Positions 1 through 64,000 of a stretch of DNA of 64,000 nucleotides are shown here, one piece after another (the first letter of the stretch is position 1; every line of letters begins with the position of its first letter). The notes below the pieces were generated by a model. The model was not told the DNA's origin. It saw only the letters and a program-made list of their open reading frames with translations, and did no database searches. The DNA lies in NCBI GenBank assembly GCA_900315125.1, contig OMXT01000047.1:38195-102194 (forward strand). Direction: 5' to 3'. Position numbers and translations under genes: made by a program. This DNA is from an uncultured Eubacteriales bacterium (GTDB lineage Bacteria; Bacillota; Clostridia; Peptostreptococcales; Anaerovoracaceae).

Positions 1-540
1 CAGCTTCAGGAATTTAGCGGCAGGGAAGCTCTGGGGCGTCTGACCATGGTAGTATTCCGCCCGATTGGGAATCGAGGTGATAAATTCACCGCCCTGGCTC
101 TGAACAATGGTATCTGTAGCCGGTATGACTGTATCGCATGCCATGCCAGCTTCTGCAGCTTTTACATTTTCATCAATGATCCGCTGGGTAACAAAGGGAC
201 GAACGGCGTCGTGGGTCACCACTGCGGTGTCATCATCGATGCCATAGTTGTCTCTGATATAATTCAAAGCATTAACGATACTGCCGTTGCGGTCACTGCC
301 GCCTTTTATGACGGCGATCCGGCTGGTTTCCTTAAGATCCCTTGCCAGAAGGTCCTCCGTATAAGATACCCATTCTTCCGGGCATGGTACGATGACCTTC
401 TCGAAGCAGTCATTAATATAAAATTTCTCTATTGTATGTACGATGATTGGCTTTCCGCCGATCAGCAGGAACTGCTTGGGCTTATCTACATTGCCCATTC
501 TTTTGCCTATGCCGCCGGCGAGAACTACTGCAAATAACAT
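1..540 (-). CDS. IspD/TarI family cytidylyltransferase (3' end outside window)
   Basis: This reading frame runs from an ATG at 540 down to the window edge, so about 180 N-terminal residues are seen and the C-terminus is missing. The start reads MLFAVVLAGGIGKRMG, followed by DKPKQF, which is the nucleotide-binding signature of the IspD/TarI family. THDAVRPFV near residue 115 is the second conserved motif. The family transfers CMP from CTP to methylerythritol phosphate (IspD) or ribitol 5-phosphate (TarI). An AAGGAGG ribosome binding site lies ten bases upstream. Two TagF-like genes precede it on the same strand, so a role in making a CDP-activated polyol for a wall polymer is more likely than isoprenoid synthesis, but sequence alone cannot separate the two. 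Confidence 0.88.
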   Translation of the reverse strand, partial: MLFAVVLAGGIGKRMGNVDKPKQFLLIGGKPIIVHTIEKFYINDCFEKVIVPCPEEWVSYTEDLLARDLKETSRIAVIKGGSDRNGSIVNALNYIRDNYGIDDDTAVVTHDAVRPFVTQRIIDENVKAAEAGMACDTVIPATDTIVQSQGGEFITSIPNRAEYYHGQTPQSFPAAKFLKL

Positions 541-614
541 AATAGTATAGCCTCCTTAGTTAACTGAAATGATTAACGTCCCGTTTTCAAGTATATCAAC
601 AGGGTTATTAAAAG

Positions 615-1754
615 TCAATGAAACACTCGTTCGATGATCCGGTCAGAAGCATTGCCGTCATTGGCACTGACAAAACGCCGGATAAACGCAGCGCGCTTGT
701 TCTCATCAATGGATTCCCTGCGGATCTGGTCGATGATTTCCGGGGTACTAGTGGCAACAGAGCCGTAAACATAATCCTGAAAATCGAAATAGAGACCTCG
801 CCCGTCCTCATATTCTTTCTGATCATATGGATACAGGATCAGGGGTTTGTCAAGAAGCGCATAGTCAAAGATCATGGAAGAATAATCCGTAATCAGGATG
901 TCGCAAGCAGCAAGCAGGCCGTCAATATCTCTGTATTCTGAGAAATCCCAGGCAAAGCCATGATAATGTGAAAGATCATAAGCCTGAATTTTATTTAATG
1001 CGATGTTGTTGTACAACGCAGGATGCCACTTGAAGATAATAACATAATCATCGTGCAGCGCCTGAAAAGCAGATTCAAGATCAAATTTAGAAAAGTCATA
1101 ACTGGCGTCTTCCACCTTATCGCCGCGATAAGTTGGTGCATACAGGATAACTTTGCGCCCGGAGATCTCAGGACACATCTTTGAAAGACGGATCTTGCAG
1201 TCCCTCAAATAATCTTCATCAAAAAAACGGTCAGTCCTTGGAACACCGGTTGCGGCTACACGATCTAAAGGGAGGGAAAAAGCTTCTGCGAAGCAGGGGC
1301 GAACCTGTTCGCTGCTGACGATCGCAAGGGTATACTTGCGATAACCGGGGTTTACATGGCGGATGTCGCCATCATTTCCCGCCCTGCTGTAGCCGAATTT
1401 CTTATATGCACCGGATCCGTGCCACAACTGGACCAGCTGCTGTCCGTTTCGCACGCGGATAAAGGATGTGCTTGACGTAAAATCATCAAGGAAGATGCAG
1501 CCGGACGTTGCTATATAATAACATTCTTTAAGCCACTGGGTAAAGGAACGCCGCAGTCTCCGATCTGCTTTAAGAGACGTGACTTTGTTATATTCCCTGC
1601 CGAGCTTCTCATATACGGGGGAAAAATTATCACCCAGTTCGCTGCGGACATCGGATAGGAATAATACCTGGTTCCTTCGAAGCGGCAGCAGGGAAAACAG
1701 CCTGTTCAGCAGGATAGAACTGCAATAATAAACGGCTTTTGAAAAAAAACTCAT
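615..1754 (-). CDS. CDP-glycerol glycerophosphotransferase (TagF-like) family protein
   Basis: This 379-residue protein belongs to the family that adds glycerol phosphate or ribitol phosphate units from CDP-polyols to wall teichoic acid or related polymers at the inner membrane face. The family marks are clear: LVQLWHGSG near residue 108, APTYRG near 205 and LITDYSS near 288, followed by the usual DKPLILYPYD and GRGLYFD stretch. A short hydrophobic or amphipathic N-terminus probably touches the membrane. It lies between a paralogue upstream and a TarI-like gene downstream, all on the minus strand with gaps of 50-75 bases, so the three probably form one operon. Whether it primes, extends or branches the polymer cannot be told. 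Confidence 0.9.
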   Translation of the reverse strand: MSFFSKAVYYCSSILLNRLFSLLPLRRNQVLFLSDVRSELGDNFSPVYEKLGREYNKVTSLKADRRLRRSFTQWLKECYYIATSGCIFLDDFTSSTSFIRVRNGQQLVQLWHGSGAYKKFGYSRAGNDGDIRHVNPGYRKYTLAIVSSEQVRPCFAEAFSLPLDRVAATGVPRTDRFFDEDYLRDCKIRLSKMCPEISGRKVILYAPTYRGDKVEDASYDFSKFDLESAFQALHDDYVIIFKWHPALYNNIALNKIQAYDLSHYHGFAWDFSEYRDIDGLLAACDILITDYSSMIFDYALLDKPLILYPYDQKEYEDGRGLYFDFQDYVYGSVATSTPEIIDQIRRESIDENKRAAFIRRFVSANDGNASDRIIERVFH

Positions 1755-1807
1755 AAGGGAAACCTCTCATAGCATCAGATGATACCAATAAATATAGTGA
1801 TGACTTT

Positions 1808-2929
1808 CTATTTTGTAAAGCAGTTAACAAGATACTGAGCAATCGTTCCAGTACAGTCCTCGTTAATATCCGTATACTTTTCTGCAAAGCGCTGCATGTC
1901 ATCTATCTTGGTCCGGTTTCCTTTTATAGCTTCCATTATTTCTGTCGGATTGCCGGAGCGGAATCCGTGACTTTCTACGGTAACATCATCGAAGAAACCT
2001 CTTGCCCTTTGATAGTTTTCTTCGTCAGGGATGAACAGATAGACCGGACAGGATGCCAACGCTGCTTCCAGTATAAAAGCTGAGTAGTCAGAAATAACAT
2101 AATCCGCCACGGAAAGCATTTCCAGACTGCTGAACGCATGATCCACGATTGCGTATTTCGATGGAATCACTTCAGTCATCAATGGGTGAGGTTTAATGAT
2201 GAGGTTATAATGTTCGTAATCCATGCATTCAATCAGAGAAAGGATCGGGGTGATGTTATCCCCTGCTTTGCGGAACGTGGGCGTGTACAGGATGTTTTTC
2301 TTGTTTCTCAGTTCCGGGTATTTCTGAAAGATTCTATGGGCTGTGGGGACTGTATATTTCTTTTTTCTGACAAAGTCTGTTCTGGGCAGGGGCATCACCT
2401 GTAAAAGCGAAGGGCTGCAGCCGAAAGCAGTGCTCATACTTTTCCTGCAGTGCTCGCCGCTGATCAGAACAGCATCATAACCCGCATGCATATTCATGGC
2501 TTCTGCAATTTTCTGTGAGTATCCTTCGTCCATGCCTATCACCGCGTAACCAAATTTCTTAAAGCAGCCCATGGCATGCCACATTTGAATGATCTTAAGA
2601 TTTTTTTTATGATGGAGTATGCTGGCGGCAATGCAGTACCCGTCTAAAACGACAACCTGTGAAGAGGCAAATCCTTTCATCATCGGTCCGCACATATAAA
2701 GTATGTAAGCTATTTTTCCGCGGATACCGCTGCCGATCATTCGGCAAAGGACCTTGACTTCGACATCAGGATAACGTCGTCCTAATTCCTCACGGAGCAG
2801 AATGATATCTATGGATGGCTCATTACTCTGGCGGCTGACGAAGGTGATCCTGCGGCGGGCAGGGCGAAGTTTGTGAAACGCATAGATGATGTTCAATATT
2901 AATTTACCCAGGGTGATTATCGCTTTCAT
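1808..2929 (-). CDS. CDP-glycerol glycerophosphotransferase (TagF-like) family protein
   Basis: This 373-residue TagF-type protein has variant motifs: IIQMWHAMG near residue 114 (Ala replaces the common Gly), LYTPTFR in place of APTYRG, and VISDYSAFILEAAL near 280. It is the most divergent copy in the left cluster and may use another acceptor or CDP-polyol. It is the first gene of a minus-strand operon, with a promoter at 2987-3015. The ribosome binding site before the ATG at 2929 is weak, and no better in-frame start is evident. It ends in TAG. Confidence 0.87.
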   Translation of the reverse strand: MKAIITLGKLILNIIYAFHKLRPARRRITFVSRQSNEPSIDIILLREELGRRYPDVEVKVLCRMIGSGIRGKIAYILYMCGPMMKGFASSQVVVLDGYCIAASILHHKKNLKIIQMWHAMGCFKKFGYAVIGMDEGYSQKIAEAMNMHAGYDAVLISGEHCRKSMSTAFGCSPSLLQVMPLPRTDFVRKKKYTVPTAHRIFQKYPELRNKKNILYTPTFRKAGDNITPILSLIECMDYEHYNLIIKPHPLMTEVIPSKYAIVDHAFSSLEMLSVADYVISDYSAFILEAALASCPVYLFIPDEENYQRARGFFDDVTVESHGFRSGNPTEIMEAIKGNRTKIDDMQRFAEKYTDINEDCTGTIAQYLVNCFTK

Positions 2930-2986
2930 GTGGGAATCCAGTTCTGTTGTTATAAAATTGATATATAGAATGTTGCTAATTTAATG

Positions 2987-3015
2987 ATTATAGCATATTT
3001 CAATTCTGGCAACAA
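2987..3015 (-). promoter_or_regulatory. Sigma-A-type promoter for the minus-strand TagF/TarI operon
   Basis: On the minus strand TTGTTG (3010-3015) is followed by 17 bases and TATAAT (2987-2992). It lies about 60 bases upstream of the gene starting at 2929 and is back to back with the promoter at 3060-3088. Confidence 0.6.
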
Positions 3016-3059
3016 CTGTCCCCGGGTTCAGCGTTGTTTTCACGGAGGATACGATTGCA

Positions 3060-3088
3060 TTGAAATTGAGTTAAATTTATGGTAAAAT
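3060..3088 (+). promoter_or_regulatory. Sigma-A-type promoter for the TagF-like gene at 3161
   Basis: TTGAAA, a 17-base spacer and TAAAAT lie about 70 bases upstream of the start at 3161. With the minus-strand promoter it forms a divergent control region between the two polymer operons. Confidence 0.6.
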
Positions 3089-3160
3089 TTCAATATTTGA
3101 TTCACATTATTTTTGTTAAATGTGCGGGTTGTCATTGATAATTACGGGAGGATAGTCTGG

Positions 3161-4552
3161 ATGAATGTTCGTGCGATCATGCATAACATGAAAAAAAGAG
3201 GGTTCATAGGGACAGCGCAGGTATACATAAAACGGAGAAAAGCAAGGTCATGTTATGAACGACTGAGCAATTTATATATAAAGAGGGACTATGCCAGCGA
3301 GGGCACGGATACGGAACGTTACCGTCGAGCCATGGAGCAGGCAGCGGAATATGAAAAAGCCCTGCGGAAGCTGGATCCAAAAATGTTTAAGCGGTATAAA
3401 GAACAGATGATAGAGTATTATCTGCTGAATCTGTACCCGAAGGTGTATGACAGCCTTAAGTCTGTCCCTGTGAAGGACAAAGTAGTCTTTATGGAAAAGG
3501 TTGGGATTTACGCGCCCCCGAATGTACATCTTTCTGCTGTTCTTAAAAAGCAGAAAAGATATGAAGTTGTCATGATGGGCATGGGGAAGGGCAGAGTATC
3601 GCAATTGGAAATCTATGAGAATGGGCTGAAACTCATCCGAGAGATCTCCGATGCGAAGGCTGTGTTTATCTCTTCTGCCAACAGCCTGTTCAGCGGCTTT
3701 GATTTCCGTCCTGAGACGAAGTTGATTCAGCTGTGGCATGGACTGGGGATTATTAAAAAGGTCGGATACAGTACGCTCGAAAGCAAGGGATTCGGAATGA
3801 GCCGGGAAATGCGTGAGAAGTACGATCAATATCGCAATTACACCTACGTTACATTGCCTTCCATGGAGCAGGCATGGATTTTTGAAGAATCTATGCATAT
3901 TCCTGTGGAATCCGGAAAGCTCGTCCCAGTGGGAGTTGCCAGAACAGATATATTTTATCAGAAAAAGACCATCGAAAAATGTCGAATGAAACTGATGGAG
4001 GCATACCCGCAGATCGGTGACAGGAAAATTCTCCTGTATGCACCGACATATCGGGGGAAGCTTGATACAGCCATTGCCCCGGAGGAACTGGACATTGATA
4101 TGTTCGGCGAAGCATTGGCAGATGACTATGTGCTGATGATCAAGCATCATGGGTCCACAGTGAACGAAATTCATATTCCGGATAAATGGAGGGACAGTTT
4201 TGCCTTCGATATCAAGAAGAGTAAAGTTCTGAGCATAGACAAGCTGCTTGCGGTATCTGATATTTGTATCACGGACTATTCTTCCATCGCCTTTGAATTT
4301 TCGATTCTGGAGAGACCTCTGGTATTTTTCGCTTATGATCTGGATGAGTACATTGACAGCAGGGGCATGTATTATAAGTATGAAGATATCACACCAGGAC
4401 CCATATGCCGGACCAACGAAGAAGTTGTGGATTATATTAAGCACATTGATGAACGATATGATCCCCAGGTTGTAAAAAATTTTAAAGAAAAATTCGTTGG
4501 AGCCTGCGACGGCCACAGTACAGAGAGAACCATTGCATTGATTGAACAATAG
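3161..4552 (+). CDS. CDP-glycerol glycerophosphotransferase (TagF-like) family protein
   Basis: This protein has 463 residues from the ATG at 3161, which is chosen because GGGAGG lies nine bases upstream and because its paralogue at 15739 begins with the matching residues NIRAI. An in-frame ATG at 3113 has no good ribosome binding site. The first 110 residues are basic and helical. The catalytic part has LIQLWHGLG near 190, APTYRG near 290 and CITDYSS near 370. It is very similar to the protein at 15739-17154, so one arose by duplication of the other. It is transcribed alone, from the promoter at 3060, and a separate promoter follows for the exporter operon. It ends in TAG. Confidence 0.9.
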   Translation: MNVRAIMHNMKKRGFIGTAQVYIKRRKARSCYERLSNLYIKRDYASEGTDTERYRRAMEQAAEYEKALRKLDPKMFKRYKEQMIEYYLLNLYPKVYDSLKSVPVKDKVVFMEKVGIYAPPNVHLSAVLKKQKRYEVVMMGMGKGRVSQLEIYENGLKLIREISDAKAVFISSANSLFSGFDFRPETKLIQLWHGLGIIKKVGYSTLESKGFGMSREMREKYDQYRNYTYVTLPSMEQAWIFEESMHIPVESGKLVPVGVARTDIFYQKKTIEKCRMKLMEAYPQIGDRKILLYAPTYRGKLDTAIAPEELDIDMFGEALADDYVLMIKHHGSTVNEIHIPDKWRDSFAFDIKKSKVLSIDKLLAVSDICITDYSSIAFEFSILERPLVFFAYDLDEYIDSRGMYYKYEDITPGPICRTNEEVVDYIKHIDERYDPQVVKNFKEKFVGACDGHSTERTIALIEQ

Positions 4553-4568
4553 CAATTACTGCCGGATA

Positions 4569-4597
4569 TTGATAAATGCCTATGTATAGGGTATAAT
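4569..4597 (+). promoter_or_regulatory. Sigma-A-type promoter for the TagGH exporter operon
   Basis: TTGATA, a 17-base spacer and a perfect TATAAT lie about 50 bases upstream of the TTG start of the permease gene. The site is just after the preceding stop codon. Confidence 0.7.
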
Positions 4598-4648
4598 GGG
4601 CAGAAGACCTGTTAACGGAGAGAGGGATCCGTTCCCTGGAGAAATAGA

Positions 4649-5455
4649 TTGAATACACTGAAAGAAATATTATCCGATCATATCAAGTATCGGGGACAGA
4701 TCCTGAGACTTGCGAAGAGTGATATCATCAAGACCTATCGGGGCGCGGCGCTGGGGTGGGCATGGGCGATCATCAAGCCCGCTGTCACTATTTTTGTATT
4801 CTGGTTTGCGTTCTCTGTAGGAGTCCGGAAGGGTGCGCCGGTGGACGGGTATCCCTTCCTTCTGTGGCTGATCGCGGGATATATTCCCTGGTTTTACATG
4901 CGAGACTGCCTCAGCGTAGGATCTTCTTCCATCCGAAAATATAAGTATCTGGTAAAACGGATCAAATATCCAGTAGATACGATCCCTACATTTATGAGTT
5001 TGTCTCATCTGATCGTCAATCTGGGACTGCAGCTTATTATGATCATCATGTACATCGCCATGGGCTTTCCGCCTACGATCTATTATCTGCAGCTGCCGAT
5101 ACTGATTTTCGCCATGTTCCTGTTTTTTACCGCCTGGAACTTGTTTGCCAGCATGCTCTCGGCAATAAGCAATGACTTCCTTAATTTCGTCAAGGCGATG
5201 ACACCGGCGCTGTTTTGGCTGTCCGGTATTATATACAATGCAAATAAGATCGATATCGTATGGATTCGTAAAATTCTTTTGTTTAATCCTGTAACGCTGA
5301 TTGCAGATGGTTACAGGAATACATTAGTTTATCAGCAATGGATCTGGGATGTGCCCAACGAGATGAGAAATTTTATCATCGTAACAGTAATCATGATTCT
5401 TCTGGCGATCTGGGCATATCATAAGCTGAAAAAAGAGATCCCTGATGTTCTTTAG
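4649..5455 (+). CDS. tagG: ABC-2 polysaccharide/teichoic acid exporter permease (TagG/Wzm type)
   Basis: The 268-residue membrane protein has the amphipathic N-terminus and about six hydrophobic segments of TagG/Wzm permeases, which move lipid-linked wall polymers across the membrane. An early SDIIKTYRGAALGWAW motif is typical of the family's N-terminal interface helix. The start is the TTG at 4649, with GGAGA six bases upstream; no ATG fits the conserved N-terminus. The ATPase gene follows nine bases after the stop. The exported polymer is probably the one built by the surrounding TagF-like enzymes. The stop is TAG. Confidence 0.9.
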   Translation: MNTLKEILSDHIKYRGQILRLAKSDIIKTYRGAALGWAWAIIKPAVTIFVFWFAFSVGVRKGAPVDGYPFLLWLIAGYIPWFYMRDCLSVGSSSIRKYKYLVKRIKYPVDTIPTFMSLSHLIVNLGLQLIMIIMYIAMGFPPTIYYLQLPILIFAMFLFFTAWNLFASMLSAISNDFLNFVKAMTPALFWLSGIIYNANKIDIVWIRKILLFNPVTLIADGYRNTLVYQQWIWDVPNEMRNFIIVTVIMILLAIWAYHKLKKEIPDVL

Positions 5456-5464
5456 GGGGAAGGA

Positions 5465-6589
5465 ATGAGCGAAAGCGAAAATAAAGTCATGACCGCTGAG
5501 GACCGTCCGGTTGCCATTCAGTTTGATCATGTGACAAAGACATATAAACTATATAAGAATGACAAGCAGCGGTTCCACGCCCTTTTTCGGAAGGGTATTC
5601 CATGCACGGAAGTCAATGCGATCAACGATGTGAACTTTACTATACATGAGAGAGAAGCCGTTGCCCTTTTCGGCAGAAACGGCGCGGGAAAGTCCACGCT
5701 TCTGAAGATGGTCACTCAGGTCACTTATCCAACAGAAGGCGAAGTGAAGGTTAACGGCAGAGTAAGCGCGTTGCTGGAACTGACCGCGGGATTTGACCCG
5801 GAGTTCACCGGTAGAGAGAATATATACTTTCGCGGCAGTTTGCTGGGTATGACTAGAAAGCAGATACAGGAGAAGGAGAAGAAAATCGTAGATTTCGCCG
5901 ATCTGGGCGAATACATGGACCAGCCGGTTCGTACTTACTCCAGCGGAATGCGGGCTCGTCTGGGATTCGCCATAAATGTCAATATCGACCCGGAGATCTT
6001 GATCGTGGATGAAGCGCTGAGCGTTGGAGACCGATCCTTTAGAAAAAAATGTCTGAAAACGGTCAGTGAACTGGTGAATGAACATAATATTACCTTTCTC
6101 TTTGTCACCCACAGTACACGTACGGCGGCGGATTTCTGCACCAGGGGAATCGTGCTGCGGAAGGGCCAGGTCGTCTATGACGGGCAAATAAGAAGCGCCA
6201 TCGATTACTACGAAGATATGGTGGCAAAAGAAGACGAGGAAAAGAGGATTGCCCGTCTCACAAAACGCCGGAACAATCTGCTGAGAAAGAAAAAGCGAGC
6301 GAAACGCAAGGCGCAGAAAACGGGAAGATCCCTCGAGGAATTTTTCTCTCCGGCTAAGGAAAAGCGTCTGCAGCAGATTACGGAGGAGCTTCTTCAGGAA
6401 CCCGAAGAACTTCCTTCTGTTGTCCGTGCGAAAAAAGCAGCCGCAGCAACGGAGAAAGTTAAAAGCCAAATTCCGCAGATGCCGGATCTCTCACAACCGG
6501 TGAAACAGAGAAGCGGACTGGAGAAGGAAAGGAAAGAACAGCCGGGCAGAGGCCGCGGCTTGGGGAAGGATACAGCACATGCGCAGTAA
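5465..6589 (+). CDS. tagH: ABC exporter ATP-binding protein (TagH/Wzt type)
   Basis: This is the 374-residue ATPase partner of the preceding permease. Walker A (GRNGAGKST) is near residue 75, the signature YSSGMRARLGFA near 160, Walker B (ILIVDEALS) near 178, and the switch histidine in VTHSTR near 215. After about residue 240 the protein continues as a Lys/Arg-rich, then Gln/Glu-rich, low-complexity extension of about 130 residues. This is not the folded carbohydrate-binding domain of O-antigen Wzt proteins. Its last 11 bases overlap the start of the next gene, which suggests translational coupling. Confidence 0.92.
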   Translation: MSESENKVMTAEDRPVAIQFDHVTKTYKLYKNDKQRFHALFRKGIPCTEVNAINDVNFTIHEREAVALFGRNGAGKSTLLKMVTQVTYPTEGEVKVNGRVSALLELTAGFDPEFTGRENIYFRGSLLGMTRKQIQEKEKKIVDFADLGEYMDQPVRTYSSGMRARLGFAINVNIDPEILIVDEALSVGDRSFRKKCLKTVSELVNEHNITFLFVTHSTRTAADFCTRGIVLRKGQVVYDGQIRSAIDYYEDMVAKEDEEKRIARLTKRRNNLLRKKKRAKRKAQKTGRSLEEFFSPAKEKRLQQITEELLQEPEELPSVVRAKKAAAATEKVKSQIPQMPDLSQPVKQRSGLEKERKEQPGRGRGLGKDTAHAQ

Positions 6590-8243
6590 GAAATACCAGG
6601 AATTGGAGCGGAGAAGGCTTGAGGCCGAACGACAGGCAGCACGGGAGAGTTCTCCTGCGCCGGCACCGGATCATTCGGAAAAACAAGAGGCGGTCAGACC
6701 AAGTTCCGCCGGTCAGGATTCTCCGGAGTCAGAATCAAAAGGAAACAGTTTTCAGACGCTGGATGACCTGACAAGTGATGAAGCGGCGAAGGCTGCCGTG
6801 GCTCAGGGCTCAGGGAAGGGAAAAGTGTCCGCAGTCCAGCGCCTGAAAAACATGAAGCGCTGGCAGAAGATCCTGTCTTTGGCCGTGATCGTCGTACTGC
6901 TTCTGGGCGTCGCCGGTTATGCCTTTGTTAACGGACAGCTGAACAAGGTGAAGAAAGATACCCTGGACAAGAAAGATCTGTCCTGCGTGGATGTAGATGG
7001 CTATGTAAACATCGCGCTTCTCGGCGTGGACTCCCGGAGCATGGGCGAAAGTCATCTCAAGGGACATAATACGGACTGCATCATTATCGCCAGCATTAAC
7101 ACGAAAACCCAGGATGTGAACCTGATCTCCGTTTACCGCGATACCTATCTGAGGATAAACGGCGGAGATACATATAATAAGGTGAACAGCGCTTATGCCC
7201 TGGGCGGCGCCAAGGGCGCCCTGAAGACGCTGAATCAGGCCATGGACCTGAATGTCAGCAATTACGTGCTGTTCAACTTCAAGATGGTATCTGATCTCGT
7301 CGATGACGTGGGAGGCATTACCGTCGACGTTCACGGATATGAAATCGATGAATTGAACAAGTACACGAGAGAGACGGCGAAACACCTGGGGAAGAAAAAG
7401 TATAAACTGGTTACCAAATCCGGCAAGCAAAAGCTGGAAGGTGTACAGGCCGTTTCCTATGGTCGTATCCGCAAAGGAGTCGGGGATGACTTTAAGCGGA
7501 CAAGCCGAATGCGTGTAGTTATTAAGAAGGTTACCGCCAAACTGCAGAAGATGAGCATTACAGAACTTCTGGATATTATGGACGACGTGCTGCCCCAGCT
7601 GAAGACCAGTCTGTCAAATAATGATATGATCGGGCTTGCCCAGAGGCTGGCAGGAATGAAAATCAACAAGAGTGTCGGCTGGCCTTACAACGTGACCACC
7701 GGCTATCTGGACGGCATATCGTACGTGTTCCCATCGGATCTGGAAGCTAACGTTGTCCGGCTCCACTCGGAGATGTTCGGTCAGGAGGATTATGAAGTGA
7801 CGGATTCTGTCAAGACGCAGGCGTCTGTTATCGCAGCAGCATCCGGCGGCACGTCACCGTCTGCGCCGTCAGGGCAGGAAGATGAATTTGGATCATACCA
7901 GCAGTATGCTCCGTCATCCGGATCATCAGAAAGCGGTTCTTCCGGAAGCAGTTCTTCCGGGAGCAGTTCGTCAGGAAGTTCCTCCAACTCTGGAAGCAGT
8001 TCCTCCGGAAGCAGCAGCGGCGGCAGTTCTTCCGGCGGAAGCAGCTCCGGCGGCGGCAGTTCGTCGGGCGGTGGATCCTCGGATAATGGAGGCGGGAACA
8101 GCTCGGGAGGCGGCAGCTCATCTGGCGGTGGATCCTCGGATAACGGAGGCGGAAGCAGCAGCGGCAGTTCTTCCGGCGGAAGCAGCTCCGGAGGATCATC
8201 CGGAGGCGGCAGTTCAGCGCCGGAATCTTCTGAGTCAGAGTAA
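6579..8243 (+). CDS. LytR-CpsA-Psr (LCP) family protein with Ser/Gly-rich tail
   Basis: LCP proteins transfer lipid-linked teichoic acids or capsular polymers to peptidoglycan outside the cell. Residues 1-90 are charged and cytoplasmic, one membrane helix spans about 95-117, and the LCP domain follows from about 140. It has the expected NIALLGVDSR, TDCIIIASI and SVYRDTYLRI motifs and a later YGRIRKGVGDDFKR stretch carrying the conserved arginines. From about residue 445 to 554 the protein is almost only Ser and Gly with a few Asp/Asn, a length and composition unusual for the family. The gene overlaps the ATPase gene, so ligation and export are encoded together. Confidence 0.92.
   Translation: MRSKKYQELERRRLEAERQAARESSPAPAPDHSEKQEAVRPSSAGQDSPESESKGNSFQTLDDLTSDEAAKAAVAQGSGKGKVSAVQRLKNMKRWQKILSLAVIVVLLLGVAGYAFVNGQLNKVKKDTLDKKDLSCVDVDGYVNIALLGVDSRSMGESHLKGHNTDCIIIASINTKTQDVNLISVYRDTYLRINGGDTYNKVNSAYALGGAKGALKTLNQAMDLNVSNYVLFNFKMVSDLVDDVGGITVDVHGYEIDELNKYTRETAKHLGKKKYKLVTKSGKQKLEGVQAVSYGRIRKGVGDDFKRTSRMRVVIKKVTAKLQKMSITELLDIMDDVLPQLKTSLSNNDMIGLAQRLAGMKINKSVGWPYNVTTGYLDGISYVFPSDLEANVVRLHSEMFGQEDYEVTDSVKTQASVIAAASGGTSPSAPSGQEDEFGSYQQYAPSSGSSESGSSGSSSSGSSSSGSSSNSGSSSSGSSSGGSSSGGSSSGGGSSSGGGSSDNGGGNSSGGGSSSGGGSSDNGGGSSSGSSSGGSSSGGSSGGGSSAPESSESE
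7930..8220 (+). repeat. Ser/Gly codon repeats in the LCP gene
   Basis: The 3' end of the LCP gene consists of near-repeats of AGC/TCC/GGC codons. A segment containing GGTGGATCCTCGGATAA is present twice, about 60 bases apart (near 8069 and 8129). Such a tract is prone to slippage, so its length may vary between strains. Confidence 0.8.
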
Positions 8244-8254
8244 GGTATGATGAA

Positions 8255-8572
8255 ATGAATATTTTCAGAAGAAGAGAAACGGAAGTTAAAGAAAACGGGG
8301 CTGATGACGGTTACCGCTGGCGAAACGGAGCCTATCTCTGCACGGTAACGGAGAGCTTTCAGGCAGACCTGCTGGAATCCAAACTGCGCAGTGAAAATAT
8401 TCCCTGCCAGAGGAAATATGTGGGATCCAGCAATTATCTGGAGATCGTGTTCGGAAACAGCATGGTCGGATCCATTGAACTCTATGTGCCGGAAGAATGT
8501 CTTGAGGATGCGAGGAACATCATCGTTCCCGTGGATCTGGATGACTGCGAATCCATCAGTACGGGAGAGTAA
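8255..8572 (+). CDS. DUF2007-type putative signal transducing protein
   Basis: This 105-residue protein contains LCTVTESFQADLLESKLRSE followed by an NSMVGSIELYVPEECLEDAR segment. That matches the small DUF2007 fold, a ferredoxin-like domain of unknown role that is often described as a putative signal transducer. It follows the LCP gene after 11 bases and is probably its operon partner, ending at a terminator. The ribosome binding site (AAGGT) is weak, which suggests coupling to the gene before it. A function in this context is not known. Confidence 0.72.
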   Translation: MNIFRRRETEVKENGADDGYRWRNGAYLCTVTESFQADLLESKLRSENIPCQRKYVGSSNYLEIVFGNSMVGSIELYVPEECLEDARNIIVPVDLDDCESISTGE

Positions 8573-8587
8573 CAATGCTGATGCATT

Positions 8588-8627
8588 ATCCCTTCTTCAG
8601 ATTTAGTGCATCTGAGGGAGGGATTTT
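8588..8627 (+). terminator. Rho-independent terminator after the TagGH-LCP operon
   Basis: Two 15-base arms, beginning ATCCCTTCTTC and ending GAGGGAGGGAT, pair around a seven-base loop and are followed by TTTT. This ends the 4649-8572 operon. Confidence 0.8.
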
Positions 8628-8650
8628 CAATACAGTGCAAATGTAATGTC

Positions 8651-8775
8651 GTTTATAATTGCGTATATACAATGCCACGTTAATATAGGGCATGTGTCTG
8701 ACTATTACGCGGTGATAGCCGCCCGTTTCATGTCAAGTCTAGTGAAAAAATGCGAAAGCGACAGCAATTATAAAC
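8651..8775. repeat. 12-base inverted repeat around the region upstream of the gene at 8804
   Basis: GTTTATAATTGC at 8651-8662 is repeated exactly in inverse at 8764-8775 (GCAATTATAAAC). The 101 bases between them hold the only promoter-like sequence before the TagF-like gene at 8804. The repeat could be an invertible-promoter boundary, a regulator site or chance. Confidence 0.6.
8659..8686 (+). promoter_or_regulatory. Possible promoter for the TagF-like gene at 8804
   Basis: TTGCGT, a 16-base spacer and TAATAT form a weak match. The -35 half lies partly in the left arm of the 12-base inverted repeat. Confidence 0.35.
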
Positions 8776-8803
8776 TCACAGCGGACAGCAGAGGAGTGAT
8801 CAA

Positions 8804-10450
8804 ATGAAGTTAATCATAGATAAACTTGAGTTCCGGCGAATAATTCTTACTGTAACTGGGCATTTTGAGGGAATATCAGGGAGTGAGGACATCGTATTAT
8901 ACTTTCAGGAGCAGAGAGGGGATAAGAGATTATTTTTTGACGATGTTAATGTTGGCAAAGATAAATTTAACATCCGGATCAACGTACTTGAAATCTGCAA
9001 TGAAGCGCCTGTCCCTTCCGGCAGATGGTATTTATGCGCAGATATAGGTGAAGAAAAAGGGTTGCCGGCTTATGTGTCGGATCGTGTCTACGACCGAATT
9101 TATCTTTCACAATACGATGGGACGCGTACAGACCTTCAGATCGATTATGGACAGAATAATTACTGGCATGGTTTCTCGAGACTTGCACCGAACAAATGGC
9201 AGTACTATCTTCATGTGGATTATGAAATCCCTGAGCTTATTGAAGGCTTTTTTCCAAATCTTGTTTACAGCATAAAAACGACTGCTCACAGAGCATACCG
9301 CAAAGTCATGAAGCAGGGATTTCAGACATTTTTTAATCTCTGCAACAGACATATCAAGAAGAATGGCAGGCGGGTGTTCTTTACTTCTGCCAGAAGTGCG
9401 CAGCTTTCCGGCAATGAGAAATTCGTTTACGAGCGGATGCTGGAGAGAGGTCTTGATAAAAAATATGATATTTCATTTGACTTCAGGAGCAGCATAACAT
9501 CCCACAGATCATTTAAAAACAAATTTGAATTTACATATAAGCTGGCGACAGCAGACTTTATATTCTGTGATGATTATCAGCCTGAATTATACACAAATGA
9601 CTATAATCCCGGAGTTAAGATTATTCAGTTATGGCATGCATGCGGTGCATTTAAAACCATTGGATTTGAGCGGATTGGGGGACATGGTGCTCCAGCGTTT
9701 ACTACGCGTATCCATAAATGCTATACACATGTCCCGGTAAGTTCTGATCACTCAGCCGACCATAACGCAGAGGCCTTCTCTATTGACCGACGCAAATTTT
9801 ATCCTGTTGGGGTACCAAGAACGGATGTCTTTTTTGATGAAGAATATAAAGCGGCTACGAGAAAGAAGATTATGGAAGCATATCCTTTGCTTAAAGATGC
9901 CGGACAGGTGATTATGTATGCTCCAACCTTCAGAGGGGTAAATGCAAGAGATGCGTACTTTCCCATGCAAATGATAAACTTCCATAAGCTGGGTACGATT
10001 CTGAAAAAAAATAATCAAATAATGCTTATTAAAATGCATCCCTTCGTCAGGCAGAAAGTAGACATACCAGAGGAATTCAGAGATTATTTTATTGATATGA
10101 CAAGTTATCCTGATATCAACGAACTGCTTATGATTACAGATGTTTTGATTACTGACTATTCATCTGTGATATATGAGGCAGCGCTGTTGCGTCTTCCTAT
10201 GCTTTTCTATGCCTTTGATCTGGAAAGCTATGTAGATGACAGGGGATTCTATGAACCTTATGAAGATATCGTACCTGGTAAAATTGTAAAAACTCAGATA
10301 GAACTACTGCGGACAATGGAGGAAAACGATTACCGAAGTGAAAAATTAGATGACTTTCTTAAGAAAAACTTCAATTACCTTGACGGTCATGCGACAGATC
10401 GAGTTATTGATCTTATCTTTGGAAACGGGGATGGAAACTCTAGAGCATAG
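8804..10450 (+). CDS. CDP-glycerol glycerophosphotransferase (TagF-like) with N-terminal domain
   Basis: The protein has 548 residues. The first 150-190 look beta-rich and have no catalytic motifs, as in longer TagF-type polymerases where this part helps membrane or acceptor binding. The catalytic part shows IIQLWHACG near residue 275, APTFRG near 385 and LITDYSS near 449, followed by YAFDLESYVDDRGFY. The ATG at 8804 has GGAGTGA upstream. A terminator precedes the gene and a new promoter follows it, so it is probably transcribed alone. It is more AT-rich than the housekeeping genes to the right. The stop is TAG. Confidence 0.9.
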   Translation: MKLIIDKLEFRRIILTVTGHFEGISGSEDIVLYFQEQRGDKRLFFDDVNVGKDKFNIRINVLEICNEAPVPSGRWYLCADIGEEKGLPAYVSDRVYDRIYLSQYDGTRTDLQIDYGQNNYWHGFSRLAPNKWQYYLHVDYEIPELIEGFFPNLVYSIKTTAHRAYRKVMKQGFQTFFNLCNRHIKKNGRRVFFTSARSAQLSGNEKFVYERMLERGLDKKYDISFDFRSSITSHRSFKNKFEFTYKLATADFIFCDDYQPELYTNDYNPGVKIIQLWHACGAFKTIGFERIGGHGAPAFTTRIHKCYTHVPVSSDHSADHNAEAFSIDRRKFYPVGVPRTDVFFDEEYKAATRKKIMEAYPLLKDAGQVIMYAPTFRGVNARDAYFPMQMINFHKLGTILKKNNQIMLIKMHPFVRQKVDIPEEFRDYFIDMTSYPDINELLMITDVLITDYSSVIYEAALLRLPMLFYAFDLESYVDDRGFYEPYEDIVPGKIVKTQIELLRTMEENDYRSEKLDDFLKKNFNYLDGHATDRVIDLIFGNGDGNSRA

Positions 10451-10501
10451 AAATAAGAAAAATAATTTTTCCTGAACGTCTGTTGTCTCTAATAAGAGCA
10501 A

Positions 10502-10530
10502 TTGGACGTCATGCATTACTATGATATAAT
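10502..10530 (+). promoter_or_regulatory. Sigma-A-type promoter for the 10582-17154 operon
   Basis: TTGGAC, a 17-base spacer and a perfect TATAAT lie about 50 bases upstream of the start at 10582. Confidence 0.75.
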
Positions 10531-10581
10531 CAATTTAGTATAGTTTTCGAAATAGATTAGAATATATGGAGAAGTATGTTT

Positions 10582-12384
10582 ATGAACACATATTCAGAAG
10601 AGACAGTGCAGGAACTCATAGAATTGCACAGCAGATTGAATGAAGAACTTATTAGCGCAACGATAAGCGAAATTTCCTGGGAAAGAATAATCATGCACTT
10701 GGAAGTGCAGATAGAGAGAACCAGACGCTTTGTGGAAGAATATGGAGAAGACAGGGAGCTGCAGTTTTACCTTGTAACCGATTACGCCAGGTCAAATGCA
10801 TATTTTGATACGGAAAAGACGGATGACGGCGGCTACGTGATTTCCCTTAATATTACTAATCCTGGTTATTGCAGATGTCTCCCTAAAGGCACATATAAAA
10901 TTTATATTTGTGCTGGGAATGATATTCTGGCAACACCAGAGATTGCGCCTGAACTGGCTCCCTGTCTGGCGGAACGATCACGTGAGTTCATGTACAGCAA
11001 GAAAAACAGGGCTTATTGCGTTGATTTTTCTATCGCGGAAGATGATTCCGGACTTTATCCTGAGATTCGGGTTATCAATACAAAAGGTGCGGGGATCAAA
11101 GCATTCACTGAAGCACCAAAGAAGGAGCCCAGTGCGAACTCACAGAAGTTTTTTAATCTTAAACGAGTCCGTAATTATATGACTAAATATTATCATTACG
11201 AATCTGGTAAAGCAGACCGCAGTTTTAATGGTGAGATTCGCAATATTTTATTCATGACAGAGCAAAGCGAGACATTGGGAAGTAATCTTACAAGTGTTAT
11301 CGATAAAATGAAAGAGCGGGGTCTGGATAAAGAATATAATATCTTGACATCTGCGCGCTATCAGGTGGAAAAATCATACAGCATGCAGAGCTGGGCCAGT
11401 GTAATCAAGAAGGTCGCAGATGCGGACATGATTTTTCTTGATGACCACTGTCCAATATTTGACTGGCTCACACTGAGCCCGAGAACGACACTGATACAGC
11501 TGTGGCATGCTGGCGCAGGATTTAAATCTTCGGGATACAGCCGCTGGGGGCACACCGGCTGCCCGGGGCCAGTCAGCTGCCACAGGCAATATGATTATGG
11601 AATTTCAGGAAGCACACGAGTTGCGCATTTTCACTCTGAAGTATTTGGAGTAAATCGCGAAATGCTTTTACCTACTGGAATGCCGCGGATGGACGAGTAT
11701 CTAAGCCCAGAATATAGGAAAAGTACAGAAAAACGTTTGAGAGAAGAATTTCCGCTGACAGTTGGAAAGGAAGTTATTCTGTTTGCACCGACATATAGAG
11801 GGAAAAACAGGGATGCAGCGCATTATCCTTATGAGATGATCGACTTCGATGAACTGTACAAGTTCTGCCGGGAAACTGACAAGGTAGTTCTGTTCAAGAT
11901 GCACCCGTGGGTCTCGCAGCCTGTTCCAATCGAGGACAGATTTAAAGATAGATTCATAGATTTGACCGCCTATCCGAATATTAACGACTTATTCTATATT
12001 ACGGATCTGCTTATTACTGACTATTCATCGAATATCTACGAGTATTCCCTGATGAGGCGGCCAATGCTCTTCTATGCTTTTGATAAGATTCAATATGCGT
12101 TTTCGAGAGGCTTTCACAGAGATTATGAGGAAGCTGCACCGGGTCGTATATGTTATGATTTTGAATCACTTATGAGGGCGCTTCGTGAGGAAGATTATCA
12201 ATTCGAGAAAGTGGAGAAGTACGTGGATCTGCACTTTGAACATATGGATTCACATGCCTCTGACCGCGTTATAGACTGGTTTATATTAAAACATATTCCC
12301 GATGAATATGTTAGTAAACTCAAAGAAAGACAGTTGCGGAACGAACAGCTCAAAAGGCTTGATTTCTCAGCCGCAATGGAATAG
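10582..12384 (+). CDS. CDP-glycerol glycerophosphotransferase (TagF-like) with N-terminal domain
   Basis: This 600-residue protein resembles the one at 8804. A non-catalytic N-terminal part of about 230 residues is followed by TLIQLWHAGAG near residue 305, APTYRG near 405, LITDYSS near 477 and FYAFDKIQYAFSRGF. The start at 10582 is preferred to the in-frame ATG at 10576 because GGAGAAG ends seven bases before the former and only one base before the latter. It opens an operon that continues with a cytidylyltransferase, an SDR, a pyruvyltransferase-like protein and another TagF-like enzyme. It probably polymerises or branches the polymer made from the nucleotide formed by the next gene. Confidence 0.9.
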   Translation: MNTYSEETVQELIELHSRLNEELISATISEISWERIIMHLEVQIERTRRFVEEYGEDRELQFYLVTDYARSNAYFDTEKTDDGGYVISLNITNPGYCRCLPKGTYKIYICAGNDILATPEIAPELAPCLAERSREFMYSKKNRAYCVDFSIAEDDSGLYPEIRVINTKGAGIKAFTEAPKKEPSANSQKFFNLKRVRNYMTKYYHYESGKADRSFNGEIRNILFMTEQSETLGSNLTSVIDKMKERGLDKEYNILTSARYQVEKSYSMQSWASVIKKVADADMIFLDDHCPIFDWLTLSPRTTLIQLWHAGAGFKSSGYSRWGHTGCPGPVSCHRQYDYGISGSTRVAHFHSEVFGVNREMLLPTGMPRMDEYLSPEYRKSTEKRLREEFPLTVGKEVILFAPTYRGKNRDAAHYPYEMIDFDELYKFCRETDKVVLFKMHPWVSQPVPIEDRFKDRFIDLTAYPNINDLFYITDLLITDYSSNIYEYSLMRRPMLFYAFDKIQYAFSRGFHRDYEEAAPGRICYDFESLMRALREEDYQFEKVEKYVDLHFEHMDSHASDRVIDWFILKHIPDEYVSKLKERQLRNEQLKRLDFSAAME

Positions 12385-12447
12385 CATGATGCAAATCTGT
12401 AAATTTGAATTCTAATTATGGCATCGCGTTATGCGGGAGGTAAACCA

Positions 12448-13230
12448 ATGAATATAGCAATGATTTTTGCGGGCGGCAGCGGAGTTCGTATGGGTTCGGG
12501 CATCCCCAAACAGTTTCTGCAGATAAACGGCAAACCGATACTAATTCACACAGTGCAGCTCTTTCAATGGCATGAACTGATCGATAAAATTTATATTTCT
12601 ACACTGGAGGATTATATACCCTATGTTGAGGAACTGGTTTCTGAGTATAACCTATCTAAGGTGGCTGCAGTAATCCCGGGGGGCAAAACTGCACAGGATT
12701 CAATATATAATTGCCTGGAAAGAGGAATCAGTGAGAATGATCCGGACAGTATTGTACTCCTTCATGACGGCGTCCGGCCCAGCGTTACCTACGACACAAT
12801 TACAAGGAATATAGAGACTGCTATTAGTAAAGGCAATGCAATAACATGCACACCCTGCTTTGAAACCATTTTGTTGAGCAATGATGGCGAAACGGTAGGC
12901 TCAGTTCCTTACAGAAAAGATACTTATGCGGCTCAGGCTCCCCAGACTTTCCGCCTGGGAGATATCCTGGAGGCACATAACAGAATAAGAGCTACAGAAA
13001 ATGGTTATGAAAATATGGTCGATGCATGTACGATCTGTACTACATTAGGCATCCCAGTACATATGGTGGAGGGCAACAGAGGGAATATCAAGGTCACTAC
13101 ACCAGAAGATGTATATATGTTCAGAGCATTGATTCAATACAGCGAAAATGAGCAGACATTCGGTTTTGGTCTGACAAACAGCAGCAATGCAGTACTGAAC
13201 AGGTTTATGAGAAAGAAGACAGAAAAATGA
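12448..13230 (+). CDS. IspD/TarI family cytidylyltransferase
   Basis: The protein has 260 residues starting MNIAMIFAGGSGVRMG, with PKQFLQINGKPI next and LLHDGVRPSV near residue 110; these are the CTP-binding and catalytic signatures of the IspD/TarI family. The ATG at 12448 is chosen because GGGAGG lies seven bases upstream; the upstream ATG at 12418 has none. It overlaps the next gene by four bases (ATGA). IspD-like enzyme plus SDR is the arrangement used to make CDP-ribitol or a similar CDP-polyol, which fits the TagF-like neighbours. This is the second such gene in the window. Confidence 0.9.
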   Translation: MNIAMIFAGGSGVRMGSGIPKQFLQINGKPILIHTVQLFQWHELIDKIYISTLEDYIPYVEELVSEYNLSKVAAVIPGGKTAQDSIYNCLERGISENDPDSIVLLHDGVRPSVTYDTITRNIETAISKGNAITCTPCFETILLSNDGETVGSVPYRKDTYAAQAPQTFRLGDILEAHNRIRATENGYENMVDACTICTTLGIPVHMVEGNRGNIKVTTPEDVYMFRALIQYSENEQTFGFGLTNSSNAVLNRFMRKKTEK

Positions 13231-14297
13231 TCTCGGGAAATCTGGAAGATATCGTATTACAGAAAGACATCGATTCCATTGCAAAGTGGAGTAAATTAGA
13301 AAAACTGGCGGGGAGCACAGTACTGGTCACCGGTGCGACAGGGCTTATTGGCTCTCAGTTGTGCAGGGCACTTCTAAGAGCCAGCGAAACAAGGAATCTC
13401 AACATTCACGTTATAGCAGGTGTAAGAAACAGAGAGAAAGCGGAAAAACTATTGGGATCTTACAAAGGCAGTGGCCTTGAGTTCCTTGAAAGCGACATCA
13501 TGCAGCCGATCCGCTGCGACAAAAATGTAGACTATATTATTCATACCGCCAGCCCGACATCCTCCCGTTATTTTGTTTCTCATCCGGTGGAAACTTTGCA
13601 TCAGGCGGTCATTGGAAGCGATCAGGTTCTCAAACTGGCATTTGAGAAAAAAGTGCAGTCCATGGTGTACCTGTCATCGCTGGAAGTATATGGAACACCC
13701 CAGGGACAACCGGCAACTGTCAGTGAAACGGATTATGGATACATAGACCCTTTGAACATCAGAAGCTGTTATTCGGAAGGCAAGCGGGCAGTAGAATGCC
13801 TGTGTTCATCCTATGCTTCAGAATACAGAGTTCCTGTTCGGATTGTGCGTCTGGCTCAGACATTTGGTCCGGGCGTCGAATATAATGACGGCAGAGTATT
13901 TGCGGAATTCGCACGGAATTTCATTGAGAACAGAGATATTGTTCTGCATACACAAGGCAGAACCGTAAGAAGTTACTGCTATACTGCTGATGCGGTCAAA
14001 GCAATACTTACTGTGCTGCTTTTCGGTAAAGATGCGGAAGCATATAATGTATGCAACATGGATACAAGCTGCTCTATTTACGAGATGGCGGAGCTTGTAT
14101 GTAATCTGGATCCGCAAAAGAAGATCAGTGTTAAGATACAGATACCGGATAATGTCGTTGAATTCGGTTATAATCCAGAGATGGTCATTCGACTTGATAC
14201 GGATAAGATTAATGCGCTGGGATGGCATGCAGAGGTAGGGCTGAAGGAAATGTTTGAACGGCTTATTGCCAGCATGCAGCAGAGAAAGGAACTTTAA
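13227..14297 (+). CDS. NAD-dependent epimerase/dehydratase (extended SDR)
   Basis: This 356-residue extended SDR has the NAD(P)-binding VTGATGLIGSQL near residue 33, YLSSLEVYG near 150 and the catalytic pair in CYSEGKRAVE near 182. The fold resembles nucleotide-sugar epimerases and UDP-glucuronate decarboxylases. Translation is coupled to the cytidylyltransferase through an ATGA overlap, so it probably acts on the same activated polyol or sugar. TarJ, the usual partner of TarI, is a medium-chain alcohol dehydrogenase and is not what is seen here. The exact substrate is unknown. Confidence 0.85.
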   Translation: MISGNLEDIVLQKDIDSIAKWSKLEKLAGSTVLVTGATGLIGSQLCRALLRASETRNLNIHVIAGVRNREKAEKLLGSYKGSGLEFLESDIMQPIRCDKNVDYIIHTASPTSSRYFVSHPVETLHQAVIGSDQVLKLAFEKKVQSMVYLSSLEVYGTPQGQPATVSETDYGYIDPLNIRSCYSEGKRAVECLCSSYASEYRVPVRIVRLAQTFGPGVEYNDGRVFAEFARNFIENRDIVLHTQGRTVRSYCYTADAVKAILTVLLFGKDAEAYNVCNMDTSCSIYEMAELVCNLDPQKKISVKIQIPDNVVEFGYNPEMVIRLDTDKINALGWHAEVGLKEMFERLIASMQQRKEL

Positions 14298-14300
14298 ATC

Positions 14301-15677
14301 ATGAATATAGGCATTATTTCAATAAATGCACATACAAAGGTATTAAATTTTGCTTCTCCGCTTCATACTTTTGTTTTTCAGCAGTTTCTGCTGGATCATG
14401 GAATCGATTCCACAATCATTGATTACAAGCCTGTGTATTATGGCAAGTTCGATGTGCGCCATCCACTGGATTATTATTTAGAACATCCCGATAAAAATCC
14501 TAAAAAACAGCAACGGTTAGTGAAGCGCTGGACCGAATTATATGATGACCGTGAATATAGGTTTGACCGGTTTGAGGACTTTATTGATCATCATTATATC
14601 AGAACTTCGGAGTGCTATGATCCATGGCTGCTGGATGAAAAGGATCCTGGATTTGACTGCTATATCTGTGTGACTGATGTTATATGGAAACTAAATAAGA
14701 ATTCCGGATTCGACAAGGGTTTTTTCCTCGCCTGTAAAGCAATGGATGGGAAAAAGAAAATCGCCTATGCGCCAAGCAGAGGCGCTACAACATATAACAA
14801 GGTCAGAGAAAGGGAGTTTCTCAGTTATATCAGTGATTTTGATTACTTGTCTGCCCGTGAGGACAGCTTCTGCGACTATATGCAGGGGATAACCGGTCTG
14901 GATGTACCTCATGTGATTGATCCTGTTTTTCTGGAGGATCGGGAGTTTTATGAGAAACTGGCTATCGCTCCTGATGAGAAGCACCGTCCGAAGAAGAAAT
15001 TTGTCCTCTTATATGTTGTAATGGAGAAGAACAAGGATGTTGTAAAGAAAGCGGTGCGGTATGCTGAGGAAAACGATCTGGACGTCATAGAACTCAGCGA
15101 GAATTATGAAAATGCAGATATACCGGAAGGAACGCATCATAAAGTATTTTACGACCTTGGGGTGGAGGAATGGCTGTGGTATTTGCTGAACTGCGAGTCA
15201 ATATTCACTAACTCATTCCATGCCTGCTGTTTCTCCATTATTTTTCATAAGAGTTTCTTTGCCGGTGCCAGAGCGGGAGATAAAATCGATTCACTCCTAA
15301 GAATGTTTGGGTTGGAATGGAGAAGAGTCAAAGACGATGCCAGTCTTGAAACGGTAATGAATATGCCGCCTGTTGACTTCGAGGAAGTTGATAAACTCCG
15401 ATACGGTTACGTAAAAAGTTCAAGTGACTATATTCTTGGAGCCATACAAGATTTGGAGCAGCGTGATCACAAACCCCTGATAAGCGGCCAGGAATATGAG
15501 AGTTTGATGCATAAATATGATGACGCTGAAGAGGTGGTTGCGAAAGAAGAAGAGCAGCGGGCGAGGGAAGCACAGAGAAAAGCAGCCGCTAAAGAGCTTG
15601 AGAAAAAGAAGAAAGCAAGAAAGAAATCTCTACCATATAGGGCACTCAGGAAAATTAAGCGTATGATTATTAAATAG
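14301..15677 (+). CDS. Polysaccharide pyruvyl transferase family protein
   Basis: The 458-residue protein starts MNIGIISINAHTKVLNFAS and has SAREDSFCDYMQGITG near residue 182 and TNSFHACCFSIIFHKSFF near 303, the layout of the CsaB/pyruvyl transferase family. Members add ketal-linked pyruvate, or in some cases other groups, to cell-surface polysaccharides. The last 60 residues are Lys/Arg/Glu-rich and probably form a coiled or membrane-surface tail. It follows the SDR by three bases. Pyruvylation would give a negatively charged polymer that could hold S-layer-type proteins, but that is inference. The stop is TAG. Confidence 0.83.
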   Translation: MNIGIISINAHTKVLNFASPLHTFVFQQFLLDHGIDSTIIDYKPVYYGKFDVRHPLDYYLEHPDKNPKKQQRLVKRWTELYDDREYRFDRFEDFIDHHYIRTSECYDPWLLDEKDPGFDCYICVTDVIWKLNKNSGFDKGFFLACKAMDGKKKIAYAPSRGATTYNKVREREFLSYISDFDYLSAREDSFCDYMQGITGLDVPHVIDPVFLEDREFYEKLAIAPDEKHRPKKKFVLLYVVMEKNKDVVKKAVRYAEENDLDVIELSENYENADIPEGTHHKVFYDLGVEEWLWYLLNCESIFTNSFHACCFSIIFHKSFFAGARAGDKIDSLLRMFGLEWRRVKDDASLETVMNMPPVDFEEVDKLRYGYVKSSSDYILGAIQDLEQRDHKPLISGQEYESLMHKYDDAEEVVAKEEEQRAREAQRKAAAKELEKKKKARKKSLPYRALRKIKRMIIK

Positions 15678-15738
15678 CATGCTATTTTCCGGATGGGATA
15701 AGGTGTTTAGAGCTGGCGGAGGTATAAAGTATTATAAT

Positions 15739-17154
15739 ATGAAGAATATTCGTGCAATCGTGTACAACATACACAAAAAGGGCATTTCAGGCACGTTGGA
15801 AACGTATGCTAAAAGAAAAAGTAAAAAGGAAAAAGAAAAGAGCAAGGAAAAGTGCTATGAATGCCTGTATCAAATGTATAGAAACAGAAAATATGCACGT
15901 AAGGGAACAGACAGTGTTCAATACCGCCGGGCGATGCAGCAGGCTCAGGAATATGAGCAGACACTGAAACGCTTAGATCACAAACTATACAGCAAATACA
16001 GGAAGGAAATGATAGAATATTACCTGTTGGAGCTGTACCCTAAGGTTTATGGGAGCATGATTTCAGTACCTGTGAAAAACAAGGTCGTATTTATGGAGAA
16101 GGGTAAGCCGGTCTCTCCCCCTAATTCATATTTCTCAAGTGTACTGAAAAAACAGGGTAAATATGAAGTTGTCATGATGGGCATGGGAAAGCATGAGGTC
16201 TCGGAACTGGAGATCTATGAAAACGGACTCAAGCTAATTCGAGAAATATCCGATGCGAAAGCCGTGTTTATTTCTTCAGCGAACAGCCTCTTTTGCGGTT
16301 TTGATTTTCGCCCGGAGACAAAGCTCATTCAATTGTGGCATGGCCTTGGAATCATTAAGAAAGTTGGCTACAGCACAATTGACAGTAAGGGATTCGGCAT
16401 GAGTGAGGCTGAACGAGAGAAGTATGATCAGTACCGGAATTACAGCTATGTCACGCTGCCGTCTATGGAACAGGCCTGGATCTTTGAGGAATCGATGCAT
16501 ATTCCCGTGGAGTCGGGAAAGCTGGTGCCAGTTGGCGTTGCTCGCACGGATGTTTTTTACCACCCCAAATACATTAATTCGTGCCGTGCAAAACTGATGA
16601 ATGCCTACCCGCAGATCGGGAAAAGGAAAATTATCCTCTATGCTCCTACATACAGAGGACGTTTAAATTCTGCGGTCGCGCCGGAAGCTTTAGACATTAA
16701 TTTGCTCGGTGAAATGTTCTCAGAGGAATATGTCCTGCTCATAAAGCATCATGGGGCTACAAAAAAGGATATAAGCATCCCTGAGAAATGGAAGGATAGT
16801 TTCGCCTTTGATATAAAGAAAAGCAAAGTACTGAGTATAGATAAGATGCTTGCCATCGCAGACATATGTATAACAGACTATTCATCAGTCGCCTTTGAAT
16901 ATTCGATCATGGAGAAGCCGATGATCTTTTTTGCTTTCGATTTGGATGAATATATTGACAGCAGAGGCATGTATTATAAATATGAGGACATCACTCCGGG
17001 TCCAATCTGCAGAACAAACGAAGAACTTGCGGATAAGATCCGAAGCGTAGATGAATGGTTTGATCTCCAGGGTATCAGAGATTTTAAAGAAAAATTTGTT
17101 GGCGCCTGCGACGGTCACAGCGCGGAGCGAACCATTGAGCTCATTGAAAAATAA
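15739..17154 (+). CDS. CDP-glycerol glycerophosphotransferase (TagF-like), duplicate of the 3161 gene
   Basis: This 471-residue protein is closely similar along its whole length to the one at 3161-4552, including YEVVMMGMGK, SDAKAVFISSANSLF, LIQLWHGLGIIKKVGYST near residue 196 and CITDYSS near 376. The start at 15739 matches the paralogue's N-terminus; GGAGG lies 16 bases upstream, further than usual, and an in-frame ATG at 15679 would add 20 poorly conserved residues. It is the last gene of the operon, followed by a terminator. The pair is a recent duplication on two sides of the cluster. Confidence 0.9.
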   Translation: MKNIRAIVYNIHKKGISGTLETYAKRKSKKEKEKSKEKCYECLYQMYRNRKYARKGTDSVQYRRAMQQAQEYEQTLKRLDHKLYSKYRKEMIEYYLLELYPKVYGSMISVPVKNKVVFMEKGKPVSPPNSYFSSVLKKQGKYEVVMMGMGKHEVSELEIYENGLKLIREISDAKAVFISSANSLFCGFDFRPETKLIQLWHGLGIIKKVGYSTIDSKGFGMSEAEREKYDQYRNYSYVTLPSMEQAWIFEESMHIPVESGKLVPVGVARTDVFYHPKYINSCRAKLMNAYPQIGKRKIILYAPTYRGRLNSAVAPEALDINLLGEMFSEEYVLLIKHHGATKKDISIPEKWKDSFAFDIKKSKVLSIDKMLAIADICITDYSSVAFEYSIMEKPMIFFAFDLDEYIDSRGMYYKYEDITPGPICRTNEELADKIRSVDEWFDLQGIRDFKEKFVGACDGHSAERTIELIEK

Positions 17155-17224
17155 GGGATCAATCGGTTTTCTGAAAAAATGTTGTCATTCTGAGTATGAA
17201 GTTTAACGATTGATACGAAAATTT

Positions 17225-17267
17225 CCCTCCCGGGACGTCGGCCACGTCCGGGGAGGGAGTTTATTTA
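17225..17267 (+). terminator. Rho-independent terminator at the end of the polymer locus
   Basis: CCCTCCCGGGACGT pairs with ACGTCCGGGGAGGG around a short loop and is followed by GTTTATTT. It closes the 10582-17154 operon and faces the convergent ABC operon. Confidence 0.8.
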
Positions 17268-17292
17268 TGAACAAAGTCAAGACCGGACTTGG

Positions 17293-19095
17293 TTACCGGA
17301 TATAACCGCGGCTGTTCAGGAATGCCCAGGTGCGGCTGTCCTCCCTGGTGAAGGGCAGGGAGAAACCGATAAGGCTGCTGTCGTCAAAGACGAAGTCCAG
17401 GGTGTAGACTGATTCATCCTTTTCCCCGGTGCTCAGCGCCCAGGTATAGGCGAAGGAACGGGACGACCGATCCCTGGTATAAGCCGCAAGGAGCTTCTTC
17501 TGATCTTTGGCGTCTATTGCCTCTTCTGCATCGCCGGACAAAGAACCGCAGGTGATATGCGGATTGTTCGCCAGATAATCTTCTGCCAGGGGCAAGGCGG
17601 CGGACTGATATTCTCTGCTGCAGAAAATGTCTCTGAGGGTCTGGTATGTGCTGTCACCGGAGACAATCGCCACATCATAGCTTCGGTGGATACTGCGCCC
17701 GTTTTTCAGACGATAGATCATTTCCACATGCTCCGTCGAGACGTCCCGCGCGGAGGATTCCGCGGAAGGGGTCTTGCCGCCGCTGCCCTGACGGACCGCC
17801 TCCTTCTGCAGCGCAGTGATATGGGAGATCACCTCCGGATCCTTAAGAGTTACGAAGGTGAATCCCTGGGAATTGGATACCGCGTCGTGCTCTGAGCCAA
17901 GGGGCAGGACCGTATTATTCAATCCGCAGGAAAATTCCACGCTGGCGACAGCGGAGGGAGCCGGGACGCGGTTCTGGAATCCGCTGAGATCCGCGATGGT
18001 AAAGCTGCAGAACAGGGCTGCTGCAAGGAGATAGACGCAGAACCCCTTCAGTGTCCTGCGGTTCAAGATCCGGACCGAACTCTCAGCAATCATCCGGCAG
18101 ACAAGAAAGAGCAGTACGGAGCAGCCGAGAAAAGCAGTCATGAATATGGGAGCGGATAAAGTAACAGACCAGCTGCTGCCGATCCCGGCGATGACGAGTC
18201 CCAGGGCGACGGAGCAGGGCAGGGTAATAAGTATACAGAGTATGTCGCCGGCGACAGGATAGAAGCAGGCTCGGCCCGTGTTCTCCAGACGGACATTCCG
18301 GTAGAGGAAAATCCCCGCGAGCACAGCCAGAATGCTGACCGCTGCGTAAATCAGGGTGAATGTCACCTCACCGCCGCTCAGGAAATGCTGCCGGGTGAAC
18401 AGATACGTCACCGGGTGGAGGCGGATGATGAACCCGTTGCTGATATTGTCTGCAAATCCTACGAGGAATGCCTTGCAGGCAGACTGGATCATGAGAACCA
18501 TGCCCACGGGGAATCCGTTGATGAACAAAGCCAGGAGCACGTGGATCGTCCGGGTGCCCGCGATCATGGCGGCAAGACTGCTCATGGTGAAAACGAAAAC
18601 CAGTATGATCATGGTTTCCAGGATCCACTGCAGGATGTGGACGCCGGAATAAACAGCCGGCGCTGTGGAGCTGACGGCGAAACTGGAAAGCCCGGTATCT
18701 ATGGATGCTCCCCGGAGCATCATGAACAGCAGCGCGGTAACCAGTACGGGGATCAGCATCAGCAGGATTCCCGACACCGTGTGCAGCAGGAACAGCCGGG
18801 TTCTGGTTATGGGTCTGGCATGTACAGCGACAACGGAGTTTTCCCGGTGAAGATAGCGGAACAGTCCTGCAGACAGGGCGACTGCATACAGGCATTCCGT
18901 GAAAAGCATGAGAACGCTTGAATTCCGCAGGCAGCTTACGGCATAGGCGGAAATCATGTCGAAGCTGCGGTAATTCAGGATGACGGGCACGACTGCAGCA
19001 AGAAACCAAGCAGCAAAGGCTGCTGCGGCGATGATCCAGTATCGGCGGACGTCTTCTGCAATTATTGTTTTAGAACAAGAGCTCGTTGATTTCAT
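17293..19095 (-). CDS. ABC transporter permease (ABC-2 type), GntR-controlled
   Basis: This protein of about 600 residues has many hydrophobic segments (the first near residues 20-40) in two groups. The second half also holds a hydrophilic part of about 200 residues (from roughly 400 to the end) that is probably outside the membrane. ATG at 19095 is preferred, with GGGAGG eight bases upstream; 19098 and the GTG at 19104 are alternatives. It overlaps the end of the ATPase gene by about 25 bases. With the GntR and ATPase genes it resembles the YtrABC type of exporter, which is linked to cell-wall or antimicrobial stress. The substrate is unknown. Confidence 0.82.
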   Translation of the reverse strand: MKSTSSCSKTIIAEDVRRYWIIAAAAFAAWFLAAVVPVILNYRSFDMISAYAVSCLRNSSVLMLFTECLYAVALSAGLFRYLHRENSVVAVHARPITRTRLFLLHTVSGILLMLIPVLVTALLFMMLRGASIDTGLSSFAVSSTAPAVYSGVHILQWILETMIILVFVFTMSSLAAMIAGTRTIHVLLALFINGFPVGMVLMIQSACKAFLVGFADNISNGFIIRLHPVTYLFTRQHFLSGGEVTFTLIYAAVSILAVLAGIFLYRNVRLENTGRACFYPVAGDILCILITLPCSVALGLVIAGIGSSWSVTLSAPIFMTAFLGCSVLLFLVCRMIAESSVRILNRRTLKGFCVYLLAAALFCSFTIADLSGFQNRVPAPSAVASVEFSCGLNNTVLPLGSEHDAVSNSQGFTFVTLKDPEVISHITALQKEAVRQGSGGKTPSAESSARDVSTEHVEMIYRLKNGRSIHRSYDVAIVSGDSTYQTLRDIFCSREYQSAALPLAEDYLANNPHITCGSLSGDAEEAIDAKDQKKLLAAYTRDRSSRSFAYTWALSTGEKDESVYTLDFVFDDSSLIGFSLPFTREDSRTWAFLNSRGYIR

Positions 19096-19972
19096 CATTT
19101 TCACCTCCCAGCTCGTAAATAAATATCTCTTCCAGCGTCAGGGGGAGCATGTCAAATATCACAGGATCATGCTTCTGAATCTGATCTTCAATCTCTTCCG
19201 CTGTTCCCCGGATAATCAGAAGGTCGATGCTCCCGCGGCGCTCCCGGCGGAGCACGTCAAGCTCGTTATAGAAGTCTGAGGAATCCACGGTGCTCCCATA
19301 GGCGGCCTGGACTTTGTGAAGATTGCCCCTCAGCTCGTCGTAATCCTGCTCCAGGAACATCTTTCCGTGAGAAAGGATGCCTATGTGGTCGCAGATTCCT
19401 TCCAGTTCCTTCAGATTGTGAGATGAGACGAGAACGGTCATGGAACGGGCAGCCACATCGTCTACGATCGTATTCCAGACCATGCGCCGAACGATGGGAT
19501 CCAGCCCGTCTATGGGTTCATCCAGCAGGAGATATTCCGGCTCTGACGCCAGAGCAAGGCAGAACATGGCCTGCTTCTTCATTCCTTTGGAAAATGTCTG
19601 CAGGCGGGCAGTCGGATTCAGGTGGAACATTCCGACAAGATCCCGGAAACGTTCCTCGTCCCAGGACGGATAAAAGCCGGAATAAACGGCGCTCATATTT
19701 TTCAGCGTATATCCCTGGGGAAAATACAGCTCATCCGGGATCAGAGCAATTTTCGATTTCAGCTCTGTGTTTTCCCATATCTCTGCACCGTCATACAGAA
19801 TCTCGCCAGTGTCCGGGCGGAGAACGCCCGACATGGTCTTTATCAATGTTGTTTTGCCTGCACCGTTTATTCCGATCAATCCGTAAATCGAGCCGGTGGG
19901 AACGGTCATGGAGAGATCGCTCAGGGCAGGAAAACCATCAAATTTCTTGTTTATTCCTTTTAGTCTGATCAT
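19070..19972 (-). CDS. ABC transporter ATP-binding protein
   Basis: The 300-residue ATPase has GINGAGKTT (Walker A) near residue 36, the signature FSKGMKKQ near 131, LLLDEPIDGLD (Walker B) near 153 and SSHNLKELEGICDHIGIL near 187. The C-terminal 80 residues are typical of drug and bacteriocin exporters of the DRA/YtrB kind. Its start overlaps the stop of the GntR gene by four bases, and its end overlaps the permease gene, so the three are tightly coupled. Confidence 0.93.
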   Translation of the reverse strand: MIRLKGINKKFDGFPALSDLSMTVPTGSIYGLIGINGAGKTTLIKTMSGVLRPDTGEILYDGAEIWENTELKSKIALIPDELYFPQGYTLKNMSAVYSGFYPSWDEERFRDLVGMFHLNPTARLQTFSKGMKKQAMFCLALASEPEYLLLDEPIDGLDPIVRRMVWNTIVDDVAARSMTVLVSSHNLKELEGICDHIGILSHGKMFLEQDYDELRGNLHKVQAAYGSTVDSSDFYNELDVLRRERRGSIDLLIIRGTAEEIEDQIQKHDPVIFDMLPLTLEEIFIYELGGENDEINELLF

Positions 19973-20373
19973 TTACTGCTCTCCTTTCTGTCGGTTCCGC
20001 CTGCGGCTTGCCCTATGGCGCTGCAGGTGAATTCCCATGCTTGATCCGCTGTCAGTCCAAGGTACAGCAGCTGCCGGTATCCGCTGCGGATCAGTTCCTG
20101 GGCCTGCTGTATCTGAGCAGGATCAGGCTGTATGCCGGAGCGGGGAGCAACGAAGGTCCCCCGGCCGGAAACGGTAAAGACATATCCCTCCCGTTCCAGT
20201 TCCCTGTAGGCTTTCTGTACTGTATTCGGATTGATCGTCAGCTGTCTGGAGAGTTCTCTGACCGAAGGCAGCCTGGTGTCTTCCGGGAGAACGTCAGTCA
20301 TGATCAGCTCCTTAAACTTGTCGATCACCTGTTCATAGATGGATCGGCTGCTTTTTCTGTCAAGCTGAAACAT
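19969..20373 (-). CDS. GntR family regulator (YtrA type)
   Basis: The 134-residue protein has a GntR winged helix in its first 70 residues (SIYEQVIDKFKELI, LPSVRELSRQLTINPNTVQKAYRELEREGY) and a short C-terminal tail with no large effector domain, as in YtrA regulators. GGAGG lies six bases before the ATG. YtrA-type repressors control the ABC transporter genes next to them, and a perfect palindrome lies in this gene's own promoter. Loss of repression would turn on the whole operon. Confidence 0.92.
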   Translation of the reverse strand: MFQLDRKSSRSIYEQVIDKFKELIMTDVLPEDTRLPSVRELSRQLTINPNTVQKAYRELEREGYVFTVSGRGTFVAPRSGIQPDPAQIQQAQELIRSGYRQLLYLGLTADQAWEFTCSAIGQAAGGTDRKESSK

Positions 20374-20403
20374 AATATACCTCCAATTCCCTTTTGCGTA
20401 TTA

Positions 20404-20432
20404 AGTGTACTATGATAAATAGTACACGTCAA
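20404..20432 (-). promoter_or_regulatory. Promoter of the GntR-ABC operon
   Basis: On the minus strand TTGACG (20427-20432), a 17-base spacer and TACACT (20404-20409) lie about 30 bases upstream of the gntR start. The spacer is filled by the operator palindrome. Confidence 0.75.
20405..20427. promoter_or_regulatory. GntR operator palindrome
   Basis: GTGTACTA, seven bases, then TAGTACAC form a perfect dyad with eight-base arms. It covers the spacer and the -10 box of the gntR promoter, as expected for autorepression by a YtrA-type regulator. Confidence 0.75.
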
Positions 20433-20442
20433 GCATTTCGGC

Positions 20443-20488
20443 AAAAATAAAAAAACTCCCCATCGTGCCGAAATGGCAGGTGAGGAGT
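20443..20488 (-). terminator. Terminator of the BKACE/acyl-CoA synthetase operon
   Basis: On the minus strand ACTCC...TGCCA pairs with GGCA...GGAGT around TTTC and is followed by a run of T. It lies about 130 bases after the stop at 20621; nothing else is seen in 20489-20620. Confidence 0.75.
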
Positions 20489-20620
20489 GTTAATCCAGTC
20501 GATGTTCTTTAACTTCAGGGATTCCAGTAATCGTTGTGTTAAGCCGGGGAATGCCTTCTGTTTTGCCGGACGCAGCGTGAATAAGAAAGCGCCTGTTATC
20601 TGATCTCCTGGATAAACATA

Positions 20621-21469
20621 TTAATTTTCTTTGCCCTTGTAATGGTTCTTCATATTGGCTTTAAACATCTCGCGGACATCGTCAGATGTTGCTACCTCTC
20701 TCTGCAGTTCCTTCGCAAGGCGTACAGCCCGCTCTACGAGCTGGGTGTTCGACTCGGCTTTAACACCGTGAGAATAGTAGATATTGTCTTCCAGGCCGAC
20801 GCGGGCTCCGCCGCCCCAGAGAAGAGCCTGTGTCATAACAGGTATATGATATCTTCCGACGCCGAAGGCACTCCATGTGCAGCCTTCCGGAACTCTTCTT
20901 ACCAGAGCCCACATCATTTCAGGGTCGTACTGTACGCCGCCCTTTGTACCGAAAATCAACTGGAAATGAACCGGTTTCTGCAGGATCCCTTCTTTGATAT
21001 AATTGACAGCCTGATCCATCATGCCGAAGTCGAAAATTTCAACCTCTGGTTTGATGCCCAGTTCTTGATCCAGTTTACCCAGTTTTCTCAGGAAATTCGG
21101 TGAATTGTACATGATCTCAGAGTATCCCCAGTTCATGGTGCCGCAGTCGAAGGTCGCCATTTCCGGTTTGATGATCGGAAGGTGAGCCATGCGGATCTCG
21201 TCGCCGGCAGTGATGTCGCCGGATGTTGTTACATTGAGGACGATGTCGCATTTTTCACGGATGCGTTCACAGGTCTCGATAAATTTCGCGGTTTCCATGG
21301 TTGGCTTTTCTGCATCATTTCTCACGTGAATATGAGCGATCGAAGCGCCTGCCTGATAGCATTCATAGACGGATTCCGCGATTTCAGCCGGTGTGATCGG
21401 CACAGCCGGGTTCATTTCTCTTGTGGTATCTTCTCCTGTAGGTGCTATGGTAATTATTGCTTTATCCAT
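20621..21469 (-). CDS. Beta-keto acid cleavage enzyme (BKACE, DUF849; Kce-like)
   Basis: The 282-residue protein belongs to the BKACE family, TIM-barrel zinc enzymes that react a 3-keto acid with acetyl-CoA to give acetoacetate and a shorter acyl-CoA. The family's opening APTGEDTTREMNPAVPITPAEIAE region, the zinc ligands in AHIHVRN near residue 47 and VGLEDN near 230 are present. Known members cleave 3-keto-5-aminohexanoate (lysine fermentation) or dehydrocarnitine. No other lysine-fermentation gene lies nearby, whereas the sister operon encodes a hydroxyacid dehydrogenase and a methylamine-type methyltransferase, so a dehydrocarnitine-like substrate is favoured. It is the third gene of a sigma-54 operon. 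Confidence 0.9.
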   Translation of the reverse strand: MDKAIITIAPTGEDTTREMNPAVPITPAEIAESVYECYQAGASIAHIHVRNDAEKPTMETAKFIETCERIREKCDIVLNVTTSGDITAGDEIRMAHLPIIKPEMATFDCGTMNWGYSEIMYNSPNFLRKLGKLDQELGIKPEVEIFDFGMMDQAVNYIKEGILQKPVHFQLIFGTKGGVQYDPEMMWALVRRVPEGCTWSAFGVGRYHIPVMTQALLWGGGARVGLEDNIYYSHGVKAESNTQLVERAVRLAKELQREVATSDDVREMFKANMKNHYKGKEN

Positions 21470-21480
21470 TATTAGCCTCC

Positions 21481-22161
21481 TTAAAGTATAACTCTGGCGT
21501 CAACAACTTTTACTCCGTCTTCGTAAACAAAGACAGGGTTGATGTCTAATTCTTTAATTTCAGGATTGTCCTGAACCATGTCAGCAACGCGGCAAATCAG
21601 GTCTGCCACTGCGTCAACGTCCTTCGGCGCACTGCCCCGGTATCCGGTCAGCAGTTTGGCTCCGCGGATCTGGCTGATCATTTCGTAGGCTTCGTCCTTT
21701 GTGATCGGCATGAGCTGCAGTGACACATCTTTCAGAACTTCGACGAAGATTCCTCCGAGACCAAACATGATCACGTTCCCGAACTGGTCGTCTTTGTTCA
21801 TACCCACGATGCATTCCAGTCCCTGCTCTGCCATTTCCATGACATTGATGCCGGCGATTTCAGCATTCGGGGCCTTCTCCGCTGCAGATGTCAAAATATT
21901 TCCATATGCCTTTCTGAGGGCATCCTCGTCTGCCAGTCCTGCAGCGACGCCGCCCACGTCAGATTTGTGTACGATATCATGAGAACTGATTTTCAGCACA
22001 ACAGGGTACCCGATATCTGCTGCGGCCGCGGCGGCTTCGTCCGGTGAGTGGGTCAGTCTGCATTTTGGCGTATTGATGCCGTATTGCGAAAACAGCTCCA
22101 TGGCATCCGGCTCAAGAAGGTTTGTATATTTTCCCATCGATTGTTCAATGATCCTGTTCAT
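21481..22161 (-). CDS. ADP-forming acyl-CoA synthetase, beta (ATP-grasp) subunit
   Basis: The 226-residue ATP-grasp protein has YPVVLKISSHDIVHKSDVGGV near residue 55, GMNKDDQFGNVIMFGLGGIFVE near 125 and ELDINPVFVYEDG near 208. This is the beta subunit type of NDP-forming acyl-CoA synthetases, which make ATP from ADP, phosphate and an acyl-CoA. It lies two bases after the alpha subunit gene. Pairing with a BKACE suggests it harvests the CoA ester that the BKACE releases. Confidence 0.92.
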   Translation of the reverse strand: MNRIIEQSMGKYTNLLEPDAMELFSQYGINTPKCRLTHSPDEAAAAAADIGYPVVLKISSHDIVHKSDVGGVAAGLADEDALRKAYGNILTSAAEKAPNAEIAGINVMEMAEQGLECIVGMNKDDQFGNVIMFGLGGIFVEVLKDVSLQLMPITKDEAYEMISQIRGAKLLTGYRGSAPKDVDAVADLICRVADMVQDNPEIKELDINPVFVYEDGVKVVDARVIL

Positions 22162-22163
22162 TC

Positions 22164-23519
22164 TTAAGCCTCCTTTTCTATCTTGGTGTCCAGCAGATGA
22201 CTGAGGGCCTTGACTGCCCGTTCCGGCGTGGGAAAGACCGGAATCCCTGCGGCGCTCATTTCGGCAACCTCCGCAGCCTGGACAGAACCGCCGCCCAGAT
22301 AGCTTACGATCAGGGAGATCCGGCCGTCCTCCTTTACCTTCTGCGCAACTTCCGCAGCCCCGGGTATGGGGTCTCCGTAGATCATCAGAAGGGTGCCGTA
22401 TCCCAGCTTATCCGCATACTGGCATATAATATCTGAAGCGTCGCCGTAGCGTTCGGAGGTGGCGTCGCCGGTCAGGTCAAGGGGATTGGAGATCACGCAC
22501 TGCGAGGGCAGACTATCGCGGAGCGGTGCCTTCGCTGTTTCGGAAAGGGGCATAATATCTACTCCGTTTTCATCCGCTGTATCTGTAGCCAGGATCCCCG
22601 ATCCTCCGCTGCTGGTCATGATAAGCAGTTTGTTATTCGGCGGACACGGGAGCATGGCGGCCAGCTTGCAGCAGTCGTACATCTCTGTGATATCGTTGGC
22701 ACGGATGATTCCGTATTTTTTACAGAAAACGGAGAACAGTGCGTCATTTCCAGCCAGAGATTTCGTATGGGAGGCAACAGCGACCTGTCCCTTGGCGGTA
22801 CGGCCCGGCTTGAGGATCACGACGGGTTTCTTTTTTGCGGCTTTGATGACCGCTTCCTGAAAACCGGATCCCTTTGCGATGCCTTCGATGTTCAGGGCGA
22901 TGACTTTCACATGAGGATCTTCTACGAAGAAATTAATAAAGTCGACTTCCGTAATATCTAATTTGTTGCCGAGAGCTGCGAAGCAGGTTACACCGATTCC
23001 TTCTGCTTCTGCCCGGAGTTCGATTTCCGCTCCAATGGTCCCGCTCTGTGTAACAAGACCGATGGCGCCCTGAGTAATTACAACAGGCCATGTGGCACAC
23101 ATCTGGTTTGCTGTATAATTGATGCCCTGGCAGTTCGGACCGATGATTCTCATACCGTATTCCCGTGCGATGGACAGCAGTTCTGCTTCCATGTCATCGT
23201 TTCCAATTTCGCGGAATCCTCCGCTGATAATAATTGCGCCCTTAACGCCCTTCTTACCGGCTTCCCTTAATGTACCGGCAACAGCTGCAGCAGGCACGCA
23301 GACCACGATCAGGTCGATGCTTCCTTCTACATCAGACAGACTTTTATAGCAGGGCAGTCCCATAAGTTCAGGTTCCTTGGGGTTGATTGGGTAAATCTTT
23401 CCCTGAAAACCTCCTTCGATGAGATTGTTCAGGAGCTTGTGGCCCATCTTGCTGGGCTTTCCTGATGCGCCTACTACTGCGATGGAGGAAGCGTATAAAA
23501 TGTCTCGTAATGTGTACAT
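22164..23519 (-). CDS. ADP-forming acyl-CoA synthetase, alpha subunit
   Basis: The protein has 451 residues from the ATG at 23519, which has AAGGAG six bases upstream; the longer frame to 23582 would read through the promoter. It contains the CoA-binding domain (SIAVVGASGKPSKMGHKLL near residue 12, PINPKEPELMG), the IIGPNCQGI motif of the ligase domain near 130 and VASHTKSLAGND near 245. The family passes a phosphate between a histidine here and ADP on the beta subunit. It is the first gene of the operon, transcribed from the sigma-54 promoter just upstream. The reaction direction expected for catabolism is acyl-CoA to acid with ATP formation. Confidence 0.92.
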   Translation of the reverse strand: MYTLRDILYASSIAVVGASGKPSKMGHKLLNNLIEGGFQGKIYPINPKEPELMGLPCYKSLSDVEGSIDLIVVCVPAAAVAGTLREAGKKGVKGAIIISGGFREIGNDDMEAELLSIAREYGMRIIGPNCQGINYTANQMCATWPVVITQGAIGLVTQSGTIGAEIELRAEAEGIGVTCFAALGNKLDITEVDFINFFVEDPHVKVIALNIEGIAKGSGFQEAVIKAAKKKPVVILKPGRTAKGQVAVASHTKSLAGNDALFSVFCKKYGIIRANDITEMYDCCKLAAMLPCPPNNKLLIMTSSGGSGILATDTADENGVDIMPLSETAKAPLRDSLPSQCVISNPLDLTGDATSERYGDASDIICQYADKLGYGTLLMIYGDPIPGAAEVAQKVKEDGRISLIVSYLGGGSVQAAEVAEMSAAGIPVFPTPERAVKALSHLLDTKIEKEA

Positions 23520-23566
23520 CTCCAACTCCTTCGATATTTCAGCAATATTTTCTGAATAATTAAAAA

Positions 23567-23581
23567 GCAAGATGCGTGCCA
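23567..23581 (-). promoter_or_regulatory. Sigma-54 promoter of the acyl-CoA synthetase/BKACE operon
   Basis: On the minus strand the sequence is TGGCAC, five bases, TTGC: a perfect -24/-12 element with the required GG and GC. It lies about 50 bases before the ATG at 23519 and directly after the terminator of the regulator gene. Confidence 0.88.
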
Positions 23582-23608
23582 AAAAAAAGCCGCTGCTGGT
23601 GCAGCGGC
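23581..23608 (-). terminator. Rho-independent terminator of the sigma-54 activator gene
   Basis: GCCGCTGC and GCAGCGGC pair around four bases, followed on the minus strand by eight T. The T run touches the -24 element of the next promoter, so the two units are insulated with no spare sequence. Confidence 0.9.
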
Positions 23609-23636
23609 AGAATGAACTCCAATGCCTGTTGGGTAC

Positions 23637-25031
23637 TTACTTTTTCTGGACGTATTTTTTTATTTTCCGAGCTGCCGTAGGCTGGCTGATTCCCAGCACC
23701 TTGCTGACGGCGACCGTACTGCCGTACTGGCTGTATGCGTTTCTAATAATGTTCTGTTCGTATAATTCCAGCATCGTAGTCAATCCGTATTTTCCATTGT
23801 CTGCGGACTGCAACTTGGGCAGGAGCTGGGCGGGAATCGTGCTCAGGGTGACATAGTCATCGGTTCCGGTCACGACGATGCGCTCAATGATATTCTCCAG
23901 TTCTCTTGTGTTTCCGGGCCAGCTGTACATCATGAGAAGCTGCTGGACTTCCGGGGCGATGACACGCTCCAGGCCGTATTTCTTGTTAGCCTTGCGCAGA
24001 AAAACGGTGATCATAGCCTGGAGATCCTCGTGCCGTTCGCGCAGCGGCGGGATTTCCACAGGAATGCCGTTTATCCGGTAATAAAGATCTTCCCGGAACC
24101 GGCCGTCGGTTATCATATCCTGCAGATTCCGGTTCGTTGCAGTGATCAGGCGGAAGTCTACGTCAATCGCGCGGGTTCCACCGACACGGCGTATCCTTTT
24201 TTCCTGCAGTGTATGAAGCAGCTTGACCTGCAGGGAGAGAGACATCTCACCGATTTCATCCAGGAACAAAGTACCGTTATTCGCGATTTCTATCAGACCG
24301 GTCTTTCCCTTCTTGTTGGCACCGGTGAAGGCGCCGCCTTCATAGCCGAAAAGTTCGGATTCCAGAAGATTTTCTGATATGGCGCCGCAGTTGATCTCTA
24401 CGAAAGGGCCCTCGCATCGGCTGCTGAGCTGGTGGATGGACTTGGCAATAAGGCTCTTTCCGACGCCGGTTTCCCCGGTGATTAATATGTTGATGTCTTT
24501 CGGAGCGATCCGTTTGATCAGAGAAACCACCTGCTCCATCTGGGGACTTTCGGCAATGACATCGGGGAGGTTCATGTTCATACGCCGCAGTTCCTCGATT
24601 TCTGCAGAATAGCGTTCGTTCTGCGCGGCAAGGCGGTCGTACTTGTCCTGTATCTCTGAAAAATCACCGACGTTCCAGGAATCGTAACTGATAATCCAAA
24701 TCAGGTCGCCTTCGTCATTAAATATAGGCACACCCGAAGTGAGGATGTGTTCGCCCTTCTTATTATACTGAAGGATCTCTTCTCGTTTATGGGACTGAAG
24801 GACCTGGAGGGAAACGGAAGGGCGGAATACACCGGATTCTTCCAAATCTCTGGCACTCATGCCCACAGCTTCTTCTGCCGGGATGCCGCTTTTTTCTGTC
24901 CAGCTTCTGCTTACCCATCGTACGATTGCGCTGCTGTCCATGATACATACATCCTGTAAAAGTACATCGGTAAAATAAGAAAACAGCTCGGAAAATTCCT
25001 TTTCTGCCATTACGTCGAATAATGAGTTCAT
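23637..25031 (-). CDS. PAS-AAA-Fis sigma-54 enhancer-binding protein
   Basis: This 464-residue activator has a PAS-type sensor domain at about residues 10-125, a short coiled coil, and a sigma-54 AAA+ domain from about 155 to 400 with ITGETGVGKS (Walker A) near 184, GAFTGA near 234 (the loop that contacts sigma-54) and GTLFLDEIGEMSL (Walker B). A Fis-type helix-turn-helix ends the protein (GSTVAVSKVLGISQPTAARKIKKY). No response-regulator receiver is present, so a small molecule bound by PAS is the likely signal. It lies between the two operons with sigma-54 promoters and is probably their activator. Confidence 0.94.
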   Translation of the reverse strand: MNSLFDVMAEKEFSELFSYFTDVLLQDVCIMDSSAIVRWVSRSWTEKSGIPAEEAVGMSARDLEESGVFRPSVSLQVLQSHKREEILQYNKKGEHILTSGVPIFNDEGDLIWIISYDSWNVGDFSEIQDKYDRLAAQNERYSAEIEELRRMNMNLPDVIAESPQMEQVVSLIKRIAPKDINILITGETGVGKSLIAKSIHQLSSRCEGPFVEINCGAISENLLESELFGYEGGAFTGANKKGKTGLIEIANNGTLFLDEIGEMSLSLQVKLLHTLQEKRIRRVGGTRAIDVDFRLITATNRNLQDMITDGRFREDLYYRINGIPVEIPPLRERHEDLQAMITVFLRKANKKYGLERVIAPEVQQLLMMYSWPGNTRELENIIERIVVTGTDDYVTLSTIPAQLLPKLQSADNGKYGLTTMLELYEQNIIRNAYSQYGSTVAVSKVLGISQPTAARKIKKYVQKK

Positions 25032-25058
25032 GGTATTCCCCCCCTGCTATCGTCAGAA

Positions 25059-25074
25059 TATTCAATAGTGAATA
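25059..25074. promoter_or_regulatory. Activator-type dyad 1 (TATTCA-N4-TGAATA)
   Basis: TATTCA, ATAG, TGAATA form a perfect dyad located just downstream of the -10 box of the regulator's own promoter. That position suits autorepression by the enhancer-binding protein. Confidence 0.65.
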
Positions 25075-25083
25075 ATTGTTACT

Positions 25084-25113
25084 ATTATATCTCTGGCGCC
25101 GGTGAGAAGTCAA
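25084..25113 (-). promoter_or_regulatory. Sigma-A-type promoter of the sigma-54 activator gene
   Basis: On the minus strand TTGACT (25108-25113), 18 bases and TATAAT (25084-25089) lie about 55 bases before the ATG at 25031. The dyad at 25059-25074 covers the expected start of transcription. Confidence 0.72.
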
Positions 25114-25178
25114 GCGGCAAATCATTGCTTTTGTTTGTTGAAATTGCACGGCTTGCAACGAAAAGTCAGAAAATTAAA

Positions 25179-25194
25179 TATTCAGCCGTGAATC
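25179..25194. promoter_or_regulatory. Activator-type dyad 2 (TATTCA-N4-TGAATC)
   Basis: TATTCA, GCCG, TGAATC differs from the other two copies at the last base only. Its centre is 19 bases from dyad 3, about two helical turns. Confidence 0.65.
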
Positions 25195-25197
25195 GAA

Positions 25198-25213
25198 TAT
25201 TCAATATTGAATA
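25198..25213. promoter_or_regulatory. Activator-type dyad 3 (TATTCA-N4-TGAATA)
   Basis: A perfect dyad whose centre is about 105 bases upstream of the -24 element at 25310, the usual distance for a sigma-54 upstream activating sequence. With dyad 2 it would seat two activator dimers on nearly the same face of the DNA. Confidence 0.7.
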
Positions 25214-25309
25214 GAAGTTGATCGAACTGGATGTGCGAATTTCGTGAAATTTCTTTCGAATCTGGTCAAATAAGACTTTGTTCTACTCGGAAAATCAACA
25301 AGAAAAATT

Positions 25310-25324
25310 TGGCACGGTAATTGC
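25310..25324 (+). promoter_or_regulatory. Sigma-54 promoter of the dehydrogenase-symporter-methyltransferase operon
   Basis: TGGCAC, five bases, TTGC match the -24/-12 consensus exactly. It lies about 50 bases before the ATG at 25375. The same hexamer and tetramer with the same spacing are found at 23567-23581 on the other strand. Confidence 0.9.
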
Positions 25325-25374
25325 TAATTTATTTTGCTATAAAAACAGTTTATATGGAAGGAGACGCAGACATC

Positions 25375-26352
25375 ATGAAGCAGAAGATAGCAGTACTTGG
25401 ATCGGGCACCATGGGACACAGCATTGCAGCCGCGTATGCCATGGGAGGCCACCCGGTCAACCTGTATGACATCAGTGATGAGATCGTAAAAACAGGGCTC
25501 AGCAAGATAAAGATGGACCTGGATGTCATGGTGAAACTTGAGTATATGACCCAGGAGGAGGAAGACGGGGCGATCGCCTGCATTACGCCTCATTCAGATC
25601 TCAGGACAGCGACGGAAGACAGGGATTATATCATCGAAGCGATCCCTGAAAACCTGGAACTTAAGAAGGAAGTTCTTTCCCAGCTGGATTCCTGGTGTCC
25701 GCCTGAAACGATTTTCGCAAGCAATACGTCCAGCATCAAGCTGGAAGATATGGCAGAGGCAATTTCTCCGGATAGAAAGAAGCGCTTCGCCGTCAATCAC
25801 TGGTTTAATCCGGCGCATATTGTGCCGCTGGTAGAACTTTCGGATTACGGTAATACGGATCAAGACGTTCTGAAGGAAATCTACGACATGCATGTGGCGC
25901 TGGGAAAGGCTCCTGTATACGTGTACAAAGACATCCCCGGCATGCTTGCGAACCGTCTGCAGCAGGCGGTGCTGAGAGAAATGTTTTATCTTGTTCAGAT
26001 CGGCGCGGCGTCTGCTGAGGATCTCGACCGGACGATCCAGTACGGACCGGGTTTCCGTTACCCGATTGCGGGGCCGATCCGCATTGTAGATTACGGCGGG
26101 TCTGATATCTGGTGCGTCGAAGCGGCAAACCTGCTTCCGGACATGGATGATTCCAAAGAGCCGAATCCGCTGTTCAAGGAAAGATTGGAAACAGGGACTC
26201 TTGGCCTTAAGACCGGCAGAGGATTCTATGACTTTACCGGAATGGATGTGGATGAAATCAACAGGAAATTTAACGAAGACATGATCCGCCAGCTGAAGCT
26301 GACACACGAATATTTTATGCAGGGGAGAGACGGAGAGGTAAGCGAGATGTAA
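25375..26352 (+). CDS. 3-hydroxyacyl-CoA dehydrogenase family protein (possible L-carnitine dehydrogenase type)
   Basis: The protein has 325 residues from the ATG at 25375, where the dinucleotide fold begins (MKQKIAVLGSGTMGHSIAAAYA). The longer frame from 25321 would start inside the promoter. SNTSSIKLEDMAEAI near residue 120, the catalytic histidine in NHWFNPAHIVPLVEL near 140 and GMLANRLQQAVLREMFYLV near 190 place it in the 3-hydroxyacyl-CoA/L-carnitine dehydrogenase group. The C-terminal part (GPGFRYPIAGP) is not that of a plain 3-hydroxybutyryl-CoA dehydrogenase. It would oxidise a 3-hydroxy acid to the 3-keto acid cleaved by the BKACE. Carnitine or a demethylated relative is the best guess. 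Confidence 0.85.
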   Translation: MKQKIAVLGSGTMGHSIAAAYAMGGHPVNLYDISDEIVKTGLSKIKMDLDVMVKLEYMTQEEEDGAIACITPHSDLRTATEDRDYIIEAIPENLELKKEVLSQLDSWCPPETIFASNTSSIKLEDMAEAISPDRKKRFAVNHWFNPAHIVPLVELSDYGNTDQDVLKEIYDMHVALGKAPVYVYKDIPGMLANRLQQAVLREMFYLVQIGAASAEDLDRTIQYGPGFRYPIAGPIRIVDYGGSDIWCVEAANLLPDMDDSKEPNPLFKERLETGTLGLKTGRGFYDFTGMDVDEINRKFNEDMIRQLKLTHEYFMQGRDGEVSEM

Positions 26353-26389
26353 ACAGTTTCATTTTGTAAGGAAACAGGGGGAAAAAAGA

Positions 26390-26512
26390 ATGGGTGAAAT
26401 AATTGTAAGTATATGTACTGGGTTATGTCTGGTCGTGCCGGGGGTATTTTTAAGAATCTGGCTGGGGAGAGAAGCGAAGAAGAATGGTGTTCAGGATATT
26501 GACGGGGAGTAA
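26390..26512 (+). CDS. Small membrane protein, symporter-accessory type (40 aa)
   Basis: This 40-residue reading frame starts at the ATG at 26390, with AGGGGG eight bases upstream, and stops 21 bases before the symporter gene. Residues 4-25 (IIVSICTGLCLVVPGVFLRIW) form one hydrophobic segment; the rest is charged. Tiny proteins of this size and layout lie next to SSS-family transporter genes in other bacteria and are annotated there as symporter small accessory proteins; the assignment here rests on position and shape. It probably binds or stabilises the SSS protein encoded next. Confidence 0.72.
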   Translation: MGEIIVSICTGLCLVVPGVFLRIWLGREAKKNGVQDIDGE

Positions 26513-26533
26513 AAAAGAAAGAAGGGGTTCATT

Positions 26534-28144
26534 ATGGATACTTATTTGTTTATCGTTATTCTAAGTATCGCTGCCTACGTCCTCGTCGGTATGTTTGCGG
26601 GGAGAAAAGTTGCAAGCACTGCGGACTACTATGTGAGCGGACGGAACGCGCCGACGGTCCTGATTGCCGGAACGCTGTTCGCGTCTATGGTCAGCACGAA
26701 CAGTTTTATGGGTGACTGCGGATGGGCTTATTCCGGCAACTTCGCCAATGAGCTTTATCTCAGCGGCATCTGCGCCATGGGATTTGTATTCGGCGTCGTA
26801 TTGTTCGGAAGATTTCTGCGTCGATCCGAAGCGCTGACCATGCCGGAGTATTTTAAGCGGCGTTTCAATGATTCCAGAATGCAGAGACTGGGCGGCATCG
26901 TCGTGGTGATCTCTCTGATCTGCTATCTGCTGGCAGTAACGACTGGCGTCGGCACGCTGCTGAATGCCATGCTGGGATGGCCTTCCTGGGTCTGCTATAT
27001 CGTGGCATATGCCTGTTTTATGTCATTTACTCTCTATGCAGGGTCCAAGGGCGTTATCATCACCGATACGATGATGTTTTTGATTTTCCTGTTTGGTTCA
27101 CTGATCGCCGGGCCCTATATGTGGTCTCATACGGACGGTCTTACCGGGCTGTTCCGGATCCTCGTTGAAAAAGCGAACGAGCTGCCTCAGGGATTTCTGG
27201 ATTACCATGGTAATTTCGCCGGCGCTATGGCCACCAATGCATTCGGCGCTGTGCTTTACGGCATAATATACGGAGTGATCTGGTTTATCGTTGTGGGCAT
27301 TTCACCCTGGCAGGCGGGACGTTTCCTGATGGCGAAATCAGAGCATGTAGCACTCAGAGCTTCGACAATAGCCTGTGCCTGCGAGGTCATATTCTGTACT
27401 TATCTGTTCTTCGAATCACTGACCGTTAACGCACTGGAGGCAGCGCCGCTGGCGGCGAGCGAAACGGTAATGATCTATGCGTGCTACCACTATGTGCCGA
27501 AGATCATTGGCGCGGTCGTTTTGGCAGGCATTATGGCTGCCGGATTGTCCTCCGCGTCCACATTCCTGTCGGTATCCGGTTTTTCGCTGGTGAACGATGT
27601 GCTCCAGCTGAAATTCAAGGATGATAAGGATCAGCTCAGAAAGACCCGCATCATCATGATACTGATCGGACTGACTGCCCTTGGACTTTCCTTCTTCGGC
27701 CTCGGCGGCGTCCGGATCGTAACCTGGTTCGCGTCCACAATCGTCGCGGCATCCTGGGTCGTAACATGCTTCGGCGGCGTGTGGTCAAAGAAACTGACAG
27801 CGCAAGGCGCCAGATGGTCTATGGTCACAGGGTTTGTTACATTCTTTGTGTGCAAGGCGCTGCAGGCTACCGGCGCCGTCACTATATTCACAAACTTCCT
27901 GGATCCGTTCTTGATGGCTGTTTATCTCAGCATCGCTGCGGCAGTCTTGGGATCGAGAGAACAAAAACCTTCACCGGAAGAAACCGAGTTTCTGGAGAAA
28001 CTGCATGTGCTGCCGGAAAGTCTGAAGAAAATGTCGGAATACAGGCGGGATTATGTTTACTGCTATATTCTGATCGGCCTTGGTATTGTATGGACATGCG
28101 TTCTCCTGTTTATCTGGGCGCTGCCCTATAACGGAATAATCTAA
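26534..28144 (+). CDS. Sodium:solute symporter (SSS family)
   Basis: This 536-residue protein with about 12-13 membrane segments has the SSS pattern: ADYYVSGRNAPTVLIAGTLFASMVSTNSFMG near residue 33, GISPWQAGRFLMAKSEHVALRASTIA near 255 and AGIMAAGLSSASTFLSVSGFSLVNDV near 335, where sodium-site residues lie in the family. The ATG has an AAGAAGGGG ribosome binding site. It is placed between the dehydrogenase and the methyltransferase, so it probably imports the substrate of the island. Carnitine importers are more often BCCT or ABC proteins, so the substrate is open. Confidence 0.93.
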   Translation: MDTYLFIVILSIAAYVLVGMFAGRKVASTADYYVSGRNAPTVLIAGTLFASMVSTNSFMGDCGWAYSGNFANELYLSGICAMGFVFGVVLFGRFLRRSEALTMPEYFKRRFNDSRMQRLGGIVVVISLICYLLAVTTGVGTLLNAMLGWPSWVCYIVAYACFMSFTLYAGSKGVIITDTMMFLIFLFGSLIAGPYMWSHTDGLTGLFRILVEKANELPQGFLDYHGNFAGAMATNAFGAVLYGIIYGVIWFIVVGISPWQAGRFLMAKSEHVALRASTIACACEVIFCTYLFFESLTVNALEAAPLAASETVMIYACYHYVPKIIGAVVLAGIMAAGLSSASTFLSVSGFSLVNDVLQLKFKDDKDQLRKTRIIMILIGLTALGLSFFGLGGVRIVTWFASTIVAASWVVTCFGGVWSKKLTAQGARWSMVTGFVTFFVCKALQATGAVTIFTNFLDPFLMAVYLSIAAAVLGSREQKPSPEETEFLEKLHVLPESLKKMSEYRRDYVYCYILIGLGIVWTCVLLFIWALPYNGII

Positions 28145-28268
28145 TTTCTACTAACAAGAAACTTTAGTATGTGATAACATTGTTGAATAATTCTGAGAAC
28201 ATATCTTGGAATCTATTATTTCTATTTGTTTATGAAAAGTTATTGTAATGAGAAAAGGAGAAAGGCTT

Positions 28269-29666
28269 ATGAGTGATGGTAACAAAAAGTACCTGACGCG
28301 CATGGGCGATGGTGAAGCGGTTCAGCTGACGATGGACGAAATCAGAGCTGAAGTCCTGGAAGGCATGGGTGACGCGGTGGATCGCGGAAAAGCCAAGCCA
28401 TTGGATGAATCTGACATCGACCGCCTCGTTGAGATCCTCACCATGCCGGAAAATGCAGTAAGTGTCAGGCCGGAAGATGAAGTGGTTACTACATTTGATG
28501 CAGGCACGCTGAAGCTGCCGGTAAGATCGCTGATCCCGGTAGACCGTTCAACGGACGTGCTGATTCACGAGCGAGTGCTTTGTTCAGATTCCATGGAACT
28601 CTGTTCTACGGATTACAGCTATAAGGCGCTGAAAAACATCGTGGCAGAGGAAGTCATGGGAATGGAGCAGGCGCTGCAGACGTCCATTATCCCGCTGTTC
28701 TACGGCGCCATGCCGAACATGGGCCTCTACACCATGCCGGATGGACCGGTTCCCAACTGGTCGGAGCTTCTTCCTCAGGGGAAGATCAAAGAGGCCATGG
28801 AAGCCCAGGAAAAAGCGGCAGAGATGTGCTGTCATGATATGGTTCGGGTCTGCTCGGCACTGGCAGAAGCCGGCGCAGACGGCATCCAGTTTGATACGGC
28901 AGGAGCATCCGGAGACGCGGATTTCCTGGCTGCGCTGAATGCCTCGAAGATCCTGAGTGAAAAGTATCCGAATCTGTATATTACTATGGGACATTCCAAT
29001 GAATATACGCTTGGAATGCACGGAAGACTGAAGTTTGAAGGCGAACGTCTGGCAGGAACCTATCCGGTCAAACAGGTGAAGATCGCCGAAAAAGCTGGCG
29101 TCAAGAGTTTCGGCGCGGTCATAAATACGAATTCGAGTAAAACATTTGCCTGGAATCTGGCGAGAGCAGTAACCTACGTAAGAGAAGCTTCGGAAGCGGC
29201 GGACATTCCTCTTCTTGTGGATGTAGGCATGGGTGTAGGAGGCGTGCCTCTTACTAACGTCTGCCCGATTGACGCGTCGACGAGAGCATCCAAAGCGATG
29301 GTCGAGATCGGTAAATGCGACGGATTGTAGATAGGCCATGGTGATGGCTATGGTATGGCAATCGGCCATGAAGTTGCCGCAGGTATGGGCGGGATCCGTA
29401 CAGCCGGAGATCTGGTTGCAAGGATGGTCTTCAATGGCATGCGCATAAACGAAGCAAAAGAATACGTTGCCGGCAGGCTGAAGTGCGCAGTAAGTGATCT
29501 TTCCGATGCTGCATTTATGAGAGATCTCAGGGAAGAACTCGACATAGGCGGCACCGTGATCGTACCTCACAAATCTTACGGCATGGCGGCGAAAATCAAG
29601 ATCGCGGAGATCCTCGGCATCGAGATCGCCAGCGTGGAACGCTTTAAAAAGCAGATCGGTTTTTAA
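28269..29666 (+). CDS. mtbB: MtbB-type dimethylamine methyltransferase with in-frame UAG (pyrrolysine)
   Basis: The ATG at 28269 has AGGAG eight bases upstream. The first open stretch ends at a TAG at 29328-29330, codon 354. In the same frame homology continues at once (IGHGDGYGMAIGHEVAAGM, then AAGDLVARM and REELDIG) to a TAA at 29664-29666. Read through, the protein has 465 residues, the length of dimethylamine:corrinoid methyltransferase MtbB, whose pyrrolysine (near residue 356 in methanogens) sits in the same context after VDGI/CDGL. NMGLYTMPDGP, GADGIQFDTAGASGD and NLARAVTYVREA also match MtbB. The TAG is therefore read as pyrrolysine, not as a broken gene. The true amine substrate here may differ from dimethylamine. 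Confidence 0.93.
29328..29330 (+). other. In-frame amber codon, predicted pyrrolysine
   Basis: TAG at codon 354 of the mtbB-type gene is flanked by family-conserved residues on both sides. No tRNA-Pyl or pyrrolysine synthesis gene is seen in this window. Confidence 0.88.
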
Positions 29667-29687
29667 TCAGGTCTCAATCTTGAACAG

Positions 29688-29747
29688 GCGGCAACCCTGG
29701 ACAAACTGCCGGAGCAGGGCCTCTGAGGCGGAATGTCCAGGCGCCGC
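29688..29747 (+). other. Stem-loop between mtbB-type gene and corrinoid protein gene
   Basis: GCGGC (29688-29692) and CCTGGACA (29696-29703) pair with TGTCCAGG (29734-29741) and GCCGC (29743-29747), giving a long hairpin with a small internal loop. No T run follows, so it is not a normal terminator. It may protect or process the mRNA and set the ratio of the two proteins. Confidence 0.6.
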
Positions 29748-29818
29748 AGTTCTTGGGAGACAGACGCAGAAAACCACAATTGTGAATGAAGAATGAATAT
29801 TTTATAAGGAAATTTGCG

Positions 29819-30472
29819 ATGAGTAAAGACGCGATTTGGGACAAGGCGAAGCAGTCGGTCATCGACGCTGATGAGGACATGGCGCTGGAAGCGCTCCACG
29901 AAGCAGAAGCGGAAGGACTGAACCTGATGGAGCTTCTTGGTACAGGATACGGCGCAGGGATGCAGGAACTGGGTGATCAGTTCGGGCGCGGAGAGATTTT
30001 CCTGCCGGAACTTATCTTCGCGACGCAGGTCATGAAGACAGCAAGCGATGAAATTGAGAGCAAGATGGATACATCGGAAGATGTTCCTACTGCCGGGACA
30101 CTGGTTCTTGGAACCGTAGAAGGCGACGTGCATGATATCGGCAAGGGGATCGTTGCAGCATTGGTTAAAACAAACGGTGTAGAGGTTCATGACCTTGGCC
30201 GTGAAGTGCCTGCGCAGAAATTTGCTGAGGCGGCAGTAGAATATAATGCCGACTTTGTAGGAAGCAGTGCGCTGCTGACGACAACGATGACGGTACAAAA
30301 AGATATTGAAGACGCGCTGCAGGAAGCAGGAATACGGGATAAAGTGAAGACAATGGTAGGAGGCGCGCCGGTAACAGCCCGCTGGGCAGAAAAAATAGGA
30401 GCCGATGCTTATTGCGAGGACGCCTCAGATACGGTAAATTACATTCTGAAGTGTGCTGACGCAGCGGAATAA
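29819..30472 (+). CDS. Methyltransferase corrinoid protein (MtbC/MttC type)
   Basis: The protein has 217 residues from the ATG at 29819 (AAGGA upstream); the frame from 29786 adds residues the family lacks. Residues 1-85 are the helical cap domain, and the B12-binding domain follows with GTVEGDVHDIGKGI, whose His105 is the expected lower ligand of cobalt, GSSALLTTTM near 155 and MVGGAPV near 182. It accepts the methyl group from the pyrrolysine methyltransferase and hands it to a second methyltransferase. That enzyme and the reductive activator (RamA type) are not in the window. A terminator follows. Confidence 0.94.
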   Translation: MSKDAIWDKAKQSVIDADEDMALEALHEAEAEGLNLMELLGTGYGAGMQELGDQFGRGEIFLPELIFATQVMKTASDEIESKMDTSEDVPTAGTLVLGTVEGDVHDIGKGIVAALVKTNGVEVHDLGREVPAQKFAEAAVEYNADFVGSSALLTTTMTVQKDIEDALQEAGIRDKVKTMVGGAPVTARWAEKIGADAYCEDASDTVNYILKCADAAE

Positions 30473-30478
30473 GATAAT

Positions 30479-30518
30479 AAACCCGCGGGGATCAATGTAC
30501 GTCCTGCGGGTTTGTTTT
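30479..30518 (+). terminator. Rho-independent terminator of the methyltransferase operon
   Basis: AAACCCGC and GCGGGTTT pair around an inner loop, followed by TTTGTTTT. It ends the 25375-30472 unit and faces the convergent SppA-type gene. Confidence 0.85.
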
Positions 30519-30560
30519 ATGTTTATTATCAAAGAAAGAGCTTTCCTCTGCTTCTGCTGT

Positions 30561-31694
30561 CTATTTCCGGATCTGGGAGAGATAGGCGACGGTGAATGTC
30601 TGTCCGCCGCTGATCAGCGAGCGGAGCTCTTCATATTCGGAAAGGGTGCCGGCAGGACTGTTCTGTGTGTCCTGGCTGCTGCCGGAGGCATCGCTGCGCA
30701 TTTTCCGCGCGGCGACGCCGAGAATGCTCTCCACCAGGCCGGGCTCTTCGTCATATTGGATGGTTTTCACAGGGGTACTGCTGAGATGACAGCGGGTCCT
30801 CATATCTTTTACGGCGCTTTCGTAATCAGCTACCTGGTCTACCAGCCCCAGCCTGTATGCCTGTTTTGCCGTATAAATCCTGCCGTCGGCAAGGCGCCGG
30901 ACCTTCTTTTCGTCCATGCTGCGGCCTTCAGAAACGATGCCTACGAACTGGTCGTATGCCTCGTCTACCAGTCCCTGGAGGATCGCTTTCTGTTCCTTCG
31001 TCATTTCTACCTCAGGGCTTCCCATGGCTTTATTTCTGCCGGAAGTAATCGTCACTGTGCGGACGCCGAGTTTCTTGAGCAGACCTGTGACGTCGTACAT
31101 TGTGCCCAGCGTTACGCCGATAGAGCCGGTCCAGCAGTTGCGGTTGGCAATGATGCGGTCTGCAGGGGCGGAGATATAATAGCCGCCGGAAGCGGCCTCG
31201 CTTGCCATGTAGGAATAGACGGGCCGATGGGTCGCGCTCTGGTATTCTTTTATTTTGTTATAAAGCTCATCCGCAGCATAGACGGAGCCGCCAGGGGTGT
31301 TGAGAAAGAGTATGATGCCTTTGTTATGGCTGTCATGCTCCATCTCGCTGATCCTGTCCAGGAGCCACTGGTGGTGGTATGTGCTGCTCTCCAGGAGGCT
31401 GCTGCTCCCGCTTTCTGATATGGTTCCCTGGATGTCAAGGCGTCCGATATAGTCCTCGCTGCAGTCTATGGTGCCGTTTTCCGAAACGAGTATGGTATCG
31501 CCGCTGCCCTTATCTGAAGTGACGAGAGCGGTGATCACCGCAGCAGCGGCGATAACGGCGAGGACAATAAGGAAAACGATAATTTTTCTGTGTTTTCTCC
31601 GGGGGCGATCCGGGCCCTTCGGGCCGCCGGGCGCGGGTCCGGGAGCGGGAACGCCGTATTTCGACGCGTCATAGGTGTTGACTCTCTCTTCCAT
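30561..31694 (-). CDS. sppA: Signal peptide peptidase A (SppA) family serine protease
   Basis: The protein has 377 residues from the ATG at 31694, which has GGAGG upstream. A Pro/Gly-rich cytoplasmic N-terminus is followed by one membrane helix near 37-59. The peptidase S49 domain has LFLNTPGGSVYAADELYNKI, the nucleophile region YMASEAASGGYYISAPADRIIA, and GSIGV. The catalytic lysine is probably in the GRNKAMGSPEVEMTKEQ region. It degrades cleaved signal peptides or other membrane peptides on the outer face; in Bacillus a relative protects against lantibiotics. It is transcribed alone. Confidence 0.9.
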   Translation of the reverse strand: MEERVNTYDASKYGVPAPGPAPGGPKGPDRPRRKHRKIIVFLIVLAVIAAAAVITALVTSDKGSGDTILVSENGTIDCSEDYIGRLDIQGTISESGSSSLLESSTYHHQWLLDRISEMEHDSHNKGIILFLNTPGGSVYAADELYNKIKEYQSATHRPVYSYMASEAASGGYYISAPADRIIANRNCWTGSIGVTLGTMYDVTGLLKKLGVRTVTITSGRNKAMGSPEVEMTKEQKAILQGLVDEAYDQFVGIVSEGRSMDEKKVRRLADGRIYTAKQAYRLGLVDQVADYESAVKDMRTRCHLSSTPVKTIQYDEEPGLVESILGVAARKMRSDASGSSQDTQNSPAGTLSEYEELRSLISGGQTFTVAYLSQIRK

Positions 31695-31721
31695 GATAAA
31701 ATCCTCCTTCTGACTGAGGAA

Positions 31722-31750
31722 ATTATAGCATCGGCATATCATACAGTAAA
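31722..31750 (-). promoter_or_regulatory. Promoter of the SppA-type gene
   Basis: On the minus strand TTTACT (31745-31750), a 17-base spacer and TATAAT (31722-31727) lie about 28 bases before the start codon. Confidence 0.7.
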
Positions 31751-31799
31751 GAAAGGAAATCGTAAAGAATAGAAAAGGTCTGCTGTCAAGGAAAAATGC

Positions 31800-31828
31800 T
31801 TGACACGCAAAATGAAGAATGTTACACT
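31800..31828 (+). promoter_or_regulatory. Promoter of the ylxM-ffh operon
   Basis: A perfect TTGACA, a 17-base spacer and TACACT lie about 65 bases before the start of the YlxM gene. Confidence 0.75.
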
Positions 31829-31894
31829 ATCGTAGTGTCAGTTCCCGGCGCGGTCTGCGCCGGGAAGATGAGACGAAAGGAGTAAGAGCCGCCG

Positions 31895-32251
31895 ATGAAT
31901 GAGATAGCAAAGGAGAGCCTTTTGTTTGACTGTTACGGAGGACTTCTGACTGACAGGAAGCGGCGCGTCATGGAACTTTACCATGAGGAGAACCTTTCGC
32001 TGGCAGAGATCGCGGAGGAATTCGGCATCAGCAGGGCAGCAGTATATGATTCGCTGCGCAGCGCCCGCAGGAAGCTGGATGAATATGAAGAGAGACTTGG
32101 AATGGTGGAAGAACTGGCCCGCAGGGACAGAATCCTGGAACAGGTCATCCGCAGGCTCGCCTCTCTGGAGCAGGCATACGGCGGGGACGCGGAACTGATA
32201 CGCAGAACAGCCGAGATTCGCGGGCTGCTGGAGCAGCTGGCCTCGGAGTAA
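31895..32251 (+). CDS. ylxM: YlxM family DNA-binding protein (SRP operon)
   Basis: This 118-residue helix-turn-helix protein has LLTDRKRRVMELYHEENLSLAEIAEEFGISRAAVYDSLRSARRKL in residues 14-60, a sigma-factor region 4-like fold, followed by a coiled C-terminus. It lies 15 bases before ffh, as in most Firmicutes. Its role in the SRP pathway is still unclear, and regulation of the operon is assumed. GAAAGGAG precedes the start, though a little far away. Confidence 0.92.
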   Translation: MNEIAKESLLFDCYGGLLTDRKRRVMELYHEENLSLAEIAEEFGISRAAVYDSLRSARRKLDEYEERLGMVEELARRDRILEQVIRRLASLEQAYGGDAELIRRTAEIRGLLEQLASE

Positions 32252-32266
32252 CACAGGAGCGGAAAT

Positions 32267-33619
32267 ATGGCATTTGAGAGTTTATCTGATAAACTGCAGA
32301 ATACATTTAAAAAACTCAGAGGCAAGGGCGTTCTGACAGAAAAGGACATTGACGCGGCCATGCGCGAGGTGAAGCTGGCTCTGCTGGAGGCAGACGTCAA
32401 CTTCAAGGTGGTCAAGGAGTTCGTATCGGACGTCCGGGAGCAGTGCCTGGGTTCAGAAGTTATGCAGAGCCTGACGCCGGCACAGCAGGTCATAAAGATC
32501 GTCGACGAGAAGCTGACAGAGCTCATGGGCGGGGAGAACACCAAGATCTCTTACAGCCCCACAGGTTTTACCACCATTATGATGGCGGGACTTCAGGGTA
32601 CAGGTAAGACGACGACCTGCGGCAAGCTTGCCAATTATCTCAAGGAAAGCGGGAAGAAACCCATGCTTGCCGCCTGCGACGTGTACCGGCCCGCAGCCAT
32701 CGACCAGCTGGAAGTGGTCGGCAAGGCATGCCATACGCCGGTCTATACGGACCGCGACTCGAAAGACCCGGTGAAGATCGCACTCGCCGCGAAGCAGCAG
32801 GCAGAGCGCCAGGGATATAATGTACTGATCATAGATACGGCAGGACGGCTTCAGATCGATGAGGATCTGATGGCAGAGCTTGCCGATATCAAAGAGCGGG
32901 TCAAACCGCACCAGATCCTTCTCGTTGTAGACGCGCTGACCGGACAGGACGCCGTCAATGCGGCCAAGGGCTTCAACGAGAGGCTGGATATCGACGGGAT
33001 CATCATGACGAAGATGGACGGCGACGCCAGAGGCGGCGCGGCTCTTTCCGCCAGAAAGGTCACGGGAAAGCCGATCCTGTTCCTCGGCACCGGAGAGAAA
33101 TATGACGCTTTGGAGGCATTCCATCCCGGCAGAATGGCAGACCGTATCCTGGGTATGGGAGACATGCTCTCCCTCATAGAATCCGCAGAACGGAATCTGG
33201 ATGAGGAACAGGCGGAGCGTCAGCTGGAACGACTGAAAAAGAACCAGTTTACGCTGGATGATTTTCTGGAGCAGATGGGTCAGGTCCGCAAGATGGGCGG
33301 ACTGGGGAAGATCCTCGATATGATACCGGGAATGACTCAGGCGCAGAAACAGGGTGTGAATCTGGAAGAAAGCGAACGGGAGTTCAATCAGATGGAGGCG
33401 ATCATCCATTCCATGACGAAGGAAGAACGCAATGATCCCACTATCCTGAATGCCAGCCGCCGAAAACGCATCGCGAAGGGAGCCGGACAGCCGGTCAGCA
33501 AGGTGAACAACCTGATCCGCAAGTACGAGGACGCGAAGAAGATGATGAAACAGTTCACCAATCCCAAGAAGGCCAGAAAGAACAGGATGCTTCGCAAACT
33601 GATGGAAGAGAACAGTTAA
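32267..33619 (+). CDS. ffh: Signal recognition particle protein Ffh
   Basis: This is the 450-residue SRP54 GTPase. It has the N domain, the G domain with GLQGTGKTTTCGKLA near residue 107, CDVYRPAAIDQL, DTAGR and TKMDGDARGGAALS, and the methionine-rich M domain that binds SRP RNA and signal sequences (MGGLGKILDMIPGM; SRRKRIAKGAG; MMKQFTNPKK). The length is normal. Together with SRP RNA and FtsY it targets membrane proteins co-translationally. It is preceded by ylxM and followed by rpsP. Confidence 0.98.
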   Translation: MAFESLSDKLQNTFKKLRGKGVLTEKDIDAAMREVKLALLEADVNFKVVKEFVSDVREQCLGSEVMQSLTPAQQVIKIVDEKLTELMGGENTKISYSPTGFTTIMMAGLQGTGKTTTCGKLANYLKESGKKPMLAACDVYRPAAIDQLEVVGKACHTPVYTDRDSKDPVKIALAAKQQAERQGYNVLIIDTAGRLQIDEDLMAELADIKERVKPHQILLVVDALTGQDAVNAAKGFNERLDIDGIIMTKMDGDARGGAALSARKVTGKPILFLGTGEKYDALEAFHPGRMADRILGMGDMLSLIESAERNLDEEQAERQLERLKKNQFTLDDFLEQMGQVRKMGGLGKILDMIPGMTQAQKQGVNLEESEREFNQMEAIIHSMTKEERNDPTILNASRRKRIAKGAGQPVSKVNNLIRKYEDAKKMMKQFTNPKKARKNRMLRKLMEENS

Positions 33620-33701
33620 TAACAAGTGCTGATAATATCCAAGGCACTGTGCCGAGGAACAGAAATAAATATCAAATATATAATTATACGGAGGAAGAAA
33701 A

Positions 33702-33944
33702 ATGGTTAAGATCAGATTAAAGAGACTGGGAGCACACAAGAAGCCTTTCTACAGAGTAGTCGTTGCAGATTCCAGAACACAGAGAGACGGCAGATTCATC
33801 GAGGAGATCGGTTACTTTGATCCCATGACAGAGCCGCCTGTGATCAACATCGACGGAGATAAGGCTAAAGACTGGATCGCCAAAGGAGCGCAGCCGACAG
33901 ATACAGTACGCGACTTACTGAAGAAATCCGGCATCGTTGAGTAG
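33702..33944 (+). CDS. rpsP: 30S ribosomal protein bS16
   Basis: The 80-residue protein [25 protein letters not shown]... is a full-length bS16, a small-subunit assembly protein. GGAGGAAG lies just upstream. It ends in TAG; the next in-frame stop is a TGA five codons later, so any amber readthrough would add only a few residues. The KH-domain gene follows after 14 bases. Confidence 0.98.
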
Positions 33945-33958
33945 GAAGTGGTACAGCA

Positions 33959-34312
33959 ATGACGAAATTAGTTGAGACCATTGCCAAATCACTGGTCGAT
34001 CATCCGGATCAGGTCGTAGTGACGGAAGAGCCGGATAACCAGGGCAGTGTACTGCAGCTTCAGGTCGCCGGAAGCGATATGGGCAAGGTGATCGGCAAGC
34101 AGGGCAGGATCGCTAAGGCTCTGAGGACAGTAGTCAAGGCTGCCGCGACTAAGCAGAAGAAAAAAGTAATCGTAGAAATCGTTTCTGAAGAGGAACTGGC
34201 GCAGGCAGCCCGGGAGGCAGAGGGGAACCCTGATGCGGAGCCGGAGACAGCGCCTGCGGAATTTTCGGAAGAGTCCGCGCAGGAGGTTTCAGAGGAGGAG
34301 GATGCTGAGTAG
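33959..34312 (+). CDS. khpA: KH domain RNA-binding protein KhpA
   Basis: The first 80 residues form the single KH domain (VAGSDMGKVIGKQGRIAKALRTVVKAAA, with the GKQG loop). KhpA works with KhpB/Jag in RNA binding and control of cell elongation. The usual protein has about 76 residues; here an acidic Ala/Glu-rich tail extends it to 117. It lies between rpsP and rimM, the family's normal place. The stop is TAG. Confidence 0.93.
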   Translation: MTKLVETIAKSLVDHPDQVVVTEEPDNQGSVLQLQVAGSDMGKVIGKQGRIAKALRTVVKAAATKQKKKVIVEIVSEEELAQAAREAEGNPDAEPETAPAEFSEESAQEVSEEEDAE

Positions 34313-34361
34313 TCAGTATCCTCTTTCTCGATTATCCGGACGATAACAGGAGAGGAATGTC

Positions 34362-34856
34362 ATGGGAAAGAAAATACTGATCGGAAAGATCGTGAATGTT
34401 TTTGGCATCCGGGGCGAAGTAAAAGTCTACAACTATTCCGGATTCGAGGACCGTTACGAAAATCTAGAGCGCATCATCGCGGAGGGCAGGGAGATCCCTA
34501 TAGAAGGAGTGCGCCATCACAAAGGCATGATTCTCCTTAAGCTCGCAGGTGTGGACAGCCGGGACGAGGCCGAAAGGCTCCGCGGGAAAAATATCTTTAT
34601 GACGGAAGAGGATCTCTTCGAACTGCCGGAGGATACATTCTACATCCGCGACCTGATCGGCATGGACGTCTGCGACCGGGAACGGGGGCATATCGGCGTC
34701 ATGGAAGATGTTCTGACGGACCGGCCCCAGGATATTTATGTGGTTAAAACAGAGGACGGCCGATCGGTCATGATCCCGGCCGTATCAGAATTTGTAAAAA
34801 ACATCGACGCAGAACATAGAAGGATCGATGTAGCCCTGATCGAGGGGATGATATAA
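34362..34856 (+). CDS. rimM: Ribosome maturation factor RimM
   Basis: This 164-residue protein opens with ILIGKIVNVFGIRGEVKVYNYSG and carries a PRC-barrel C-terminal half (FYIRDLIGMDVCDRERGHIGVMEDVL, VMIPAVSEFVKNID). RimM helps assemble the head of the small ribosomal subunit by binding uS19. It lies one base before trmD, so the two are coupled. Confidence 0.96.
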   Translation: MGKKILIGKIVNVFGIRGEVKVYNYSGFEDRYENLERIIAEGREIPIEGVRHHKGMILLKLAGVDSRDEAERLRGKNIFMTEEDLFELPEDTFYIRDLIGMDVCDRERGHIGVMEDVLTDRPQDIYVVKTEDGRSVMIPAVSEFVKNIDAEHRRIDVALIEGMI

Positions 34857-34857
34857 C

Positions 34858-35595
34858 ATGCATTTTGATATACTCACGCTGTTTCCGGAAATGGTCAGAG
34901 CTGTGGACAGCAGCATGATCCGAAGAGCGGAAAAGAACGGGATCCTGGATTTTAATTTCGTCAATATACGGGATTTCAGCAGGGATAAGCATAATAAAAC
35001 CGACGATACTCCCTTTGGGGGCGGACCGGGCATGGTCATGATGGCGGATCCCATATTCGGCGCCATGGAGTCCGTGGACGCAGCGCATAAGCGGGTCATT
35101 TACATGTCTCCCAGGGGCAGGATCATTGACCGGGAGATACTGGAGGAGCTTGCGGCGGAACCTTCCCTCGTCATTCTGTGCGGCCATTATGAAGGGGTGG
35201 ATCAGAGGGCGCTGGACTACTGGAACGCGGAAGAACTTTCTATCGGTGATTATATTCTCACAGGCGGGGAACTGCCTGCTATGGTGCTGGTAGACGCGGT
35301 CTCCCGCCTCATACCGGGAGTGCTTTCCAGTGAGGAATCAGCCATGGAAGAGTCGGTATACAGCGGTCTGCTGGAGCATCCGCAGTTTACGCGGCCCCGG
35401 TCTTATGAAGGAATGGATGTGCCGGAAGTGCTCCTGAACGGGGATCACAGGAAGATCCATCTGTGGCAGTTCGAGGAGGCCCTGAAGCTCACGGCAAGGC
35501 TGCGTCCGGACATGTTTGAGGAATATGTCCGAAGTGCCTCAGATCTTGCCAAAGATGAACGAAAAGTGATGGAAAAAGTAATTAATATGTTGTAA
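34858..35595 (+). CDS. trmD: tRNA (guanine37-N1)-methyltransferase TrmD
   Basis: The 245-residue SPOUT methyltransferase starts MHFDILTLFPEMV and has FGGGPGMVMMADPI near residue 58, LCGHYEGVDQRALDYW near 110 and SIGDYILTGGELPAMVLVDAVSRLIPGVL, the knotted SAM site. It methylates G37 of tRNAs that read CNN and prevents frameshifting. The rplS gene that often follows is absent here; a HlyD-like gene is next. Confidence 0.97.
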   Translation: MHFDILTLFPEMVRAVDSSMIRRAEKNGILDFNFVNIRDFSRDKHNKTDDTPFGGGPGMVMMADPIFGAMESVDAAHKRVIYMSPRGRIIDREILEELAAEPSLVILCGHYEGVDQRALDYWNAEELSIGDYILTGGELPAMVLVDAVSRLIPGVLSSEESAMEESVYSGLLEHPQFTRPRSYEGMDVPEVLLNGDHRKIHLWQFEEALKLTARLRPDMFEEYVRSASDLAKDERKVMEKVINML

Positions 35596-35613
35596 AATAA
35601 GAAAAGGGGTTTT

Positions 35614-36609
35614 ATGAGGAACATCAGGAAGAATCCAATTTTATTATTCGTGATTGCAGTCCTGATCCTTTATGCTGTCATCTATGTGATCCCGAAATTT
35701 TCCGGTGCCCTCAGATCAACCTATACTGTCGAGTACGGAGAGCTCCAGACCTACGACGATGTCCAGGGATATCTCGTGAAGAACGAGAAGGTCTATTTCG
35801 CAGGGAAAGGCGGAACGGAGAACCGGTACATCAAGGAGGGCAGCCTGATCCGCAAGGGTACCGCGGTCATGAAGATCGAGGGCAGCTCCGATGACAATCC
35901 TGAGCGCGCTTACCGTGACATCAGGGAATCTGTTGGAGGCGCGGGGATTACAACGGATAATTTCCGGTCGAAGGCAGAAGGCATTGTCTCCTATCATGCA
36001 GACGGCTATGAGGCGGAGCTGACACCGAAGAACATGACGGACAAGGATCTGGAATACTACCAGGACCTGAAGAATGACAGGGATGTGGACCTGAAGAGAC
36101 AGAATATTTCCAAGTCCGATCCTGTGTTCAAGATCGTTGACCGATCGGGATGGTATCTTGTATGCTTTGTTCCTGCTTCCCATAAGGAACGCTATGAGAA
36201 GGGGCAGCAGCTCAAGATCACCATATCGGAGGACGGGGATTCTGACGGGAAAGACAGCGAGGAGATCGTCGGGAAAGTAAACGGGATCTCCAGTCAGGGC
36301 GGCAAGACCCGGCTGATCATCCGGACGGATTATTATTACAGCAGGTTCGCTACAGCAAGAGTCGTAAAACTGAAAGTAGTAACGTCGGATGCTATGGGAC
36401 TGATTCTCCAGAATTCCTGCATAACAGAGAAAGCCGGAGAGAAGGGCGTTTACGTCAGACAGAAGACGGGCGATTATGAATTTACCCGGATCCAGATCGT
36501 ATCAACAGACGGCAGGGAGTCCGTGGTAACGCCTTCGTATTTTTATGACAGCAAGGGCAATGCGGTGGAGACCGTAAGTAATTACGATGTAATACTCCGC
36601 AAGCCCTGA
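35614..36609 (+). CDS. HlyD-like membrane protein of the division cluster
   Basis: This 331-residue protein has one N-terminal membrane helix (residues 8-28) and an outside domain with a lipoyl/HlyD-like start (EYGELQTYDDVQGYLVKNEKVYFAGKGGTENRYIKEGSLIRKGTAVMKIEG). Later beta-rich segments resemble the barrel parts of efflux adaptors. No exporter gene is next to it. Homologues lie in the same place before yggS and sepF in other Clostridia, which suggests an envelope or division role, but none is established. GAAAAGGGG precedes the start. Confidence 0.8.
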   Translation: MRNIRKNPILLFVIAVLILYAVIYVIPKFSGALRSTYTVEYGELQTYDDVQGYLVKNEKVYFAGKGGTENRYIKEGSLIRKGTAVMKIEGSSDDNPERAYRDIRESVGGAGITTDNFRSKAEGIVSYHADGYEAELTPKNMTDKDLEYYQDLKNDRDVDLKRQNISKSDPVFKIVDRSGWYLVCFVPASHKERYEKGQQLKITISEDGDSDGKDSEEIVGKVNGISSQGGKTRLIIRTDYYYSRFATARVVKLKVVTSDAMGLILQNSCITEKAGEKGVYVRQKTGDYEFTRIQIVSTDGRESVVTPSYFYDSKGNAVETVSNYDVILRKP

Positions 36610-36645
36610 ATATAGAATAATTAATAAGAAAAGACGGTGAGACAA

Positions 36646-37350
36646 ATGTCAATTAAATCAAACATCGATTACGTCAATGATCTGAAGGGCCAGGCAGCGA
36701 TACGTTCCGGCCGCAAACCGGAGGACGTGCTTCTTGTAGCGGTAACCAAGCTCCACGAGCCTTCTGAGATCAACGAGGCAATCGACGCGGGTGTAACAGA
36801 TATAGGGGAGAACAAGGTCCAGGAGATCCTCAGGAAATACGATGATGTAAAGCCGGTACGCTGGCATCTGATCGGTCATCTCCAGACGAATAAAGTCAAG
36901 AGCATTATTGACAAGGTCTGCATGATCCATTCCGTAGACAGTCTCCACCTTGCGAAGGAGATAGACAAGAGAGCGGCGCAGCACGGCCTGAAAATGGACA
37001 TCCTTATTCAGGTAAACTCAGCAAATGATGAGAATAAGTTCGGCGTCAGCACGGAGGAAACAGACGAGCTGATCCGCCAGATCTCAGAGCAGTGCCCCAA
37101 TGTCTGCATCCGCGGTCTTATGTGTATTGCCCCCTACGAGGAGGATACCGACGATGCCAGACCGTTCTTTGCTGCAGTCAAGAAGATCTATGACAAGTAT
37201 GCCGGCGAGAAGAAGGATAACATAGACTTTAAGTATCTTTCCATGGGCATGACGAATGATTTTCAGGTAGCTGTTGAAGAGGGTTCCAACCTGATCCGTG
37301 TTGGGACTGCGATTTTCGGCTATCGTGATTATAGAAAAGAAGAAAAGTAA
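36646..37350 (+). CDS. YggS/PLPBP family pyridoxal phosphate homeostasis protein
   Basis: The protein has 234 residues from the ATG at 36646 (GGTGAG five bases upstream). VAVTKLHEPSEINEAIDAGVTDIGENKVQE near residue 27 carries the PLP lysine, and WHLIGHLQTNKVK, SVDSLHLAKEI and LSMGMTNDFQVAVEEGSNLIRVGTAIFG are all present. The family binds PLP as a barrel without enzyme activity and keeps vitamin B6 pools in balance. The gene before sepF is typical of Gram-positive division clusters. Confidence 0.95.
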   Translation: MSIKSNIDYVNDLKGQAAIRSGRKPEDVLLVAVTKLHEPSEINEAIDAGVTDIGENKVQEILRKYDDVKPVRWHLIGHLQTNKVKSIIDKVCMIHSVDSLHLAKEIDKRAAQHGLKMDILIQVNSANDENKFGVSTEETDELIRQISEQCPNVCIRGLMCIAPYEEDTDDARPFFAAVKKIYDKYAGEKKDNIDFKYLSMGMTNDFQVAVEEGSNLIRVGTAIFGYRDYRKEEK

Positions 37351-37380
37351 CATATTCTGCGTATACAGGAGGAGAACAAT

Positions 37381-37926
37381 ATGAGCTTTGGAGATTCCTT
37401 TAAGAAGCTGGTTGGAATTGAAGAAATCGACGACGATATTACCGATGAGGAGGTTCAGGCTGCCAAGGAAAAGATCGCCAGGCAGGCACCGGCGCCTGCT
37501 CCGAGCAAACCGGCGCCCCAGGAACCTGTGGCAAGACCGGCTGCACCTGCGCCGGAGAAACATGTACAGTCTGTACGCCATAATGAAAGAAGGTTCACAG
37601 TGACAAGTACCAATGCATTTAAACTGGTTCTGATAGAGCCGAAAACGTTTGATGAATGTCCTAAACTCGTGGACAGCCTGAAGAGCAAGAAACCCGTGAT
37701 CATCAATCTTGAACGGCTCGAGACAGAGATCGCGAGGAAGATCTTCGACTTCCTCAGCGGAGCAACCTATGCGCTGGACGGCAATGTGCAGAAAGTAGCC
37801 AACAATATATTCATCTTTGCTCCTGCCAATGTAGACATCACCGGCGGAAAGCAGAATGAGAGTCCGGCTGCCTTCGACTACGCTGCTGATGACAAGGCGT
37901 CCAAGTCGGACAGCCCCTGGAGGTAA
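37381..37926 (+). CDS. sepF: Cell division protein SepF
   Basis: The 181-residue protein starts with the membrane-binding amphipathic helix MSFGDSFKKLVG, has an acidic then Pro/Ala-rich linker (residues 20-65) and ends with the SepF core (KLVLIEPKTFDECPKLVDSLKSKKPVIINLERLE, ARKIFDFLSGATYALDG). SepF forms rings that tether FtsZ to the membrane. GGAGGAG lies upstream. It is followed after six bases by the YggT gene. Confidence 0.96.
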   Translation: MSFGDSFKKLVGIEEIDDDITDEEVQAAKEKIARQAPAPAPSKPAPQEPVARPAAPAPEKHVQSVRHNERRFTVTSTNAFKLVLIEPKTFDECPKLVDSLKSKKPVIINLERLETEIARKIFDFLSGATYALDGNVQKVANNIFIFAPANVDITGGKQNESPAAFDYAADDKASKSDSPWR

Positions 37927-37932
37927 CGGCGC

Positions 37933-38217
37933 GTGGCGATAATATTGATTCGTGCGATTCACTGGTTCGCCAATATCCTGATTGCGCTGCTCATGGGAAG
38001 AGCGATCCTCAGCTGGTTTGCCAGGGATTATTATTCCCCTGCCGGGAGGCTCTACGGCTTCTTCGTCAGGCTGACAGAGCCCATGGTTTCGCCCTGTCGG
38101 TCTCTGCTCAGCCGGTGGAATACAGGGATGTTTGATTTTTCCGTGCTCCTGGCATTTTTCCTTGTGGAAATATGCGAGCAGGTACTGATACGGATCATTG
38201 CTGCAGTGATGCTTTAG
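37933..38217 (+). CDS. YggT family membrane protein
   Basis: The 94-residue protein has two hydrophobic segments (about 10-30 and 68-90) with the conserved AILSWFARDYYSPAGRLYGFFVRLTEPMVSPCRSLL between them. The GTG start at 37933 has GGAGG nine bases upstream. YggT (YlmG) proteins sit next to sepF in Gram-positives and chloroplast-lineage bacteria and have a role in division or nucleoid placement that is not well understood. The stop is TAG. Confidence 0.9.
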   Translation: MAIILIRAIHWFANILIALLMGRAILSWFARDYYSPAGRLYGFFVRLTEPMVSPCRSLLSRWNTGMFDFSVLLAFFLVEICEQVLIRIIAAVML

Positions 38218-38281
38218 GCGGAAGTGACGCACGATGATATCCAGGTCTGTGTTTAATTGCAATGAACAGAAAGGAATTGCT

Positions 38282-39088
38282 GTGATTACACCGAATGATA
38301 TCAAGAGCAAGGTCTTTGGGTCTGCTCTCAGAGGATATAAAAAAGAAGAAGTCGATCAGTTCCTGGATGAGATCATGATCGACTATCAGAAGCTCCTGAA
38401 TGAGAACGAGAAGCTTAAGAAAGACAATGCGTCTCTTGAGGAGCAGGTAGCAGAAGGAAAGAAGACGGAACGCTCTGTCCTCAAGACACTGGAGCAGGCG
38501 AAGAGCCTGATGAGTGATATTTCCGCCAGCGCAGAAAAGCGCGCGGAGGCGATCATCCGCGAGGCACATTCGGATGCAGACCGGATCGTCGCGGACGCAA
38601 GAGATTCTGTACAGGCACTCAATGCACAGAACGAGAGCCTGAAGAGCAGGATAACCCGGTTCAAGGGAAGATATCGCGACATGCTCCGGGATGAGCTAAG
38701 TAAACTGGAAGATGATGAAGATATATCACTTTCAGAAGAGATTTTCGGAGAAAGCGCAAGAGAATATTACACACCTTCTGAGAATATAACAGAAGAGCAT
38801 TCTGCTCCGGCGGAAAATGCATTTTCTGCTCCTGACCAGCAGGTACAGGAAGCAGATGAGGAACCGGAGACAGAGGAACAGTCCCTGACGGAACAGGTCA
38901 TGTCATCCCTTAACGGGGAAAATTACGCAGAAGTCAACGAGAAGGCGGCAGAGGAAGACAGCGTGCTGAATTTCCATACGCCACAGCCAGTTGACGATAA
39001 GGCGAAGACCATCGTCATGACGCCGAAAGCGGACGAGGAAAGCATTGATAACGATGAGACGCGGGTATTCCAGGGCCCCATCGTCTAG
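38282..39088 (+). CDS. divIVA: Cell division/polarity protein DivIVA
   Basis: The protein has 268 residues from the GTG at 38282, which has AAAGGA six bases upstream and gives the family start (V/M)ITPNDIKSKVF. The upstream ATG at 38234 would add residues not found in DivIVA. The N-terminal lipid-binding region (GSALRGYKKEEVDQFLDEI) is followed by a coiled coil to about residue 130 and a long acidic tail. DivIVA marks curved membrane at poles and septa. The YlmH gene often found between yggT and divIVA is absent. The stop is TAG. Confidence 0.94.
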   Translation: MITPNDIKSKVFGSALRGYKKEEVDQFLDEIMIDYQKLLNENEKLKKDNASLEEQVAEGKKTERSVLKTLEQAKSLMSDISASAEKRAEAIIREAHSDADRIVADARDSVQALNAQNESLKSRITRFKGRYRDMLRDELSKLEDDEDISLSEEIFGESAREYYTPSENITEEHSAPAENAFSAPDQQVQEADEEPETEEQSLTEQVMSSLNGENYAEVNEKAAEEDSVLNFHTPQPVDDKAKTIVMTPKADEESIDNDETRVFQGPIV

Positions 39089-39112
39089 GAATTCCGCATT
39101 TGGATCTGATCA

Positions 39113-39655
39113 ATGGATTGCAGAAAAGAAAAAAATAACACGGAAAACGGGGCTCGGAAAAAAGCCCCTCGTTTTTTGACAGCCCTGATTCTAATGGCGG
39201 CGATCGTCGCAGCAGACCAGCTGGTGAAGTATGCCGTCCGGCAGAATCTCCGCGTTGGGGACTCAATATCTGTTGCGGGCAGCTTTTTTCGGATCACCCA
39301 TGTTTTTAACACAGGCGCGGCTTTCGGCATTCTTGCCGGGAAGACACCGGTACTCATGCTGTTTCCGGTCATCGTCATTGCCGGACTGCTGATATTCGTC
39401 CTGAGGCAGGACAGCCTTCAGGCAAGCTGCTGGCTGGGCGTCACCATGGCAGCAGCGGGAGGCATTGGCAATCTGATCGACCGTACGATGAGCGGGGGCG
39501 TAACAGACATGCTGGATTTCAGCATTTTTCCGCCGGTATTCAATGTTGCGGATATTGCTGTGACCGTGGGATGCGGTTTGCTGGTCCTATACGGACTGGG
39601 GGAGCTGCGGAAGGAAGAAACCGAAAAGAAAACCGAAGACGGACCCGATCAGTGA
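39113..39655 (+). CDS. lspA: Lipoprotein signal peptidase LspA
   Basis: The 180-residue membrane protein has four hydrophobic segments and the LspA active-site motifs: AADQLVKYAVR, HVFNTGAAFGIL, GGIGNLIDRTMSGGVTDMLDF (first catalytic Asp) and FNVADIAVTVG (second catalytic Asp). It cuts signal peptides from prolipoproteins. The charged first 20 residues make it slightly longer than usual. It follows divIVA by 24 bases. Confidence 0.96.
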   Translation: MDCRKEKNNTENGARKKAPRFLTALILMAAIVAADQLVKYAVRQNLRVGDSISVAGSFFRITHVFNTGAAFGILAGKTPVLMLFPVIVIAGLLIFVLRQDSLQASCWLGVTMAAAGGIGNLIDRTMSGGVTDMLDFSIFPPVFNVADIAVTVGCGLLVLYGLGELRKEETEKKTEDGPDQ

Positions 39656-39722
39656 TCCGGGGCAGTCGATAACGCAGAATCATTTCTGGTGATGCACGGA
39701 AGAACGTAAGAGATACATCATA

Positions 39723-40691
39723 TTGCAAGGGGATAGAGAAGAGGAAAGAGGGAGGATTATCAACAGGTTTAAGTACGTAATCGACGAAAATTACACGGAT
39801 AAGCGGCTGGATTCCGTTCTTACCAAATATATCGAAGGCGTTTCGCGTTCGTACATCCAGCGGCTTTTCGATATCGGCGGCGTGGCGGTCAATGACCGGC
39901 AGAATATTTCCAAGAATTACAAGGTGAAGCCGGGGGATGTGGTAGAAGTAACGATCCCGGATCCCGTGGAACTGAAGATAGAGCCGGAGAATATACCGCT
40001 GGACATAGTATATGAGGATGATGATGTTCTGGTCGTGAATAAGCCGGCCGGCATGGTCGTGCATCCGGCGGTGGGAAATCTGACGGGTACCCTGGTTAAT
40101 GCCATCATGTATCACTGCGGCGACCGGCTCTCGTCCATCAATGGGGTGGTTCGTCCGGGAATCGTTCACAGGATCGACAAGGATACCAGCGGACTCCTCA
40201 TGATCGCAAAGAACGACAATGCCCACATATCGCTGTCTAAGCAGCTGTTTGATCATACGATCACCAGGCGGTATATCGCTCTGGTCCAGGATAATATCAA
40301 GCAGGACGGCGGAACGGTGGACCTGCCCATCGGCAGGGATCCGCGGAACCGGCTGAAAAAGCAGGTCAACGGCAGCGGCGCTAAGAACGCGGTGACCCAT
40401 TATCGCGTGCTGGAGCGGTACGGGGAATACACGCTGGTGGAATGCCAGCTGGAAACGGGACGGACGCACCAGATCCGCGTGCATATGGCGTATATCAAAC
40501 ACCCTCTGGTGGGCGATCCGCTGTACGGATCGAGAAAGCAGGATTTCGCCGTCCGGGGCCAGATGCTCCATGCGGGTGTGCTGGGCTTTATCCACCCGAC
40601 GACAGGAAAATATATGGAATTCCGCGCGGATCTTCCGGAAGAATTCCAGCAGGTGGTGGATGAACTGAGAAAAAAGACGGAGCACAACTAG
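39723..40691 (+). CDS. RluD/RluA family 23S rRNA pseudouridine synthase
   Basis: The protein has an S4 domain (residues 15-75) and the synthase core with GIVHRIDKDTSGLLMIAKND near 140, which holds the catalytic Asp, and LETGRTHQIRVHM near 243. It modifies uridines in large-subunit rRNA. The start is uncertain: the longest frame begins at a TTG (39723) with no clear ribosome binding site, while GGGAGG at 39750-39755 is followed by ATT, ATC and no normal start codon before the conserved YVIDENYTDKRLD. The stop is TAG. Confidence 0.92.
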   Translation: MQGDREEERGRIINRFKYVIDENYTDKRLDSVLTKYIEGVSRSYIQRLFDIGGVAVNDRQNISKNYKVKPGDVVEVTIPDPVELKIEPENIPLDIVYEDDDVLVVNKPAGMVVHPAVGNLTGTLVNAIMYHCGDRLSSINGVVRPGIVHRIDKDTSGLLMIAKNDNAHISLSKQLFDHTITRRYIALVQDNIKQDGGTVDLPIGRDPRNRLKKQVNGSGAKNAVTHYRVLERYGEYTLVECQLETGRTHQIRVHMAYIKHPLVGDPLYGSRKQDFAVRGQMLHAGVLGFIHPTTGKYMEFRADLPEEFQQVVDELRKKTEHN

Positions 40692-40760
40692 GCGCTCCGC
40701 TCGGGATGGATCTGCTGACGGATGAATTTCTGGATAAATGATACGGGATTCCGGGCGATT

Positions 40761-41009
40761 TCAGATGTTCCCCTGTCCTCGTCCTGCACTGGCGGCAGGA
40801 GGACCCGGGGAAGCTGATTGATCGGGTGTGTTCTTCAGTGAATCAGAAAGAGCATCACCGCCGCCCAGAAGATCCTCTTCGCCTCCGTCAGGGCCTGGTC
40901 CGGTTCCTGAACGGCGGCAGATATACCGGATACAGTCCTCGCAGACATAACCGGAATGGAATTCTTTAACGCGGTGTTTGCTTCCGCAGATGGAGCAGTT
41001 CTTATCCAT
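40761..41009 (-). CDS. Small zinc-ribbon-like protein (hypothetical)
   Basis: This 82-residue protein opens MDKNCSICGSKHRVKEFHSGYVCEDCIRYI, with CxxC and CxxC pairs 18 residues apart that could bind one zinc ion. The rest is Gly/Pro/Ser-rich and probably unstructured. AGGAGG lies six bases before the ATG, which argues that the gene is real. It faces rluD and is divergent from the (p)ppGpp synthetase gene. No function is known. Confidence 0.65.
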   Translation of the reverse strand: MDKNCSICGSKHRVKEFHSGYVCEDCIRYICRRSGTGPGPDGGEEDLLGGGDALSDSLKNTPDQSASPGPPAASAGRGQGNI

Positions 41010-41120
41010 GGCAGCCTCCTGACTTCTGAGAAACGGATGGAATCATATCAGCAGATCCCGTCTGTAATGACTACTTTAGCGGCTGGATATGGGAAAATCA
41101 ACAGTGCATTCTGGAGGGAA

Positions 41121-41153
41121 ACGGTAAATCGGACCGAAACGTCACTTTACCGT
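41121..41153. repeat. Inverted repeat in the divergent control region
   Basis: ACGGTAAA (41121-41128) and TTTACCGT (41146-41153) are perfect inverse copies 17 bases apart, between the zinc-ribbon gene and the (p)ppGpp synthetase gene. It may be an operator or an RNA hairpin; the rest of 41010-41287 shows no gene. Confidence 0.4.
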
Positions 41154-41287
41154 AGCGAACCGTCAGAAAACAGGCCTGAAGCGCATTGCCTGTTTCCTGC
41201 GCAGCGCGCGGCATGCATCATGTATATGAATGCACCGGCGCCGCCGTCCGGAATAATAATTTACAGTGCAGGAGGTTAGGAACAGCC

Positions 41288-42043
41288 ATGTCAGAAAATC
41301 AGGATATAAATCAGGGTATAATGGTGACGAAGCAGGAGAACGTCAAGCTGTCCGAAAATAATGAGATCCCGGCGGAGCTGGTCCGACGGCTGACCCACGG
41401 ACACCCGGAGGACGTCCTCACCGCGTTTGATGACTTTGAATATCTGATGATGCAGTATGAGTCAGCCATAAGGGAAGTTCGGACCAAACTGGAGATCCTG
41501 AACGACGAGCTGTCCCTCCTCAATGACGACAGTCCGATTTCTTCCATACATTCCCGGCTGAAAAAACCCCTCAGCATATATAACAAGCTCATAAAGCAGC
41601 AGAATGAGATCAGCCTCCCGTCCATCGTGGAGAACCTGAATGACGTAGCGGGGATTCGGGTGATCTGCTCCTTCGTGGACGACATATACCGCATCGCCAA
41701 GATGCTGGTCCAGCAGGATGACATCACCCTGATCGAAGTAAAGGACTATATCAAGAGCCCCAAACCGAACGGCTACCGGAGCTACCACATGATCATAGAG
41801 GTGCCGGTGTTTTTCTCCACAGAAAAGAAGCCCATACGCGTGGAGCTTCAGATAAGGACCATCGCCATGGACTTCTGGGCGAGCCTGGAGCACCAGATCC
41901 GCTACAAGAAGGATCTGCCCCAGTATAAACAGGATGAGATCGCGGAGGACCTCAAGGCCTGCGCGGAAACCATCGCCGATACGGATATGCGCATGCTGGC
42001 GATCCGTGAGAAAATGGGCGTGCGCAGAACCCGTCAGGACTGA
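41288..42043 (+). CDS. Small alarmone synthetase (GTP pyrophosphokinase, RelQ type)
   Basis: The protein has 251 residues from the ATG at 41288 (GGAGG 12 bases upstream). The synthetase domain has SPISSIHSRLKKPLSIYNKL, NDVAGIRVICSFVDDIYRIA, YIKSPKPNGYRSYHMIIEVPV and the VELQIRTIAMDFWASLEHQIRYKK motif of RelQ/YjbM enzymes. It lacks the HD hydrolase, TGS and ACT parts of long RelA/SpoT proteins, so it only makes (p)ppGpp. It is transcribed alone. Confidence 0.93.
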   Translation: MSENQDINQGIMVTKQENVKLSENNEIPAELVRRLTHGHPEDVLTAFDDFEYLMMQYESAIREVRTKLEILNDELSLLNDDSPISSIHSRLKKPLSIYNKLIKQQNEISLPSIVENLNDVAGIRVICSFVDDIYRIAKMLVQQDDITLIEVKDYIKSPKPNGYRSYHMIIEVPVFFSTEKKPIRVELQIRTIAMDFWASLEHQIRYKKDLPQYKQDEIAEDLKACAETIADTDMRMLAIREKMGVRRTRQD

Positions 42044-42061
42044 TCCCGGGGAACAAAGCTC

Positions 42062-43744
42062 TTACCTGTTCTTTTCCGGCAGCCCCGGCGATACATACAC
42101 CGTTCTGTTATTTGTAAATATGACCATCCCAGGCCTGGCCCCGGATGGTTTTTTTACGTATTTTACGCGGACGTAATCCACAGGCACATTCTCCGACGTT
42201 CGTGCCTTGCTGTAATATGCCGCGAGAGACGCCGCCTCAAAAATAGCCGTCTCGCTGATCTCTCGTCCTTCTGTGCGGACGATGACGTGGGAGCCGGGAA
42301 TGTCCTTCGTGTGCAGCCAGTAATCGGTGCGGGACGCGATCTGCAGCGTGAGCACATCGTTCTCCCGGTTATTCTTACCCACGAGAACAGTGAAGCCGTC
42401 ACTCGTGACAAACTTCCGGGGATCCGCCTGGTACTTCCGCCGGCGCCGGCTGCCGTTCTGTTTCCGGCGCCGGATGACGCCTGATTCCTCAAGTTCCGTC
42501 CGAAGTTCTTCGATTTCCTTTATATCTTCCGCGTTCTCAAGGTAGGTCAGAACCGATTCCAGATAATCAATATTCCGCTGATTCTCCTCGATCTGAATGC
42601 CTTTTTCCTTTACCGCAGTCTTCGCCTTGCCGTATCGTTTAAAGTAATTCTGGGCGTTCTTATTAGGCGAGTAACGGGGGTCCAGGGGTATGGTTACCTC
42701 CTCGCCGTTATAATAGTTTGTCACAGTGATCTCCTTCATACCGGAAACCATACGGTGCATGTTTGCTGTCAGGAGCTCACCGTAAAGCCGCAGGTCCTCA
42801 GAATTCTCAGCGGAAAGGAGATCCTCCTTCAGGCGCTGCTGTTTGAGATAACTGCGATTCAGGGCTTTGTTCACGGCGCGCACCAGCTCATGAGACTTCT
42901 GGTTTACGCGGTTCGACGACTTCTTGTGCTCGTAGAAGAACCCCATAGCCTCGCTCAGCGTGGGGAATGTGATGACCCTGCAGGATTCCTCATACTCCTG
43001 GAGGGGGACGATGTGGAATTCTCTGGGTGTATCGCTGTCGTCCACGTATACCCGGGGCACAAAGTCCTGACTGTCAATGCTCCGGATTACCTGCTGCAGG
43101 TAGCCATACCGGTCGGGTTCGATCAGCAGCTGCCGGGCGAAAGCCGGAGAGATGCCCCCGATGTGGGAAAGAATGGATTTCCACGTATCGCCTGCCTGTT
43201 CCAGATCCTCCCGCGTCGCCTCGGAGAAGGGGATCTTATCCTGGGCCTCCGGGTAATCGTAGCGGTGGCCCGGGAGGATGGCCCGGGGACGGTTTGTGTC
43301 TATGGAGATGCGCCGGATGGCGTCTATAATCTTGCCGGTCTGCATGTCCACGAGAATAATGTTATTGTATTTTCCCATGATCTCGAAGATCAGTTTGCGG
43401 GATACGGTAAACCCCAGCTCGTTCAGGGTCTCCATATTGAATTCTATGATGCGCTCGCAGTCTTTCTGTTCTATAGATACGATGCGGCCGGACTGCAGGT
43501 GCTTGCGGAGAAGCATGCAGAAGGAAAGGGGCTGAGGCGGGTTCAGCGGGCTGCTCTCGATCAGGCGGATGCTTGCGGCAGCGCTGTCTACCGTAGCATA
43601 AAGCCTGCGGTTCCCGCTCCTCGTATGAATGTTCAGTACCAGCTCATCGTGCTCGGGCTGGTATACTTTATCTATGCGGCCCAGCGTCAGCTGGCTGCTG
43701 AGCTCCTTCGCCATGGCTCTTGCCGCGATTCCATCGAATGACAT
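42062..43744 (-). CDS. rqcH: Rqc2/RqcH homologue, NFACT family (fibronectin-binding A N-terminal type)
   Basis: The 560-residue protein starts MSFDGIAARAMAKELSSQLTLGRIDKVYQPEHDEL and has NFACT-N, two helix-hairpin-helix parts, a coiled coil near residues 390-430 and the NFACT-R domain with DYWLHTKDIPGSHVIVRTEGREISETAIFEAASLAAYYSKA. RqcH binds stalled large ribosomal subunits and adds C-terminal alanine tails that mark the chain for decay. The gene is usually near yicC, gmk and rpoZ, as here. It shares a promoter region with yicC. Confidence 0.94.
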   Translation of the reverse strand: MSFDGIAARAMAKELSSQLTLGRIDKVYQPEHDELVLNIHTRSGNRRLYATVDSAAASIRLIESSPLNPPQPLSFCMLLRKHLQSGRIVSIEQKDCERIIEFNMETLNELGFTVSRKLIFEIMGKYNNIILVDMQTGKIIDAIRRISIDTNRPRAILPGHRYDYPEAQDKIPFSEATREDLEQAGDTWKSILSHIGGISPAFARQLLIEPDRYGYLQQVIRSIDSQDFVPRVYVDDSDTPREFHIVPLQEYEESCRVITFPTLSEAMGFFYEHKKSSNRVNQKSHELVRAVNKALNRSYLKQQRLKEDLLSAENSEDLRLYGELLTANMHRMVSGMKEITVTNYYNGEEVTIPLDPRYSPNKNAQNYFKRYGKAKTAVKEKGIQIEENQRNIDYLESVLTYLENAEDIKEIEELRTELEESGVIRRRKQNGSRRRRKYQADPRKFVTSDGFTVLVGKNNRENDVLTLQIASRTDYWLHTKDIPGSHVIVRTEGREISETAIFEAASLAAYYSKARTSENVPVDYVRVKYVKKPSGARPGMVIFTNNRTVYVSPGLPEKNR

Positions 43745-43772
43745 ATGAATCCTCCCTGTATTAACTTACCAT

Positions 43773-43801
43773 ATTCTAAAGAAAAGAGTTCTGTTTGTCA
43801 A
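43773..43801 (-). promoter_or_regulatory. Promoter of the rqcH-type gene
   Basis: On the minus strand a perfect TTGACA (43796-43801), a 17-base spacer and TAGAAT (43773-43778) lie about 30 bases before the start codon. Its -35 box is the same DNA as the -35 box of the plus-strand promoter. Confidence 0.72.
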
Positions 43802-43823
43802 TGAAGCCCAGGTGTGGTAAAAT
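43795..43823 (+). promoter_or_regulatory. Promoter of the yicC-gmk-rpoZ operon
   Basis: TTGTCA, a 17-base spacer and TAAAAT lie about 45 bases before the yicC start and overlap the divergent promoter in the -35 box. Confidence 0.7.
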
Positions 43824-43865
43824 ATCACGATATGAATGGATTTTCGGAGAGACGATGGAGGCAGT

Positions 43866-44750
43866 ATGATCAGAAGCATGACCGGGTTCGGCCGGGGAGA
43901 ATATAATGACGGCGTGCGCAGCGTGACCTGCGAGATCAAATCAGTCAATCACAGATATAATGACATATCTGTCCGTCTGCCGCGGAGATATTCCTTTGCG
44001 GAAGATAAAGTAAAGAAGGCGATCCGGCAGGATATCAAGCGGGGCAAGGTGGATGTGTCCATTATGGTGGAGAACCTGACTGAGAGCGATATCACCATCC
44101 GGCTGAATGAGCCGGTGGCAGAGCAGTATGTGGACAGCCTTTACCGCCTCAAGGAGAATTTCAATCTATCGGGGGACATCGACGTGAACCTGGTCGCCGG
44201 TCTTCCCGAGGTGCTCAAACAGGTCCCGGATGTGGAGGATGAGGAGGAGATGATCCGCTGCATACTCGCTCCGGTGAAGGAAGCCAGCGAGAATCTCCGC
44301 AGAATGCGGGAGAAGGAGGGCGAAAAGCTTTCGGAAGATCTCCTGATGCGGGCGGACCTGATCAAGGACCTGGTGTCTGAGATCGAGGAACGATCAGAGA
44401 ATGTGCCGAAGGAATATGCCGCCCGGCTGAAAGAGCGGATCAGTGAGATGCTGGAGGACTCCGTGGAGATCCCTGAGGACCGGATCATGGTAGAAGCTGC
44501 AATCTTCGCGGACAAGTGCAATATTACAGAAGAACTGACCCGGCTCAGGAGTCACATGGACCAGATGAAAGAGATCATCACCACCAGCACCGGCGCCGAC
44601 GGAAAGAAGCTGGATTTCCTCGTACAGGAAATGAACCGGGAGGCCAACACCATCGGATCCAAGGCGAACGACCTGGAAATCACGCGGCTGATGCTGCAGA
44701 TCAAGGCGGAAGTAGAGAAAATCAGGGAGCAGGTCCAGAATATAGAATAG
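43866..44750 (+). CDS. YicC family endoribonuclease
   Basis: The protein has 294 residues from the ATG at 43866, with GGAGG four bases upstream and the conserved start MIRSMTGFGRGE; a longer frame from 43836 is rejected. EIKSVNHRYNDISVRLP and the C-terminal DKCNITEELTRLRSHMDQM and GKKLDFLVQEMNREANTIGSKA motifs match YicC, an endoribonuclease family involved in RNA decay. The gene starts an operon with gmk and rpoZ. The usual RemA gene between yicC and gmk is not present. The stop is TAG. Confidence 0.94.
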   Translation: MIRSMTGFGRGEYNDGVRSVTCEIKSVNHRYNDISVRLPRRYSFAEDKVKKAIRQDIKRGKVDVSIMVENLTESDITIRLNEPVAEQYVDSLYRLKENFNLSGDIDVNLVAGLPEVLKQVPDVEDEEEMIRCILAPVKEASENLRRMREKEGEKLSEDLLMRADLIKDLVSEIEERSENVPKEYAARLKERISEMLEDSVEIPEDRIMVEAAIFADKCNITEELTRLRSHMDQMKEIITTSTGADGKKLDFLVQEMNREANTIGSKANDLEITRLMLQIKAEVEKIREQVQNIE

Positions 44751-44850
44751 ACTGCAGGCAGGGAAAACAGCATGTTCTGCTCTTGAAGAACATCGGCGGA
44801 AATGCTATAATCTGAAATCGGACCTAAACGCAGTCAGAGAGGAATCATTA

Positions 44851-45483
44851 ATGAACGACAGCAGCAGACATTCAGGGAAACTGTTCATCTTCTCAGGACC
44901 GTCAGGCGCCGGAAAGGGAACTATATGCAGCAGGCTGCTTGCAGAAAGCGACCCGGAGCGCATCGCCCTTTCCATATCCATGACGACCAGAGAACCGAGA
45001 ACCGGGGAGATCGACGGAAAGAGTTATTATTTCGTTACCCGGGAGCAGTTCCGGCAGAAGGTAAAAGAGGGAGGATTCCTGGAGCACGCGGAAGTATACG
45101 GCAATTATTACGGAACGCCAAAGGACCGGGTGCTGGAACAGCTGGAACAGGGGAGAGACGTCATATTGGAAATCGACATCCAGGGCGCGCTGAAGGTGAA
45201 GGAGGCGTATCCCGACGGGATATTCGTCTTCATCCTGCCGCCGTCCATGGCTGTGCTCAGAAAGAGACTGACGGGCAGGGGAACGGACAGCATGGAGACG
45301 ATCAACATGCGGCTGTCCAAGACACTGAGCGAACTGTCTTATATAGAAGAATACGATTACTGCGTAGTGAACGGTGATCTTGACGAGGCAGTCAAGAGGG
45401 TGAAATCCATCGTCATTGCAGAGCATTCGCGGGTCACTGAGAATATACAGGAACTGCTGGAGCAGTATAAGGAGGAAGAGTAA
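44851..45483 (+). CDS. gmk: Guanylate kinase
   Basis: The 210-residue kinase has the P-loop FSGPSGAGKGTICSRL near residue 15, SISMTTREPRTGEIDGKSYYFV (GMP binding) and VILEIDIQGALKVKEAYPDGIFVFILPPS. It makes GDP from GMP and ATP and feeds GTP pools and alarmone synthesis. The stop overlaps the start of rpoZ by one base. Confidence 0.97.
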   Translation: MNDSSRHSGKLFIFSGPSGAGKGTICSRLLAESDPERIALSISMTTREPRTGEIDGKSYYFVTREQFRQKVKEGGFLEHAEVYGNYYGTPKDRVLEQLEQGRDVILEIDIQGALKVKEAYPDGIFVFILPPSMAVLRKRLTGRGTDSMETINMRLSKTLSELSYIEEYDYCVVNGDLDEAVKRVKSIVIAEHSRVTENIQELLEQYKEEE

Positions 45484-45716
45484 TGTTATACCCATCGATC
45501 AACGAAATCAGAAAGAAAGTAGACAGCCGTTACACACTGGTCATTCTTGCCGCCAAGCGGGCAAGAGACCTGATCGACGGCAAGCCGGTGCTGACGGAGA
45601 ACAGCATCGACAAGCCGGTTTCCATCGCAGCCAATGAGATCGCAGAGGGACTGATCACTTACCGGCGCGATGAGGACGCCATGGATGATGCCAACGATAT
45701 GGTGATGGCTGACTGA
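45483..45716 (+). CDS. rpoZ: RNA polymerase omega subunit
   Basis: The 77-residue omega subunit has MLYPSINEIRKKVDSRYTLVILAAKRARDLIDG and KPVSIAANEIAEGLI, the conserved helix pair that clasps the beta-prime C-terminus. Length and position after gmk are normal for Firmicutes. Its start codon overlaps the gmk stop codon. Confidence 0.96.
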   Translation: MLYPSINEIRKKVDSRYTLVILAAKRARDLIDGKPVLTENSIDKPVSIAANEIAEGLITYRRDEDAMDDANDMVMAD

Positions 45717-45862
45717 TACAGACGGATACCGGCATTTCTGCTCAGAAGGGGGCGCAGGCAGGCAGAAATCGGCAGGCTTTTGAACAACACGTTCACCGCA
45801 CGGTTATGATATACTTTTTGTACGATATATTTATTGATCATGTACAGGAGGAAGGATGCGGT

Positions 45863-46240
45863 ATGGACAGCAGATATCTGCCGGTTATTACAAGGCAGTA
45901 CAGCACGAGGGTCGCAGTGGACAGCATAAGCAGGATCGTCGGTGTGGGCCGTAAGGTATACGCCTATGCGGATGACGGCATGTATGAGTACTGCGGCAAG
46001 GTAAAGGACGCGTGGCAGTATTTGAATGAGGATGTTTTCTATTCCTGCCTTGAGCGCTGTATTATCAATTTCGCCAAGGTCAAGGTGATCCGGGGCAATA
46101 CGATCCAGTTCCAGGATAATACCACTATGGCGCTTAACCGGGATGCGATTGCCAGGACGCGCCGGGCTTATAACCGGTTTATCATGGAGTCCTGCAGGGG
46201 TCCGGTCCGGATGGAAGAAGGGGCAGAACAGGCTTTGTAA
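45863..46240 (+). CDS. LytTR-type DNA-binding domain protein (hypothetical)
   Basis: The protein has 125 residues from the ATG at 45863 (AGGAGG upstream). The pattern VDSISRIVGVGRKVYAYADDGMYEYCGKVKDAWQYLNEDVFYSCLERCIINFAKVKVIRGNTIQFQDNTTMALNRDAIARTRRAY fits a stand-alone LytTR domain, a beta-rich DNA-binding fold. It has no receiver domain. It lies between rpoZ and rpsB; a target gene is not known. The first in-frame ATG at 45806 is less likely. Confidence 0.7.
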   Translation: MDSRYLPVITRQYSTRVAVDSISRIVGVGRKVYAYADDGMYEYCGKVKDAWQYLNEDVFYSCLERCIINFAKVKVIRGNTIQFQDNTTMALNRDAIARTRRAYNRFIMESCRGPVRMEEGAEQAL

Positions 46241-46268
46241 TAAATGCCCCGGAAACGTAAGAAAATGC

Positions 46269-46297
46269 TTGCATTCCTGCAGTATGTAAATTATAAT
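46269..46297 (+). promoter_or_regulatory. Promoter of the rpsB-tsf operon
   Basis: TTGCAT, a 17-base spacer and a perfect TATAAT lie about 130 bases before the rpsB start, leaving a long untranslated leader. Confidence 0.75.
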
Positions 46298-46425
46298 ATT
46301 TGGTGGTTTGCTGTGCGAACCACTTATTTTAATTTATCACGCCCGGCTATACGTGCTATGGTGCCGCAAGTGCGGTTTGAGCGGGAGAGGCCGAGCGGGT
46401 GGAGAAAACCAGGAGGATTTTTATC
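46298..46425 (+). promoter_or_regulatory. rpsB mRNA leader, possible uS2 autoregulatory RNA
   Basis: The leader of about 120 bases begins with a hairpin (GTGGTT pairing with AACCAC near 46303-46323), followed by GC-rich segments around GTGCCGCAAGTGCGG that can pair further. Ribosomal protein S2 mRNAs often have such feedback leaders. No known leader class was matched by eye. Confidence 0.4.
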
Positions 46426-47202
46426 ATGGCAGTAGTTACAATGAAGCAGTTACTGGAAGCAGGTGTTCACTTCGGACATCAGACAAGAAGATGGAACCCT
46501 AAGATGAAGAAATACATCTTCACCGAGCGCAACGGGATCTATATCATCGACCTGCAGAAGACAGCAAGAAAGATCGAGGAAGCTTATGACTTCATGAGAG
46601 AGGTCGGAGCATCCGGCAAACCGATCCTGTTTGTAGGAACCAAGAAGCAGGCTCAGAACGCTATCTTTGATGAGGCGAACCGCTGCGGACAGTACTACGT
46701 TAACGAGAGATGGCTCGGCGGAATGCTGACCAACTATAAGACAATCAGCAGCAGAATCAAGAGACTGAACGACATCGAGAAGATGGAAGAGGACGGAACG
46801 TTCGATAAGCTGTCCAAGAAAGAGGTCATCAAACTGAGAGCGGAGCATGACAAGCTGCAGAAGTATCTGGGCGGTATCCGCGATATGAAGGGCATGCCCG
46901 GCGCACTGTTCATCGTTGACCCCAAGAAGGAGAAGATCGCTGTTAAGGAAGCTCGCATCCTGAACATTCCTATCGTAGGAATTGTTGATACCAACTGTGA
47001 CCCGGACGATGTAGACTACGTTATCCCGGCTAATGACGACGCCATCAGAGCCGTCAAGCTGATCTCCAGCAAGATGGCAGACGCAGTCATCGAGGGTAAG
47101 CAGGGCGAGAGCTTCGACGAGGGAGAAGAAGGAGCTTCTTCCGAGGAAGCAGCAGCTGAGCAGGTAGAAGAGGCTGCAGAGGCTAAGGCTGAAGAGGAGT
47201 AA
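46426..47202 (+). CDS. rpsB: 30S ribosomal protein uS2
   Basis: The protein has 258 residues from the ATG at 46426 (AGGAGG upstream, family start [27 protein letters not shown]). An acidic tail of about 25 residues follows the conserved [31 protein letters not shown]. uS2 joins late on the small subunit and recruits bS1 where present. It forms an operon with tsf, which is 38 bases downstream. Confidence 0.98.
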
Positions 47203-47240
47203 TTGATCCAGTATCCTGTATTAAAGAAAGGAATAGAATC

Positions 47241-48155
47241 ATGGCAGTAACAGCAAAGTTAGTAAAAGAACTGAGAGAGAAGACCGGCGCAGGCATGATG
47301 GACTGCAAGAACGCTCTGGTTGAGACCGACGGCGATATCGATAAGGCGATCGACGTTCTCCGTGAGAAGGGTCTGTCCAAGGCTGCTAAGAAGGCAGACA
47401 GAATCGCTGCGGAAGGTCTGGTAAGACTGGCTTTCAACGAGGATCACAGCAAGGCAGCTGTTGTTGAGGTCAATTCCGAGACAGACTTTGTCGCTAAGAA
47501 CGAGGAGTTCGTAGAGTTTGTAGAAGGACTGGCTGCTAAGGCTCTGGAGGCAGATGCTGCTTCTATGGATGACTTTATGGCTCAGCCTTTCGGTGAGGAA
47601 GGAACGGTACAGGATGCCCTGACCGCCAAGATCAGCAAGATCGGTGAGAAGCTGAGCATCAGAAGATTCCAGGTTCTGAAGACACCGGGAACCGTTTATA
47701 CCGGATATATGCATAACGGCGGGCTGATCGGCGTTATCGTTGGTATCAAGACCGACGCTTCCGCAGCTGAGATCGAGACCACTGGTAAGGATGTTGCAAT
47801 GCAGGTTGCATCCATGAGCCCCAGATTCGTTACAGAGGCTGAGGCAGATCCGGCATGGCTGGCTTCTGAGAAGGAGATCGCTATCCAGCAGCTGCTGAAT
47901 GAGGGAAAACCGGAAAAGCTGATCGACAAGATCATCCCCGGCAAGATGAAGGCTGTACTGAAAGAGGTCTGCCTTGTTGACCAGAAGTTCGTTAAGAACA
48001 GCGACCAGACTGTAGGCCAGTATGTTGAGGAGTCTGCTAAGGCTCTGGGCAAGGACATGGCTCTGGCCGAGATGGTACGCTACGAGGTAGGCGAAGGCAT
48101 CGAGAAGAGAAACGAGAACTTTGCCGAGGAAGTGGCTGCGCAGATGAATAAGTAG
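47241..48155 (+). CDS. tsf: Elongation factor Ts
   Basis: The 304-residue protein has the N-terminal UBA-like domain (VKELREKTGAGMMDCKNALVETDGDIDKAIDVLREKG), the core with EVNSETDFVAKNEEF and the C-terminal module. EF-Ts exchanges GDP for GTP on EF-Tu. The stop is TAG, and no in-frame stop follows before the terminator region, so amber readthrough would extend the protein. pyrH and frr, which often follow, are absent. Confidence 0.98.
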   Translation: MAVTAKLVKELREKTGAGMMDCKNALVETDGDIDKAIDVLREKGLSKAAKKADRIAAEGLVRLAFNEDHSKAAVVEVNSETDFVAKNEEFVEFVEGLAAKALEADAASMDDFMAQPFGEEGTVQDALTAKISKIGEKLSIRRFQVLKTPGTVYTGYMHNGGLIGVIVGIKTDASAAEIETTGKDVAMQVASMSPRFVTEAEADPAWLASEKEIAIQQLLNEGKPEKLIDKIIPGKMKAVLKEVCLVDQKFVKNSDQTVGQYVEESAKALGKDMALAEMVRYEVGEGIEKRNENFAEEVAAQMNK

Positions 48156-48189
48156 TCTATTGACGACATACATTCGAATTTAGAGGATC

Positions 48190-48235
48190 AACTCCCGAAG
48201 AATGCTGAAATTACAGTGCCTCGGGAGTTTTTGTT
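48190..48235 (+). terminator. Rho-independent terminator of rpsB-tsf
   Basis: AACTCCCGA pairs with TCGGGAGTT around a loop of about 22 bases and is followed by TTTTTGTTT. Confidence 0.85.
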
Positions 48236-48294
48236 TACTTCTGCTCTTGTGAAGCAAGTCTAGCGCCGTTGGAGCGAAGGAATGAGAAAATATA

Positions 48295-48323
48295 TTGACA
48301 TCGTGTCAGCTAAGAATTATACT
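48295..48323 (+). promoter_or_regulatory. Promoter of the TetR operon
   Basis: A perfect TTGACA, a 17-base spacer and TATACT lie 130 bases before the tetR start. The rest of 48324-48452 shows only the operator. Confidence 0.78.
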
Positions 48324-48345
48324 ATTTCTGACACAACGTCAGAAA
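48296..48345. promoter_or_regulatory. TetR-type operator dyads
   Basis: TTTCTGAC, five bases, GTCAGAAA (48325-48345) is a perfect dyad placed just after the -10 box. A second smaller dyad TGACA-N3-TGTCA (48296-48308) overlaps the -35 box. Both fit repression of the promoter by the TetR protein encoded downstream. Confidence 0.7.
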
Positions 48346-48452
48346 CATATATTTTAAATAGCTCGAAAGGCAGATACACTGATGATAAGTATCATGCGGC
48401 ACCTGCAAAGATCTCGGTCGCCTGAGCAATTAAGGAGGGGCAGGTAATCATT

Positions 48453-49064
48453 ATGGCAAAGAGGCTTCCTGAAAAGGAACGAAGGGAAGAGATCCTGAAT
48501 GCGTGTGCCAAGCTTTATCAGGAAAAGGGCTTTCGTGACATCACGATCCGTGACATCAGTACCGAGACCAGTTTCTCCAGACCTTCGATCTATAACTATT
48601 TCGAGACAAAGGAAGAGATTTTTCTTGGTCTTCTGACCCGTGAGTATGAAATGTGGACGGACGAGCTGATAAGGCTTGCAGGTGTTTGCGCAGGGGAGAA
48701 AGTCAGTGACCCGGCAAGGACGATTGCAGGATCGCTTGTTGGGAGGGAGACCCTGCTCAAGATCACCGCGATGAATCTATATGAGATCGAGGATCACAGC
48801 AGGATGGAGAGGCTGGTAGAATTTAAGACAGCCTTCCGGACTTCTATGGATGCCTTCGATGAGCTTCTTAAGGCAGTCGCTCCCGGGATGACGGAAGAGC
48901 GGGCGGAGCATGTAAGGATGGCATTCTTTCCATTTCTGTACGGCATCTATCCCTATGCTTTTCCTACGGACAAACAGCTTGAGGCGATGGAGAAGACGGG
49001 GATCAAGTGGAAAAGAGAAACTATATGCGGGATGGCTGAGGGGCTGCTCAGACAGGTTTTGTAA
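48453..49064 (+). CDS. TetR family transcriptional regulator
   Basis: The 203-residue protein has a TetR helix-turn-helix (EILNACAKLYQEKGFRDITIRDISTETSFSRPSIYNYFETKEEIFLGLLTREYE, residues 11-65) and a helical ligand domain. GGAGGGG precedes the ATG. The palindromes in its promoter suggest autorepression. It probably controls the following cupin and flavodoxin genes, which start 17 bases later. The ligand is unknown. Confidence 0.93.
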   Translation: MAKRLPEKERREEILNACAKLYQEKGFRDITIRDISTETSFSRPSIYNYFETKEEIFLGLLTREYEMWTDELIRLAGVCAGEKVSDPARTIAGSLVGRETLLKITAMNLYEIEDHSRMERLVEFKTAFRTSMDAFDELLKAVAPGMTEERAEHVRMAFFPFLYGIYPYAFPTDKQLEAMEKTGIKWKRETICGMAEGLLRQVL

Positions 49065-49081
49065 GAAAGGGAAACAGAGCA

Positions 49082-49840
49082 ATGAAAAAGATAGTACAGA
49101 CAGCAGGAAGAACCGCGCTGGGGGAATTCGCCCCGGAGTTCGCGCACTACAACGATGATGTTCTCTTCGGAGAGAACTGGAACAATGAGGATATCGATAT
49201 CAAGACAAGGTGTATCATCACAGTTGTGGCTTTGATGTCGCAGGGGATCACTGACTCGTCCCTGGTTTACCACCTGCAGAATGCAAAAGATCATGGAGTA
49301 AGCAGGGAAGAGATTGCAGCGGTCGTCACACACGCTGCTTTCTATGCCGGCTGGCCTAAGGCATGGGCAGTTTTCAATCTGGCTAAGGATGTCTGGAACG
49401 ATGCGGCGCCTGCCATGAGCGACAAAGACAAGTTTCAGCAGGAGATTTTTTTCCCGATCGGCGCTCCCAATGACGGCTATGCTCAGTTCTTCACTGGCCA
49501 GTCATATCTGGCTCCTGTATCGACGGAGCAGGTGCCGATCTTCAATGTGACGTTTGAACCAGGATGCCGGAACAACTGGCATATCCATCATGCCAGGAGC
49601 GGCGGCGGACAGATGCTGATCTGCGTCGGAGGGCGCGGATGGTACCAGGAGGAGGGCAAAGTAGCTGAGGAGCTCACGCCGGGCAGGGTCATCAATATCC
49701 CGCCTGAGGTCAAGCACTGGCACGGAGCAGCATCAGACAGTTGGATGGCTCATCTTGCCATAGAGATCGAGGGCGAAGAAACCAGCAACGAGTGGTGCGA
49801 GGCAGTTTCTGATGACGTATATGAAAAAGTAAACCAATAA
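49082..49840 (+). CDS. Carboxymuconolactone decarboxylase-like/cupin fusion protein
   Basis: This 252-residue protein joins an AhpD/carboxymuconolactone decarboxylase-like domain (residues 1-115: FGENWNNEDIDIKTRCIITVVALMSQG, AAVVTHAAFYAGWPKAWAVFNLAK) to a cupin (about 130-235: FEPGCRNNWHIHHARSGGGQMLICVGGRGWYQEEGK, PGRVINIPPEVKHWHGA) whose histidines would bind a metal. Such fusions are common in TetR- or LysR-controlled redox operons. The CMD part lacks the CxxC peroxidase pair of AhpD, so a thiol peroxidase role is doubtful. Confidence 0.88.
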   Translation: MKKIVQTAGRTALGEFAPEFAHYNDDVLFGENWNNEDIDIKTRCIITVVALMSQGITDSSLVYHLQNAKDHGVSREEIAAVVTHAAFYAGWPKAWAVFNLAKDVWNDAAPAMSDKDKFQQEIFFPIGAPNDGYAQFFTGQSYLAPVSTEQVPIFNVTFEPGCRNNWHIHHARSGGGQMLICVGGRGWYQEEGKVAEELTPGRVINIPPEVKHWHGAASDSWMAHLAIEIEGEETSNEWCEAVSDDVYEKVNQ

Positions 49841-49859
49841 GAACAGGAGAAATTGAAAA

Positions 49860-50285
49860 ATGAGCAGGAAATTAGTAGCATATTTCAGCGCAAGCGGAGT
49901 TACAAGAAGAGCAGCGGAGAAGATCGCTAAGAAGGAAGGTGCGGATCTGTACGAAATCACGCCCGCTGTTCCTTATTCCGCTGATGACCTCAACTACATG
50001 GATCGCAAGAGCCGCAGCAGCGTGGAGATGAAAGACAAGTCATCGCGTCCGGAGCTTGGAGGAGAGCCGATCGATATCTCTGCCTATGATGACATCTATA
50101 TAGGATTCCCGATCTGGTGGGGAGTCGCGCCGCACGTCGTGAATACCTTCCTGGAAACATATGATTTCGGCGGAAAGACCATTCACCCATTCGCTACATC
50201 AGGCGGAAGCGGTTACGGCAAAAGCAATGACAGTCTGCAGGAATCCGCTCCAGGTGCCAAATTCGAAGCAGGTATGATGGTCTGA
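49860..50285 (+). CDS. Flavodoxin
   Basis: This 141-residue protein starts KLVAYFSASGVTRRAAEKIAKKEGADLYEITP, the FMN phosphate loop of long-type YwqN/flavodoxin-4 proteins, and continues with YDDIYIGFPIWWGVAPHVVNTFLETYDFGGKTIHPFATSGGSGYG, which closes around the flavin. It is an electron carrier or small quinone-type reductase in the TetR operon. Slightly shorter than usual, it ends soon after the last conserved strand. Confidence 0.92.
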   Translation: MSRKLVAYFSASGVTRRAAEKIAKKEGADLYEITPAVPYSADDLNYMDRKSRSSVEMKDKSSRPELGGEPIDISAYDDIYIGFPIWWGVAPHVVNTFLETYDFGGKTIHPFATSGGSGYGKSNDSLQESAPGAKFEAGMMV

Positions 50286-50306
50286 TCATAAGCAGGAGGA
50301 TTGTCA

Positions 50307-50926
50307 TTGGTAAAGGATGCGGAACGCCTTTTATCTCAGAAAATATACAACGCGGCATTGGACTGCGGTTTCGATAATTGCGGCATAATAGGTCCTGAAG
50401 ATTTATTGGGAAGCGAAAAATTCCTGAACGACAGAATGAAGAAGATCCCGGAAAGTTTAGGATTTTATGCTGGGATGACGAGGGATATGACCATTCAGCG
50501 TTTGAGCAATGGCTGACAGAGCATCAGATCCGATGGGGAGGTGTCAATGCAGTTCCTCTCCGTTATGCGGCGATGAAGGCGGGCCTTGGAATAATACGGA
50601 AGAATATTTTTTTATATACTGACAAAGGCTCCTTCGTCGGTTTGACGGCATACGTCACAGACTGTGAATGCAGGCTGATCCAGACACAGAATCTGAAGCC
50701 GTGCAGTGATGTATGTACACTGTGTCAGAAATCATGCAGGACGAAAGCTCTGCTCGTGCCATACACGATGGATCCGTTTCGCTGTGTATCCTTTTGGACT
50801 ACATTCGGGAAGGGAAATATACCTGAAGTGCTGGATGAGAGTCTGTTTGAGGAATGGATATGCGGCTGTGATAACTGCCAGGATGTATGTCCCTATAACC
50901 GTAAGCATGATTGGAATCAGAAGTAA
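50307..50926 (+). pseudogene. Epoxyqueuosine reductase (QueG)-like ferredoxin gene with internal deletion and frameshift
   Basis: A first part (TTG at 50307, GGAGGA upstream) encodes the N-terminus up to PESLGFYAG near 50475. In another frame from about 50474 the homology resumes as DDEGYDHSAFEQWL and runs on through PLRYAAMKAGLGIIRKN to the paired 4Fe-4S motifs CTLCQKSC and CGCDNCQDVCPYN, ending at 50926. Family members have about 50 more residues between the two parts. The gene has therefore lost an internal piece and the frame. The C-terminal ferredoxin part remains open and could still be translated from 50573. Confidence 0.75.
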
Positions 50927-50974
50927 ACATTCAAAATCCATGGTGTAAACCCGGGGTCGATTTATCAGACTATG

Positions 50975-51010
50975 AACAGCGCATTTCCTGATGCGCTGTT
51001 ATTTTATTTA
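50975..51010 (+). terminator. Rho-independent terminator of the TetR operon
   Basis: AACAGCGCAT and ATGCGCTGTT pair around six bases and are followed by ATTTTATTT. Confidence 0.85.
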
Positions 51011-51139
51011 CCTGGGGCAGGAAAAATTTAATTATATTTAACGACCTGTATATGGGAAGCATACGTTCATTCTTTATATTAATAGATGAGTTAGTGAAGG
51101 CGGTAACGTATTGACCTGGATCAGGAGATGGAAGTTGTT

Positions 51140-52327
51140 ATGAACGGAAAGAAAATCGCTGTACGTGCTGCAAAGGCGGTCATGAGGGTATATTACGAAG
51201 TCAGCCGTGTCTTTGTGAAGGAAGATCCCCAGGAAATCCTTTTCCTAAACCGCTGGAGCGAAGATCTGACGCTGGATTTTCATATGATACAGGATGAGAT
51301 CAGGCGGCAGTCTCCGAGTGTAAAAATCCGAACAATCAACTGCAGGGATGGAAACAGCTGGATGAGCCGTATCAGATTTTGCGTCGCGGTTTTCCGAAGC
51401 ATTAGACTCATGCCCTGTGCTCGTGTGATCGTATTGAATTCCTACTGGCCGGCGGTCTCTGTTCTGCCTCACAGAAAGAACCAAACCGTAGTGCAGATGT
51501 GGCACGCTGCCGGAAAGATCAAGAAATCCGGATATCAGGTGCTGGACACGCCCGCCGGTCACAGCAGATGGATGGCTGAGGAGATGTCCATGCACAGGGG
51601 CTACGATATAATTTTCGCAGGAGGGTCTGCCTGGAATTATGCGTATATGGCAAGTTTCGGCACGACACTGGATAAGCTTCGGAATGTAGGGCTTCCCCGG
51701 CTCGACTATTTGGTCGCCAGACAAAAGCAGGAACGGGAGCATGTTCTGGCGGCTTACCCGGAATTTCGGGAGAAACGAGTATTGCTCTATGCTCCCACGT
51801 TCAGAAAGGGCAAGGCTGACTGGAGCAGTCTGGAACGTGTTATCGACTACAATAGGGATATATTAGTCGTGAAAAGCCATCCGAACCAGAAACTGGAAGA
51901 AAACGGACACCGCTATATCACCTGTCCTGAATTCACATCTCAGCAGCTGATGACAGCAGCAGATTATCTGATTACAGATTATTCATCTATCGCGGTGGAA
52001 GCAGCGGCGCTGGGGCTTAAGACTTATTATTTTCTTTATGATTACGATGAATATATGCGTGATAACGGTCTGAACCTGGACATTCCGAAGGAGATGCCGG
52101 CGTGTACATTTTTCCGTGCGGAAGAGCTCATTGAAGCATTAGATCATGAAATATATCCGGAGGAAGAATTGGAGCGCTATAGAAGGAGATATCTTCCAGG
52201 AAATCTGGGGCACTGTGCTGAAGATGGCGCGGCGCTGATTCAGCAGGCGTTGGGCGAAGAACCGTGGATACACAGTGGGTATGCAGGCGGTGTAAAGAGC
52301 GTATCAGGTGCACCCGTATCTGCTTAG
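51140..52327 (+). CDS. CDP-glycerol glycerophosphotransferase (TagF-like) family protein
   Basis: The protein has 395 residues from the ATG at 51140; the ATG at 51128 overlaps the AGGAG sequence and is unlikely to be used. VVQMWHAAGKIKKSGYQV near residue 117, APTFRKG near 214 and LITDYSSIAVEAAAL near 275 mark the family; the form WHAAG...TFRKG matches the divergent copy at 1808 rather than the others. It opens the second surface-polymer cluster, ahead of ATP-grasp and nucleotidyltransferase genes. It may add a phospho-polyol to the unit those proteins build. Confidence 0.88.
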   Translation: MNGKKIAVRAAKAVMRVYYEVSRVFVKEDPQEILFLNRWSEDLTLDFHMIQDEIRRQSPSVKIRTINCRDGNSWMSRIRFCVAVFRSIRLMPCARVIVLNSYWPAVSVLPHRKNQTVVQMWHAAGKIKKSGYQVLDTPAGHSRWMAEEMSMHRGYDIIFAGGSAWNYAYMASFGTTLDKLRNVGLPRLDYLVARQKQEREHVLAAYPEFREKRVLLYAPTFRKGKADWSSLERVIDYNRDILVVKSHPNQKLEENGHRYITCPEFTSQQLMTAADYLITDYSSIAVEAAALGLKTYYFLYDYDEYMRDNGLNLDIPKEMPACTFFRAEELIEALDHEIYPEEELERYRRRYLPGNLGHCAEDGAALIQQALGEEPWIHSGYAGGVKSVSGAPVSA

Positions 52328-52409
52328 GGTGTTCAGTACGGCATTTAAATGGTAAGAAGGACCGCGGCAAAGTGCTGATTCTCGCTTTGCTGCGAGAGGT
52401 GAATTCCAT

Positions 52410-53468
52410 ATGATGGAAAATTTTATTAAGTTATCAAAGCGCGCTATAAATAAAGGAAAACTGGCGGTGATATATCTCCGCCGGATTATTTTTGTAAAAA
52501 ATAATTTTCATGTCTCTCTTCCTCACAAGTTAAGGGCAAACCTGTTTGGCGGCTACCTGGCGGATCAATACGTGCTGTACGGTTTTCAGCATAATGACCG
52601 AAGGGAGTATCTGTCGGAATACGACTGGTACCGTTCGCGATATATTAATGAACCATTCGAGTTCCTGCTGAACAACAAAATCGCATGCACGCAGATTCTG
52701 CAGCAGTATATTGATGTTCCGAAAATTTTTGTCATAAAACATGGCGGTATTTTCTCAAGCTATGAAAAAGCTCTTTTGTCGGTGAATGAAGTTCTGGAGA
52801 TCGTGAAGGCAAATAAGAGAGTATTTATAAAACCTTATGGAAAAGGAAAAGGTACGGGTGTGCAGCGACTGGGCTGGGAGAAAGGTTCATGGATCATTGA
52901 TGACCTGCTGGTGCATGAGGCGGATATACGCAGGCTCCTGGAGGAAACAGACGAGTGGATCATCTGCCAGAATGTGGAGCAAGGGGAATTCTCACGGGGC
53001 CTTTATGACCGGACAGCGAACACGATCCGCATGATTACGGTGCGAGACATCCATACACAGCAGTTCCGCATAATGTTCGCGGTCCAGCGGATCGGCACAT
53101 CAGAAACAATACCTGTGGATAACGGGAGCCGAGGCGGGCTTGTGTGCAACATAGACCTGGAGACGGGCATGCTCAGCGAGGCCAGGAGTCTGCATAGCCT
53201 TGAAGTCCACGAGTGTCATCCGGATTCAGGGACTCAGCTGAAAGGAGCAGTCATACCGGAATGGAACAGGATAAAACAGCAGATTCTGAAGGTTGCGGCG
53301 AAGTTCCCATACATGTACTTCATTGCCTGGGATCTGGTGTTGACCGACAGCGGAATCTGCATCATAGAGGCAAATGCATCCTCAGGCGTGAATATTATTC
53401 AGCTTTGGGGAGGGCAGCGTCATGGAGAATTGGGTGATTTCTACCGTTATCATGGGGTGAACGTCTGA
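52410..53468 (+). CDS. Sugar-transfer-associated ATP-grasp protein
   Basis: This 352-residue protein matches the ATP-grasp group found near polysaccharide genes. VFIKPYGKGKGTGVQRL near residue 140 gives the ATP-binding lysine and glycine loop, EWIICQNVEQ near 190 the hinge, NTIRMITVRD near 210 and AWDLVLTDSGICIIEANASSGVNIIQLWG near 310 the metal-binding Asp, Glu and Asn. ATP-grasp enzymes join a carboxylate to an amine or thiol through an acyl phosphate, so it may attach an amino or carboxylic acid to the polymer unit. The stop codon overlaps the next start. Confidence 0.85.
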   Translation: MMENFIKLSKRAINKGKLAVIYLRRIIFVKNNFHVSLPHKLRANLFGGYLADQYVLYGFQHNDRREYLSEYDWYRSRYINEPFEFLLNNKIACTQILQQYIDVPKIFVIKHGGIFSSYEKALLSVNEVLEIVKANKRVFIKPYGKGKGTGVQRLGWEKGSWIIDDLLVHEADIRRLLEETDEWIICQNVEQGEFSRGLYDRTANTIRMITVRDIHTQQFRIMFAVQRIGTSETIPVDNGSRGGLVCNIDLETGMLSEARSLHSLEVHECHPDSGTQLKGAVIPEWNRIKQQILKVAAKFPYMYFIAWDLVLTDSGICIIEANASSGVNIIQLWGGQRHGELGDFYRYHGVNV

Positions 53469-54085
53469 TGAGATATATTATTATGGCAGATGGCAGGGGA
53501 ACTCGATGGAACAGATATGGAGGTACACCAAAGCATCTTGCGACATTTGGCGGGGAGACACTGCTGGCGCGAACTGTACGTCTGGTGCGTATTTCGGATC
53601 CCGGAGCGGAAATAATCATTACATCCCATGACCCCTCCTACGACATACGCGGTGCATTTCGTTATGAGCCAATGAATAATGTGCTGGAAGTAGACCGCTT
53701 CACCTGGGAACTCATCGCTGATAATGTATGCTTCCTTTACGGCGATACCTTCTATGCAGACGGCGATATAGAGACCATAGTGAAAGAACCGACAGAGGTC
53801 CTGAAGTTTTTCGGGGTACGGCATTCTATCGTTGCAATAAAGGTGCTGGGAGGGGAGCGGCTCCGGCAGTGTGTAAAAAGGGTGAGAGAACGGTTCCTGG
53901 CAGGAGAACTGGAACGCTGTATCGGATGGGATGTATATAACGAATATACAGGGATGAAAGACGGTGGGCGAATTCCAGGACCGGATTTCGTGAAAATGAG
54001 TATGGAAACAAAGAACATTAACACCCCGAAAGACTATCTGCTGCAGAAGAAAGTATTGGAGGCGGAAGCTTGGGCAGGATTATAA
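53468..54085 (+). CDS. Nucleotidyltransferase (NTP transferase fold)
   Basis: The 205-residue protein starts MRYIIMADGRGTRWNRYGGTPKHLATFGGETLLARTV, the nucleotide-binding signature of sugar-phosphate and choline-phosphate nucleotidyltransferases, with ADG in place of the usual AAG. LYGDTFYAD near residue 95 holds the metal-binding Asp. It is shorter than most such enzymes. It probably activates a small precursor for the polymer. It is coupled to the ATP-grasp gene before it and overlaps the one after by 16 bases. Confidence 0.82.
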   Translation: MRYIIMADGRGTRWNRYGGTPKHLATFGGETLLARTVRLVRISDPGAEIIITSHDPSYDIRGAFRYEPMNNVLEVDRFTWELIADNVCFLYGDTFYADGDIETIVKEPTEVLKFFGVRHSIVAIKVLGGERLRQCVKRVRERFLAGELERCIGWDVYNEYTGMKDGGRIPGPDFVKMSMETKNINTPKDYLLQKKVLEAEAWAGL

Positions 54086-56700
54086 ATAAAGTCTGGAAAG
54101 CCGTAACGTATGCCCGGATATATCAGCCGACGACGGAGGGATTCACGCCGCGTCAGGCAAAGAAGTGGATGAGGAAAGTGCAGCGGAATCGGCGTATATC
54201 ACTGGCTTCTGCTAAAAATAAGGAATGGGCATATGAACACGGATTCATGCCGGAAACTGTAGCACGGTTCGGTATAACTGAACAGAATGTGGAAGATTTT
54301 GTGTCGGAACGGGATTATTATTATATATATCCTTTGAACGGCAAATATATTATATGGCTGTCAGATAAGATCACTGTACATGAAATCTTTAAGCCCTTTG
54401 ACGCATGGATGCCGGAATGCTATTACCAGATCGGTAAGAGAGACGGGGAAACGTTTCTCATTCAGCTGCGCCACCTGGATAAGGTAAAGTACGGTCATGA
54501 TATCTTAAGCATGCTCCGTTTCATCCGAGACAAAGAGATTCTTGAATTGGCGGATACAAAGGGAGGACGATCCGTTCTCGTAGGATGGGATGGAATACAG
54601 TATTTCTATGCTCCGGCTTATGCTCCAAAGAAACGGACGAAGATAACGGAAGAGACGATGGTAAATCGTATCTGCGAGTATGCCGGGGTCTCGGTACTCC
54701 GGGAATATCTGAAACCTGCGGAAGGTTTCTGCTCAGCAAGCGGCCAGCCATACCTTCTGAATATTACCATATTTAACGAGATGGGTGACAATCCGGAGAT
54801 TGGCCGTGCTATGCTTGAAATGGACGAACCTTTGGAGAAAGAACAGGTAATGGATGTTTCAGCGGATGGCGGGAAGGCGGAATTCCTGGTATCCCACGAC
54901 CTCGCCAAAGTGTTTCCGGAGCGGATGAACTATTCTGCGGAAAATCAGGAGGGGACCTCCGGGACCAATGTGAACGACGATAACCTGAATGACAGGGAAG
55001 CAGACAGCGGAGCCGGCAGAGGAACAGAGAACCCTGCGGACACGGGCAGGGAGACTGCCCTTTATGATCCGCGGTATTATGATGTTTATCTGCGGATGCT
55101 GTCCTCTGTGGACCGCAGAGATGGCATGTTCAGCGAGGCTTTGACTGTTCGAGGGGGGAAGAGGGTTCAAATAACAGAGAATCCTGTTTCTGGAGTGAAA
55201 ATCCTAGGCGAGGTTCCAAAATGGAGCAAGCTTGTGGATATGATCGACCGGTTATGTCGATTCGTCCCGGAACTTGAATTGTTTGGCGCCGTTCTGGTTA
55301 TCACAGACAATGGTCCGAAAATCTGGAGTTTCCAGAACATGCCGGACTATCCGATTCTTGAACCCTTTGAGCCGGAGATCACATGCTATCTGAAGCGTAA
55401 GATCCGGGAGAAGAAGGAAAATTATGAGAACCCGACAGCGCGCCGTGAGCGCGGTCATCATAAGGCGAAGCTTAAGATTCGAAAGATTTTTGCCGGGACA
55501 TTTTACCCAAAGGGTCTCAAACCATATCTCAGCATAACATGGATTAAGGACGTGCTGTTTGATCTCTTTCGGGACAGGAGCGTGCCGCTGTCAGAAAAAC
55601 TCTGGGGCTACAGGCACGGCTACTTCTCTTACAGACTGACACAGTATGGGATCACAAAGGATAACTGGGAGAATACGATCTCGGATTTTGAATATAAATG
55701 GATGAGGCATATCAATGGCCGCTACCGCGGCTGGATGGAAGACAAGATCACGGTTAAGTATATTTGCAGTCGCTATAACGAGTTTTTTCCTGCTTATTAT
55801 TATTACACGATGAAGCGCAACGGGATAAATAAAATCATCCCGATGATGGACTGCCCGGAAGGATACGGCAATACATTTGAAGATGTGTTCCGTATGGTTC
55901 GGGAGAAAGGTGAGCTGGCACTGAAGCCGGTCAGCGGATCCCACGGAGATGGTTTCTACAGGTTTTCTTACGAGGACGGGCACTACTGCCTGAATCGGGA
56001 AGTGGTGACAAAGGAAAAAGTCGTCGGCATTCTGGCAAATGTAGATAACCAGTATCTTATTACAGAATATATCCGAAGCTGCAAACAGCTCCGTGATATC
56101 TACGACGGGTCAGTGAACACCCTGCGTCTGGAAGTTTTCAAGAAGGATGGGCGCACACCAGAGATCCATGACTGCTATATGCGGATCGGAACGAGCAGGA
56201 CTGGCGCAGTGGATAACATCGGCGCCGGCGGAATGAACGTTCTGCTGGACGCGGCGAACGGGCACTATCATGACGCTGCGCTGATGATTGATAATAACAT
56301 CGTTCCGACGCCCAGACACCCGGATACCGGCGTACTGATCGACGGTTACATCCCCCACTGGGATTTTATCGTCAATACTGTAAAAAAGGTGGCCATGGAA
56401 ATTCCTCAGCTGGAATGGATGGGTTTTGACGTTGCCGTGACTGAAGACGGCCTGAAATTTCCGGAGATCAACAGGTACCCGGATTATCCGCGCATGAATC
56501 GGCTCTCTCAGGAGACTATGGATTACCTTCTGTACAAGCTGCAGAAGAAGAAAGAAGTCTACGGTTACGATGAGAAGCGGCCCTTTAAACTGGTGACACT
56601 CCCGAATCGGAAGAATATCTCGACGCCGGACAGCCGCGACCCCTATTTTTGCAATTCCTGTCTGAATGAGAAAAATATTCCTGACAGACAGGAGAACTAA
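54070..56700 (+). CDS. Tandem ATP-grasp protein with degenerate first module
   Basis: This 876-residue protein contains two copies of one module about 460 residues apart: RFGITEQNVEDF and LSDKITVHEIFKPFDAWMP in the first half match QYGITKDNWENT and MEDKITVKYICSRYNEFFP in the second. The second copy has an intact ATP-grasp site (LALKPVSGSHGDGFYRF near residue 617, FPEINRYPDYPRMN near 800). In the first copy these places read LELADTKGGRSVLVGW (near 148) and SFQNMPDYP (near 420), without the lysine and glutamate. An acidic linker lies near 295-335. The TTG start at 54070 has GGAGG seven bases upstream. Confidence 0.85.
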   Translation: MGRIINKVWKAVTYARIYQPTTEGFTPRQAKKWMRKVQRNRRISLASAKNKEWAYEHGFMPETVARFGITEQNVEDFVSERDYYYIYPLNGKYIIWLSDKITVHEIFKPFDAWMPECYYQIGKRDGETFLIQLRHLDKVKYGHDILSMLRFIRDKEILELADTKGGRSVLVGWDGIQYFYAPAYAPKKRTKITEETMVNRICEYAGVSVLREYLKPAEGFCSASGQPYLLNITIFNEMGDNPEIGRAMLEMDEPLEKEQVMDVSADGGKAEFLVSHDLAKVFPERMNYSAENQEGTSGTNVNDDNLNDREADSGAGRGTENPADTGRETALYDPRYYDVYLRMLSSVDRRDGMFSEALTVRGGKRVQITENPVSGVKILGEVPKWSKLVDMIDRLCRFVPELELFGAVLVITDNGPKIWSFQNMPDYPILEPFEPEITCYLKRKIREKKENYENPTARRERGHHKAKLKIRKIFAGTFYPKGLKPYLSITWIKDVLFDLFRDRSVPLSEKLWGYRHGYFSYRLTQYGITKDNWENTISDFEYKWMRHINGRYRGWMEDKITVKYICSRYNEFFPAYYYYTMKRNGINKIIPMMDCPEGYGNTFEDVFRMVREKGELALKPVSGSHGDGFYRFSYEDGHYCLNREVVTKEKVVGILANVDNQYLITEYIRSCKQLRDIYDGSVNTLRLEVFKKDGRTPEIHDCYMRIGTSRTGAVDNIGAGGMNVLLDAANGHYHDAALMIDNNIVPTPRHPDTGVLIDGYIPHWDFIVNTVKKVAMEIPQLEWMGFDVAVTEDGLKFPEINRYPDYPRMNRLSQETMDYLLYKLQKKKEVYGYDEKRPFKLVTLPNRKNISTPDSRDPYFCNSCLNEKNIPDRQEN

Positions 56701-56775
56701 CCGGCAGCAAGCGGAATAAACAGAGCAGTTGACGGCTTTGTAAATGTTTTTTTACAGGGAGTACAGTCCATGTAA

Positions 56776-57144
56776 ATCACATTGAATCGACCGAATATTG
56801 CCAGCCTGATCGCACTCAGTGACCTCTATCAGATTAGTCTGGATGAACTTGTGAAAGGAGATCCGAAGATGGAAAAGAAGCTCGTAAAGGACGCGAACAA
56901 TCAGGCGATTCTGAAACATGAAATCAGGTTTATGCTGATCTCCACATTGATCATCGGGGGCGTTTACTTCATCAGTCTTGCTGTGGGCGGAGCGTTTCAT
57001 GATTTCTGGCAGGCGGCCATGCCGTATATCCTGATGGCTGTCCTACTGGCAGGGCACTTCGCATATCAAGGAAAGAAGATGGAAGATGAGAATGATTCGA
57101 ACGGGGAAATGTATGAGGAAGAACAGAAAAAAGACGAATCCTAA
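56776..57144 (+). pseudogene. XRE-family membrane regulator, 5' end missing
   Basis: The frame reads NRPNIASLIALSDLYQISLDELVKGDPKMEKKL, which is the end of a Cro/C1-type helix-turn-helix domain, then two membrane segments (ISTLIIGGVYFISLAV, AAMPYILMAVLLAGHFA) and an acidic tail. The first 40 or so residues of the DNA-binding domain are missing upstream, where only short unrelated sequence is seen. Translation from the TTG near 56773 or the ATG at 56870 (MEKKL) could still give a small membrane protein. Confidence 0.7.
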
Positions 57145-57324
57145 GAAGTGGAAAACAGCCCTGAATGATGTTAAAATGACAATGCGATTGACAATGCGAT
57201 AATGGTTAGACGTCAAATATTACTGATTGAAATATTAGGCTCTGGCTGACATATTTTGGAAGTTCTGCAGAACATCTATGCAGAAAGTAATTGTTCGGGG
57301 AATAGTTAAGAGGATTAGCATAGA

Positions 57325-58035
57325 ATGCAAATTGAAGATGAGGTGTTCGGTAAGGCGCGGGCAGACGCTGAAAAATTGCAGGAATATGGCTTTGTTCCTG
57401 AAGAAAAAGGCTTTGTAATCACAAGACCCATGGGCGCAGGAAATCTCCAGGCGAAGGTCACGGTGTCTCCGGAGGGAACGGTGTCCGGCGTGGTCGTGGA
57501 CTTGGATACAGGCGATGAATATACTGCCTTTCGCAGGGAAGCAGCCGCAGGCAGGTTCGTAGGGCAGGTGCGGGAAGAGTACCAGAGGATCCTGGAAGAG
57601 ATCAGAGGAGCATGCTTTGAGAACAGGTTTTTTGGCTCAGATCAGGCGAACCGCATCGCAGAGTTGATCCGGCTGCAGTACGGAGATTTGCCGGAGTTTC
57701 TGTGGGATAAATATGGGGCGGAAAACTACGGCGCCTTTAGAAATCCTGTCAACCATAAGTGGTACGGGCTGATCATGGATATCGACCGGAAGAAGCTTAA
57801 GGATGGCAGCGGCGCCTGTGACGTGATCAATGTCAAGGCGGATCCTGAGCTGGTACCCGCTCTGATTGAAAAGGGCGGATTCTATCCGGCTTATCATATG
57901 AACAAGAAGAACTGGATTACGGTCATTCTGGACGATACCGTGCCCGATGCGGAAATCATGAAGCTGATTGCTGAGAGTCATCGGTTTACCGAAGATAAAA
58001 AGGGTCATGGAAATCGTACTGGTCGTGCGGTATAA
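57325..58035 (+). CDS. MmcQ/YjbR family protein
   Basis: The 236-residue protein has the MmcQ/YjbR fold in its C-terminal half: ADLIRLQYG-like start (AELIRLQYGDLPEFLWDKYGAENYGAFRNPVNHKWYGLIMDIDRKKL), VINVKADPELVPALIEKGGFYPAYHMNKKNWITVILDDTVPDAEI. The family resembles DNA-binding MmcQ/CyaY folds but its role is unknown. The N-terminal 90 residues (EYGFVPEEKGFVITRPM) are a further domain seen in longer members. No close operon partner lies upstream; 57145-57324 shows nothing clear. Confidence 0.85.
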   Translation: MQIEDEVFGKARADAEKLQEYGFVPEEKGFVITRPMGAGNLQAKVTVSPEGTVSGVVVDLDTGDEYTAFRREAAAGRFVGQVREEYQRILEEIRGACFENRFFGSDQANRIAELIRLQYGDLPEFLWDKYGAENYGAFRNPVNHKWYGLIMDIDRKKLKDGSGACDVINVKADPELVPALIEKGGFYPAYHMNKKNWITVILDDTVPDAEIMKLIAESHRFTEDKKGHGNRTGRAV

Positions 58036-58191
58036 ACCGCAGTTATACAACTGCTGAAGGTATTCGAAGATTTGGAGGGAGCATGGACAATCAATCTGGC
58101 AGGCTGCGGAAAAGGAACGAATCTTATGATCTGCATGAAGAAAAAACAGGCGGAGAAGTGGCATCTATAAGTGGAAAATGGGGTGAGTGTA

Positions 58192-58785
58192 ATGGATGAT
58201 ATCCGAATCAGAACTGCGGCTTCGGATGACGCAGAGCAGATACTGGCGGTCTATGCGCCGTATGTAAAGGATACTGCAATCCCATTTGAATATGATGTGC
58301 CTTCGCTGGAAGAGTTTCGCGGAAGAATAGAGAAGACACTGAAAAGGTATCCGTATCTCGTTGCGGAGTGCGGCGGAGAGATCCTAGGATATGCGTATTC
58401 GGGGCCATTTGTTGGACGGGAAGCCTATGACTGGTCCTGCGAGACTACGATCTATCTTGGGGCGAAGAGCAAAGGCATGGGTCTGGGAAAGTGGCTCTAT
58501 CAAACGCTGGAGGATATATCCCGGGCACAGAATATCACTAACTTGTATGCCTGCATTGCTTATCCCGAGACAGATGACGAATACCTGACGAAGAACAGCG
58601 CACAATTCCACGAGCACATGGGATACCGCATGGCTGGGCGGTTCTGTAAGTGCGGCTGCAAGTTCGGCAGGTGGTATGACATGGTCTGGATGGAGAAATG
58701 TCTGGCAGAGCATCCGGAGAATCCTAAGAAGGTGATCCCGTTCCCGGAACTTAACTGGCATGATGCTGCCTTACATAAGATTTAA
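58192..58785 (+). CDS. GNAT N-acetyltransferase (phosphinothricin acetyltransferase-like)
   Basis: The protein has 197 residues from the ATG at 58192 (GGGGTGA upstream); an in-frame GTG at 58171 is an alternative. IRIRTAASDDAEQILAVYAPYVKDTAIPFEYDVPSLEEF opens it as in Pat/Bar-type acetyltransferases, ETTIYLGAKSKGMGLGKWLYQTLEDI is the acetyl-CoA loop, and FHEHMGYRMAGRFCKCGCKFGRWYDMVWMEK completes the fold. It acetylates an amino group of an unknown small molecule or amino acid analogue. Confidence 0.9.
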   Translation: MDDIRIRTAASDDAEQILAVYAPYVKDTAIPFEYDVPSLEEFRGRIEKTLKRYPYLVAECGGEILGYAYSGPFVGREAYDWSCETTIYLGAKSKGMGLGKWLYQTLEDISRAQNITNLYACIAYPETDDEYLTKNSAQFHEHMGYRMAGRFCKCGCKFGRWYDMVWMEKCLAEHPENPKKVIPFPELNWHDAALHKI

Positions 58786-58832
58786 TCCCACCACAAAAAA
58801 GACTGACAATCGTCTGTTATTTATTGTCTATG

Positions 58833-59726
58833 TCATTCCGTCAGGAACTTTTCCCGCAGCCTGGAAAGAAGCAGTTCCGCGGCAGGGGAGAATACCTGAT
58901 ATTTTTTCCATACCAGATCCAGTCCGAGTTCCAGCCGGGGCTCCAGCGGACGGAAGCAAAGGGAACTCTGCTCTGAGACGTCGGCCAGATGGTCTATCGT
59001 GATCGCGTAGCCGAGGCCGGAGCGGACGAGGAGAGATGCATTATAGATCAGGTTATATGTGGCTGCGATATTCAGTTTTCCGTAGTCGCTGCCGAACCAT
59101 TCGAAGTAGGGATTTCCCGATGTGCCGGACTGAAGGACCTGACGGGAGAAGATCAGGGGGAGATCCAGCAGATCATCCTTTGTTATACCCTTCTGCGATG
59201 CCAGCGGGCTGTCCTTTCTCATGAGTACGCCCCATGTCTCAGCCGCCGGGATCCGCAGTGAATCATACCGCGACAGGTCTGCCGGCTGGATCAGGATGCC
59301 GAAGTCGAGCAGACCCCGGTCCAGGCGGTCTGTTACATCTTCCGAGTTTCCGCTGTAGAGATTAAAATGGATGCCGGGATAAAGATCATGCAGTTCCGTA
59401 CAGGTATCTGTGATCAAAGACATGGCTGCTGTTTCTCCGCCTCCAATATCTATTTCACCAGTGATCCGGTCTGTCTGAGTAAATTCGAACTGGACTTTGT
59501 CCACCATAGAAACGATCTCCTCCGCGCGCCTGCGCAGACGCATCCCCTCGCGGGTAAGAGTCATGCTGTGACTGCCGCGGATGAAAAGCTGACTGCCCAG
59601 TTCGTCCTCAAGCTCGTGGATCTGCCTTGACAGAGTCGGCTGCGTCAGGTGCAGCACATTAGATGCCCTGGTAATGCTGCCCTCCCGGGCTATTGTGAGA
59701 AAATACCTCAATACTCTGATCTCCAT
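58833..59726 (-). CDS. LysR family transcriptional regulator
   Basis: The protein has 297 residues from the ATG at 59726, with AAGGAG seven bases upstream; 59759 would add residues outside the family. The helix-turn-helix reads MEIRVLRYFLTIAREGSITRASNVLHLTQPTLSRQIHELEDELGSQLFIR. The effector domain follows (GEIDIGGGETAAMSLI, LDFGILIQPADLSRYDSLRIPAAETWGVLMRKDSPLASQ). It is divergent from the flavoprotein/hydrolase genes at 59871-61678 and probably controls them. Confidence 0.95.
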   Translation of the reverse strand: MEIRVLRYFLTIAREGSITRASNVLHLTQPTLSRQIHELEDELGSQLFIRGSHSMTLTREGMRLRRRAEEIVSMVDKVQFEFTQTDRITGEIDIGGGETAAMSLITDTCTELHDLYPGIHFNLYSGNSEDVTDRLDRGLLDFGILIQPADLSRYDSLRIPAAETWGVLMRKDSPLASQKGITKDDLLDLPLIFSRQVLQSGTSGNPYFEWFGSDYGKLNIAATYNLIYNASLLVRSGLGYAITIDHLADVSEQSSLCFRPLEPRLELGLDLVWKKYQVFSPAAELLLSRLREKFLTE

Positions 59727-59750
59727 AGGGATACTCCTTCCTGTAATAAT

Positions 59751-59779
59751 ATTATACATCGATTATGATATGCTCATAA
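59751..59779 (-). promoter_or_regulatory. Promoter of the LysR gene
   Basis: On the minus strand TTATGA (59774-59779), 17 bases and a perfect TATAAT (59751-59756). The palindrome at 59762-59792 covers the spacer and -35 box. Confidence 0.55.
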
Positions 59780-59792
59780 AGCATATCATAAT
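59762..59792. promoter_or_regulatory. LysR operator palindrome
   Basis: ATTATGATATGCT, five bases, AGCATATCATAAT form a perfect dyad with 13-base arms between the LysR gene and the divergent operon. Its place suits autorepression and activation of the other side. Confidence 0.75.
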
Positions 59793-59870
59793 TTATATAT
59801 TAGGTATTTGCTATTATATGTGCGGCGGTCTATGATGTTACTGAAGACAGGCGGAAGGAGCGTGAGGGAA

Positions 59871-60092
59871 TTGGATCGTATACGGCTGATCAGAAGAAAC
59901 TGTATAGACGCCGGCTGTGATAAGGATGTGACGGAAAGAGTCTGCGCGCTTCTCATGGGGGGCAGGACGAAGGATGCCTGTACGCTGCTATCGGGGCAGA
60001 GGCATGCTTTGATGGACGAGGTCCATCAAACGCAGCAGAAGGTCGACTGCCTGGACTATCTGATCTATTCATTACAGAACAGAAAGAATTAA
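59871..60092 (+). CDS. Small helical protein of the LysR-controlled operon (hypothetical)
   Basis: The 73-residue protein reads from a TTG at 59871, preceded by AAGGAG ten bases upstream. It is helical and ends LLSGQRHALMDEVHQTQQKVDCLDYLIYSLQ, similar to the effector-linking helix of MerR-type regulators without their DNA-binding part. Starts at 59808, 59832 or 59835 are possible but lack ribosome binding sites. It precedes the flavoprotein gene by 16 bases. Function unknown. Confidence 0.6.
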   Translation: MDRIRLIRRNCIDAGCDKDVTERVCALLMGGRTKDACTLLSGQRHALMDEVHQTQQKVDCLDYLIYSLQNRKN

Positions 60093-60108
60093 GTGTGGAG
60101 GAAAGAAT

Positions 60109-60651
60109 ATGTCGAAGAAAGTATTGATCGTATCATCAAGCCTGAGAAACGGGAGCAACTCGGAGATCCTGGCCAGAGAGGCAGAAGCGGGAGCACGGGA
60201 AGCTGGAAATGAGGTGGAATATATTTCGCTGAAAGATAAGGATCTGAACTTCTGCAGAGGCTGCCTGGCATGTCAGAAGACCGGCAAATGTGTGATCCGG
60301 GATGACATGGACGACATGATCGGAAAGGTGTGTGCCGCAGAGTCCATCATCTTCGCAACACCGATTTACTATTACGAACTCAGCGGACAGCTGAAGACAT
60401 TCCTGGATCGTACCAATCCGCTGTACATTGAGGACTGCAAGTTCAGGGATATCTACCTGATCACAACTTCTGCGGAAGCCGGGGAGCACATACCGGAAAG
60501 GGCGGTGAACGGACTTAAAGGATGGATCGATTGTTTCCCTAAAGCTCAGTTCTGCGGTCTGGTAAACGGCGGCGGCAATGAGGCTCCGAAGGATGCGGAG
60601 AGCCATCAGGATGCGATGCAGGCGGCTTACGAAATGGGGCGGAATGCGTGA
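60109..60651 (+). CDS. NADPH-dependent FMN reductase/iron-sulfur flavoprotein-like protein
   Basis: The 180-residue flavodoxin-fold protein starts KKVLIVSSSLRNGSNSEILAREAEAGAREAGNEVEYISL, then CRGCLACQKTGKCVIRDDMDDMI near residue 45, which gives cysteines in the spacing of the flavoprotein group, and ESIIFATPIYYYELSGQLKTFLDRTNPLY near 83. It probably passes electrons to quinones or other acceptors. GGAGGAAAG precedes the ATG. It lies 31 bases before the hydrolase gene, whose frame overlaps its end. Confidence 0.93.
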   Translation: MSKKVLIVSSSLRNGSNSEILAREAEAGAREAGNEVEYISLKDKDLNFCRGCLACQKTGKCVIRDDMDDMIGKVCAAESIIFATPIYYYELSGQLKTFLDRTNPLYIEDCKFRDIYLITTSAEAGEHIPERAVNGLKGWIDCFPKAQFCGLVNGGGNEAPKDAESHQDAMQAAYEMGRNA

Positions 60652-60682
60652 GTTCAGGGTTTGTAGGAAGGAGATCATAAAA

Positions 60683-61678
60683 ATGGAGAAGCTTACAATG
60701 ACGAAGGAATGGGATAAAACATTTGCACAGAGTGATAAGGTTGAACACAGCAAAGTGATGTTTCACAACAGATACGGCATAACTCTGGCAGCAGATATGT
60801 ATGTGCCAAAAGGTGCAGTGGGCAAACTTGCCGCCATTGCGGTCAGCGGACCCTTCGGGGCAGTTAAGGAACAGTGCTCCGGACTGTATGCGCAGACACT
60901 GGCAGAGCGGGGATTCCTGACGATCGCTTTCGACCCGTCATTTACCGGAGAAAGCGGGGGACAGCCGAGATATATGGCTTCGCCGGACATCAATACGGAG
61001 GATTTCCAGGCTGCGATGGATTTCCTGTCTGTTCAGGAGAATGTGGACCCGGAAAAGATCGGGATCCTGGGCATCTGCGGATGGGGCGGCATGGCGCTGA
61101 ACGCTGCGTCTCTGGACACAAGGATCAAGGCAACAGTAACGTCTACCATGTATAACATGAGCCGTGTCAACGCAAACGGATACTTCGATGCCGCAGATAA
61201 TGAGAACACCCGGTTTGAGATGAAACAGGAACTTAATAACATCCGTACCGAGGAGTATAGAAACGGCGTTTACGAGAGAGCCGGCGGAGTCGTGGATCCG
61301 CTGCCTGAGGATGCTCCGTTCTTCGTAGCGGATTATCACGACTATTATAAGACAGACCGCGGCTATCATCCCCGTTCCCTTAATTCTACAGATGGATGGA
61401 ACAGGACTGGATGCATGTCCTTCATCAACCAGCCGATCTGCCAGTATACGAACGAGATCCGCAGCGCGGTCCTGATGATCCATGGAGAGAAAGCCCACTC
61501 CTGCTACTTCAGCCGGGATGAGTACGCTAAGATGACCGAAGGATCTGCCTACGCGGAGAACAAGGAGCTGATGATCATCCCCGGTGCAGTCCACACAGAT
61601 CTCTACGACGGCGGAGAGAACAAAGACCTGATCCCCTTTGATAAGATCGAAAGCTTCTACCGCGAATACCTTAAATAA
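60683..61678 (+). CDS. Alpha/beta hydrolase (dienelactone hydrolase-like)
   Basis: The protein has 331 residues from the ATG at 60683, with AAGGAG just upstream; the longer open frame lies inside the flavoprotein gene. It has SGPFGAVKEQCSGLYAQTLAERGFLTIAFDPSFTGESGG, the nucleophile elbow region GILGICGWGGMALNAASLD (Cys in place of the usual Ser) near residue 134, and IHGEKAHSCYFSRDEY plus GAVHTDLYD carrying the acid and His. The family is widespread next to LysR and flavoprotein genes. The substrate is unknown. Confidence 0.9.
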   Translation: MEKLTMTKEWDKTFAQSDKVEHSKVMFHNRYGITLAADMYVPKGAVGKLAAIAVSGPFGAVKEQCSGLYAQTLAERGFLTIAFDPSFTGESGGQPRYMASPDINTEDFQAAMDFLSVQENVDPEKIGILGICGWGGMALNAASLDTRIKATVTSTMYNMSRVNANGYFDAADNENTRFEMKQELNNIRTEEYRNGVYERAGGVVDPLPEDAPFFVADYHDYYKTDRGYHPRSLNSTDGWNRTGCMSFINQPICQYTNEIRSAVLMIHGEKAHSCYFSRDEYAKMTEGSAYAENKELMIIPGAVHTDLYDGGENKDLIPFDKIESFYREYLK

Positions 61679-61723
61679 AGAAGCGGGATCCGAACGGATT
61701 CTTAAACAGAACCAGCAGCACAC

Positions 61724-61763
61724 AGCCAATCGCCTGCGATCGAATCGCAGTCGGTTGGCTTTT
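61724..61763 (+). terminator. Rho-independent terminator of the LysR-controlled operon
   Basis: AGCCAA...CTGCGAT pairs with ATCGCAG...TTGGCT and is followed by TTTT. The rest of the gap to 61979 shows no gene. Confidence 0.8.
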
Positions 61764-61979
61764 CAAGTGGACGAATGTCAGTCTTTCCAGTGGAGTTCAC
61801 CAGTTCAGTAATGTTCGGCGTCAAGTTACCGTTTAGGGGAAGCCGATGATTCTCCAGGGCAGTCTCTCCTGTCAACCCTTGGACAGTAACGTCCGGGTTA
61901 GGTATGCTGTTTCAATGCAACGACCAAGTTGATAATCGTCTTGTTTGCATTTATAATGTTAATAAATTAAGGGTAGCGA

Positions 61980-62270
61980 ATGGGCAATTCTTTTGATAAA
62001 GAGGGGTGCTGGAAAATGATCAGTCAAAATAAGGTGATGTCTCTGATTGCTGACTTAAATAGTAAGATTGCTCATCTCTTTCCTGGTGATATAGATGTCA
62101 TTCTTTTTGGATCCTATGCAAGAGGAGATACTGGAGCTGCCCTGTTACTGGATCAGGGGGTGATGCTTTCACCGATTATCGAAAATAGAGATTATTTCTA
62201 CAATAATGTGGATGTATTACCGTTTTTCAGCGAGATTCAAAGAGAAGGTACGGTATTAAGGACAATCTGA
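61980..62270 (+). pseudogene. Nucleotidyltransferase-domain gene with internal deletion
   Basis: The 96-residue frame has VILFGSYARGD, the start of the MNT-type nucleotidyltransferase site, but jumps at once to TGAALLLDQGVMLSPIIENRDYFYNNVDVLPFFSEIQREG, the family's C-terminal end. About 35 residues in between, including the GSDIDV metal-binding pair, are missing, so it cannot be active. The frame is kept, which suggests a clean in-frame deletion. The AAA ATPase gene follows after two bases. Confidence 0.7.
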
Positions 62271-62272
62271 TT

Positions 62273-62980
62273 ATGAACGATAATTATATCCGTGAAATAA
62301 AGATCTACTGGGATCAGATCGATGAGTATTCATATTTGCGGGAGATCCCAGCCCTGATGGACCTTAAAGCGCTTGAATTTCCAAATCGCATCACGTTTTT
62401 CGCTGGGGAAAATGGTTCCGGAAAATCCACATTGCTGGAGGCTCTTGCTGTATCCTATGGATTCAATCCGGAGGGCGGAACGCTGAATTACCGTTTCAGC
62501 ACCTATGATGATTATTCAGAGCTTTGGAGTGCAGCCCGTATCACAAAGGGATACCGAAGACCCAGTGCGGGATATTTCTTCCGGGCTGAGAGCTTTTTTA
62601 ATGTGGCAACGAAAGCAATAGACTATGCTGACGGAAGCGGGGGAGTGGATTACCACGGCCTCTCTCATGGGGAAAGCTTTCTTGAGTTTATGCAGGGCAC
62701 GGGAAGGGAAGGGCTGTTTCTGATGGACGAGCCGGAAGCGGCTTTGTCCCCGCAAAGGCAGCTCACATTGCTGATTCATATTATCATGATGGCGGAGAAG
62801 GGTTCGCAGTTCATTATCGTTACGCATTCGCCGATATTATTAGGTATTCCGGGCGCGCAGATCCTGGAGTTCGGCGACTCAGGGATCCGTCCGTGTGCGT
62901 ATGAGGATACAGAAAGCTATCAGATTACCAAATTGTTCCTTGAGAACCGTAAACTGGTGTTGGATGAATTGTTGAAGTGA
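62273..62980 (+). CDS. AAA/ABC-type ATPase (single-domain, DUF-type)
   Basis: The 235-residue ATPase has FFAGENGSGKSTLLEALA (Walker A) near residue 42, a shortened signature-like GLSHGESFLEFM near 126, GLFLMDEPEAALSPQRQL (Walker B) near 146 and IIVTHSPILLG near 184. It is of the small type often found alone or with toxin-like or defence genes, not with a permease. AAGGA lies upstream. It has no obvious partner other than the broken nucleotidyltransferase gene before it. Confidence 0.88.
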   Translation: MNDNYIREIKIYWDQIDEYSYLREIPALMDLKALEFPNRITFFAGENGSGKSTLLEALAVSYGFNPEGGTLNYRFSTYDDYSELWSAARITKGYRRPSAGYFFRAESFFNVATKAIDYADGSGGVDYHGLSHGESFLEFMQGTGREGLFLMDEPEAALSPQRQLTLLIHIIMMAEKGSQFIIVTHSPILLGIPGAQILEFGDSGIRPCAYEDTESYQITKLFLENRKLVLDELLK

Positions 62981-63010
62981 GAGATTATCTCATGGGAGAG
63001 AGGCATAAAT

Positions 63011-63421
63011 ATGGTCAGACCGATTTGTAAAGATGTATTCACGCTGGCGCTGAAGTCGAAAGACGCGACGAAAGAAGATATTGAAACGGCAAGGGACCTG
63101 CTCGATACGCTGGCAGCGCACCGCGGTGAATGCGTGGGCATGGCTGCGAACATGATCGGTGTCAGCAAGCGGATCATCGCGGTGGGGATTGGGCCGATGA
63201 ATATCGCGATGTTGAATCCTGTGATCACTGCCAGTTCAGATCCCTACGAAGCAGAGGAAGGATGCCTGTCATTAAGCGGAATCAGGAAAACGATACGATA
63301 CCAGTCGATTACTGTTGAGTACAGAGACATGGAATTCAGGAAGCAGAAGCAGAGCTTCAGCGGCTACATTGCTCAGATCATCCAGCACGAAGTGGATCAC
63401 TGCAACGGGGTGTTGATATAA
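63011..63421 (+). CDS. Peptide deformylase-like protein
   Basis: The 136-residue protein has the three deformylase motifs in order: CVGMAANMIG near residue 42 (Met where the catalytic Gln normally is), EGCLSL near 83 with the metal-binding Cys, and QHEVDHCNGVLI near 126 with both His and the Glu. It is 20-30 residues shorter than a typical housekeeping deformylase and has no C-terminal extension. A GMAANMIG-type subgroup exists in Clostridia. Its activity on formyl-methionine peptides is uncertain. Confidence 0.85.
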   Translation: MVRPICKDVFTLALKSKDATKEDIETARDLLDTLAAHRGECVGMAANMIGVSKRIIAVGIGPMNIAMLNPVITASSDPYEAEEGCLSLSGIRKTIRYQSITVEYRDMEFRKQKQSFSGYIAQIIQHEVDHCNGVLI

Positions 63422-63490
63422 TAAAGCTATCGAAATATACTTTTCACAATTATTGAGGGATAGAGATATATACTGGACGGACGATGGGGG

Positions 63491-63742
63491 ATGCCTAAGA
63501 TAGAACGGATACTGAATGATGTGTTATCGGGCAAAAAGGATAATAATATCAAGTTCAGTGATCTTCAGAAATTGTTGGAGGGATTGGGATTTTCTCAAAG
63601 AATTAAGGGAGATCATCACATCTTTTTTCAAGAAAGTGTTGAAGAGATCATCAATATTCAGCCCGAGGGAAACAAGGCGAAGGCATATCAGGTAAAACAA
63701 GTCAGGAATATTATCCTGAATAATAAACTGGAGGTGCTATGA
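63491..63742 (+). CDS. hicA: HicA-type toxin
   Basis: The 83-residue protein has the HicA double-stranded RNA-binding-like fold: IKFSDLQKLLEGLGFSQRIKGDHHIFFQES, with the conserved His in GDHHIFF near residue 41, then INIQPEGNKAKAYQVKQVRNIIL. HicA cuts mRNA and stops translation. Slightly longer than usual at the N-terminus. Its stop codon overlaps the start of hicB. GGGGG lies directly before the ATG. Confidence 0.9.
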   Translation: MPKIERILNDVLSGKKDNNIKFSDLQKLLEGLGFSQRIKGDHHIFFQESVEEIINIQPEGNKAKAYQVKQVRNIILNNKLEVL

Positions 63743-63951
63743 TGAACAGATATGAGAGAATAGTTTACTGGTCGGAAGATGATCAGAAGTGGATTGTTGA
63801 GGTTCCGGAATTAGCTGGCTGTATGTCAGATGGTAAAACACCTCAGGAAGCAATAGATAACTCCGATTTGGTTATAGCTGAGTGGATTGAAACAGCAAAG
63901 CTGCTTGGCAGAGATATTCCCGTACCAAAAGGGCGTTTAATTTTTGCGTAG
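63742..63951 (+). CDS. hicB: HicB-type antitoxin
   Basis: The 69-residue protein (MNRYERIVYWSEDDQKWIVEVPELAGCMSDGKTPQEAIDNSDLVIAEWIE) is the partial RNase H-like HicB fold that binds and blocks HicA. GGAGG lies seven bases before the ATG at 63742; the ATG at 63739 is an alternative. It is a short form without the C-terminal DNA-binding domain. It follows the toxin directly, as in most hicAB operons. Confidence 0.9.
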   Translation: MNRYERIVYWSEDDQKWIVEVPELAGCMSDGKTPQEAIDNSDLVIAEWIETAKLLGRDIPVPKGRLIFA

Positions 63952-64000
63952 GATGTAAACTTATGTGTGCAGAGGTACTGCATGACCGGGATATCCGCGA

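Follow-up and report, generated by a model that had tools for sequence, protein, structure and literature searches.

An amber-containing MtbB-family gene in a carnitine-type island of an uncultured Anaerovoracaceae bacterium: a candidate pyrrolysine methyltransferase for a dimethylamino acid

According to excerpts of PMC9768040, methanogenesis from methylamines in Archaea is so far the only process to which pyrrolysine methyltransferases have been tied, and which enzyme pair acts on dimethylglycine in Formimonas warabiya is unclear. MtgB and the other non-pyrrolysine quaternary-amine methyltransferases of the MttB superfamily belong to PF06253, carry no amber codon and act on trimethyl substrates; the gene symbols in a figure legend on mtgB clusters (legend text of PMC8547467) include mtbB and mtbC. 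The open-licence literature searched, as represented by excerpts, contained no description of a dimethylglycine methyltransferase of MtbB type. The gene described here, which belongs to a clade that we call MtbB*, lies in a 64-kb stretch of DNA (the window; bases 38195-102194 of contig 63 in a 2.3 Mb genome of 101 contigs, listed as 98% complete). Like canonical MtbB, known from methanogens and from Anaerovoracaceae copies beside the pyl operon, MtbB* belongs end to end to the same Pfam/NCBIfam family, has its amber codon at the same position and has a corrinoid gene nearby. It differs from canonical MtbB in sequence (~50% identity, a separate clade), in the greater frequency of BCCT or SSS transporters and a sigma-54 activator around it, and in that the pyl operon was not found in the window genome. 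As in the bacterial route from carnitine to betaine (carnitine dehydrogenase, BKACE, betainyl-CoA; excerpts of PMC12482172), the surrounding island combines a 3-hydroxyacyl dehydrogenase relative with a beta-keto acid cleavage enzyme (BKACE/KCE). Unlike in that route, the synthetase that takes the CoA ester would be ADP-forming and made of two subunits, and a putative corrinoid demethylase is part of the island.

The frame at 28269-29666 (plus strand) comprises 465 codons followed by TAA, and its sole internal stop is a TAG at codon 354 (29328-29330), which frame reading and alignment with relatives place at the pyrrolysine position. A sequence-only reading had described this TAG as the only interruption of a frame whose homology continues across it over the full length of MtbB. 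Both points were borne out: on read-through, PF09505 was matched at 580 bits (cut-off 25) over profile positions 2-463 of 463, and TIGR02368 at 483 bits (curated cut-off 369) over positions 4-466 of 466. Its expectation that automatic annotation would split the gene also held, as the Table 11 ORFs are 28248-29330 and 29355-29666. Rfam family RF02509 (PYLIS_2, mtbB) matched 29328-29427 on the plus strand at 65.1 bits (gathering threshold 36), which may largely restate the mtbB homology. A PDB sequence search with MtbB* returned no MtbB relative at E 0.001, and a single-protein scan of genome contigs gave eight pattern-fitting stretches, none of them a relative.

The TAG occupies the aligned column in all 36 MtbB copies from genomes of the family (38 loci minus the frame-broken L119 and L120, which has no MtbB) and in 50 of 52 named MtbB loci, an overlapping set from which L204, a 40-residue match, was left out. 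This conservation makes chance or sequencing error not credible, and the existence of an MtbB-family gene with TAG at the pyrrolysine position is confirmed. The two exceptions among the 52 are L197, which is frame-broken, and L198 (10001-11377; JADQBM010000005.1, Soudan_22 MAG), which reads DGL-L-IGTGDPFGN with a Leu sense codon at the pyrrolysine place, groups with three amber-bearing copies and is possibly a non-pyrrolysine MtbB. Within the window, 12 of 56 non-overlapping ORFs of at least 120 aa end in TAG, the MtbB* gene counted among them; in ten of the other 11, at most 35 open codons follow the stop, and after ORF 4649-5455 there are 377, which contain the next gene.

The fold model of MtbB* is confident (pLDDT 94.9). 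Its strands at 72-76, 108-111, 143-148, 205-211, 237-242, 280-282, 315-320 and 352-355 can be read as a barrel of eight strands, the last of which contains residue 354. MetH, an M. mazei methyltransferase and BHMT are among the structural neighbours of the model; MtmB and MttB are absent among the 50 neighbours listed, which carries no weight against kinship. According to the model, termination at codon 354 should give a dead protein. Because a stop there would take away 111 residues along with the last strand of the barrel, UAG 354 would have to be pyrrolysine for the role proposed below.

In a 43-row MtbB tree, built from the window protein and 42 of the 52 named loci, the window protein and L153-L161 formed one clade of 10 rows with support of 100/99, and a second, partly overlapping tree of 37 family rows recovered the same grouping (6 rows, 100/100). 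Five genomes (G066, G133, G140, G141 and G195) carry an MtbB* member and, in addition, a member of the 27-row group to which the pyl-linked MtbB copies belong. His357, three residues past the amber codon, is specific to the clade and present in 10 of 10 MtbB* proteins, and further clade residues fall at 105-112; the motif after the amber is [IV]GHGDx[YF]GM in MtbB*, against [IV]GVGDP[LVF]G as the commonest canonical form. Neighbouring genes were compared between the nine other MtbB* loci and 42 loci outside the clade (L204 and the frame-broken L197 left out), with flanks limited by contig ends: a BCCT or SSS transporter was present at 6/9 against 1/42, and a sigma-54 activator at 9/9 against 7/42. 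MTTB relatives do not set MtbB* apart, as they are frequent near both groups (7/9 and 34/42). MtbC occurs at seven of the nine other MtbB* loci, the exceptions being L155 and L161. The sequence-only reading had called the gene an MtbB-type dimethylamine methyltransferase. The family assignment stands, by PF09505, TIGR02368 and the amber column, but dimethylamine may be the wrong substrate, given the separate clade, the different neighbours and the different residues beside the amber codon.

One 2.1 Mb genome (G141) contains six amber-bearing MtbB genes of several clades (L084, L091-L095), whose neighbourhoods differ where compared. A further clade, L163, L171, L192 and L205, has GVGD[TP]FSL past the amber, and two of these four loci are labelled Syntrophomonadaceae; L163 has a BKACE relative at 11394-12191, and ATP-grasp synthetase relatives occur in L163 and L205.

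Relatives of BKACE, of the alpha subunit of ADP-forming acyl-CoA synthetase (ACD-alpha) and of the 3-hydroxyacyl-CoA dehydrogenase family (3HCDH) occur at none of the nine other loci, so the carnitine-like setting is particular to the window genome. L161 has a full gcvT-H-PA-PB set downstream of MtbB* on the same strand, with one intervening ORF on the opposite strand. Two BCCT genes of Anaerovorax IOR16 enclose a corrinoid gene, MtbB* and the gene of an MTTB protein without an amber codon; this MTTB protein shares its neighbourhood (corrinoid protein, BCCT transporters) with MtbB*. The Formimonas warabiya genome has an MtbB* member as well (L159). The nearest MtbB* relative found, at 75%, is in RUI027 (JAILDT010000062.1, L153/L235), where a sigma-54 activator and a corrinoid gene lie directly upstream. 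Unlike in the window, the RUI027 gene is followed by RACE-tRNA-Pyl-pylB-pylC-pylS-pylD (pylB, pylC and pylD named by reading of the ORFs), and that stretch has no BKACE, ACD-alpha or 3HCDH; no MttB was found in the RUI027 genome.

In the window, the MtbB* gene sits in an insert of about 10 kb (approximately 20430-30540) between a GntR gene (19969-20373) and an S49 peptidase gene (30561-31742). The site is empty in three genomes of the same genus (G198, G174 and G142), in which the S49 gene, beside ffh, is the immediate neighbour of the GntR-ABC genes, the aligned gene ends being 183-260 bases apart. Four others (G199, G207, G197 and G093) keep S49-ffh with no GntR there and therefore say nothing on the boundary. 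A chimeric contig was rejected, as the flanks on both sides are syntenic with the three same-genus genomes. Profile matches identify, on the minus strand, the BKACE (20621-21469), the ATP-grasp beta subunit (21481-22161) and the alpha subunit (ORF 22164-23582, the true start probably lying downstream of the promoter) of the ADP-forming acyl-CoA synthetase, and a sigma-54-dependent activator with a PAS domain (23637-25031), PrdR-like but below the PrdR cut-off. The plus strand carries a 3HCDH protein (25375-26352), for which a carnitine-dehydrogenase-like role is proposed, an SSS (sodium:solute) symporter (26534-28144, by profile and neighbour comparison), MtbB* and a corrinoid protein of the MtbC/MttC type (29819-30472). 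The 3HCDH and BKACE proteins are over the cut-offs of their Pfam families and below those of all specific curated NCBIfam models; in the PDB, 3-hydroxybutyryl-CoA dehydrogenases are the relatives of the former and KCE of the latter. The symporter is 49-51% identical to SSS proteins beside MtbB* in three other genomes (L090, L091/L155 and L154), and similar SSS proteins (53% and 50%) also occur in the neighbourhood of L084 and L085, whose MtbB genes belong to another clade. No match to RACE or to a second methyltransferase was found on contig 63. A role for MtbB* in lysine fermentation via KCE was considered and rejected, no other genes of that route being recognised among the annotated island proteins. 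Elsewhere in the window, 615-17154 contains five CDP-glycerol glycerophosphotransferase genes with ABC transporter, LytR-CpsA-Psr, IspD-like and pyruvyl transferase genes, which looks like a teichoic-acid-type surface-polymer cluster; its G+C is reduced towards the right.

Pattern counts located two exact sigma-54 consensus sites (TGGCAC-N5-TTGCW) in the 64 kb, one per operon: 25310-25325 on the plus strand before 3HCDH-SSS-MtbB-MtbC, and 23566-23581 on the minus strand before the ACD-BKACE operon. The expected number is 0.04, and none of 100 shuffles reached two; the looser TGGC-N7-TTGCW has four exact matches in the window against 1.4 expected. A terminator-like site (23608-23589) lies just upstream of the minus-strand promoter, after the activator gene. 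Between the two operons, the region 25059-25213 holds candidate activator sites, namely the palindromes TATTCAATANTGAATA at 25059-25074 and 25198-25213 and a weaker copy at 25176-25194. The nine other MtbB* loci have four exact sigma-54 sites in 168 kb, compared with none in 177 kb of control stretches, and in two of the nine (L156, L157) such a site is just upstream of the corrinoid gene. The consensus sites and palindromes of the island are predicted to be functional.

The protein encoded at 29819-30472 is the putative cognate partner of MtbB*. Both of its B12-binding Pfam domains are over their cut-offs; it scores 212.6 bits with TIGR02370, just below the cut-off of 215.3, and 219 with NF041607, below the cut-off of 350. 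In a tree of 34 chosen corrinoid proteins it is sister to one from G198 (L227:6828-7454; support 98/89) and not to those beside MtbB* genes. The G198 gene belongs to a methylamine island, where it neighbours an MttB gene with an amber codon and precedes pylB by about 8 kb. This relationship suggests that the lineage once had, or drew genes from, a methylamine/pyl island.

Decoding of the amber codon as pyrrolysine would call for pylS and pylT with pylBCD, and the sequence-only reading had proposed a search of the same genome for them. This check came out negative, with PylSc, PylD and tRNA-Pyl not found there, although a draft of 101 contigs cannot prove absence. PylSc was not detected over the TIGR02367 cut-off in the window genome; its weak matches (33 and 23.6 bits) are probably other class II synthetases, and such matches also occur in 13 of 14 control genomes, one above the cut-off. 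PylD reached 23.5 bits against a cut-off of 150. PylB and PylC had no match on contig 63 or on four small loci of the genome, and no RUI027 pyl protein matched the window's contig. By comparison, PylSc is over the cut-off in 25 of 25 other family-sample MtbB genomes and in seven of nine further ones (32 of 34; G018 and G059, below the family cut-off, were left out of the MtbB genome list), and PylD in 23 of the 25, not in G112 and G182. The two MtbB genomes in which PylSc was missed are G208, a draft of 220 contigs at 89% completeness, and G210, whose contig numbers reach at least 388.

Searches for tRNA-Pyl gave a similar result. With model R1, applied to 150 first-look candidates of each genome, it was found in 12 of 12 tested PylSc genomes and in G210, and not in G208, in five same-genus genomes without MtbB or, among 150 of 1107 candidates, in the window genome. 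A pattern search returned one match with three mismatches in the window genome, without CTA anticodon context, which was rejected; the reversed control also gave one. In two cases (G212:C92 17785-17856, L220; G209:C22 8999-9070, in L235) tRNA-Pyl lies between RACE and pylB and not after pylD, its place in e.g. G165 and G192. In the window genome, neither an MtmB family member nor an MttB-type enzyme, MtgB included, was found. Since the pyl genes are generally organised as a single operon, and 8 of 25 PylSc contigs in the family are shorter than 25 kb, one gap could account for all three absences, even though a listed completeness of 98% makes such a gap unlikely a priori. Three misses in 35 genomes seems approximately what incompleteness would give. 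We consider loss of the operon in an assembly gap somewhat the better bet, and true absence from the cell appreciably less probable.

If the pyl operon was lost or never received, MtbB* would be truncated and non-functional in an otherwise working island, a reading compatible with the substrate proposed for the clade. The missing PylSc, PylD and tRNA-Pyl in a nearly complete genome, the lack of MttB and MtmB, and the rarity of MtbB in the genus (present in three of 17 genomes, namely the window genome, G198 and G208, and absent from 14) all fit such a stranded gene, which is nevertheless free of frameshifts and second stops and breaks no near-invariant column. Private changes are as frequent in the window gene as in its RUI027 sister before the TAG (24 vs 25) and more frequent after it (12 vs 5), an excess in the direction of decay that falls short of significance (Fisher p 0.16); dN/dS could not serve as a decay test because synonymous sites are saturated, which produced ratios of 0.000. 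Every MtbB genome assembled as a single contig (G071, G088, G164, G192, G195 and DCMF, which is G211) has PylSc over the cut-off, the G192 match being split over two frames, so the sets hold no proven orphan, and the operon structure allows the three absences to be a single event. We rate the stranded gene as a substantial minority possibility.

An ordinary bacterial dimethylamine methyltransferase with coincidental neighbours appears unlikely. The gene does exceed the cut-off of TIGR02368, a 'dimethylamine' equivalog, and adjoins a corrinoid protein of methylamine-island type, but the canonical-type copy L104 scores about the same (475 bits), so this model does not separate the clades. The strongly supported clade split, the five genomes with both kinds of copy, and the differing transporters and regulators also speak against it. 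Insertion of a non-pyrrolysine residue by ordinary amber suppression would suit the missing PylSc and tRNA-Pyl, and Leu in L198 indicates that the family may tolerate a sense codon; with a fifth or so of window ORFs ending in TAG, general suppression would hit many genes. No tRNA was detected in the window by ARAGORN, the genome-wide search being confined to the tRNA-Pyl pattern and model, and we regard suppression as very improbable. A TAG created by sequencing or assembly error, or a chimeric contig, might be suspected in so fragmented a draft, but the same TAG in the same column across the loci and the synteny on both flanks leave this a negligible chance.

The reading that we prefer, which we hold at about even strength, is that MtbB* is a pyrrolysine corrinoid methyltransferase, likely for a dimethylamino acid with N,N-dimethylglycine as the best guess, in a regulated island of carnitine type. 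Somewhat more tentative is the fuller version, in which the enzyme would act on a dimethylamino acid (dimethylglycine, possibly norcarnitine) and not on a simple methylamine, the island having travelled without the pyl operon. N-methylated glycine is a theme common to glycine cleavage, the BCCT transporters, the MTTB neighbour and the carnitine-like island, and dimethylglycine would be the natural dimethyl member of that series; dimethylglycine or a similar dimethylamino acid thus appears the likeliest substrate. Against the preferred reading stand the missing PylSc, PylD, tRNA-Pyl and MttB-type enzyme, and the lack of a match to RACE or a second methyltransferase on contig 63. The carnitine-like genes are not shared by the nine other MtbB* loci, MTTB relatives are frequent outside the clade too, and BKACE and ATP-grasp relatives also accompany MtbB in the other clade of L163 and L205. 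The dehydrogenase and BKACE stay below the specific models, an opposite-strand ORF separates MtbB* from gcvT in L161, and the island's corrinoid protein is not the clade's usual partner, although MtbB is reported to be partner-specific (excerpt of PMC9842639).

In the pathway that we propose from gene content, the sigma-54 activator would turn on two operons, one for the 3-hydroxy dehydrogenase, symporter, MtbB* and corrinoid protein and the other, on the opposite strand, for the ADP-forming acyl-CoA synthetase and BKACE. Carnitine or norcarnitine would be brought in by the symporter-bearing island, and its 3-hydroxyl would be oxidised by the dehydrogenase. The keto acid would then be cleaved with acetyl-CoA to acetoacetate and (di/tri)methylglycyl-CoA, and the synthetase would regain ATP from the thioester. 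With UAG at codon 354 read as pyrrolysine, MtbB* would demethylate dimethylglycine and pass the methyl group to the corrinoid protein. As the window genome has no MttB-type enzyme, dimethylglycine would come from norcarnitine or import and not from betaine by MtgB. Norcarnitine is listed as a gut demethylation product (excerpt of PMC10653893) and could yield dimethylglycine through the same island. Both the carnitine-like pathway and its direction are read here from gene families and order.

Standard gene calling breaks the MtbB* gene in two, so that the island's demethylase would be overlooked. An amber-containing MtbB clade with betaine-type transporters is a concrete, testable candidate for the dimethylglycine enzyme. 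If the proposed role is true, pyrrolysine methyltransferases would extend to a substrate class beyond methylamines, and MtbB* might supply the enzyme still missing for the demethylation of dimethylglycine by anaerobic bacteria. Should the cell really lack the pyl operon, the window genome would offer a natural case of a code-expansion gene parted from its decoder.
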